This document shows, one piece after another, positions 1-64,000 of a stretch of 64,000 nucleotides of DNA. The position numbers and the translations under genes are program-made. The stretch's first letter is position 1, and each line of letters opens with the position of its first letter. The DNA is taken from positions 22,933,045-22,997,044 of the forward strand of contig NC_069127.1 in NCBI RefSeq assembly GCF_026914265.1. Reading direction: 5' to 3'. The DNA is from Mya arenaria (Eukaryota; Mollusca; Bivalvia; Myida; Myidae). The notes beneath the pieces are model-generated. The model was not told the origin of the DNA. It searched no databases and was given only the letters and a program-made list of their open reading frames with translations.

Positions 1-3000
1 ATCTTACACTCTCAGCCATGGAAGATACTTATATTCTACAACACAAATTAAGATTCTAGACTTTAAAATCTCTATTTTCAAAAAAAGCAATCATATAAGA
101 AACTAAATCACTTGTGCCCATTGATTTGTCTTTTTCTGATAAATTGGAAACAAATAACTACAAGTATAAGCCAATAATCTGCATTGTGCCACTAGCAAAA
201 CCCTACCAATATCCAAACAAAAACCTAGATTTAGGATATACTTTTGTACCATATTTTATATAAGCCAAACAAAAATAAAAACCTAACTATAAAATTGTCA
301 AGCGTCCTGCATGCTTACCTTTTACTAAGGAAGCTGTTATGTTGCTTTGGGAAATACATCCCCTACAATTATAGTGATATAAGATAAAACTAGAGCAGAA
401 TATTGAGTAATAGTTATTCTTTATTTCGTCTTTACTTAACAGTTATATGCTGATTTCATTGTTTAGTAAAGCAAAAATAAATAAAAAAAAACATCTAAGT
501 GTTGGCTTTAATGCGCCCATACAAGACAGTGAACCGCTAAATAACTAACTTCATGAAAAATTCTGAATGAATAAATCCTCCCAGTGATACCATTCGCGGA
601 AACATAGGATAAACACTAAGGGCCATATTATCAGTCACCTCAAAATTAAATTCTCAGCCAATTTACACGAGGGACCCTCAAAAGGTCACTTGAGCAGGGT
701 TTGCTGAGTGACCCCCTAGCGATCTGTTCGTATTCAGAAACCTTGCTCACCCTTATCTTCTCATGTCGAGTTCCCTGTTGGCTATGCTGATAGATACATG
801 TGATGGCATTAAGGACATGATGATAATGTATGCATTGTGTTGTGAATTGGCGCTAAAATGCTTGATTTGAAATGCTAACTTGTTCTTCATCTGTGGACCT
901 TGTTCCAATCTAACCAAAATTGTCTAAAAGTTGATTGGTGTTTGTGAACAAAAATATGAAAGGGCTGAAAGCCTCTAACAGTCCTGCTATTTGCCAGTCC
1001 ATCTGACCGATTACCATCTGAGTTCGCTCATTTGACACACCTTAGACAAACATAAAACATAGTAAAATTGTTACTTTTAATGAATTAGTCTTCAAATTTT
1101 AAGATTATTGTAAGTTTTCCATTATTTGGATGTTATTTCTATATTATGCTTAACTGCGTGATATTTTGTAGCTTGGAGGCTATTCCGGACATAAATTATC
1201 AACCCCACCGCAACTGCGCCAAGCATTCAGAAATCTTATACTCATACAAAGACACTCCAGTCACGCTCACGGATCACCTCTTTAAAATAGATAGACCATC
1301 CACTCAAAATAAGCACAGCCATGAAGGGGATAATCCTAGCATGTTTTAGTGTGAGTGGTGACTGAGAAGATACAGCCCTTACCTGGCTTAAGTATTGAAA
1401 ACAAGGGCCCTGCTTTAAGAACAATTCCTTGTGGGTCAAAGTAAAAGAGATGAAAAAGTTAGACAAACATACAATCAAATTGAGGGATGTTATAAGGAAT
1501 TTTAAGCACAATTAAAACACATTTTATAATGTCTTAAAACAATGTCTTAAAACACATTTTATAATGTCCATAAAATCTGCTGGTAATAATTGAGCTGTTT
1601 TGCAGACCAGTACATTGAGAAATTTCTGATTATTAAAATCTTTTACTGTTTATGATTTCAAAATTACTTGACTACAAGTGCATGCATTACTTTACAATTT
1701 GAATGTACAAAAACTTTTAATTTACAGAAGAAATAAAGAGAGCTTTAGAAGAACAATTAAGTGTCCCCTAACCATTCTGTAAACATAATGTAACGCAGCA
1801 ACTAACATTTAGCAAAGAAACAGATGAAAAAAATAAAACAGAACAAAACAAGTATAAAGAGCTGTAACTTAAATAATGGCTATAATAGGGTCTTTGATCT
1901 AGAGTTGTAACTGGTATTGATATATAATTCCCTATATATGGGTTTCGACAAAAATGTGTGACCAACATTAAAACCCTTGACAAAACTATCATTTCCCTCA
2001 TTAAAGGTATCAGGTATCAGCATTTTGCTTGTCCTTGGCCCGTAATTACTTATATCTTTTAAATTTTGTAAAACTATGTGATATACTTATTTCTTAACAA
2101 AGGTTTGTCAATTATTGTAAAAACATAGAAAATTTTACTATTACTGACAATAATTTTTTTGTTCCTTGATAAAAATACTTTTCTGAGCTGATTCTCAACT
2201 TGGACTTGAGACTGTTCGTAATCATGGCCCCTGATGTCTTGCTTCCCCTATGTGCCTGACAGCCCCACCCCTTGCAACCCTGATAGCCCAGCCCCCTGCG
2301 ACCCAAACAGCCTAGCCCCCTGCATTGACAGCCATGCCCCCTGCAACCCTGACAGCCCAGCCCCCTGCAACCATACCATTTCTAAGTGCAGTAGATTTTA
2401 CAATCTTAATGAAGAGCTTGGTCACAACCCAGGACAGCAGAATGTTAAAATGTTAGTTTCCCAACCTGAAGGTTCAAGAAGACACATCAATCTATCATTA
2501 AAGGCATCTAACCAAAAGGAAAAACTGAATGAACTTACAACTATTTATACATCTGTATACACTGGACCTAAAAATACCAATGACACATACAAATTCTTTC
2601 TGAAATTTTCTCAGGACATCAAAATAATGCTGAAAAAAAAACAACTTGGATAGAATCTGTTTATCTACTACTTAAAATTCAATTTTATGATTACAGTGGT
2701 TTTGTGTTATGAACAATGAATAATTTACTACAAAAATACTAGTTGTTGAATTAGCACAACCCTGCAAGCCCTGCACTTGAAAAATACTTTTCCGGCTTGC
2801 AAGAATTCTGTTTTTCATATATAGCAGAGCTTTGAATGCTTTTAGTACCAAGCGATAATGTAAGAATTAGAGCTTGTTCATCCAAACCTCTTATTTCGAT
2901 GACTGTTATTCAATGTGTAAAAGGGCGCTAGAGAGCATGCACCAACCCTCGGCCTTTGTTTATATTCAGTTGTTTTATGGTCCCTTGCTATTCATGTATG

Positions 3001-4676
3001 TACCGCTTCTAGCAACATATGTGTACCAAGCTTGTTTGAACATCTTAAGACAGTTTTTGATTTTGGCCAAGGATTAAGATTTTACATGCTGGCAACACCA
3101 CTGCCGACGAGACCAAGGTTATGACAATTCTTTTTTCTTTGAAAAATAGACAAGGTAATAAAATGTAAAATAAAGTAATGTGCATAAAAAAAGATAATTT
3201 AAGTAACATATCAAAATTCACAACAACATTCAAGAAATATAGTAAAATGATATAACCAAGTCAAACATTCATTTCAAGATCTTGTAAGATAACCATGGGG
3301 TCAAAGACCCTGAAGCACCTTGCCCCAAAATAAAAATTTGCTTTTTATAAGCCCTTTTGAGAGCTCCAAATTTGAAACAAACTGGAGTGTCTATACAAAC
3401 AGCAAATACTGTAAAACCCAAAAGGAGCCACTTAACTTTTTTTAATCAGTTAATATATAAAGAAAATATATTTGAATTATTTGATTTTGGTCCCTGGAGC
3501 CATTGGATCTACAGACAAATCACATCTCTTTCTAAATCCGATTTTTTTCTATAATTGAAGGGTATCTCACCCCACTTAGGCAATCTTTTCAAGATTACCA
3601 TCAAAATGCATTCCCATAAACAGTTGAAATGCCACCCCAAATTCTAAGAAAACTAAAGTTAAAGGCAGTGCATACGAAAGCTGAACCAAACCAAGTATGG
3701 CTATAGTGCACTACACAACTTACCGGCATTATACTGATTCAACTGGTTATAAGTCATGTTCCACATTGGACTCTTTCCGCCTGAGAGCCAACAAATAATC
3801 AATCACAAACTGAGCTAAGCTAACCTGCTGAATTTCTTGTTAATATGTCACATTAAAATATATTTTCTTCAGAGACAATTGTTTCTGTTGTGTTGACAGT
3901 CACACAAACTTCTTCCAGTATTTGCTGATTTTTTTTTTATATATTTACTGCTGTTATCATTTATGGTTAAATGGTCAAAGTGGATTGAAAGATTTTCTTC
4001 TCTGTGACCGAATTCATAAGAGTAGATGTCAACATTTTTCAATCAAGAAACTAAGACTAACTTAGTAGCCAATTTCTCTGATGATATTGTTTGTACAGAT
4101 GGACGATTACAGCAAAAATGTTCCAAATGGTATAAAGGTCAACTATGTACTTATAAGCTTTACAATGCTGTATATTTAGGCAAAAATGCTAAATTTGGAT
4201 GCCAATAACACCATAAAAGCCTGGTAAAATGTAAACCGGTAGAACTTGCTCTTAACTAAAATATATGGCAGAAAATACACTTTAAACTTATTTGTGTTTT
4301 TGTTTTTAATTTGTCTAAAAACAGATGTAAAGTTGCCTTTTTTGAAATCCGTCAAGGCTCAAAAAGAGTACTTGAAATATTTGTTATGGTATAATTTTTA
4401 CAAATCTTCACCCAAGTGCAAAAACTCAACTGTACATAGAAATTGAAACAGATATTGAGTTCTAGCATAAAAGTGACAATATTTTACTCGGCATATGAGA
4501 AACCATCAAAATTATATGGAGTCACCTGGCATCCCAAAACCACATAATTGTACATAGAATACCTCAAAACATATGCGGATAGACCTTCTTTACTTTCATC
4601 ACTTGATTAATACATTACAATACCCTATACAAGCATAGACATGGAAGGATTCTCGTAATAACAAGAACTCTTACAA
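1..4676. other. Region downstream of the last placed ZDHHC exon
   Basis: No convincing exon. 2980-3160 is a dispersed bivalve-type repeat ('gtgtaccaagcttgtttgaa ... ttggccaaggatta'). A candidate exon-like stretch at 317-354 (minus; acceptor AATTGTAG, donor GTAAGCAT) would close the ZDHHC frame after a few codons if used, but support is weak. Confidence 0.4.
2245..2380. repeat. Small C-rich minisatellite
   Basis: Four to five units of about 24-30 bp, such as 'cctgacagcccagccccctg' + caac. It creates the proline/cysteine-rich start of an open frame (2234-2653), which I do not regard as a gene. Confidence 0.8.
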
Positions 4677-7600
4677 TTAATTATTATTTAAATTACCATT
4701 AGACGGTGGTAGTCGGCTGGATATAGAGCCGTCTGGTGACTGATAGCTAATCATATCATGTTTCGTCACCCCGTCCGTCTGCGTGTTTGTTCCCATACTA
4801 CTGGTTTGCTGGAATAGAATTATATAAATGTACTAACATGAAAATGGTGGCTCTTATTGTCAATTAACAGTTCATTCAAACCAATGTTAATTAATTCAGT
4901 TTATTTTGTGCTTATGCATCCCACTGATTGGCTGGAGTTTTACTGTAATATCACATCCCTCTTTAACTGCCATGTCCTGCCAAATACGGCACCTCATTTG
5001 ACTTGACTTTAGAATTCAGGCCACAAGCAAAACTAACAGAAGTTTTATGACACATGGCATGCTGTGATTAGATATGTCTGGGCTATTAAAGGGTGTCGGA
5101 GAGCAAACTGAGTTTATTAAGAAATGTTGAGACTTACAACCGAAATGGACCTGCGGGATATACTGATTACAACATTGGTACAGACTTATCAAATGTACTT
5201 TCATGGATATATATTATCAGAAGGTATGTGATGCATAATACGGTTTCAAATGAATCAATTTATTTCAGAGCGCTCTCGTTATGCTTTATTTTTGTGTACG
5301 AGAATAAAACAATGAAATATTTTGTATAATTAGCTTAATAATATTTTTTTATGACTGTATCCTTATCATACTTTCTCTTTAATGACTGCGGTAGAACCGT
5401 AGTAGTCCCTCTTCACCGACCCATCCTTGCCCATTGGGTGGACCTGCGCAGAATCGGGCATAATAAGCCCCGTGCGATCCAGCAGACTGTAAGATATTGT
5501 TAGCATATTGAAACATGTATGGTTAAAAATCTAAACAGTAAGGCATCTTGAACTAAAACTATTTATACAGGGCTCATCCTACCAGGCGACTTAGGCGATT
5601 AAGTCGCCCTGCCCGCGGCAACTTCGCTATTTTCTAAGATCAAAGCGAAGTCAACTTCGCCGACTATTTCAAAGATCAAAAAGTCGATATCGCTAAGAAC
5701 TAACGCTTGTCAAAACAGAGCGACTCCGCCTCCCGCCTGTAAGCTCGATTGACAAACAGCCAATCGTGTTAAACCTAGTAAATATGCTCCATTGACTTCA
5801 GCCAATGAGAACGCTTGTTTTATTCAATCGAGGCACGTGTTTGCACCATTGACTTTGTGTACATGTGCTACGTCATCGATGTAATAAAATTGTAAGGGAT
5901 TAATATTTACACTTGCCGATGTTTGTAAATGTCAATTAGTGCCAATTTGGATTTATACTTTATGACAATAGCGGTTTAAATGATGTGCATTGATGACAAA
6001 TGAACTTAATTGGGTGTGATTATCGCGAAGTTAGTGAGAAGGGCAAGTGCGAATCACAGTTCCAGGTTTGTTGTTGTTTTTTTTATTTCAGAAATGCTTC
6101 CATTATTTTTTTTTCTTCGAATGGTTCACATCAATATTCTATATACGAGATATTTTGGATTCTGTTGAATAGTAATCATGCTTTCTACGTGGCTTCTGCG
6201 GGATTCCCCAGGCCTGAAACGTAAAGCTGACGGTGTTGAAAGTGATGACATGATCGACAGTTCAAATAAGAAATCATTCAAAAAGTCAAATTATCAAAAT
6301 AATTTCAGTTGGTACAACGAAGATGCAGATAAGAATTGGCACTGCGAAGTTTGTAGAGGTGCTAAGTTGGACAACGCCTACGCCCGTGGACATGACCAAC
6401 CAGCAAAAACAACCAATCATCAGAGACATGGCTGGTGTAAGTATTTATTAAAACAATAGAAGCATTGCTTAGTCCGCAGATAAATCAATTCAAAGTGGTA
6501 TTAATTTTAAGGTGTCTGGCTTAATATATTTTAAAACATGTTGTAATATATGCCCAAATTATTTTAAATGACAGCTGAAAATGATGAGATACTGTGAAAT
6601 ATTTTGTGTATTTTCAGCAAATCAGCACAAGGCCGCCTTGGAAAAGACAGTTCTGAGTTCCCAGGAACCCATGAAGAAAATTGTACTGGCCAAACTGTCC
6701 AAGGATGACAAGCTTGGGGTCAAGCTCCTTAAGACTGCCTACCACCTGGCCAAGCGGGAGCTCCCCAAGGTGGAATTTCAGTACCACCTCCAGCTTGCCG
6801 GGGCCATAGGTGCTGATCTCGGCTGACCTTGAGACCTACATTGTGTAGACTGATCAAGTGTATAGTGCTTCTTGTTTTGAGAACTAGGATGTGATGATAC
6901 ATTGACTACTTTTTTGTTTTTTACAATTGATGTCATTTTGTTTGATTTCAGCTAGTTTTGTTTGTATGTGTGCATGATAGGTTTGCATGTAATAAAATGT
7001 TTGAAACTTTACTTTTTTTTTTAAAGATATATACAACAAATAAATTCCAACTAAAAACCAGTATGACTATTTTAAAACAATTTAAACACCTATTTAATTG
7101 CATAGAAAAGTTGTCCAGGGCACACCAGAACCCACCATTTGACATTTAAAATCTCAAAATTTTCCGACCTGCAAGAGGGGGAAACCCCCTCCAGCACCCT
7201 CCCCCGTTCTCACTTCTCCCTAAAATTTCTGTCTAGGATGAGCCCTGTTATATTTGTAGTGCATAGAATCAGTTTCCCCGAGTTATAATTTCTGTATTTG
7301 TTTATTAGTAACACATATCATTTTCAAAGCCTTAACATTCATAACATGTGATCAGTTTGCAATTATATCAATGTCAAACAATATAACAAATTTAGATCAT
7401 GTGTTATGAATAAAACGAATGTACCGTAGATGTCCTATTAGACATGCATGCCCTTAAAGACGCACAGGGGATCTTAATGCAGGTTTATTATCCGACTCTG
7501 AGGCTAAAACAATGATTACCTTACATCTTAACTTTAAAAATAAAAAGATGACAACAAGGCGGCAAACACACCTTCCACAATAGGTCCCCCTTAGCACTTT

Positions 7601-10600
7601 TTGCTCAGGTGAGCTAAAAATGAAATACATTTATTTGATAGTAAATGTATAATTAAGTGACACATACCTTGGAGGATTTGGTCCACATAACACGCTCATA
7701 CAATTTTTAAATATGGAACCATGGCTGTATGGATTGAAGTTTTCTTGATTTCGTTTGGATGAAAATGATCCTTTAATCTGAAAAACAATTATTTTGTAGT
7801 TATAGCTTTAATTGACAAAACATAAAATGTGAAACATTAAAAGCAATTGATGTGAGCACATAAAATTCAATGCGTATCAAATAACATTGAAAAATTCAAA
7901 TTTGCAATCAAACAAAATGGAATAAACTATGATAAAATATTTCAAGAATGCGTTGTCAATTCTAAAAGTGTGCCAGTTTATACCATATTGAGTTATGTTT
8001 TACATATGCTTGGTAAAAAACATGATACATGTATTACTTCATCTTAAACTACCATAATCCAATGGAAGAGGACAACATTTACAGTTACAACATAAAAAGC
8101 CACATTGCAGCGTATCCATACTCATAAAATATAAAATATTTTTTTATGTACAAGTTCTTTGTAATTGATGGCTGTTGTGGGACTCTCAGCTTAATGCCTT
8201 TTCATCCATTTTTCATCACAATAAACTTATATAGATAAAAATACATAGCTATGCTTCTCTCAGGTTCATTGATACTTTACTGCGAAATGAGATCCGGCCC
8301 CATCATCTGAAAATACTTAAGTCAAATCTCAATCTCATTTTACCACGTAAAAGCATATAGTGTTGTTCAATAACTCGCATGGTTTTTTTTACTTTTTGAA
8401 AACATATTTTCTCATAGAATGTTTATTGAAAGATTTTGACAATATGAATTGTACTCGAGTACATTTTTGGCTGTAGAAATTTCATATATATACCGCCTGT
8501 GCCTTGCAAATTGGGAAAAACAGTCCAGATTGGGAAAAATGTTAACCAGAACAAAATAGCAAATATAATGGCAAATATACATGTTTTCACCTTCTTATGC
8601 ATACATTTTGCTGTGAAAGAGTTAGTCTTGTCAAGACTTTGTTTATTTTTCAAGAAATTCATTGCTTTTGTATTCATCAACATAATCTGCATTTATCAAA
8701 TTGGGAAAATATTATCACTTTTTGGAAAAAATATATAACTTTTTGGGAAAAATGGACATTTTTTCACAAGGGGAAACAGCCTTTAGAAGGCAGTTAATTG
8801 CACCAAAAAAAAAAATCACTGAAAGGTTTCAATCAACATTTCAATAATAGAATGTGGTTTATAAAATGTGTAAAACATATATTTGTTTCATAAATTTTGA
8901 TGTTATATGGTCAAATGAGTTGAGATCGAGTTTGAGATTTGACTTAAGTATTTTCGTGATATTGGGGCCAGGTAAAAGTGGACCATCAATGTCAGGTGCT
9001 ATACACTTACATATACATCCCAAATACATATTTAAGCTTACTTTGTATATCAACCCAGGTATACAGATTGAATGTCATCATAGGTATATCAACCTTGGTC
9101 TAGACATACTTACATCTTCATTGGTAGTTTGTTGTGATGAGATCAGGTAGGAGTGGAAACCGGTCAGGCCGATCACCGACCAGACGGAGAAAAAACACAC
9201 AATCACCTCTATCACAGTGAATAAAGGTCAAGGAAATACAAATAATGGCAACATAAAGCAACGAAATCTACAGTAACCACAACATTTATCAGAAAAAAAG
9301 TATACATTAAGAGTATTAACCAAATATTAGCCAGGAGAATTTCTTTGAGATTCTTACTACATCACCTACCACTACTACATCCCTCATACCATTGTTCATT
9401 ATCTGCATAATTTTTCCTGTTGATCAATAAGGAGAATTGAGCTGACCTAGGTCAAGATCTGCTTATATAATTAAAAACTCCATCTTTCAAGCTGTAACAT
9501 TGTGTGAACAAAGACACAGCTAGTGTTCAGTCAAGACCGGAGTGTTTATTAACCTACATACATAGTACATTATCAGGCCCAAATATTTTAAGATACCAAA
9601 TGCATCTTTGCAATACATTCAATGTGTTATTCTGTGTCATGGAAATGATGCACAACTGGCCGTTGGGACTCTGGTATCATCTGAACACTTGCTGTGTATG
9701 ATTCATTATTACAATTGGTTTTCTATGTTACAAAGCCAAAATCCAAGATGCAAACTTAACAAGAGGGCCCTGAAGGCCCTGAATCGCTCACCTGATCCAA
9801 TAAAGACCATCAACAATAACATTCTGATCAAGTTCCATGAACATATGGTCATAAATGTGACCTCTAGAGTGTTAAAATACTTTTCCTATTATTTGACCTG
9901 GTGATCTGGGTTTTGACCGCACATGACTCAGATTCAAACTTGGCCTAGAGCTAATCAATATAGACATTCTGACTAAGTTTCATGGACATACAGTCATAAA
10001 TGTGACCTCTAGAGTGCTAACAAGCTTTTCCTATGATTTGACCTAATGACCTAGTTTTTGACCACAAGTGACCTAGATTTAAACTTGACTTAGAGATTAC
10101 TAATATAAACATTCTGACCAACTGTCATTAAGATACAGTTATAAATGTGACCTCTAGAGTGTTAACAAGCTTTTTCTTAAATTTGACCTGGTGACCTAGT
10201 TTTTGACTGCACATGACCCAGATTCGAACTTGGCCTAGAGGTAATCAATATAAACATTATAAACCAAGATTCCCTATGATACAGTCATAAATGTGACCTC
10301 TAGAGTGCTAACAAGCTTTTCCTATGATTTGACCTTATGACCTAGTTTTTGACCGCACATAATCCAGTTTTAAACTTGACTTAGAGATAATAAATGTAAA
10401 CATTCTGACCAACTTTCATGAAGAAACCTTTATAAATGTGACCTCTAGAGTGTTAACAAGCTTTTCCTTTAATTTGACCTGGTGACCTAGTTTTTGACCG
10501 CACATGACCCAGATTCAAACTTGGCCTAGAGCTAATTAACATAAACATTCTGACTAAGTTTCATGAACATACAGTCTTAAATGTGACCTCTAGGGTGCTA

Positions 10601-13600
10601 CCAAGCTTTTCCTATGATTTGACCTGGTGACTTAGTTTTTGACCGCACATGACCCAGATTTAAAGTTGACATAAAGATTATTAATAGAAACATTCTGACC
10701 AACTTTCATGACGATACAGTCATTAATGAAGCCTCTAGAGTGTTAACAAGATTTTCCTTCAATTTGACCTGGTGACCTAGTTTTTTACCGCACATGACCC
10801 AGAATCGAACTTGACCTAGAGAGTATTAATATAAACATTCTGACCAAGTTTCCTGAAGATACAGTCATAAATGTGACCTCTATAGTGTTTACAAGCTTTT
10901 CCTTTAATTTGACCTGGTGACCTAGTTTTTAACCCCAGATGACCCAATATCGAACTCATCCAAGATTTTATTGAGGGTAACATTCTGATCAAGTTTCATT
11001 AAGATAGTGCCCAAGTTGTGCCCTCTAGAGTGTTAACAGTCAAATTGTTGATGATGGACGACGACGATGGAGGACGACGGACACAGGGCGCTCACAACAG
11101 CTCACCTTGAGCACTTCGTGCTCAGGTGAGCTAAAAACACAAACTTTTCCCTGGCCTTAGCAAGCAAAAAATTATACAAAACCCTTATTAATGATTTTTC
11201 AAACATCCAAATGATCGATGAAGAATAATATTACAAAAGTCAACGATTAAACTTGGTCCAGCCAGCTGCCCATTCAATGATCTGTCATGAACAGCCAGCT
11301 GCCCATTCAAAGATCTGTCACAAACAGCCTGTGGCTCATTCAAAGATCTGTCACGAACAGCCAGCTGCCCATTCAATGATCTGTCACGAACAGCCAGCTG
11401 CCCATTCAAACATCTGTCACGAACAGCCAGCTGCCCATTCAAACATCTGTCACGAACAGCCAGCTGCCCATTCAAACATCTGTCACTAACAGCCAGCTGC
11501 CCATTCAATGATCTGTCACGAACAGCCAGCTGCCCATTCAATGATCTGTCACGAACAGCCAGCTGCCCATTCAAACATCTGTCACGAACGGCCAGCTGCC
11601 CATTCAATGATCTGTCACGAACAGCCAGCTGCCCATTCAATGATCTGTCACGAACAGCCAGCTGCCCATTCAATGATCTGTCACGAACAGCCAGCTGCCC
11701 ATTCAATGATCTGTCACGAACAGCCAGCTGCCCATTCAAACATCTGTCACGAACGGCCAGCTGCCCATTCAATGATCTGTCACGAACAGCCAGCTACCCA
11801 TTCAAAGATCTGTCACAAACAGCCAGCTGCCCATTCAATGATCTGTAACAAACAGCCAGGCGCCCATTCAATGATCTGTCATGAACAGCCAGCTGCCCAT
11901 TCAAAGATCTGTCACAAACAGCCAGGGCATTCAAAGATTTGTCGCAAACAGCAACCTGCCCATTCAATGATCTGTCACGAACAGCCAGCTGACCATTAAA
12001 AGATCTGTCACATGCAATAACAAGAACTGCACACTTAAAGCCACCTGTTCACAGGAGAAATTCACAAATTAAATAGTTTTTTATTTAGTTCAGTTGTAGG
12101 CCTTGAAATAACTACTGATAAATAAATGTATTCCATATTACACCAAGTTTCCATTACATTTACAATCACAACGGTAAAAAAAAAATTACCAGTTAATGCA
12201 CACAGTATTTCTATTTATACCTACAATCTAGCTACAATGGATAGCGTAAATAAAGGCTAGTGATAAAAAAAACAAATAACAAACAGAGCTATCTATCTAT
12301 ATTAATTAATGTTCACTGTTACCAAGGCGATAAAATTACAAAAATCTCAGAATTGCTTTAGCAACAATTAAATATTTGCTTTAACAGGAGATTAATTACT
12401 CAACCAAACATCCAAATAAAGCAACATACAAATCTGTGATTGTGGTAACGAGTCACATGACTTGTTGACGTCTGTCTGGATGTGATACAATATGGGCAAA
12501 TGATTTTTGTAAAAAAAGGCAATTTAAGGTCATTGTTTTGTTGACTTCCAATTAACAATGAAAAATAGTTGGGGGTAAGGACATTTTGATTTTTCCAGAA
12601 TTTTATGATGATCTATGACCATGCAGCCCTATACCTGCAAATTAAACGGCGAGTAAATGTACAACATCATAGCAATCAAAGCAGCACACATATAAGCGCA
12701 AAATAAAAAAAGCAGCATATTAGCTACGGACACAGCAATCAACAAAGAGAGTGACAACATTATGCACTCACATCTTCATTAGTCGTCTGCTCACTGGCAG
12801 CCAGGTACGTGTGGAAGCCAGCCAGGCCAATTATTGACCAGACGGAGAAAAAGCAGATTATAGCCTCCACTATGGTGATGCAGTGTTAAGGGTTACATGT
12901 CCTCAGAATAAAAACTAAATTACTAATAAATAAAATAAATCACTGTTGTTTAGTAATAGCTGTAAATTATTAACTTTCTTTGAGAGTTGTTCATCTTACT
13001 AACTCAAGCCCATGATTCAATGGCCTCTTACCCCGAGTTAGCCACAATAATGTGCCTTTAGGGACCTTTTTTTAACATTTGGGTATTCATTTTGTTCCCT
13101 CAAGCATACAGTTGCCAAAACAAAAATTGTCAAAAACTCTGAAGCGGCTGTTTATATGGACTACCCCTCAGGTACAATTAAAAAAGACTTTGTTCAAACT
13201 GCCTTACAATTTGAGGGGTAAGCAGGTTTGTTGTTTTATGTCTTCTTAATCCACAAATTACATAATGAAAAACAAATAAAAATATGACAATCAGAGAGGC
13301 TTAAAAGAAATCGAGTCGCAAGTGTTTTTGAGAGCCGGTTGGATAAGGCAATATTGACTAACGCCAAAACAGGTATGCTATAATTGTGGCCTGAGCACTA
13401 ATTGTTGCTTGAAGTAAAATGTGTAAATTATTATGGCTGTCAATATAACAATCGCCTACTAGAATTGGAAATGTTAAATGTTGTTTGAAGAAAAATGTGA
13501 AAATTATAATGGCTGTCAATTCAATAATCGCCTGCCTACGAGAAATGGAAATATATTCATTTTTCTATTTTTGTTACCAGCATGCATTTATCAGTGTTAG

Positions 13601-16600
13601 GAGACTCTGTTTCATATGACGATTATTTACATTAACCTTTAATCAATGGCTCTAGATTGTCTATTTCAGCAATAAAATATTTATTTTAGTAAATTTTAAG
13701 TATAACGACTCATCAATATCAATTAATAATTTTAAGCTTAAGTAACAGAAATTCCAGCTGAAAGTACTGAAACAGTCATCATGTATACACGTAAAATAGT
13801 AAAAGGGATTGGTGATGGGCTCTTTGCTAGGGGAAAAATAACGTCATTTTGAAAAAAGGGGAAAAATACTAACGTGATTCAAATTGTTTTTAAACCCTTT
13901 AGAGGTTTGAATGCTCCACCAAAAAAATGGGATTTTTTTACAAACGTAGTGGAAAATTATATACTTTTTCATGAAGGGAATAAGGCCAAATTTGGGCCCC
14001 AAAATCGGCTGTAAAAATCCTTATTATGACTAAATTCTCTCACTAGACATGTAGAACCTTCCCATAAAAGGTATTTTTAATCAGCCTGACCATCCTCTTA
14101 GTAACCAAGCATTATCTAATTCCATAAGCTTCTAAGTTCAGTGATCAATTCTCCATATCTTGCCCATGCCTTCATTGCGTAATAAATGTGATCCGTTTTT
14201 AATAAAACCTACATTAAGCCAGAGTGACTGCAGAATTAATTTGGAAATAAATATGACGATATCGATTTTTTCTGCCAAGACATTAATAAAGGGAATATTC
14301 ATAAAGCAACATTTTATAATAAGGTAGCTGAAATGGTATTTTTTAAGTCAGTGGACCCATATTGATAAAACTTAATTTCAAAAAGTCTTTTCTTAACTTA
14401 ATTTTAAAAGTCTTATTCTTAAAACATTTGAAATCATATTAAAAAAAGTGTTTCTAACATAAAAAGTTTAGAATATTCAATAAAAGTTTTTTTTCAGATA
14501 TTATAGGTTTATTATATAATATAACCATTGAAATACTTAGCTTAAGCAAATGACTGAAGTAAAAAAGAGATACTTAGCTTAACAAAATGACTAAGTTAGG
14601 AAGAGATACTTAGCTTAACAAAATGACTAAGTTAGGAAGAGATACTTAGCTTAACAAAATGACTAAGTTAGGAAGAGATACTTAGCTTAACAAAATGACT
14701 ACCGTAAGTTAGGAAGAGATACTTAGCTTAACAAAATGACTAAGTTAGGAAGAGATACTTAGCTTAACAAAATGACTAAGTTAGGAAGAGAAACTTAGCT
14801 TAACAAAATGACTAAGTTAGGAAGAGAAACTTAGCTTAACAAAATTAGTAAGTTAAGAAGAGAAACTTAAGTTAGAAAGTGACTTAAGATGTTTTATGAA
14901 TACCAAACCGGTTATGTACCAGAGACACGCAACTAGAAACAGGACCATATTGGTTTTCTTTGTGTTCGCTCATTCATTCAATCTCATATCCGAACAATAA
15001 CCAGTAGTTAGACCTTTTGAGAGTGCAACAAGTAATTAAAACAATATCTCAGAGGTATTGCAGTTATCGCATGTTACATATTGAACTCTGTTCATGACAA
15101 TAATGTACGAAACAGTGACTAGTACACCAAACACTAGTGATTGACATTATATCTACTTTGCACTCTGTGGTCGTTGTGTATGAATTCAATAACTTGTGAA
15201 GTGGAGTCATTAACTATAGCATGTTTATTTCATGCACAGGTGTTCAGTTATATATACCAACTGCCTCAAACAGTTCATGAGCCTGTGAACAAAAAATAAC
15301 AGTTTTCAAAGTCATATGATAAAAAGAAGCAACTTTTTAACAAACTGTAAAGAAATAGTCAACATGTTAATTTCTTTTTCCTTGTCAAAAAAATAATAGT
15401 AACAAGCTGTTGAATGCACTGTATTACGTAAAACAAGGCCTTCTTAAAAATGTACATAGTTGTAGTTGTTCTGACTGAGTATAATGCACTTTTAGTAGGG
15501 TTGAGGTCAAAATATGACTTCATGTTAGAGTCTGTTATCTGCAAATTTTAATGATCAACCATGATAATTATATTGAAAACCAAAAGGCAATAGGCAATTT
15601 CCTATTTTGGATATGTTGGTAAGGCTAAAAAAAAGTGGTTTGGTTAGGGTTACATCCTTTTCAAAAACAGGTTAGGTAAGTAGGCTGGGTTTTTTCTTAG
15701 GTTTTATGTCTGAATGTTATGATTATCATTCGAGAACTGTGGAAAAGTATTCTTGATCTGTATGATGTTTTAGGTTTTAAACTACATGTTGAAGCACAAA
15801 ACAAGGGTAAGGTCCACGCCTATTTTGTAGGTAGGGTTGGGTAGCCTGAACCAAATGTTGTTTTTTTAAGCCTTACATACTTCATATGTTTCTGAGACAT
15901 CCGTCATAAAACATCAGCCTGCAGACGTATCAAAATGTATACAATATTGATGCTATGATGCACACCATCTATTCATATTCTCATCTATGTATAATCCCCC
16001 ATTGCTCTAGGGTCCCTACGGATGCTTGTTTTTATATTGATCTGTTGTCTGTCTGTCTAAATATTGATATGCCACTGTTGGTCCGTTTTTTCTTCGATCT
16101 TTACAGCAGTTCTCATAAATATTCAAGGAAGATGATTAGTTATATCAGAGGGTGAGAAATGAATCTATGTTAGTCACGCCAAGCATTCTGCTACATTTCT
16201 GTATATTCTGACATTTCCTGGTAAATGTCATTAATGGGATGAAAACATTTCTCGGAAATATTACGCAATTCATTTCTGCTTCTTTTAAAAAACATGATGT
16301 TATCAATATTTAAATGTAAAGAACTTATACAATCTGCTAAAATATCTATTACACGGTTTGAAATATTACAAATTCCCAGGAAGTGTATACAATAACACAT
16401 GCGCTGTGCAGTATTACCTACATCGCACATCACTCGGTACATGGTAAACTGTTAGTCTAGGGTTTAAGCCAGGCTTTAGAAATGACAGGATGCTGCTAAA
16501 AAGGGACAAGCTTATGGAGAAAAGGGCACATTGTGTCAGGCTTTGAAAAAACTGAACATTATGAATTTCACAGAAAATGTCAGGAAATGTGATTTATTGA

Positions 16601-19600
16601 AGTTACATTTGCCTGTAACTGCAAAATATGTTAATGCATATTTTAAGTTTTAATCAAATCAAAAGAATTATTTGATAATCTGAAGCATTTAACTCTATAG
16701 AGGCAGAAGGGTGCCCATGTTGGTCTCCATGAGGGCAAAGGATGCAAGCAAAGAGGGCAGGGTGTATCACCCTTACGTAACTCTTCAGCTTAAACTTGTT
16801 ACTGTTGCCCATGAGACCAGGGACACAGTTCTCCATTCTGGATTACAGGTATTACTTCAGATACTATGATATCTATTAGAAGTCAGAACAAAATAAAACA
16901 ATACTTCTCTCATCAATATACCCATATAAAGTTAAAAAAATAAAATCACCACGCCTATTTAATCTCCTTCAAATCACATTATAACAATCGGTATAACAGC
17001 AGATTCATACACAGTAGTTGGATGGGAACTCCTGCTTTGGTGCCGTATAACCTATAAATATTTTAGTGACATTGAACCTTAAATATTTATCAGTTTCTTC
17101 AGATTTGTCAAAGGGTCACTATTACCAACGTTCTAGCATAAAATAACTATGTCTCACTGCAGTTCACAAATTGAGAAAATCTCAAATTGAAGAAAACAAT
17201 TTATTTAGGCATAATGTCACTATTTTTTAAAGGTCATATGACACCAAAGCAAAGCAGGAGTTAATTCCCATCAAACTACTGTGGATGCATAATGTACTGC
17301 GTGCATCACGACTCCTTTAATATTGCTTCCCACAACTCAACAACTTCAGTAAAAGGATATCTAGCCGGGGAGTCCCTCATTGCATGGAGAAAATTGTCGG
17401 CTTGTGAACCTGAAATTAGCACAGGAAAGGCACTTACAGGGAGATGATAATTTCATCAGAGCAATTCTGAGAAAAGTGTTTATGTTTTGCAAATATTTCT
17501 CATTATATTGTCACAATTCAAAGAGAAATATTTGCAAAACACTTTTTGTCATGACTGGAAAACGTTGTTAACATATTTCTAGCACTCCCATATAAAAAAA
17601 ATCTTCCACATGACAAAAAGGACAAACAATAGCATTGTTTATACAAACTCATACCTGTTCAATATGAAATGCCATACAAACATTGATTGCCCATTAAACT
17701 TAACAAATATCAATTTTAACAGAATTATCACTTTAAGAAAGTCAATTGAATTCCATATTAAATACTTGTTAATGTATATACATGTAGTCTCACTTGGTAA
17801 TATTTTACAGTGACTCTGGAATTAAACATAACTCTGGGACTAGAAGGTTTTAAATATATGAGACAGCTAGACTCATCACTTTTCAAAAATTGACTTTTCA
17901 GATTCCAGTAAGAAGGATGCTTATACCATTTTTCAATACGCAGAACACGCTTAAACATTTTAATACTCTGAGACTCAAAGATTTTAAATATAACAGACAG
18001 CTAGACTCATAACTTTCCAAAATTGACATTTCAGATTCCAGTGAGAATGCTGCTTATACAATGTTTCAATACTTACGCAGTATAAGATGTGTGAGCACGC
18101 AGGCGAAAATGTAGATACACAGGATAGACAAGGAGAGAATAAACAAGTAGAAGTAGCGGTAGTTTCGCTTCCCCACACAGTTCCCCAGCCACGGGCAGTG
18201 GTGGTCAAATCGCTCTGAAATATAGCAACAGATGTGGTCAAAATGTTCTGAAATATGGCAACAGAGGTGGTCAAAATGTTCTGAAATATAGCAACAGAGG
18301 TGGTCAAAATGTTCTGAAATATGGCAACAGAGGTGGTCAAAATGTTCTGAAATATGGCAACAAAGGTGGTCAAAATGTTCTGAAATATGGCAACAAAGGT
18401 GGTCAAAAAGCTCTGGAAAAAAGGCAAGAGATCAGATCAAAACACTCTACAATATGGCAGCAGAGGAGGTCAAAATGTTCTGAAATATGGCGACAGAGGA
18501 GGTCAGAATGCCTGAAATATGGCAACAGATGGGGCTAAAACGCTCTGAGGTATTGCAACGGTTAAGGTCAAATTGCTCTGAAAACAAACGATGTGGTAAA
18601 AAAGCCTGAAATATAGCAACAGATGTGGTCAAATATGTGAGATATTGCATCAGATGAGTTCAAAATGCTCTGAAATATAACAACGGATGTGGTCAATATG
18701 CCCTGAAATATAACAACGGATGTGGTCAATATGCCCTGAAATATAACAACGGATGTGTTCAATATGCCCTGAAATATAACAACGGATGTGGTCAATTTGC
18801 CTTGACATATAACAACGGATGTGGTCAATATGCCCTGAAATATAACAACGGATGTGGTCAATTTGCCTTGAAATATAACAACGGATGTGGTCAATATGCC
18901 CTGAAATATAACAACGGATGTGGTCAATTTGCCCTGAAATATAACAACAGATGTGGTCAAGTTGCCCTGAAATATAACAACAGATGTGGTCAATATGCCA
19001 GGGCTTCCATTAAGAATTGGAAACTGGAAGTATGAACTTCCTGTCAATCAATTTTGGAAGTTTTACACTGAATGATGAAGTAAAAATCTAATGAATATAA
19101 TATCTTTTTCAATTTTTTTTCAACAAGTATATTCAAAATAAAAAAATGCAACTTTAACTTACCGTATATTATATAATAATTCATTTTACTTAAAAACAGT
19201 TAAACTGATTGAAATTTTGACTAAAAAGTAATACTGACGAAGGGTTTTGATATTTTTAACTTCCAAGCTTTCTACTTCGGAAGGAATCAATTTTGGAAGT
19301 TTTAACCCATTTCTAGGGAGTAATATACTTCCAAACTTCCTTTAATGGAAGCCCTGATATGCCCTGAAATATTGCAATAGATGTGGTCAATATGCCCTGA
19401 AATATGGCATCAGATGTGGTTAATATGCCCTAAAATACTGCAACAGAGGTGGTCAATATGCCCTAAAATATAACAACGGATGTGGTCAATATGCCCTGAA
19501 ATATGGCAACAGAGGTGGTCAAAATGCTCTGAGATATGGCATCAGATGAGGTCAAAATGCTCTGAAATATACCAACAGGTGTAGTCAAAATGCCCCGATA

Positions 19601-22600
19601 CATCTAGGTAGCAATAGAGGTAGTATGAACACTCTGAAATATGGCATAAGATAAAGTCAAAACACTCTGAAATTTAACAACAAATGAAGTCAAAAAGCTC
19701 TGAAGTAGTACAACAGATGTTGTCAAAACACTCTGAAATACAGAGACAGATGTGGAAAAAACACACAGAAATATGGCAACAGATGAAGTAAAAATGATCT
19801 GAAAAATAGCTACATGTACCGATGTGTTTAAATCAATCCGATATTTATAGCCATGGATATCGTCAAACAGGTGTTAAATATGGAGTGGGGAGAACTTACC
19901 CATACAGACCTACAGATAAGAACTTTCAATATAACCGAATGACTTTTGCATTTGGGTAATCAGGCTTTTGCATTGGGTACATGTTATTTTTACCTAGAGA
20001 TTTGGAAGCCAATTGGATAAAGAGGAAAACTTGCATGTTTCATAAAATATGGTTAAAATATAAACCTACATGTATTCAATTGGAGAAGTCATGTTTGCAA
20101 GGAATGTTTCTGAATTTGAATCAATGCGATGAGCAATGCGTCACATTAATTTTTCCTGCAGTTTTCATTCATTAATTGAGTAATGATTATTGGTAAAAGC
20201 ATATAACCTGGAGGATATGTACATTGTATGTTCCTTTAACAATTGTGTACACAAACATTTTGCATGTGTTTTCATAAGCTAAAAAATCATTTTAATTGAG
20301 TTTTCTGTAATCTGAATTACGTAATTAAGCAAATACACTGCTCATCAGGAGCTCTGAAATAGAATTAGCAGTAGTTTTTCTTCCTTCACAGTTCCGTTAA
20401 GCCAAGGTTTGTTCTAATCAAAACTCACTAAATTAAAAGCTATAGCTTGGGTCACTGGAAAAGTCCGAACACTTGATCAATATTAAGGATGATAAAATCA
20501 TTTAGAGATGTATCACTGATCAGTAGCAGCCAAAAAATTGCCTCCGAAATGTTCCTTTACAGTAAATACCAGGTACAACATTGAATGAGATGTCAGTATA
20601 ATGATCTAACAAGAATTATTTAAAAAAAAGTCTGATTAAAATCTCCACCTGCATTGATCAACAATGTTTCCTGCTGTTGATTCCAACGTTTCATGGCTGT
20701 TCCCTACGGAATTTATTGTCCAAACAATCTGTGTAATTATTTTCAATACTGGCATGGAACTTTGCATCTTATCGATAAAGTATATTCCATTTTATTTACT
20801 TCTTGCCCATAAATGTTGAAGCTCTGAGAAAAATTACTGACACAAACAATTATTGATGCTGACCAAATGTCTGTCTACCTTACTTTACCACATTTTGATT
20901 TCAGTTCAGACTCAACCTATGGATACTAAGCACAACTCTTTTGAATCTTTTAAATATATGGATTGAACAAACAGATAGAACTAGAACTCAGTGAAGCAAA
21001 TGTTTCACCTTTCACATGCGCACATATTTTTTCAAATAAAGGCCAAAGGGACCTGAATCTTTGAAATCAATATATTTGCTTCTGACCACAAACAATGTGC
21101 ACACCAAGTTTTAAAACTCGACACAAAGTCATCTAAAAGTATTTGATTGTGAACGCCGAAATTGTTTTTCATAAAATTCACCATGACCTTGACCTTTGAC
21201 CCCAAAACAACAGGGTCCATCTTCAGACTATTAATAACATGCATATAAAGTTTGAAAACCTTATACCACGGTACTGAAAGCATTTCTTAGGTGTCAGCCA
21301 TGTAGTGCAGGCGTCACAACAATTATGTCTATGTTAGTCACTAACTGAATCAATCGCAATACCCACTTACAAATGTTGGAGTCTGAGTCATAATCTAGAC
21401 GTCCATTGATTTAAGACAAATTCATAAACATACAGAAAGGAGAAATATAATTATCTAATTGGAAATATTCATGCCAGATTTAACTTTGATTTATGAATCA
21501 GAATAATAATGGATCTATCCAACATGGCATTCATTTTTTACATTTTCATTTGCATGAACTACGCAGTCTGATTAACAAGCCCCCAAAACCAGAAGTCCTA
21601 GCAAAAGTTTCAACATCTCAACTCCTGTACTTCCTTTAGTGACGAACCCTGCATTTGACTTGTACATATAAAATACCGGTAGTCAGGTTTTAGCTCTTAG
21701 ACAAATGCTTTATAAGATTTCTTACGTCAAATTAGCTGCTAATTTAATTTCTGTAAGGAAACTTAGGGAGATTCCTCTTAATAAGGCCAGGTTATTGATT
21801 AGAGTATTTCCTCTGAACTGAAGTGCCATGGTATTGCCTTACAAACCATTGATTATTCTACCAAGACTATAAAACCACGTAAATGGATGAGTCTCAAAGA
21901 AATTGGAAGATGGATTTCCAAACAGCATAGAAAGGCCATCATGAATATATCAGACCTTTATATTTAACTTCTGCTGCAGAATCTATTTTCTATTCAAACA
22001 TTGAAAGAACCATACTCTCCATAAACGTCTGGAGTTTTTGCTGTGGTTTGGGCACAAGATAGAAAGACATATGCATAAGCAAATTGAAGAAAACAACAGA
22101 ACAATTAAATTTTCCCTATCTGACAGAAAATTTCTGGTGTAAATTTTACATTTTAAAAATCACATAACAATGTAATGTACAATCATGCCATTATGAGGGT
22201 AATTATCTTCATGTCTTCAGAATTGCTTTTAGTGGAAAAGTACTGAATTACTGCATGTAATATAGCTGTTAAATTTATGGTATTACGTGCACTGCGTCAC
22301 ATTACTTTTACAATTACATTATGGTTTCAGTATTCCCTACTCAACAGAAAGTCTACAAAAGTTTAATGTACATTATTTTCTAACCAAGAGCACCTTATAA
22401 GGCATGCAACATGTGTTTAAATACATTACTTGAATAAACAAACAATCAGCACATTGCTTGCAGCTCTGAATCGCAGAGAATATCGCTTTTTGATCATTGA
22501 AAAATCTAAGCAAATCTGACTTTGCTGTGATCTTTGAAAAAATGTAAAGTTGCCTCGGTCAAGGCCACTTAGTCACTCGAGTGCCCTGGGGGATGAGCCC

Positions 22601-25600
22601 TGCCTTAGTGTAAGCCAATGCTTATCTATTGTTGTTATTACATTCAACCAAGGGGCATAATTATCAAAGCCAGATTTATGAGCTTCGCTATACATGTGTG
22701 TACAAGTGTACCAAGTTTCATCTGAATATCTTAAAAGGATTTTGCATGATAAAAAAAAGTCAATGATACACCATTTGCTGTCAAAGAATAACACTAAACC
22801 TGACCTTTTTTCTCCGAAAAGCAACTTGAAAGTGTTAAAATATTCAACAGAATACAAGTACAGACAGTCTATGTATTTTTCCAATAGATCAATCATCATG
22901 ATTTTCATTACTCACCAACACAGTTATCACAAAGGCTGCAGTGTGAGGCTCTGGGAGGTCTGAATATTTTACATGTGAAGCAGTACTTCAACTTCACCAC
23001 CTGACCTCGAATCAGCACCTCCTTGGTGCGTGGCGGAGGGCGGTATGCTCCTGGCACTGATGGGTTGGGGATATCTGTGGACAACAAACAATGTGTGACA
23101 ATCGTGAAACACAAGTTACATGTATGAAGTCAAGGGATCAATGTGAGATATTTATTAAACAGTTTGAACTGTTATTGTCCTTTGATAAAGATTTAGTTCA
23201 GGGAAGGCAGTAAGCGAGACTAAGCCACATGTTTATTAATCACTTGATTGCAATCAAGAGATAAAAAAATATTTACATACTTTGAATAGATGTTTTAAAT
23301 CTATAAAAAAATAAAAACATTGAACATTAAAAAACCTCTTAGACCATAATAATGTCTTAAAGCATTTATGCATTTTCAACTTAGTTTTAAATTATACTTA
23401 ATAACTTATGAGGTCCTTCTTTTTCAAAGTTTTCAAAAAATGTATACCTCCAACAATCTCTAGACATTCATACCAGCTGCACAGTATCATGAGTGTGTTC
23501 AACCCATCAATCAATCATAATCAAGCATACCGATCTGCCTCTCAATGTCAGCTGCCTCGTCTGAAGTGGCTCTAGGGATGACACCCGGGTCACTGAAGCT
23601 GGTTCTGAACAGGGTTGCCATGACGAAGATGAACAGTGCCCCGCCCACAGCTGGAATCGCTGGTGTCACATGCACAGCCAGGTATGGACAACTAGAAGGA
23701 TTTGAACATGGAACATTAAAATACCTAGTTTTTTATAAAGCTTCATGTCCAGTAGCTAAACAGGGCTTTGCCCCCTATAAACTGACCCCAACAAAGATGC
23801 TGCACTGGACCCACAAAAGGGCCTTATGCCTTTAACCACTCGCTAAGGAAGCCTTTTGTTCAAGTGAGTCCTGGACCACCGGCGTAAAGTGAACTTTGAA
23901 ATACCCAGAGGTAACACTGATAAATGTAAATATAGATATACTTTGCAAATCTCTAGTAATTTCTTTAAACAAACATTCAATCATGTTCAACCAATTGTAT
24001 ACCATTTTTCAAGTCAATTTCAGTTGGATAATTATAGTCTAAATGTTCCCTGTAAATGTGACTTAAAAAGCATGTAGCTGATATTTCTGGAGTTCAATAC
24101 GTAAACATTTTTAAGATACCAAGTTTGGTGATAACTGGTTGTACATTAGCCAACTTTTGAGAGCGGACACTGTAAATACAGCTTTGGCCAATTCAAGGGT
24201 CATAGCTCTTTAGTGACTGAGGCGACATGGCTGGTTATCAGTAATCTGACCAAGATATTCTGCCCAAACGCAGATAGTAGTTTTTATTGAATCCCCTGTC
24301 AATTATAACTTTGATGTCCTTTCTTCTTTATTCATACAAACAGCGTAAAACTAGATAGCTCAAATTATGAATGTTTTGTTTTTGACCATAAAATGTGCTG
24401 CGTCAGTCTTTGCCTTAATTTTTTTTCACCATTTGTCCTTTCAGGCAAGTAATTTAAGAAAACTACTTGCCCAAAAACAGTTTTACTTGCCCAAAATAAC
24501 CAATTCATGCATAAATACACGAAAGCCAATATTTCAATATAATAATAACGTTCAATCGGGATTTGTGAATTGTTGCTAAGGAATTATGTAAACAGAGGGA
24601 TCTAAATTTCGTAAAAATGCACTTGCCGGTTCGGGCAACCACCTGGGAATTTTGACTTGCCCGAAACAGTTTTTACTTGTCCAGGGCTTCGGGCAACCCA
24701 GTTACGACAAAGACTGCTGCGTTGGTTAAAATTGACCTGCGAAAGACTGTTCTTGGACAAAATGTCCCGCACCCCAAAAGCTACAGCAATAAATGAATTT
24801 TAGCGACAGCATACTGCAAATGGAAAATGAATGTATTACCCGACGTCTTGACAATTTCGTCCAATTTTTTTCTTCAGAAACAGGACAACATAAAAGGGGA
24901 TTATTTCTACAACATTGCAAATAAAAATTTTTTTACGACAATTGATGTTGCAATAAAATGCCAAATTTAATGATGTTGATTTATTTTCTAATTTAGACCC
25001 CTAATATGTTTTATGTCAATCAAATTGACTCATATTTCCATATCAGAGAGCCACAGGCCCCATTCCTGAAATGGTGAGAGAACACTGACCAACACAAATA
25101 CACACTAAGCTGTCAAATGACATCAGACCCATAGAGAAAGATGAAAAGGTAGCACTGAGTATTTCTAGCAGTTAAAATGGGTGCACGGCATGATGCTATG
25201 GACGAAACGTCTGGCAAAAACACTCATTGGGGAAACAATAAAAACTTTTTTAGATATGAAATGGAGTAAGATTTCCACCTGAAAATCATTGGAAAGACAG
25301 TTCTGTCTCAGATCAGAAACAATTAATTTGAACTAAAAGAGAGAGCCTTTACATGCAAGATACTTATCAATACAAGATAATAAAATGAGAGAAGGCACAA
25401 AAAACACAATGGACTAAGACCATAACCTGCCACCATGTAATAGCCTCATAAGTTCAAATATTTGATCATTGCAAGAGAACATGCTTGAAGGTGATTCACA
25501 CAATAAATGAATAACTTTGCTTTGTATTAACTTTGCTGTTTTATTACACCAAAGAGAAGTTGACTTCCCAGACCACTTTATCTGTAGCCTTTCTGGAATT

Positions 25601-26094
25601 TTCACATTAGGTAAGAGTATATGATTTACATGTAGCATTTGAACAGAGATGAATTTTGCCCAAAAATTGGTCAGGAAAAAATACAGATATTGATTGGACT
25701 AGTAAAACTCAGATGTGGTGCTATTGTAATTTATCCCCGCAGTTGCAGGTGCACTTTTCTACTTAATTATTTTGTGCAGGATTACTTCTCTCCCTGATTC
25801 ATTTAATTATTATACAGCGCTTCTATGTGTGTGAAAAAATGCTTTTAAATTTGTATCATTGAAATATATTCCAAATAGAACTTACTCAAAACCGAAAAAT
25901 AATCCACATGTTGCAATAATTAAAGTACAAGTAAAGTAAAATATTCCATTTTGTCGAGCCATCATTATACGACCATTACAGCAGAACTTGTTTTTGCCTG
26001 GAAACACTTCCCATTTACGAACATTCTTGGGCATCCTCCCCTCCTGCTTAGCGGGAGAGTCAGATGTGACAGGCCTGTATGACTGGTCTTTCAT
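4677..26094 (-). CDS. ZDHHC14: Palmitoyltransferase of the ZDHHC9/14/18 group (multi-exon)
   Basis: Membrane S-acyltransferase that transfers palmitate to cysteines of substrate proteins, normally at Golgi or plasma membrane. Coding exons as read on the minus strand: 25886-26094 (start ATG at 26094), 23531-23691, 22916-23074, 18077-18214, 17361-17409, then either 12772-12874 or 9114-9216, then 7668-7777, 5372-5486 and 4677-4808. All junction phases agree. In order the protein has a first membrane helix (about residues 51-68), a second helix, the SDPGVIPRA motif, the cysteine-rich domain ending [14 protein letters not shown] with the catalytic DHHC, a third helix, then a fourth helix and the TTNED (TTxE) motif in the alternative exon. 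With either alternative exon the length is about 391 residues. Vertebrate family members, from memory, run about 360-490. The last exon may instead splice at 4696 to further exons I could not place; as read it ends in a short Asn-rich tail. The split between ZDHHC9, 14 and 18 is not certain; the TMEM242 neighbour favours 14. Confidence 0.9.
5568..7247 (+). mobile_element. hAT-like DNA transposon with short two-exon gene
   Basis: 1680-bp element in a ZDHHC intron, opposite in strand. Terminal inverted repeats CAGGGCTCATCCTA (5568) and TAGGATGAGCCCTG (ends 7247) start with the CAGGG typical of hAT elements. The left end contains nested AAGTCGCC / GCGAAGT palindromes. The right end has the G-rich 'gagggggaaacccc' stretch common in such mollusc elements. 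No clear 8-bp target duplication remains. The only gene inside is at 6178-6826, too small for a transposase, so the element is probably non-autonomous. Confidence 0.75.
6178..6826 (+). CDS. Zinc-finger protein fragment (TTF-type / C17orf113-like) inside the transposon
   Basis: Two exons, 6178-6436 and 6618-6826, joined at GTAAGT and TTTTCAG give 155 residues. The N-terminal third is basic and polar. The middle has a TTF-like zinc finger: [18 protein letters not shown] followed by [17 protein letters not shown]. The rest ([19 protein letters not shown], then [16 protein letters not shown]) resembles the linker that precedes the catalytic domain in hAT-derived C17orf113/KIAA1586-like proteins. 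The DDE and dimerisation regions are absent. It may be a truncated transposase kept for DNA binding, or a dead remnant that happens to be intact. Splicing is inferred from motifs only. Confidence 0.6.
7565..7618 (+). mobile_element. 3' end fragment of the Helitron-like family
   Basis: 'agcactttttgctcaggtga' followed by gctaaaaa is the same terminal hairpin seen at 11105-11135. Only the tail is present, 48 bp before the ZDHHC exon at 7668. Confidence 0.6.
9114..9216 (-). other. ZDHHC14: ZDHHC alternative exon 'b' (duplicate of exon 'a')
   Basis: 103-nt exon encoding [19 protein letters not shown], then [15 protein letters not shown]. It starts after an AC acceptor with a perfect U12 branch site (TTCCTTGAC) 10 nt upstream and ends in a strong U2 donor (GTAAGTATG). 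Frame and length equal those of the exon at 12772-12874, and both join in phase to the exon at 7668-7777 ([11 protein letters not shown]). No stop or frame damage is present, so it looks like a functional alternative rather than a relic. Confidence 0.9.
9217..9235 (-). promoter_or_regulatory. U12 branch site and AC acceptor for exon 'b'
   Basis: Minus strand reads TTCCTTGAC (exact U12 branch consensus), then CTTTATTCAC, then the exon. The spacing of 10 nt equals that of the other alternative exon, so the whole acceptor module was duplicated with the exon. Confidence 0.92.
9758..11135 (+). mobile_element. Helitron-like non-autonomous element with ~145-bp internal tandem repeats
   Basis: Begins with the hairpin GAGGGCCCTGAAGGCCCT followed by CGCTCACCTGAT. 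It carries about nine diverged ~145-bp units, each with TGTGACCTCTAGAGTG, AACAAGCTTTTCCT and GACCTGGTGACCTAGTTTTT. It closes with a GACGACGACGATGGAGGACG stretch and the terminal hairpin AGCTCACCTTGAGCACTTCG / TGCTCAGGTGAGCT then AAAA. Minisatellite core plus terminal hairpin matches the non-autonomous Helitron-like elements known from bivalves. It lies between ZDHHC exons 'a' and 'b'. No protein is encoded. Confidence 0.7.
11250..12012. repeat. 33-bp minisatellite, about 23 copies
   Basis: Unit approximately ccagctgcccattcaatgat + ctgtcacgaacag. Copies differ mainly at the 'aatgatc / aaagatc / aaacatc' position. It lies in the intron between the two alternative ZDHHC exons. The long frames on both strands (11-residue periods) exist only because 33 is a multiple of three. 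Confidence 0.95.
12772..12874 (-). other. ZDHHC14: ZDHHC alternative exon 'a' (fourth membrane helix and TTxE)
   Basis: 103-nt exon encoding the segment [19 protein letters not shown], then [15 protein letters not shown]. It is preceded by an AC acceptor rather than AG, with a U12 branch site 10 nt upstream, and followed by an ordinary U2 donor (GTGAGTGC). Using the nearby AG instead would put the exon in the wrong frame, so the AC end is supported by the reading frame. It is a full-length, intact homologue of the exon at 9114-9216: 25 of 35 residues match, counting the serine codon completed at the junction, and the changes are conservative. Confidence 0.9.
12875..12892 (-). promoter_or_regulatory. 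U12 branch site and AC acceptor for exon 'a'
   Basis: Minus strand reads CCCTTAAC, then ACTGCATCAC, then the exon. The branch motif is close to the U12 consensus TTCCTTRAC, the branch-to-end spacing of 10 nt is typical, there is no polypyrimidine tract, and the intron ends in AC. Confidence 0.88.
14543..14885. repeat. 36-bp minisatellite, about 9 copies
   Basis: Unit approximately gatacttagcttaacaaaat + gactaagttaggaaga, very uniform in the centre and decaying to the right. It lies inside the ZDHHC U12 intron. Confidence 0.93.
16455..16790 (-). repeat. Dispersed repeat, inverted partner of 36525-36830
   Basis: Shares blocks such as 'agggtgc', 'gtctccatgaggg', 'aattatttgat/aataaattattt' and 'gaatttcacagaaaatgt' with the reverse complement of the second copy. 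It is an unnamed interspersed family. Confidence 0.6.
17348..17360 (-). promoter_or_regulatory. U12-type (AT-AC) 5' splice site
   Basis: On the minus strand the exon ends GCTAG and the intron begins ATATCCTTTTACT. This is the consensus minor-spliceosome donor ATATCCTTT. There is no GT or GC donor here that keeps the frame. Confidence 0.92.
17361..17409 (-). other. ZDHHC14: 49-nt ZDHHC exon ahead of the U12 intron
   Basis: Short exon encoding [16 protein letters not shown] between a normal AG acceptor (TGCTAATTTCAG) and an AT-type donor. The peptide matches the loop after the third membrane helix of vertebrate ZDHHC14 as I remember it (RSQ..FL.A..DSPAS). It links exon 18077-18214 to either alternative exon without changing frame. 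Confidence 0.88.
18215..19850 (-). repeat. 33-bp minisatellite derived from the ZDHHC DHHC-exon splice acceptor
   Basis: About 35-40 units, clean from 18215 to 18998 and more decayed from 19357 to about 19850, interrupted by a MITE. On the minus strand each unit reads roughly GCTATATTTCAG, AACATTTTGACCACATCTGT. The true acceptor of the exon at 18077-18214 reads GCTATATTTCAG, AGCGATTTGACCACCACTG. The unit therefore spans the intron-exon boundary and the array directly abuts the exon. Copies near the exon are the most similar to it. Long frames here on both strands result from the 33-nt period. Confidence 0.9.
18999..19356. mobile_element. hAT-like MITE nested in the 33-bp minisatellite
   Basis: Ends are inverted repeats CAGGGCTTCCATTAA and TTTAATGGAAGCCCTG, with further inverted pairs inside (ATCAATTTTGGAAGTTTTA occurs near both ends in a partly direct arrangement). 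Flanking minisatellite sequence ATATGC is present on both sides, consistent with a 6-8 bp target duplication. There is no coding potential. Its insertion is younger than the array around it. Confidence 0.8.
19851..22459. other. ZDHHC intron sequence
   Basis: No exon found. 21030-21295 is a bivalve-type dispersed repeat with 'gaccttgacctttgacccc'. The remainder is AT-rich unique-looking sequence. Confidence 0.55.
22460..22602 (-). mobile_element. Solo end of the same hAT-like family
   Basis: The sequence ends GGGGATGAGCCCTG and, read in reverse complement, follows the first ~140 bases of the element at 5568 (the palindromic AAGTCGCC / CTTTTTGATC-TTTGAAA block). It is an inverted, 5'-end-only copy in another intron of the same gene. 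Confidence 0.7.
24404..24714. mobile_element. hAT-type MITE with exact 8-bp target duplication
   Basis: 311 bp flanked on both sides by TGCTGCGT (24396-24403 and 24715-24722). Ends carry the inverted motif AGTCTTTG / CAAAGACT, and internal 'cttgccc' / 'gggcaag' blocks are arranged as inverted pairs. An 8-bp duplication is the hAT hallmark. The element lies in the first ZDHHC intron. Confidence 0.82.
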
Positions 26095-26356
26095 TCCACG
26101 TCAACAAGTTCACAGTGTAACACATTTGAAAAACTTAAATTCCTGAACATCAACAGTTATTATTTCATAAAAACCCTACATTCTCGCTTTGTAAACACTT
26201 AATTTATGTAAAAAAAACTGACTAATATTTTTGTTGCCATTCACATAATTAATGCGCTTGCGCAATTTGATTTCCGGGTTGGCTGGACTTGATCTTTTGC
26301 GAAATAAATCATTTAAAACGCGGTGCGGGGTGATACAGGAATCCAGTGGATTTCAC

Positions 26357-26770
26357 GTGAAATCCACTCAGAACTCAGTTATTTTAATTAATAATTTATT
26401 TATTTTTGTATACATATTAGAAAGTGCCTCATGAAGGGTTTATATTTCAAATTTTATTGAAATTGGTCAAAAAAATTAAGAAGTTAGAGCAATTTTTCAT
26501 TTTTTTCCAAAAATAGATCGGAAATCGAGGTGAAATCCAGATTCCGATAAGTGAAATCCACTCATAACTCATTAATTTTAATAAATAATTTTCTGTTTTT
26601 GTATATTTATTAGAAAGTGCCTCATAAAAGGTTTATATTTCAAATTTTATTGAAATTGGTCAAAAAATGAAGAAGTTAGAGCAATTTTCGAAAATAGATC
26701 GGAAATCGAGGTGAAATCCAGTTTTCGAGAAGTGAAATCCACTCATTACTCATTAATTTAAAACGCAGTT
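26357..26770. repeat. ~190-bp tandem repeat upstream of the ZDHHC start
   Basis: Two near-complete units plus the start of a third. The motif GTGAAATCCACTCA recurs at 26357, 26551 and 26732, and 'agaaagtgcctcat' and 'aagaagttagagcaa' recur once per unit. It begins about 260 bp upstream of the ZDHHC ATG, so it may overlap the promoter. Confidence 0.85.
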
Positions 26771-28031
26771 AACAGTTTTCAATATTGTTTTGGCGAAACC
26801 ATTTCCCAGTCCCGGTCTCATCCGGTGTCTGTTTTTAAAATTATAGGTATCGGCCATGATTGAGAAGGTGTGAATGACCGCGGTATAATAGGATTACAAT
26901 TGATTAAAGTTGTTAAAAAAACTGAACATATTGAATATCAATTAAACAAAAAAAAATAAACTAATAATAAATAAAGGTTTTATATAACAAAATGGTTTTA
27001 TAAAGGCCGTTAAGAATACGCAAATATTGAAACGATAGTCACAAATTGCGTGGACATTGTTTCAATATTATATTTAAAACATTTTTAATTGTATTTGTAA
27101 ACAATGTCTTATATACGAATATTTGCAACAATGGCAAAGAAAAGTCAATGAAAATTTGTTTTGTTTTTAATGTGTGTACATAACTTATCAACCACATTTG
27201 AAGTTGACACTTGATAAGACAATATAGCGTTAAGAAATCTTACAATTGCTTTTACAAAATTTTGTTTAAGTTCTAATGACTTAAGAATGCTTATTGGTAA
27301 CTGTGATAGACTAGAAATCGCGTTATTGTCAAATATGTGATTCTAATGAATTAGAAGACGAGTACCATTTTATGATAATAAATAAGATATTTTGGACTCA
27401 ATAACGAAAATAAAGTTTATTTTCGCGAAAATGAGATAAGAAAACTTGTTAAAAAGATTTTGTTGTTATTAAAAAATAAAATCTTTATGGTTAGGTGATA
27501 TGAGATAAAAGTTAGTCACTTTTTTAAAGTCTGTTGCAAAATACCCCTCAGTAATTTGTCTGGCACGTGCACCTTTTGTGACAACTCCCTAGTAATAAAC
27601 AGTAGAGGCCTCTTATAAAATCGATCACAGACAGGCCTGACAACAGTAGCTAAGTGACAGCGTCGAAACACTTAAAATTGTTAATCATAGTCTCGAATGA
27701 CAGAATTTATATTATACGTTTTATTCTTGGTTAAATTCTTTCGCTCCTTTTTAAAATAAAAATATATCAAAGCTCAATGTGGAACAAATGAAATGTACAT
27801 TCGTGACTATGATATTCCTCTGATAAAAAAATAGTAAGATTTAGTAACAGAAAAAATAGGTAAAATTACTACAGAATATGAAAAATACTAACAGCAATTT
27901 AATTTCGAACCAGTAAGCGCTTCACTATTTTTATATGTTTTCTATATTTATGCAAAACATTTTATTTTCACCTCATATCTTACGTATATCACATCTCCTC
28001 TTACATATTAATATATGCCACCACCGACTAC

Positions 28032-28157
28032 TACAAATTCTCTTTCTTCCCAAGAGCTGTCTTCCATTGGAACAACCTCCCACCCAACATAGTGGCCTGC
28101 CCTACCCTGGAGCAGTTCAATCAGGCTGTCTGCCAGATTGAACATGTCTCGCCATAG
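28032..28157 (+). mobile_element. 3' coding end of a non-LTR retrotransposon (LINE)
   Basis: Forty-one codons then TAG encode YKFSFFPRAVFHWNNLPPNI then VACPTLEQFNQAVCQIEHVSP. The 'Y.FSFFPR....WN.LP..I....TL..F' pattern is the characteristic end of the LINE ORF2 reverse transcriptase protein. The rest of the element is missing upstream, as expected for 5'-truncated insertion. Confidence 0.82.
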
Positions 28158-29849
28158 GGAGCTATCAAATATATTATTACTTTTTAAACCTAACCTGTAC
28201 CTCCTTATTTTAATTTTGTTTTAAAAAAGTACTGTTTCTTTCACAACTTTTACTAACATTCTTGCAGCTTGACGCGCAAATATTTAGGTCCCAGTAGGGG
28301 TTTGATATTATTTTCGGTAACCATATTGAATTTAAACAATTAATACTTAATATTCATGTTTTTGCTTATTTTCGCGCAAAATACTTTTATTTTCGTCAAA
28401 AAAAATAGTCTAATTAGCCAGGCATTTAAAAAGAGCTTAATAAATTGTCGATCTTGTTAACAAAACATCGGCAAAACAACCCGTTGCCCGAAGCCATAAG
28501 GTATTTTAATACATTGGGACCGGGATTTAGGAGACCGGATGAGACGGGATAATACGGTGAGAGATCGGGAAATAGTATCGCCCATATCGTTTCTCAAGAA
28601 ATATTACTTCCCCTTTTTGTATTGTAGCCAATCGTAAATACTCGGCCATCTCCGACAAATATAATAATTGTATTTTCAAACTATATGGTTTCATATATAT
28701 TCTTGTATATAAAATGGTTGTATTTCTTACTAGTATAGTGTTAATGGTACAAATTTAAGATCGTGAATTCTAGCGGTCTTTCGTCCGTTTCAGTTAAATT
28801 CAGCCAACAAAAGTAAAACCCCGCAAGCTCGGTCCTGTAACTGAATAATGCAGTCCAAGATCGCTTTATCACTGATTATAAATAGCAACGACTATGCAGT
28901 ACGGATCTTCCTTAAAAAGTAGCCAGAAAATGGTGTTTGGTGGTAGTTAGTTATATTACTGCATAATTTTCTTGCGCGGTTGATGCATGCACGCACATAA
29001 CTGGTGTTCTCTTCAGAGTTGAGCACTGTGTTAAACGGGGAGATAATGAATGTAACGTGCACCGACAAACTAAGTAAGTGGAACGTAACTAGGATGAAAA
29101 CTAAAATTAGACGCTGTAAAGTCAAAGACTATAGGTGTAGATGAAGGGACAGTTTTAAAATTTTAAAAGATGCCAGCAGACATGGAAAATGAAGAAGTGA
29201 AATCGAAATTGAAACACGTCTTTGTACTTCTTATGTGACAAGAGTTTGATGAAATTGACTCGGAAAATATTAAAGCAAAGCTCTATGATGCCTTGAAGAT
29301 GCCATTCCAAGATTATGTTCCATAGGCAATTGTGATAGAAGAAGGACTATCAAGTCTAGAACGTACTACCATCTGACATAATTTATGTTGCTAAAAAACA
29401 GCGATATCACACATCTGTCAAAAGAAAATAAGCTCAAAGCTTTAAAAATATACATTAAACTATCAAATGAACACTATTCGAGCATATATTGGCCACCATT
29501 AATCAATCATCTTCCTGAAATCTGGCACAAACAGGGGAGGTGACGCTTCAGAGCAAGCCAATGCCATAGAGGCGATGAAACATGACATCTCACTTGATCC
29601 ATTTATAAAAAAAAATCGAACACACAGATGTCGTATCAAAAAGACAAGTAAAAAAATAATAATAGTCGAATAAGACCTATCTTTGTGCTCTCGTCTTGTA
29701 CCATCAACCATAATAACAAGCCAGTTAGGATCGAGACAACCTGGATAAAATCCACCCTAAGTTTTATATAGTCGAAACTCCTTATGTCGATATATGTATT
29801 CTGTATTTAAATATTGTATGTCCTTGTTACATCCTCGCACAACAGAGCT

Positions 29850-30560
29850 GAGTTGTAAGGGGGATATTCAGTTTGTCAGTGTGTTCCATCCCTCCGTCCG
29901 TCCGTTTTTCTGTAGACACACTCTTGTGCGTGGGTCATCTCCGAAATTGAACGAAACCTCATCTGTGTGGTACCAAAGTGGTACTTGCCTTTTTTCTGGT
30001 ATCGCTCGAAGTTCTGGCCATTTGTTTTTGTGTTGTTGTTTTTTTTACAATAAAGTGATACAGGAGATGTGCACGCTTCAACTTCAAAACCCCAGAGCAG
30101 ATATTGACAAAACTTTCCAGGAGGGATTCATGTCAAGCTTAGCGTTGCATGAATTCAGCATGGTTCAGTTTGAGTATTTTCCACACAGTTATGATCCCTT
30201 TTTACAATATAGTGTACATAGAGATTCTTTGCGCGCTTTATCTCCAAAACCCCCAGTCTGGTCAAGACGAAACTTCACAGAAATGATTTATAGCAAGCGT
30301 AGTGGTGCCGTTTCTATTATTAACAGTATAGTATCCATAGTAATCCTTCTGCGAGCGTCATCTCTAAAACCCTGGTGGGATACGAAATTTTACAGAAGTG
30401 ATTTAGATCAAGCCTTGTGATAGATTGTGTGACTTTCAGCAAGGTTTACCCACAATTTTCACAGAGTTACCTCTTACCATTCATCATATTATCATATAAT
30501 AGTAGTATACATGAGATTCTTTGTGTGCTTCGGCTCCAAAACTCCATACTCATTTTTCAT
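29850..30560 (+). repeat. Dispersed repeat with ~125-bp internal periodicity
   Basis: Starts near 'taagggggatattcagtttg' and 'ccgtccgtccgt', then repeats blocks of the form 'tctccaaaaccc ... gaaa(c)ttcacagaa(a/g)tgattta...gcaag'. This explains the long open frame across it, so it is not a gene. Confidence 0.6.
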
Positions 30561-30874
30561 ATGTTGGGGCCCATACAGGTGAGGCGCATTCAAACTAGGA
30601 CCATTAACACTGTCTTACGAAAATTTCCTGATATCAATTCGTATATAAAGCCACAGATATTTATTAACTTTGTATGTGTCTCCAGTGAATTCAACTCAGC
30701 TTACCAGGTGTTTGTAATAAACTTGCCGTGTTCAATTATTATCTAATGGTTTTCATTATAGATTTGTTTCATCGGCAAAGAATTTTACTTCAGGTTGGTT
30801 GGTTCATGGCAACGTCTATCTACGGGTCTCATATTTGAAACCGGTTTAAGTTTTTGATAATCAATTACGCCAAT

Positions 30875-33800
30875 ATGTCAGCCTCCATGGATGACGATAT
30901 TTGTAAAAAGGGCACAACTGAACAGGGCGCCAAGGACTCAAATAGCTGTTAGTATTTATACACTCATCACTTTTACTATATACAATCTAAGAATACAAAA
31001 ATTTATCATACAATTGCTCTGTCATACCATATTAAACATAGTCCTATATTTAACTGTCAAAGTCAATGGTTACACACTACCATTACCTGATGACTTAGGT
31101 ACTACTGACATTTTCAAGATACTATTTATCAGCTTAAGTACATCAGCTTACAGTTTTTTTTTGTTACGATATACTTTTTATGTAATTTTATGCAGAAAGT
31201 ATTTTTCTACAATTTCAAAAGGATTATTAGGTAAGAATCTCTAAATTACATCTAATTTATTTATTGTTTTGGCTAGGGTACCCTACACCCTCTTTGATGA
31301 GAGGCAGACTTTTTACTAGAACTAAAAGGATCCAACCCCTGATTTGTATTCATGTTGTTGTTGTTGAGTTTATAAAGGTCTGTCCGCGCCCTATAATGGC
31401 TGCATTATGGCTTGACCCTGTCATTTGTATTCATTTCAGGGACTCATTATGTATTAGGACTGGGATTTACCTTTGTCATAGCGGCAGGAGTTACAAACTA
31501 TAGAACCGTAAAAAAGGAAGTCCGATACTTGGAGAAAAGCACTGACCCTCTTCACTATGAAAAGGTTAGTTATTTTTGTTTGTAGGATTCTCTTTCAGTT
31601 TTAGAAGAAACAATCGTTTCATTTTTACTTTTTGTAAATTTAGTTAAAATCACAATGTTTTCAAAAGAAACTGTAATTGCTCTGCAATCACACTCGCCAA
31701 TAGACTTTGAGATTTACTGAGTCACAGATTTTGCAAAATCTTGATCTTGGGTTTTGGTAATTATATGGACCAAAGCAAAACATTCCAGTGTGTACACTTT
31801 CCTATGACAAAACGTCTCCATTTCGATCAAATACCCTTATCAAAATCATTTAAAGACTCAAAATCTTTAAAATAGAATGCAGATATTTTCACTTATGTCC
31901 AAACTGGGAATGTTTTGATAAAGGAGGCTGTGACTGTTATTATTTTTTATGTTTATTTTATGCTTTCCGGTTGTGTTGAAATAAAATTTAAATTTTCCTG
32001 TTTCCCACAGTGACAATATTAATTTGATATATTTCACTGTTTTGAAACTTGAAGCCCTCTCTCCGTTCCAAATCAAACGTCAGCACGCACAGGGCTTGGA
32101 CACAATTTCAACGATGTCATTTCCGAAATGATGTTTCATGTGCATACATATTGGCATGTTTTTCTTAAGTATAATTAAATGGCTTTAAATTCAAATTTCG
32201 GGCATTTAATAAAAAGATAAATTGTTTGTTTCAGTGCAAGATGGCATTATAGTTCACCTTGTGAACACCAGAAGTGAATTCTTCTCATGTGGCTACTTCA
32301 CTCGTGAAATATAAGTTTTTGTGCTCCCTTGGTGAAATATATTAAAATCTTACACTGAAACACACATCTCTATTTATATAACATGAATTGTCGTTCTGTC
32401 AACTTCTGCTTTTTTACCAGTGACTGTCGCCTTGAATGAAGCTAGATTTACAATCATGTCTTCTTATAATTATTGATATGATTTATGTTTGTAGATATTA
32501 AGGATTTGAAACTTTATCTGTCAGTTCGAAAACATTCTACATTTGAATCAAAATATACCTGCTCTCATATAGCCAGTATGATTCCGAGTTCCTGGTTGGG
32601 TCAGATTGAAAATCCTGATATTCAAATTTTTAGTATCATTGACAGTTACTCTTTCCCTTTAGTTTCTGGTAAGGTCTCAGCAAATACCTTTGTGGTCACG
32701 GTACCTGCTATCTGACGCATGGTAATAGGTGTGTACAAACTCATGGGCGTCTGCAACTTAAAAAATACGAACATCCTCAATCTATTCTCTTGTTTTAGTT
32801 GCAGTTAAAGTCCCAGCGATTAGCATCGAAGGCCCTGGCGCTTGCCACCGTGGTCACAGTTCCAACCATAGGACTTCTTGTGCTGGGTGTCTTCAAACTC
32901 ATGGGAGTGAACAATGTGAGTGAATGCAGTACCTTTAACGTAGTAAGCCTTAAAATGTTGAATATTGAGGTCATCTGTTTAATTTTAAGAAAAGAAATTC
33001 AGGTAATGTGATTGACTTTGTGTCAGGCGTGGCGTAGGAGTTGTGTAAAATACATTGACTTTGGCCATAGCTCAAATACTGTTAAAAGTATTCGCATAAA
33101 CTTAAGTAAACATGTTACCAGTGACCACACCAGCTAAATCTACATGAATTAAGGCCATAACTCTTGTTTAATAAATAGTAGAACTAGAGTTATGCACCTT
33201 TATTAACTGAACAAATTGAGTATAAGAAATTTTGGTTATTGGACCATTTTGTTAAGTGCTAAGGACACAAAAGTTACAGAGAGAATGAACTGCAAGAATA
33301 TTGCGGGATCTATGCCCCCTGTCTGTCTCCCTAACACTTTAGTTTTCAGTTCGTTTATCTGGATCATTTGAATATAAGATGGTTGATAGGTTCAATTTTA
33401 CATTGTAAACATCAATTTGAGAAGTCGCTGTCTATAATTCAAAAAATCATAATGAGTATTGAAAACATTACACATAATCCATAAATGCATGTAATTATTC
33501 AACATTCATTTATATCAATTATTTAGCATAATATTATCACAACAACATACAATTCACTTATTCTCTGCATTTACACCATTATACAAAAAGTAGCTATTTT
33601 CCTTGGTCCAGCTACATAAGCATTGTATTTTTGTGATTATATTAACAAAATAGTGACACAAAATGCACATTTTATGTGTAACTATAATCATGTCTAAATC
33701 TATTAATTTCAGTTAAAAGAGTTTAAAACAAGGCTTAATGAGTACTTTCCGAAGAAACCATCCCAGGGCAGAACTGAGTTTGAAAACTTGAAAGAGCTTG

Positions 33801-33904
33801 CAGATTATCTGGTGAGCGAGGACAGAAAAGTCGAGGTACGGAGGAAGAAAGGGCACCATGATGACTCTGGAGGGATTGGGAAGGGGCCACTTGACAAATC
33901 CTGA
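30875..33904 (+). CDS. TMEM242: Transmembrane protein 242
   Basis: Four coding exons: 30875-30947, 31440-31564, 32799-32915 and 33713-33904, giving 168 residues. Exon 2 encodes a first helix (YVLGLGFTFVIAAGVTNY) then a basic loop. Exon 3 encodes SQRLASKALALATVVTVP and a second helix ending GVFKLMGVNN. Exon 4 encodes LKEFKTRLNEYFPKKP and a charged tail. Helix spacing and the '(A/S).AL..A......G......FK.MGV....F...L...FP..P' pattern match vertebrate TMEM242 (about 141 residues, from memory), an inner mitochondrial membrane factor linked to ATP synthase and complex I assembly. Exon 1 is the weakest part, resting on an ATG and a moderate donor (GTTAGT). It lies head to head with the ZDHHC gene. 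Confidence 0.85.
32659..32757 (+). pseudogene. Decayed duplicate of TMEM242 exon 3
   Basis: Shares the acceptor (CCTTTAG / GTTTTAG), 'gtggtcac(a/g)gt(t/a)cc', and near the end GGTGTGTACAAACTCATGGG against GGTGTCTTCAAACTCATGGG in the real exon 140 bp downstream. It encodes TFVVTVPAI then a stop, and GVYKLMGV. It is shorter than the real exon by internal deletion, lacks a good donor and is not usable. Confidence 0.8.
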
Positions 33905-35496
33905 TGTTATTGAAGTATATACTTTAAAATGTTAACTTTGTGAGGTTTTATTTGCAGAATTATTTGTGATTGCAAATTTCACCGATAATATGAAAATGCT
34001 ATCCTATAGAGAGAAGTGGTTCATATCATGGTGTTGCATACTCAACTTTGTGGAAATGACAAAGACGAAGTAGTGATACCAATCCTCATGAATTATAAGT
34101 AGTCTATAGAAGTGAAAATAACTGATGTGCCTACTACATGTTATGATGTACATGTAGATTATGTTGACTGCAGTGCCCAAGTGCTCCATTGTCATGCAGG
34201 AGGTTCAATACGGACAAATACAGACCTGTGAACCTGTGATATGCATTGCAGAACTTGTTAAGAATTGACTACCCAGCTGTGATCAATTATGTATATATGT
34301 GTTTATTATGTTTTTGATTTTCTCACAGACTTGTGCTAAAGTGTTGCATTGAAGACAATTTGTTAGTGAAAGTGTTTTACCTGTGCTCATGATTTTTGAG
34401 ACTAGTAGAGAATTGTAAGAGTTGTATTAAAAAGATGAATTGAATTTCTGCGATGGAATAGATGTTTAAATGTCAAGTGTAAATTAAATGGATGAAACAG
34501 GAAAAAATATCAAAGAAATATTGTAAGGAAGTTGTTATTTATTAATAAGGTATAGTTCATTGAGATTTATATTGATGTGACTAAATTTGTTTGTATTATG
34601 TAATACATGTATAGTGTTCATGATTTCTTTTTTTAATTTTATACATAAACTGTCTGAAGTTCAAGTACTGGTTGATATTGAATAGTTTTGAACACCATTG
34701 GCACAATTAGGTTTTTCATGTTTCCGACAATAGACATAAACAGGCATGTATATCCTTTCCAATGTGCTTTCACCTTGAATTTATAAAGCAAGCATGAGTT
34801 TGTATGATTATAATGACACCAGCCCATTCAGTAGAGTGGGGATATAGCTGTGGCTCTGTGGATTGATAATTGAGTCATTAGACAACTTCTTGTCCCTCAT
34901 ATGACTAGAAATGTCATATTTACCTAGTCTCTTAATAATATTTGACCTAGGTTCATAAAACTTCTTAATTATGTGGCTTTTCTTGAACAGATTTGAAGGA
35001 CATTATCAGCTTCAATGCTTTGAGGATCTTTTTCAAAAACTAGAGAATAGAATAATGCATGCCCTTACATTTCCATTAACAAGTATGTACCTAGTAACTT
35101 TCAGGTCAGTAGGTCAAGGTCAGGATCTCCGTCAACATTTTATAAAAGCGTTTACGAGCATTAAGAAGATAAAAGTATGATGTGTATAATACAAGTAACA
35201 TCATAGATAACTTACCATTGACTAGCTTATGTCTCCTTTTGATACTAGATTCAGTACCACATAAGACCCATGTCCCTACCTAGAAGGTCGAGGTCACAGC
35301 AACATTCTGAACTTAGCATGTTTTACTATTTAAGCCATATTGATGATAGAATAAGTCCAGTCCATATCTTTGTCATACGAGGTCAGATTTTTAAATTATT
35401 TGGCATTCCGACACTTGGGCATGCAGAGGTATTAGTTTAAACATTACATATTTTACGACTGTGAAGATTGTGTTATGCAACCTTATACTAAGTCAC

Positions 35497-35690
35497 TCTC
35501 GTTGGCACAATGATGCGCCTGAGTGTGGTCTTGTGTTGTGGTCAAGTACCCGGAATAAATCTACTTGTCTGGCTTGGTGACTACTAACCAAACTCGCATG
35601 CGCCCTGGCTGGTAATCGAACCTGGGTCGTCATGGTGAAAAGCGAGTACGCTAACAACTGGGCTAACTGGACAACCCTGCGGGACCCAAC
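35497..35690 (-). mobile_element. tRNA-derived SINE
   Basis: On the minus strand it shows an A-box-like TAGCCCAGTTGTTAGCGT and a B box GGTTCGATTACCAGCC, followed by a conserved body 'gcgagtttggt.....caccaagccagacaagt' and 'acaacacaagaccacactc'. The same body occurs at 63571-63722. Confidence 0.82.
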
Positions 35691-36524
35691 TTTTATTAAG
35701 GTTAGGGTATTGGTCAATTTGTTCATAAAGTAATTCCAGGAAATATCTGGAGAATGGTTAGGCTAGGACCATGAAGCATGATAGGAGGTTGCTGTTGAGG
35801 GGGAGGGGGTATAAAGATTAAAAAGATTTTTTTATTTGAATGTACTTTAATTACTAGACAGTTACCATTCTAGAAAATGGAATATGCATAATTCATATTT
35901 TTCCAGTCCCCAATTTCTCAAACAAGTAGGTCCCTTATAACAGGATTAAGCTGTTAAAGCTCATTATTTTTGTTTTGTGTAATTTATAACAATTCTTATT
36001 CTGCAGAGTTTTAAAACCTTTAAAGGAAATTATTATTATGATAATCAAAATGAATTTATTTTCACCTTATAAAGTAAATTCTAAGTATGTACTTTGGCTT
36101 AATGAAATAAGACACTTGTTTTGCCTAAGTTTTTTCTAGAAATTGGGGCAGATTATAAGTTTCCTGCTCCAATGTTAAAAGATACTTCATTATATAGAAT
36201 TCATTACTTTAATTAAACAAATATAAACTCTGGGCTTGTGATTTAAGAATGCTCATTGACCCAATTTATCTTGGGAACTGTCTGTAATTTACGTTATTCA
36301 CCCACAATATTCATTTAACAGTTGGTGTATCAGGCTGTTATGGTTTTAATTTAAATAAAGGCTTGCACATATATCACAGTGCAGTTGGTATAGAGTATGG
36401 GCATTGTATGGAAGCGTTTATCGTATTATAAACTAACTGATATTGTGATCATATTGTCTTGTCGACTTGCTTAATCCTTAATGTTAGGATTTAAGCTCAA
36501 TAGTTATCGAAGGGTGCTGCGCTC

Positions 36525-36830
36525 TGTCCTTGTTTGGTAGCACCCTTCTGCCCTCATGGAGACCAGTTTGTGCACCCTACCCTCTTGCCTTCTAAAGATA
36601 ATAAATTATTTCTTTGGTTTTGTTTAGAACTTGAAATATGATTATAAATTCATAGTAAAAGCTTAATATTGTTTGGCAGTTGAACCCTTATATTACTTCA
36701 ATTAATAAAGTACAATTCTTTACATTTTCTGTGAAATTCATGAAGTTCAAATTGTTCACAACATGAAACATTGTGCCCTTCTCACCCTTCTGCAGCACCC
36801 TGTCCTTTTTAAAACCTAACTAAAACCCTT
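36525..36830 (+). repeat. Dispersed repeat, inverted partner of 16455-16790
   Basis: Contains 'gcacccttctgccctcatgg', 'agaccag' and 'acattttctgtgaaattcat', matching the reverse complement of the copy at 16455. Confidence 0.6.
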
Positions 36831-36984
36831 ATATAACACTGGCTAAACCCCTTCATGTCGACTGGGATGTTATAACACCACCTGTAGCAATGCTTGCGAG
36901 GACTTATCTAGTAAATAGGGGAATAAGTCGTCATATTAATTGTGAGAAGTCGTGTTATAACTTGCATGTCGACATGACTACCAT

Positions 36985-37135
36985 GGGCGGATCCAAGATA
37001 TGACGTGAGTGGGGGGTTACCCCCACCCCCCCTCCCAAAATTTTTAAAAAAAAATTGGCGCAATACGGTCATATATTTTATTCAATGTATCAGGGGGAAA
37101 GACGCGCGTCCGGTGCCCCCCCCCCCTCTGGACCT
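36985..37135. mobile_element. hAT-like MITE fragment
   Basis: Starts 'gggcggatccaagatatgac' and has G- and C-rich blocks (ggggggttacccccaccccc) typical of animal hAT elements with the CAGGGGCGGATCC end. No clear matching right end. Confidence 0.45.
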
Positions 37136-38058
37136 GCTAGTGACAGAAAATTCGCTTTATCTGTATATACGCTATACTCTTCCATAATTTAATAGACAAT
37201 GTTTTTTCGTGCATTAGATAATTGTATTTTTGGTTTAGATTTCCATGGGGTTTTTACGCCATGCAAAAGATTAATGATTTAAAGTGAGCAATACATTCAA
37301 TTCGGTTTTTATTAATTGATCTATGATATTATTCTCAAATATCCGCAAAATTAAAATGAATGCATATATTGTTAATGCTTTGAAATTCAAGCTGTTTTAT
37401 TGATGGAATTGGAGAACAGCTTATTATCATCTCTCGAGAGTGCTTGGTGGTTATTTACACTGCATCGTAAATCTAAAAAGACGGTATTATTATGACTTTA
37501 TATTTGGAACATCAAATATCTACCCAGTATTATGAAATAGAAATGAACAATGAAAGGGAATTTGAACAGAAGACCTCGTAATCTATGTGCTAAAGAAACT
37601 CTTTAACACCAGCGGTTCAATCAAGCTGGTTGGCACAACCTTTTTATTGATGAATTACCGATGTGTTATCTAAGCATTTACAAAAGATAAACTGAATAAT
37701 ACTTGTCAAGTTAACATTATTAGTTTGTCAAATCCCTTTTACACCTTCAATTCAATTCTTTATAATTTGGGCGAATTCACAAGTGCACTTGTCGCCGCAA
37801 TTCAGGATGTGGCATTCTGCATTTTGCAAATAGGAAATACAGAATTATGAAATCCTCATTAATGCATTATTATTAAATTTACTAGCCCAAACAAGTTGCC
37901 ACAATGCAAAACTTTGCACAAACATCATCAATCACGAGTGTTTTGAATTCATGGATCTTTTATATAACTATTTTGTTTTAACTATTTATGCTGCTCTGTA
38001 TTTGGTATACATGTAAACATAAGACACTTAGTTATTTTTTAATAACAATTGTTAACAT

Positions 38059-38195
38059 CAGGGGCGGATCAAGGATTTGGCGTCTGAGGAGGCAACTTTG
38101 GACATGCACCCCTCCACCAGAACATAAATATTATATATATTGCTTAACTATGGGTATGGTAGCGCCCCCCCCCCCCGACCCAGGGGATATTTGAC
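38059..38195. mobile_element. hAT-like MITE fragment
   Basis: Starts CAGGGGCGGATCAAGGATTT, then 'acccctccaccagaaca' and a polyC tract. The right end is not clear. Confidence 0.5.
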
Positions 38196-38879
38196 CAATT
38201 CATAGTCTGAAATGTCTAGACTAGATGTATAGTCTGCCCAATATATACCTATGTTTAGTCTCAAATGGCGCATTGTACAAAGTGTGTGATATATCATTTG
38301 ATAAAATTTCTAACCAGAAGAAACATTAATCATAGTTAAAAAGTGTAGCGGGATTTGTCCGTCTTTGCATAAAATGGTTTGGAGGGAGGGGGGAATTTTC
38401 CGGGGGGGGGGGGATATTTTGTCCTAAACTGGGCTAAATACTTGATGACTTTTTTCCACTTGACCCACGGAAAGCGCTCCAGGCACCCGATTTTAGTGCT
38501 CGTGTCATTTCTCTAAGAGTCATCGAGCGCTTTTGCTATGGAATCAACAATATGCTAATTTCTCCTCTACCCCTTTCATAGCCCGCAAATACAAACACAA
38601 TAACGGGTAAACATCTGCTTTGACACTGAAGTATGATGTCACCGTCTCCTATTAAAGGTGTATGAAAATTGAGTTGGTATAATCAATTGGAACCCATTCA
38701 CTTTGAATGCAATGCAAAATTGTTCTTTTAACACGATTTACTTGATCACTTTTCATTTCCATTGTTGGAGATATTTTCGTGATTGTTTGTGTCAATACAT
38801 AAATTTTATGGAAGCAATCTTTTTCAATATTGACATTCGTTTCATCCATTATCTCTTTTAAACAAGCCACAGACCCAGG

Positions 38880-38952
38880 CCGGGTACTTTAGGACAGTTC
38901 AGTTTCGCGTTGGACTACAGATGGATGTGTGTTTAAAGTTCGGCCGATGAAG
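38880..38952 (+). promoter_or_regulatory. Probable 5' untranslated exon of the 337-residue gene
   Basis: Ends CGGCCGATGAAG followed by the donor GTGAGATT at 38953. The next acceptor is TTTTCCAG just before the ATG at 39492. The upstream edge (transcription start) is a guess. Confidence 0.45.
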
Positions 38953-39491
38953 GTGAGATTGAATATACTTGTTTGTTTATTGTTTATTTATTGAATTAAT
39001 GTACATGTATTTGAAAAAAAAAATACACAATGCGTTTTATCTGTTTTAAAATTGTAAACAGTAGCGTGTCGCAAACATGCCTTTTATAGTCAGAGATAAG
39101 ATGGTTTATTTATGACATCGAATAATATTTTTCATTAAAAATACTTTCTTTATTAAACCGGCCATTTTAATTTCACTCCATGCCACAAGATATAAATATG
39201 TATGTAATACGCAAAGTTTAGCCGCTTTTAATATTCATAAAAATAACTATGAAATGTTTTGATTGAGTTTCAAATAACCAGATTCAATTACGCAAATGAA
39301 TTGAAAATACAATTTAAAGCAAGGTTACGTTCAAAAGTAAACGGAATTGATGAACATGATAATTATTTGAGTAAATACAAGTATTGAATACAATTTTATT
39401 AAAGTAGATAATAAAATAAATCCTCAATTGATAAATCGAATAAAGCTTCATTGATTGAATACATGTAGTGGATATCTTAATTTTCCAGACG

Positions 39492-40505
39492 ATGGCATAT
39501 GCCAGACGTAGTAAGTCTGCGGGGTCTCGTTTGTCGCAGAAATTCAGCGTCATTAATGAAGCAGACGACCCCAACTCGTATAACGTCCGGTTTGACTACA
39601 GCCACACCTACCTTGACAACGAGGACCTTGACCTTCGCCTCGAGGACCAAGCGCTCGAACTTCACCGTGAACGCTACCGCGCGGGCGTCGAAACAGACGA
39701 ACTTTTGAAAAAGGCCAAACAGGATGCAGACGAGAAATTGCAGCTAAAGAATAAGATTAAAAATCGCGACCCGAATGAATCGTCGAATCGTGTGTTGAAA
39801 TCTGCAGAGCTGAAAAGACGGCCTTCAAAGTTAGTGTGTGACAAGCAATTCGTAGAAAACGCTAGTAAAACGCCAACGAATGAGCAGACACCAGAAAAAG
39901 ACAGCACAACTGAAAATTTAATGGGCGAGGAGAATGAAAAACTTGATGAACCCAGACAACCTAAATGTATAAATAACCTAACTATGTTTCTTTTGTCTGT
40001 TCATACGTTCAAGAAAAATATCACACAGAAAAAGGACGATAAAAACGTAACTGAGAAAAAGAATATATTTGATTCCGACAGCAAAGAAAAGAAAGTGCCT
40101 TCTCATAAAAAGAAACCGCCGCAACTGTTGCCAAAGCGACCATCCAGCTATCACCTAGGCGACACAAGGTCAAGGTCACAAAGCCTGCCCATCGGTAACG
40201 AAGATGATAAAAGTCAGTATGGAATGCACGTGCGGACGGATTTCACGCGCTCGCGGCGCAGACTGGAGGAAATCAGCCGACTGGAACAAGATTCAAAATA
40301 TGGCTATGTAAATAAGTATGAAGAACGGCGGAAGAAACTACTTGCACAGTGCAAAGATACGCAAACGCTTGACGGACGAATTAAGAGCTTTTTGCATGAA
40401 ATTGACGAGTTTAAAGTTCTGTCCAGTGCGGAAAATTCACTTGAAAAGGTTCTTATGCGTTCCAAACAGAATCGTTTACAAAGATCAAACACATTTGCAT
40501 GGTAA
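39492..40505 (+). CDS. Uncharacterised highly charged protein, 337 residues
   Basis: A single coding exon opening with MAYARRSKSAGSRLSQKFSV. The ATG follows a splice acceptor (ATTTTCCAG, ACG, ATG), so I use it rather than an upstream in-frame ATG that would lie in the intron. The sequence is acidic and leucine-rich near residues 30-60 (LDNEDLDLRLEDQALELHRE, likely helical), lysine-rich and probably disordered from about 75 to 225, then a more conserved-looking end with RSRSQSLP, YGMHVRTDFTRSRRRLEEI, a helix with RRKKLLAQC, and a C-terminus NRLQRSNTFAW. There are no membrane segments or known domains. Codon use is GC-richer than the flanks, supporting a real gene. I do not recognise the family; a cytoskeletal or nuclear adaptor would be a guess. 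Confidence 0.8.
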   Translation: MAYARRSKSAGSRLSQKFSVINEADDPNSYNVRFDYSHTYLDNEDLDLRLEDQALELHRERYRAGVETDELLKKAKQDADEKLQLKNKIKNRDPNESSNRVLKSAELKRRPSKLVCDKQFVENASKTPTNEQTPEKDSTTENLMGEENEKLDEPRQPKCINNLTMFLLSVHTFKKNITQKKDDKNVTEKKNIFDSDSKEKKVPSHKKKPPQLLPKRPSSYHLGDTRSRSQSLPIGNEDDKSQYGMHVRTDFTRSRRRLEEISRLEQDSKYGYVNKYEERRKKLLAQCKDTQTLDGRIKSFLHEIDEFKVLSSAENSLEKVLMRSKQNRLQRSNTFAW

Positions 40506-40826
40506 AACAAAACTTTGGTTTTAATTTTTAGTTTCTCCGTTGATTTGTTTTCAAGAAAACAAATCGATGTTTTGTTACATTCTTAGTGTCGTTGTTGTGT
40601 TAAAACGTTCTCTATTGCCATAGGTAAAACGTATTAAAGATATTTTATTTAATTTGGAAATTGATATGTACATACGTCATGGATACGCTCATATGGAGCA
40701 TGTCCTACAACTTTGGTTGAAGTATTTCTTGAGTTATCTCCCTTTATTGACTGAGAAAATTGGATAAACATTAAGGTCGGCTTGCTTATTTATCAGTATT
40801 ACGATGGAGACGATATGTGTGTTTTG

Positions 40827-40836
40827 AATAAATAAA
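40827..40836 (+). terminator. Polyadenylation signal pair for the 337-residue gene
   Basis: Two overlapping AATAAA hexamers (AATAAATAAA) about 320 bp after the stop codon. Confidence 0.5.
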
Positions 40837-41624
40837 TGTTAACCAAAAGGCTCATTAATATATCATTCATGATGGATTTTGATTGATCTTTAAACAAAAT
40901 GGAAATGAGATATTTACGTCTTCAATTTATTGCACATAAAAGAAATAAAAATAACCTTAGCTAACGTTCGCTAGTAAAATAACCTAATGTAAGGCTGATT
41001 TTTATTGCAACAAATTAAAATGAAATGTGATTTTTTTTCCTTTATGCTTCGAAGAAATTGAATATTTATATACATAGATTTTAGAGTGCTCAAAAGTGAT
41101 CACTTCATTTTAAGTACAATAAAACAATAAGAAAGTTAGCACTTATGCCGTATATTGATACATTTCAGTTTTTATGTTTAATAGCCTGGGCTTGGCTGTA
41201 TGGGTGCTGGCAAAGCGACGCGCCCTGTGCCGGCGACGTTAAGAGAATTTAGTTTGCATTCTTAATCTCTTGCAAAGAGCTTTCAAAACTAGGCGAGTTC
41301 CTTGTGATCATTGTTGTTTAAAATTCTTTTGAACAAGTTCATTTTATAAGCACGTAATTATTTAGCTCTCAGTGGTGGGGTTTTTATATGATGTAGTGAG
41401 AAAGTTGCATTAGAAACCGTTCAATGCTTGGAACAGTACCCACTGGCGGGTCCGGGGGGGAGGGACATCCGGCGACGTCCCCTCGAAAACCGTCAAATTT
41501 TCCCCTTTTTTGTAATTAGCGTACAAAAAGTAATTGAATACTCTAAGAATGCACCATTTCGGACATTCAAACACCCTGGGAACATTTAAAACTATTTAAA
41601 CAAAATTGGCTCAATATACATAAC

Positions 41625-41804
41625 CAGTCAAAACTCGCTATGTCGAAGTCGTTGGAACCTCGGAAAAAATACTTCGAGTTTAACGAATATTCGATATAAC
41701 CGAAATACATTAAGTGTATGACTAAACCAAACACATTCGAAGAAAAGTTAGACATAACCAGAACATCGAAATAACAGAGTTCGACATAGCGAGTATCGAC
41801 TTTA
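41625..41804. mobile_element. MITE with 'CTCGCTATGTCGAA' ends
   Basis: Left end AGTCAAAACTCGCTATGTCG and right end CGACATAGCGAGTATCGACT are inverted repeats about 180 bp apart, with CGAAATAAC / GATATAACCG motifs inside. This is probably a Tc1/mariner-type MITE, judging from end structure only. Confidence 0.65.
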
Positions 41805-42022
41805 AAAGATATACACACACATATAAACTTCATTAAAATATATTTCATCTTCTAAATGTACATACAGTATCCCTACACCATAAAGGACATGCGATATTCC
41901 AAGTTTTACAAACAACGTAGACTTGGGAACATGTATTTACAACATAATTATTTTCATCAAAATGACAAAATGATATTCTTTGCCTACATCATAACCAAAT
42001 GGACACATGATAATATGATATA

Positions 42023-42180
42023 CAGTCGAACCCCGTTGGCTCGAACTCGCTTGGCTCGATTTCCTCGTTGTTTCGAACTGGATGTAAAATACCGATTTCT
42101 ACATACTTAAGGTAAGCATTCCCGCTTGGCTCGATATTCCCGAGGCTCGAGGTTATTTCGAGCCAACGAGGCTCGACAGT
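42023..42180. mobile_element. ~170-bp MITE, copy 1 of 5
   Basis: Left end CAGTCGAACCCCGTTGGCTC preceded by TA; right end GAGCCAACGAGGCTCGACAG. Internal GCTTGGCTCGA repeats are arranged as a long foldback. Probably Tc1/mariner-like, from the TA flank and CAGT ends. It lies just beyond the PAH stop codon. Confidence 0.8.
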
Positions 42181-42357
42181 AATATGATTTTTTTTTCAAA
42201 ATTACTTTACATCTTATTGAGCAAAGTTCAAGTGAGATTGAATACATTGAGCAAACAATGTTATTCTATAGATACACAGATTGTTAAATACATTATTCAT
42301 TAACACACAGTGACATGGTATACAGTAATATTCATATTCAAGTCAGATATATACACT

Positions 42358-56887
<14,530 letters not shown>

Positions 56888-57250
56888 ATTGTACGATTAA
56901 AACTGTTTGTATGTATTCCTACTTTTCTATTTCTATTTTAAATTCCTGCTTAAAACTCTGCTAAAGCCAAAACTGAACCTGCCTTATCTTATAACCTTGA
57001 CCGGGCTTCAAAACAATGGTTTTGATTGGCTGAAACTGTCACACCTCCGTCAGCTTTTATTAAGCATTAATTATGAACGGTAATGATAAATAGATAATAT
57101 TATAATGGCGTTTTTTTTGTTGTCTTAATCAATGGTTATTGAAGCCTTTTATTCGCAAGTAAATGAAGTAAATGGCTTCAAAATGGTAGTCCAAAATCTG
57201 GTTCTTTTATACCAACAAAAATATGTACATGTTGAAGATTTGAATGTAAC

Positions 57251-57663
57251 CAGGCGCGTAGCTACCTACACGCGAGTACGCGGTCGAATACAAATGATTC
57301 TGACAAAAAAATCAGCTAAAGTTGCAGTATGCGTACTTGACCACATGATCCTTAAACTGTCCATTTCCAGTACTAAACAAAGCACCTCAGGGGCTGTATT
57401 CATTAAGCATTTTAGTGATTATTTTCAACTAAGTGAGAATTTCGTAATTTTTGACAATGATTACTTTGAAAATTTAAATTTTATTCAGATTTATTCATAT
57501 ATATTGTTCAGACTATTTTCTTGCTTATTTTTATATTTTGGGGGTAGAAACATATAACGCCCAGAATGCACCATGGTTTTCAAAATTGTCCTAGGAGGCA
57601 TGTCCCCGAACCCCCATATCACAAATATGAATCCACATGAATAGAGGGCTAGCTACGGCCCTG
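57251..57663. mobile_element. hAT-like MITE, ~413 bp
   Basis: CAGGCGCGTAGCTACCTA at left and TAGCTACGGCCCTG at right are imperfect inverted ends, and 'aggaggcatgtccccgaacc' + ccc near the right is typical of these elements. It explains most of the 141-codon open frame at 57132-57557. Confidence 0.6.
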
Positions 57664-58096
57664 GCAACATACTTGTACTACGCATTACTTAACATGCATG
57701 CAAATAAACTGCATCATTTTATAGTCCTTAGTATAATAAACGTTACTTCAATAAGTACATCTTGTTTTTAATATGATGCAATAAATGAAGGAACTCGATG
57801 TATTAATGTTGCGGTGACAACCTTGTTCAATTTAAAGACAGACATAAACTATCAAACCGCTAATGCATTAAGTTCAAAATGAATGGTGTAACATTAAAAA
57901 ATGCTACAATTAAACTTCTTTCAAACTGAAAACATCAACATGTACATTGAAATACAGAAGAACCTGCTATTTCTCATTGTTTACGTAGTTGTATTTTAAC
58001 AGAGTTCTCTTTTTATTTTCCCGGGGATACATCGACAGCAGTAGACAATCACTTTTAAAGATCTACATGTTTTCCTTCGATCTACTAGTTCAAATA

Positions 58097-59030
58097 GCAA
58101 GAGGGCCAAGATGGCCCTTTATCGCTCATCTGATTGGACAAAAGGTTCTAAAGTTATTGATCGGACAACATACAGGACGCCGCCCGCCCAAACGCTTGCC
58201 CGTATAAGACAATAACGCTTACACAGCGGATTCTGAGAATTTCATAAAGACGAATAGTGAAAAATAGCCCCGCCCATTGGCGGCCATATTTTTTCACGAA
58301 TCAACATGGGGTGAAGGATTGATACAGGGTCATTTCTGTGAATGTATGCTGAAATCAGGCCAAGAAGATTTTTTCTTTTGGTTGCCATGATTTCTATCAA
58401 GTTTTATTGAAGGAATTTGGAAGAGCACCGCCCAAGAACATTCCTGCGATGTTTGTTTGTAAATGTCCCAGCGGACTTGTTTGAAGGAAAATATTGACGA
58501 CTGTCGATGTACGTACGACGGATAATACCCTATAACAATAGCTCACGATGAGCTCTTTGTTTCAAATTATTTATAATCGCTTTGTGCATGACAAAGTTAC
58601 AGCCCGGACACGACCAACTATACTGTGTGTGCGTATAGTCAGCATTTCATAATGTTTACACTGAAAGTGTGACCTTGACCTTTGTGGCAGGGTTGCTGGT
58701 CTTGCAAGCGACATGCCGTCTTTATATGCAGAACACGTGTGACGTTTTATTTTAAAACCCTTCTGTGAATGACAAAGTTTGAGCATGGACACGACCAACT
58801 AATTGTATATTGTCAATGGATTTAAGCAGCATACCGTACTTGTGACCTTCACCTTTGAGGTAGGGACGTTGGTCTTGCACGCGACACGTCGTTTTCTTGT
58901 ACTGAACAAAAGTACCAAGTTATTTTAAAATTCCTTTATGCATGACAAAGTTACAACCCGGACACGGAAAAACCGGGCGGACGGTGAGTTTTTAATATGC
59001 CCTCTTTCGGAGGCATAAAAATGCAAATTT
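58097..59030 (+). mobile_element. Non-autonomous element with ~165-bp tandem core
   Basis: Starts 'agcaagagggccaagatggc' + cctttatcgctcatctgatt, the same plan as the element at 9758. It carries three diverged units around 'atgacaaagtt(a/t)', 'cccggacacgaccaacta' and 'gtgaccttgaccttt', and ends 'gccctctttcggaggcataa'. Confidence 0.65.
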
Positions 59031-59834
59031 TATATATTTTATTGAAGTTTTATCCGTTTTACCCGTTTTGTATGCGACAGGCAATAATCCGCTGTAAAAC
59101 ACTCATGAAATGAAAGATATGGATTGTTAATCAAAGTTTTATAAACAAACACTAGAACATGAAACTGTTTTTTTCTTACTTTTTACAGTTAAAAACGGCA
59201 TTTAAAAGTGTAGATGCGGGACGGTGATAGGGTGGCCCGGGTTTTAGTTATAGTCAGTGAAACTCGTGCATGGGATTTGTACATATATATTTTTTTAAAT
59301 TATCGTTTTCCTTAGTACGTTATGTGTCATAGACTCCATTTTTTTAGAAAAGAGGTTTCGGAAGAACTACAATTTTGCTTTTTGCATGGAATATTTGGGG
59401 GAAGAATTGAACTGATCTTCGTCGTATTAATAACAACTCTTTCTTGATTTTCAAGTTTATAACATTAATAAACAACACAAATCCAGGTGCATACCCGCAC
59501 TGTTATATCATGATGACATAGGTAAATGGACTTATATGGTACAAAGATATGTAGATACTATAACAAAATAAACAACCACACGTTAAAGATGTATCACAAT
59601 AGTTAATGTAATTGCACATTTCTGCATTGTATGAATTACAACACCCGTCGTTTTACAAAAGTGCATGTTCACGCAACACCGTGCATCACATACATATGTT
59701 ATAATTCAGATGTATTTACACTTAAAAAACATTCTCACCCAGACACCCGATATGGATTTCGAATTTATGAATGACTCAGCAAATTCTCCATTCACCTCGT
59801 GCACTATTTCTTTAACTCTTTCCCTCACTCATTC

Positions 59835-60165
59835 GGAACATCTCGGCTATTTCCCATCGAAAACAACATCGTATGTACGCCGGTACAGTAGAAGTAGTTT
59901 GTAAAATTTTTAATAAATTAAATTGTAGTGTTTTAACGCGTATTTTGTAAATCTAAGTTTAGATTGATTGCCAGTGAATTGAATTAGTACATAAATAATT
60001 CAGATTCCCGAGAGTAAAGTCATTAAGTTTAACTGCTAAATCTAAATTACTACGTGATCTTCTTGCAGCGTAGTTAAATGTTAAAATTTCTGACATTGTA
60101 AACCGGCAATATACATCCGAGATTGTTTTCGATGGAAAATGTCCGAGGTGTTCCGAATGTACCTG
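59835..60165. mobile_element. Inverted-repeat (foldback) element, ~330 bp
   Basis: About 55 bp at the left (ATTCGGAACATCTCGG, then CCATCGAAAACAA, then GTATGTACGCCGGT) reappears inverted at the right (ACCGGCAATATACAT, then TTGTTTTCGATGG, then CCGAGGTGTTCCGAAT). No coding region. Confidence 0.75.
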
Positions 60166-60699
60166 CCCTTGATTGCCCATATGCTTCTATGAGTCTGATG
60201 ATGAAGTACTGTAATCCCTCTAAATTTAGTATCACTCCGCCCATTATACAACTATACTGTATATTATATTCATATTCTGACAGCCGTTGTTTAATGGGCC
60301 AACAAACATTTTGATGACATTGATTAACAATACAACAAAAGAAATGAAGAGAGGAATGTTGATCACAATCTAAATTGTCACATGATTATCATCTATTGTG
60401 GAACACGCAACAATGATTCCAATGTACATGTACATAAATGTGATTTTGGATGCCTTGTGACCTACATGTATATTATTGTATATAGTGTGCACACTTAGGA
60501 TTCTTTTAACACAAAGTTGCGCTGGGATTGCGATTCTGGACGACTGCTGGTCAGGTTAACCAGTGCCACCTTGTTTTTGTCCAATCTACCATTTAGTAGT
60601 CACATCACAACAGTAGATGTCTTCATCAAGAAATTACTATATCTCTGCCCCAGTTAATAATTTCTCTTAGCAACAATTAATTGAATTAATCCTTGACCT

Positions 60700-61400
60700 T
60701 TTTTCTAACTAGAATAATGATCTCCTTTTGAGCCCTGAGCAATATCCTGACTTGACCCCTGAATTATCCAAATTTGACCCATGATCTAAGTCACATGACC
60801 TATGGCCTATATCCCTACTTGACCCTTAACCTACATGCATATTTCCTCTTGACTGCTGACTTATATCCCTGCTTGAACCCTGATCTACCCCTAATCCAAG
60901 TCATCATTTGACCAATGGCCTATATCCCTACTTGACCCTTGACCCACATGCATTTTTCACTTGACTGCTGACCTATATCCCTGCTTGAACCCTGACCTAC
61001 CCCTAATCTAAGTAATCACATAACCTACGGCCTATATCCCTACTTGAACCTTGACCTTCATGCAAATTTTCATTTGACTGCTGACCTATATCCCTGCTTA
61101 AACCCTGATCTATATGTTATCCTAGACTCTGACCTTTATCATGGCTTGACTCTTGACCTTTATCTGCTTCTAACCCCTGACCTATATCCTGGCTTGAACC
61201 CTGACCTGTATATTCCCCTAACCCCTGACCTATATCCCGACCTGTTTCTTCCTCTAACCCCTGATCTATATCCTGACTTGACCCCTGACCTCTATCTTCC
61301 CCTAACCCCTGACCTATATCCTGACTTGACCCCTGATCTGCATCTTGCCCTAACCACTGACCTATATCCTGGCTTGACCCCTGACCTGTATCTTCCCCTA
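60700..61400 (-). repeat. Minisatellite spanning the SHPRH C-terminus and 3' region
   Basis: On the plus strand the unit is 'cctgacctatatcctggctt' + gacccctgacctgtatcttcccctaac (about 48 bp). It is tidy between about 61135 and 61400, where it is translated, and decays below 61110 after the stop codon, where longer higher-order units of ~120 bp appear. Confidence 0.85.
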
Positions 61401-63518
61401 ACCCCCCAGAGTCGTCAGTCTGTGGACTTGCCACACCCTCCCTGTCCACTGCCTCCATCTGCTGTGAGAATAGGGCGGAAATGTCGCCGATAGTGAGGGA
61501 CATCTCCTCGGAGGCCTTGCCCATACTGGGAGTTACGTCTATGGACTTCAACAGGGTGTACATCTTCTGCTCTATAGTATTCTTCACAAAGAACCTGTGC
61601 ACATATGTGGGCCTGAAAATGAAACAGACTTATTTTTTTAATAACATGTACAAGACACTTAGTGAAACATATTGATACCTACCCTTCCTGGTTTTCCTAT
61701 GCCTGCACATTGTTAATGACCTACGTATTTTCCCATTTCTAATCACTACTGTTAACCAGATTTGCTAAAATTCTAAATTTTTCATTGAATGCTCTTAATT
61801 TTTCAGTGTAAAATTCAAATGCTTTGATCCAGACAATGATGTAGAGGACGTATTTAATGGCAAATAACAATAAACTAGAAATGTGTCCATAGGACACAGA
61901 TGCCCCCATATGCAGCATTAAGCACAAAAGCAAGGACCATTATTTTGTCTCCATTCTCCATAAGTGTGCATCATAATTATGAGTTCCACAACTTATTTAC
62001 ATCAAATACCTTCCCAAGTGTATGACAAATAATTTTGTAGTAATGGGCGACACAAGTTCAACAACTTTTGCTTATTCAAGTGCCAAAACTCTGGATATAA
62101 AAAGTGCAGTGGCAAACGAAACCACCGGTGTACAACTTCATCACATGAACAACATTCCCTAAAGTTTAATGACTAGTAGTTTTGAAGTTTTGATGACAGA
62201 AAGGCCAATATTTGCTAATTCAATGGCAAAAACTCTGGTTTTACTAAGTGCAGCAGGAAACGATACCCCAGGTGCACAACTTAATCACCCTATTAACATT
62301 CCCCTAAGCCTTTATGACTCTTGGTAATATAGTTAGAGTTTTGAGTGACACAATTTCCCATAAAAACTATGGACAGAATCACAGACACACGCAAGGCAGG
62401 ATGCACTGACTGACACAGGGCAAATCCACATCCCACCCCACTATTTTGAGGGGTATAACAATCCTGTCCCTACCTGGTCTGGCCTATGCGGTGAACACGA
62501 CCAATAGCCTGCAGCTCCTGGGCAGGGTTCAGAACGGGTTCCACAAGAATCACATGCGTGGCCTCAATCAAGTTGAGCCCATTTGCGCCGGAGTGCACGG
62601 GCAGCAGTAGGATGGTATCCTCTGGATTCTCCTTGAAGGCTGATAGGTTGTACTGGAAAGGAAGGCATGACTGTATAGAAGAGTATCACAAGCAGACGAC
62701 AATGTGTAAAGGCTTCGCACAAGCCCTTTGGTAAGATTTTACCATCCGCCCCGTATACATGTAAAAGATACTTAGAAGCTTGGCACGAAAATTCGTAAAT
62801 CATTATTGAGACATTCATGTGCCTGGTATCTATTTCTGGTCAGAATAGAAGTCGGGAATTCCAAAAATGATCTAAAAATATCTCTTTTCTTTCAAACTAA
62901 TACGGACTCCTCTAGATGCAAACACGTAGTTGTTTAAATTATCATTGTTCATTACTAGGTTCAATGCAAATTACATTAACAGTTTTAAAAATGACTAAAA
63001 AGTAAAATATTTCGTTTTTTTTTTTTAATGTGCACAAATTGACTAATCTTTACACTGTGCGTACAATCAAATTGTCATCAATCAAAGAATTTATGTAAGC
63101 TTACATGACAGTGTTTTAAATTAAATGAATGTTTTGGCTTGCTAAATCATCTTTAAATAATAATTGATTTGAATAAATGATCGTACAGTAATTATGATAA
63201 CTAGACTGCTTTTTAGATTTTATAGGAATTACAAATACATGTGATCATACTTTGTTTACTTTCACCTTATGAAGACTAAATAAAGCCGGAAGACATTGTG
63301 GAAATTGGAGTAATATAAGGGAGTTTTAGTTTTGGGATATTCAAATACATGTTACACACACAATAAATTCTTAACAGACTTACAAAGCTGTATAACATAA
63401 AAAATACATGTACAAGAAAAAAAATTCTAACCTGGAATTTTCCTGATGCATACAGTGCCCTGTAGTTCAAGTCATTTTCACCGAGAGCCTTGGCAATAAC
63501 ACTTAGCACATCCACCCA
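61117..63518 (-). CDS. SHPRH: E3 ubiquitin ligase SHPRH, 3' part (gene continues off the right edge)
   Basis: SNF2-family ATPase with RING finger that polyubiquitinates PCNA in DNA damage tolerance. Three minus-strand exons are seen: 63432-63518 (WVDVLSVIAKALGENDLNYR), 62474-62652 (LSAFKENPEDTILLLPVHSG through IEATHVILVEPVLNPAQEL to AIGRVHRIGQTR) and 61117-61612 (PTYVHRFFVKNTIEQKM). These are the last helicase-C motifs, including the arginine-finger region GRVHRIGQ. The protein then departs from the family. After SLTIGDISALFSQQMEAVDR, where vertebrate SHPRH ends within a few residues, it runs on for about 115 residues of repeats such as GQGSSQDIGQGLGEDT, ending GQSLG. Upstream exons (H15, PHD, RING) lie beyond the window. 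Confidence 0.9.
61880..62460 (+). mobile_element. Bivalve-type non-autonomous repeat element in an SHPRH intron
   Basis: Opens 'actagaaatgtgtccatagg' + acacagatgcccc. It contains two diverged ~165-bp units ('aaaactctgg', 'aagtgcag(t/c)', 'ggtg(t/c)acaactt(c/a)atcac') and closes at 'ttgaggggtataacaat'. Confidence 0.62.
62653..63431. other. SHPRH intron, no features
   Basis: AT-rich sequence between two helicase exons. Nothing recognisable. Confidence 0.5.
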
Positions 63519-63570
63519 CTGAAAGTTATACCAACTAGTGTGTTAGCTGAAGGGAATAAACTTTGAACTT

Positions 63571-63722
63571 GGCCGGTTAGCTAACTGGTTAGTGCAATCG
63601 CCACTCACCTAGAAGACCCGGGTTCGTTTCTCGGTCTGGGTGCATGTGAGTTTGGTTTGTGGTTACCAAGCCAGACAAGTGGATACTCCGGTTTCCCCCA
63701 CAACACAAGACCACACTCTCGC
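63571..63722 (+). mobile_element. tRNA-derived SINE
   Basis: A box TTAGCTAACTGGTTAGTGCA, B box GGGTTCGTTTCTCGG, then the same body as the copy at 35497-35690, including 'accaagccagacaagtgg' and 'cacaacacaagaccacactc'. It lies in an SHPRH intron. Confidence 0.85.
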
Positions 63723-64000
63723 GTAATTAATATAATGTTGTAATAACTTGTTTTACTATCATTGTAACATAAATAAGTTTCAACTCACTAATCAATATAT
63801 TATATAGCAATTTTAATACATTGAGGTCTGTCTCATATTCAATTAAACATAAGTCAGCTCTGGACAAATAATTTAAGAACAAAGAAAAAAAGGCTCAACA
63901 AAAAGAAAAAGTGAAATCATTTTTTGAACATGGAGTTTATCGGGATTTTATCCATCTTTATTTTCAATAACCCAAGGAAAAGTATGAAATAAATTTCAGT

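Follow-up and report, generated by a model that had tools for sequence, protein, structure and literature searches.

The 64-kb stretch of Mya arenaria DNA that was analysed here (the window) carries on its minus strand a ZDHHC9/14/18 gene whose sixth exon is present in two copies, 6a and 6b, and it is very probable that these are tandem-duplicated mutually exclusive exons gated by the minor spliceosome. The earlier note on this DNA, in which a duplicated ZDHHC exon pair with a U12 intron was described, is confirmed, and the positions it gave all hold on the minus strand. The gene model, in which exon borders were set by eye, contains the following features:

25886..26094, minus strand: exon 1, with the ATG and most of TM1; its start matches Mya X3 (P0001)
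23531..23691, minus strand: exon 2, TM2
22916..23074, minus strand: exon 3, where the cysteine-rich domain begins; PF01529 piece
18077..18214, minus strand: exon 4, with the catalytic DHHC and the greater part of TM3; common to the 6a and 6b isoforms
17361..17409, minus strand: exon 5, 49 nt, with the U12 donor at its end
17351..17360, minus strand: U12 AT-type donor ATATCCTTTT, 0 mismatches to RTATCCTTT
12885..12893, minus strand: branch site of 6a, U12 type: ACCCTTAAC, with 2 mismatches and an intact CCTTAAC core, 8 nt ahead of AC
12875..12876, minus strand: AC acceptor of 6a, U12 class
12772..12874, minus strand: exon 6a, 103 nt, U2 donor GTGAGT; peptide identical to the Dreissena X3 (P0002) segment
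9227..9235, minus strand: branch site of 6b, U12 type: TTCCTTGAC, without mismatches, 8 nt ahead of AC
9217..9218, minus strand: AC acceptor of 6b, U12 class
9114..9216, minus strand: exon 6b, 103 nt, U2 donor GTAAGT; found in RefSeq Mya arenaria X3 (P0001)
7668..7777, minus strand: exon 7, whose acceptor TTTTTCAG serves both copies and is of U2 type; the closest match to a U12 branch site there has 5 mismatches
5372..5486, minus strand: exon 8
4697..4808, minus strand: exon 9
3724..3780, minus strand: exon 10, probable cassette

Exon 10 is probably a cassette, since Mya X3 lacks it and Dreissena X3 has homologous residues; the exon that encodes the C-terminus of Mya X3 falls some 2 kb beyond the window. 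The gene product contains the DHHC cysteine-rich domain, the TTxE motif after TM4 and an NPY-type motif, which place it in the ZDHHC9/14/18 subfamily, and its closest solved relative, of the same protein family and fold, is ZDHHC9 (8hf3; E 6.8e-140). The Foldseek match to the ZDHHC9 fold (E 1.4e-22) was obtained with a low-confidence AlphaFold model (mean pLDDT 56, the confident part being the membrane helices), which served solely to place TM4 at residues 237-265.

The splice signals around exon 6 are those of two different classes. Exon 5 ends, as had been noted, at a consensus U12 AT-type donor, and RTATCCTTT with 0 mismatches is found at 3 of 127,982 positions. Upstream of 6a stands ACCCTTAAC-ACTGCATC-AC and upstream of 6b TTCCTTGAC-CTTTATTC-AC, with an identical 8-nt gap between branch site and AC, and both following donors (GTGAGTGCAT after 6a, GTAAGTATGT after 6b) are U2. 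Each copy has in this way a U12 acceptor before it and a U2 donor behind it, which is the layout of a U2/U12-incompatible cluster, and a ATATCCTTT donor together with a TTCCTTRAC branch site near an AC acceptor (two mismatches in 6a) assigns the intron to the U12 AT-AC class, according to the donor and branch consensus as quoted in PMC6259924. Of 7,215 ACs, one has a TTCCTTRAC without mismatches in range, and that one is the AC of 6b; at most two mismatches are seen at 214 of them (3.0%), and the 6a branch site is, on its own, the weakest element. Both branch sites contain an in-frame stop directly upstream of their own exon, and the AGs in the first 30 nt of 6a and of 6b are all out of frame, so that no in-frame AG there could replace the AC. 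The remaining introns with both ends inside the window are GT-AG in the gene model. The exon 2 donor, GTATGCTTGA, has two mismatches to the U12 donor consensus (two or fewer occur at 545 of 127,982 positions), and no U12 branch site was found at the exon 3 acceptor, where the best match has 4 mismatches. Genes for minor spliceosome RNAs are present in the host, with three matches for U12 snRNA (99.7-102.9 bits), two for U4atac (80.3 and 81.5 bits) and two for U11 (99.5 and 85.1 bits); on these U11, U12 and U4atac genes the host is credited with a minor spliceosome. From such signals we infer that the minor spliceosome would remove the intron between exons 5 and 6 in vivo.

The two copies are homologous tandem exons, equal in length and phase and both intact, which agree at 70/103 nt and 25/35 amino acids; nothing significant is shared past about 6 nt beyond the exon end, and tblastn with the exon peptides detected no third copy in the window. 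Ten residues change between the peptides, nine of them in TM4. The TTxE motif also lies within exon 6 and reads TTNED in both copies, hence the proposed swap of TM4 and TTxE stands for the helix and fails for the motif, while the catalytic DHHC exon is indeed unchanged, exon 4 being common to both isoforms. The reading frame is kept with 6a alone or 6b alone; if both are skipped, or a is joined to b, stop codons follow, in agreement with the frameshift that had been predicted.

Annotated proteins, which are predictions, point in the same direction. RefSeq Mya X3 is the 6b isoform over 385 residues, with exon 5 joined to 6b at the AC, and the Dreissena X3 segment is the exact 6a peptide; among the homologues, where clustering at 90% would hide one, there is no protein record of a Mya 6a isoform. 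Same-species protein pairs from five other molluscs differ by 5-8 of 35 residues in the segment and by none of the 396-452 aligned residues elsewhere, i.e., one copy or the other is present and the rest is unchanged, in three species without any further difference:

Ostrea edulis pair: 6/35 inside, 0/450 outside, no gaps
Mytilus edulis X7/X5 pair: 6/35 inside, 0/412 outside, no gaps
Magallana gigas pair: 5/35 inside, 0/396 outside, no gaps
M. trossulus pair: 7/35 inside, 0/412 outside, 17 gap columns
Pomacea canaliculata pair: 8/35 inside, 0/452 outside, 31 gap columns

Together with the 5-to-6b junction of Mya X3, these records support the claim that each product would contain only one copy. 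By motif, none of the 236 homologues listed carries two exon-6-like segments, and three of them (P0053, P0054, and P0154) have no motif-matching exon-6 segment at all. The M. edulis form X8 has five further residue differences, at 404-409. Babylonia P0036/P0047 was discarded as an isoform pair, since 98 differences outside the segment indicate two genes, and the cephalopod-like P0012/P0015, with different segments, was set aside on account of 53 differences elsewhere too.

The proposed mechanism is as follows. The unit that was duplicated would have had a U12 acceptor ahead of the exon and a U2 donor after it. The U12 donor of exon 5 would pair solely with a U12 acceptor, i.e., that of 6a or 6b, and whichever copy is taken would have a U2 donor that pairs solely with exon 7's U2 acceptor, so that the inclusion of both copies (U2 donor to U12 acceptor) and of neither (U12 donor to U2 acceptor) would both be barred by splice-site class, with the frameshift as a backstop behind this incompatibility. 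The earlier note ascribed the ban on skipping to the frame; the frameshift is real, but it would not act alone, because exon 7 has a U2 acceptor, with which a U12 donor is not compatible. The helix swap would most likely retune how TM4 packs near the acyl-chain cavity or the partner interface, with an effect on acyl-chain or substrate preference, or on stability, and would leave DHHC and TTxE untouched.

What else could keep the copies apart, or make the pair look functional? The exons may be exclusive and yet owe this chiefly to a shifted frame with decay of faulty products, to repressors acting in trans or to RNA structures that compete; the U12 signals would then be an inherited feature with no part in gating. 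This is unlikely, although 103 nt cannot be divided by three and both a+b joining and skipping lead to stops, inverted repeats flank exon 5 on both sides, so that RNA structure could act, and among human clusters, according to PMC5740500, 60% have exons with a length not divisible by three and only 0.79% are U2/U12-incompatible. Against it stand the exon 5 donor and both acceptors, which are of U12 class with AC ends, and the statement in PMC3584512 that sites of the U12 and U2 types are in general incompatible. Site-class incompatibility, rather than a trans-acting regulator, is the reading we prefer, and judging by the signals it would be what enforces exclusion. We know of no route by which a U2 donor could be joined to an AC acceptor.

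That one copy is dead or seldom used, and retained by chance, is very improbable. The 6b-type peptides seem more varied than the 6a-type, and in Mya itself the sole isoform seen is 6b; however, both frames are intact and both types are annotated in five species, and the suggested selection on both copies is supported by a dN/dS of about 0.07, with dS near saturation, and by the 6a peptide, which is 33-35/35 identical in seven other molluscs (Dreissena, Mytilus, Ostrea, Magallana, Patella, Haliotis, and Solemya). Steric hindrance, by which the 6a donor would be too near the 6b branch point, is a known mechanism (57 human clusters, or 9%, have less than 50 bp from donor to branch point in the part of PMC5740500 consulted), but its probability here is negligible, and it is refuted by the spacing of about 3.5 kb between the 6a donor and the 6b branch site (12771 to 9235).

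Comparison across molluscs, which had been proposed as a means of dating the duplication, indicates that it is probably old, since the 6a peptide is closer to several distant molluscs (33-35/35) than to its own sister 6b (25/35). The switch itself looks very old, given that the annotations of mussels, oysters and a snail include helix-swapped proteins. When like was paired with like across five species, the summed identity was higher than for crossed pairs in all 10 comparisons; in these sums the a/b labels were assigned by the analyst, comparisons share species, and neither M. edulis X5 nor M. trossulus is included. This excess stems mainly from a-a: Mya b matches the b forms of Ostrea, Magallana and Pomacea at 28, 27 and 26/35, and Mya a matches the same b forms at 29, 30 and 29/35, thus Mya b is not nearer to them than Mya a. 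The exon-6 tree of 35 columns resolved nothing (0/24 inner branches starred). A hint of an AT-AC intron in another mollusc comes indirectly from the predicted Solemya protein P0043, whose residues upstream of exon 6 are compatible with a TTCCTTRAC placed 7 nt ahead of an AC; 11 of 20,000 random 12-mers satisfy both. The furthest-reaching proposal, to which we give even chances, is a pan-molluscan switch of Cambrian age, conserved in bivalves and gastropods and enlarged in Mytilus edulis to three exons. The chemistry of the minor spliceosome would by itself ensure exactly one TM4 version, and the swap would be a regulated control of ZDHHC9/14/18 specificity that the minor spliceosome commands.

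The principle of U2/U12-gated exon exclusion is already known, as PMC5740500 and PMC3584512 make clear. In human, five mutually exclusive exon clusters with U2/U12 incompatibility are reported in PMC5740500, which traces the proposed mechanisms to Letunic et al. (2002); there, as in Mya, splice-site class stops the copies from joining, whereas the Mya case, going by that description, differs in being a ZDHHC gene with AT-AC ends in a mollusc. In the JNK genes MAPK8/9 (exons 6a/6b) and in TMEM87A/B, minor and major sites likewise decide which alternative exon is used, and there (PMC8329584; PMC3584512) the introns are interlocked, so that a U12 donor and a U2 acceptor are in competition; in Mya, by contrast, one U12 donor picks between two U12 acceptors, with a U2 donor after each exon. 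In human and fly, ZDHHC8 also contains a U12 intron, its intron 4. This is another gene, the intron has GT-AG ends, and the passage on it in PMC2831892 mentions no duplicated exon. The literature searches listed no prior report of this ZDHHC exon pair in openly accessible papers. The Mya layout would form a clean natural 'exactly one' gate, with one U12 donor, two U12 acceptors and U2 donors behind. If AT-AC ends are common to oysters, mussels and snails, the loss of U12 identity would break the gate, and selection would have kept the minor intron for perhaps more than 500 million years; this would be a concrete reason for its retention in this gene and bears on the open question of why minor introns persist. 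A relative enrichment of minor introns in molluscs is described in the consulted part of PMC10639083. Vertebrate ZDHHC9/14/18 homologues have, among the matches listed, one segment form per protein, and the molluscan isoforms are natural TM4 variants of a ZDHHC9-type enzyme with the rest identical, useful to probe TM4 in substrate and acyl-chain choice.

The gene, a ZDHHC9/14/18-type palmitoyltransferase on the minus strand, is represented in the window by 11 coding exons of the gene model, with the homologous 103-nt alternative exons 6a and 6b counted separately. Residues 1-385 of the RefSeq Mya ZDHHC9-like isoform X3 (P0001) are those of the window's 6b-containing isoform, and the C-terminal exon of X3 lies ~2 kb outside the window. 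The assembly comprises 18 contigs and 1.216 Gb in total.

Locus and exons discussed
C6:22,933,045-22,997,044: the window (contig C6 = 83,634,289 bases)
26094, minus strand: gene start ATG
17409-17361, minus strand: exon 5
12874-12772, minus strand: exon 6a
9216-9114, minus strand: exon 6b
7777-7668, minus strand: exon 7, with a U2 acceptor

Of the gene-model introns lying wholly inside the window, only those preceding 6a and 6b depart from GT-AG. As the earlier note had read from the sequence, a U12 AT donor, ATATCCTTTT, stands directly 3′ of exon 5; it matches the consensus perfectly, and RTATCCTTT is found with zero mismatches at 3 of 127,982 positions. Consensus scoring likewise confirmed that both 6a and 6b are immediately preceded by AC with a U12 branch motif, and are followed by ordinary U2 donors (7 mismatches to the U12 consensus for 6a, 5 for 6b). 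The 6b branch site, TTCCTTGAC, lies 8 nt before the AC and is the sole perfect case among 7,215 AC dinucleotides, while that of 6a, ACCCTTAAC, at the same distance, has 2 mismatches, both outside the core, its score being equalled or bettered at 214 of the 7,215 ACs. The consensus applied here matches that quoted in PMC6259924. The remaining 8 acceptors show 3-5 mismatches to the U12 branch site, and the exon 2 donor, GTATGCTTGA, has 2 mismatches to the U12 consensus, yet its intron carries no U12 branch site at the 3′ end. All AGs that fall in the opening 30 nt of either exon are out of frame and each U12 branch site, just upstream of its exon, contains an in-frame stop, so neither exon has an in-frame entry at those AGs. 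The Mya genome carries U11, U12 and U4atac genes.

The reading frame is kept by exon 5 to 6a to 7 and by exon 5 to 6b to 7, and stops are met on joining 6a to 6b or exon 5 directly to exon 7, which agrees with the proposal that frame would be lost with both copies or neither. A 6a-to-6b join would pair a U2 donor with a U12 acceptor and would be barred by class, as had been argued; that argument was incomplete, since skipping both copies would pair a U12 donor with a U2 acceptor and would be barred in the same way. Because class incompatibility applies to both wrong joins, the arrangement would allow exactly one copy, and 6a and 6b very probably constitute a mutually exclusive pair gated by minor-spliceosome splice-site class. 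One review describes exon skipping as absent at minor introns, and attributes this to general U12/U2 incompatibility and to how few genes contain multiple minor introns (PMC3584512). Such incompatibility is an established cause of mutually exclusive exons, with five human clusters (0.79%) on record (PMC5740500); MAPK8/9 and TMEM87A/B have related designs, but theirs are described as interlocked (PMC8329584). ZDHHC8 is listed with a U12 intron conserved between human and fly (PMC2831892). Among the titles and abstract openings listed by literature searches aimed at this gene, none concerned this exon pair.

Protein searches gave 3,836, 205 and 1,097 matches, of which the best 120 each were taken (236 distinct proteins together), and 14 chosen protein pairs were compared inside and outside the 35-residue exon-6 segment. 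Five same-species pairs differ within the segment and have zero substitutions elsewhere.

Same-species pairs with substitutions confined to the exon-6 segment (segment; outside; gaps)
Ostrea edulis X7/X6: 6/35; 0/450; gapless
Mytilus edulis X7/X5: 6/35; 0/412; gapless
Magallana gigas, two UniProt records: 5/35; 0/396; gapless
M. trossulus X2/X4: 7/35; 0/412; 17 gap columns elsewhere
Pomacea canaliculata X6/X2: 8/35; 0/452; 31 gap columns elsewhere

The length differences in the M. trossulus and Pomacea pairs imply that further alternative parts vary too. Identical segments occur in 2 of the 14 pairs, each within one species, and a Babylonia pair was rejected as isoforms, being two genes. Several matched records have long open reading frames in contigs that are 1.5-2.8 kb in length, far below gene size, and therefore probably represent spliced RNA. 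M. edulis X8 (2 of the 14 pairs) carries a third segment version and, outside the segment, shows 5 further differences and 38 gap columns; the M. edulis proteins P0022, P0017 and P0023, all recorded from a contig of one and the same length, have three distinct segments, so in this species the pair has apparently expanded to three exons.

The 6a peptide is identical to Dreissena X3 at 35/35 residues, to Patella and one Mytilus form at 34/35 each, and to Ostrea X7, one Magallana form, Haliotis and Solemya at 33/35 each, as against 25/35 for its own sister 6b; further molluscan segments match 6a at 25-31 of 35, not all being assignable to the a or b type. Summed like-with-like identity exceeds the crossed sum in 10/10 comparisons (five species), chiefly via a-a, and the Mya b form has no special closeness to most other b forms. 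The cross-mollusc comparison by which the earlier note hoped to date the duplication points to an event that predates the divergence of the compared bivalves and may predate that of bivalves and gastropods, an order for which a 35-residue tree is too short to decide. Between 6a and 6b dS is 2.9 (near saturation) and dN 0.22, and the ratio of 0.07 upholds selection on both copies; similarity ends within ~6 nt of the exon end. In a predicted Solemya protein (P0043) the exon-5 residues are replaced by a 19-residue readthrough from upstream of exon 6, a stretch compatible with an encoded TTCCTTRAC lying 7 nt ahead of an AC. Of 20,000 12-mers drawn at random from the retrieved proteins, 106 matched the motif within range, and 11 of these had T at the end as well. 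The most economical explanation is that a gene predictor that does not allow AT-AC introns continued backwards across a U12 branch site, which is an indirect hint of an old origin, among bivalves, for the U12 acceptor.

Exon 6 encodes residues 239-273, and TM4 is placed at 237-265 by a structure model (mean pLDDT 56, helices better) whose best fold match is ZDHHC9/GCP16, 8hf3 (E 1.4e-22; rmsd 9.2, for a low-confidence model); the sequence match to 8hf3 has E 6.8e-140. The copies differ at 10 residues, 9 of them in the helix and mostly I/V and small-residue swaps, so the suggested exchange of the fourth helix holds; that of the TTxE motif does not, TTNED being unchanged. Given the mostly conservative helix changes and identical TTNED, the exchange would be expected to modulate activity, not to abolish it.

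Several other features accompany the gene. Exon 10 (3724-3780) is cassette-like, being absent from Mya X3 and matched by homologous residues in Dreissena X3. Inverted repeats flank exon 5 and its U12 donor (17003-17290 and 17483-17541; arms of 29 nt separated by 1 nt, and arms of 26 nt separated by 236 and 167 nt), possibly as mobile-element remnants or hairpins relevant to splicing, and tandem arrays with units of 145 nt and 33 nt (9818-11038 and 11259-12011) fill more than half of the 6a-6b intron. The intron preceding the DHHC exon holds a 33-nt minisatellite (18201-19808) with a unit similar to the 3′ splice site and opening bases of the DHHC exon itself (TATTTCAG-AACATTTTGACCAC), and it looks to have arisen from this intron-exon junction. 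There are 29 TTTCAG-like sites in 19830-18150, real acceptor included, and the six YAG sites closest to that acceptor on its upstream side are in frame and open, and so could add 11-residue units before DHHC. Elsewhere in the genome, a diverged ZDHHC9/14/18-like paralogue, L001 (C13:30134817-30135191), has DHHC and TTNE in a single open frame, with DHHCPMVSNC and an unusual TM4, and is probably an old intronless copy. Several equal-score DHHC matches are paired ~0.5-1 Mb apart on one contig (C3:6.94/8.01 Mb, C8:4.53/5.00 Mb, C2:28.7/29.8 Mb), reflecting either recent segmental duplication or uncollapsed haplotypes.
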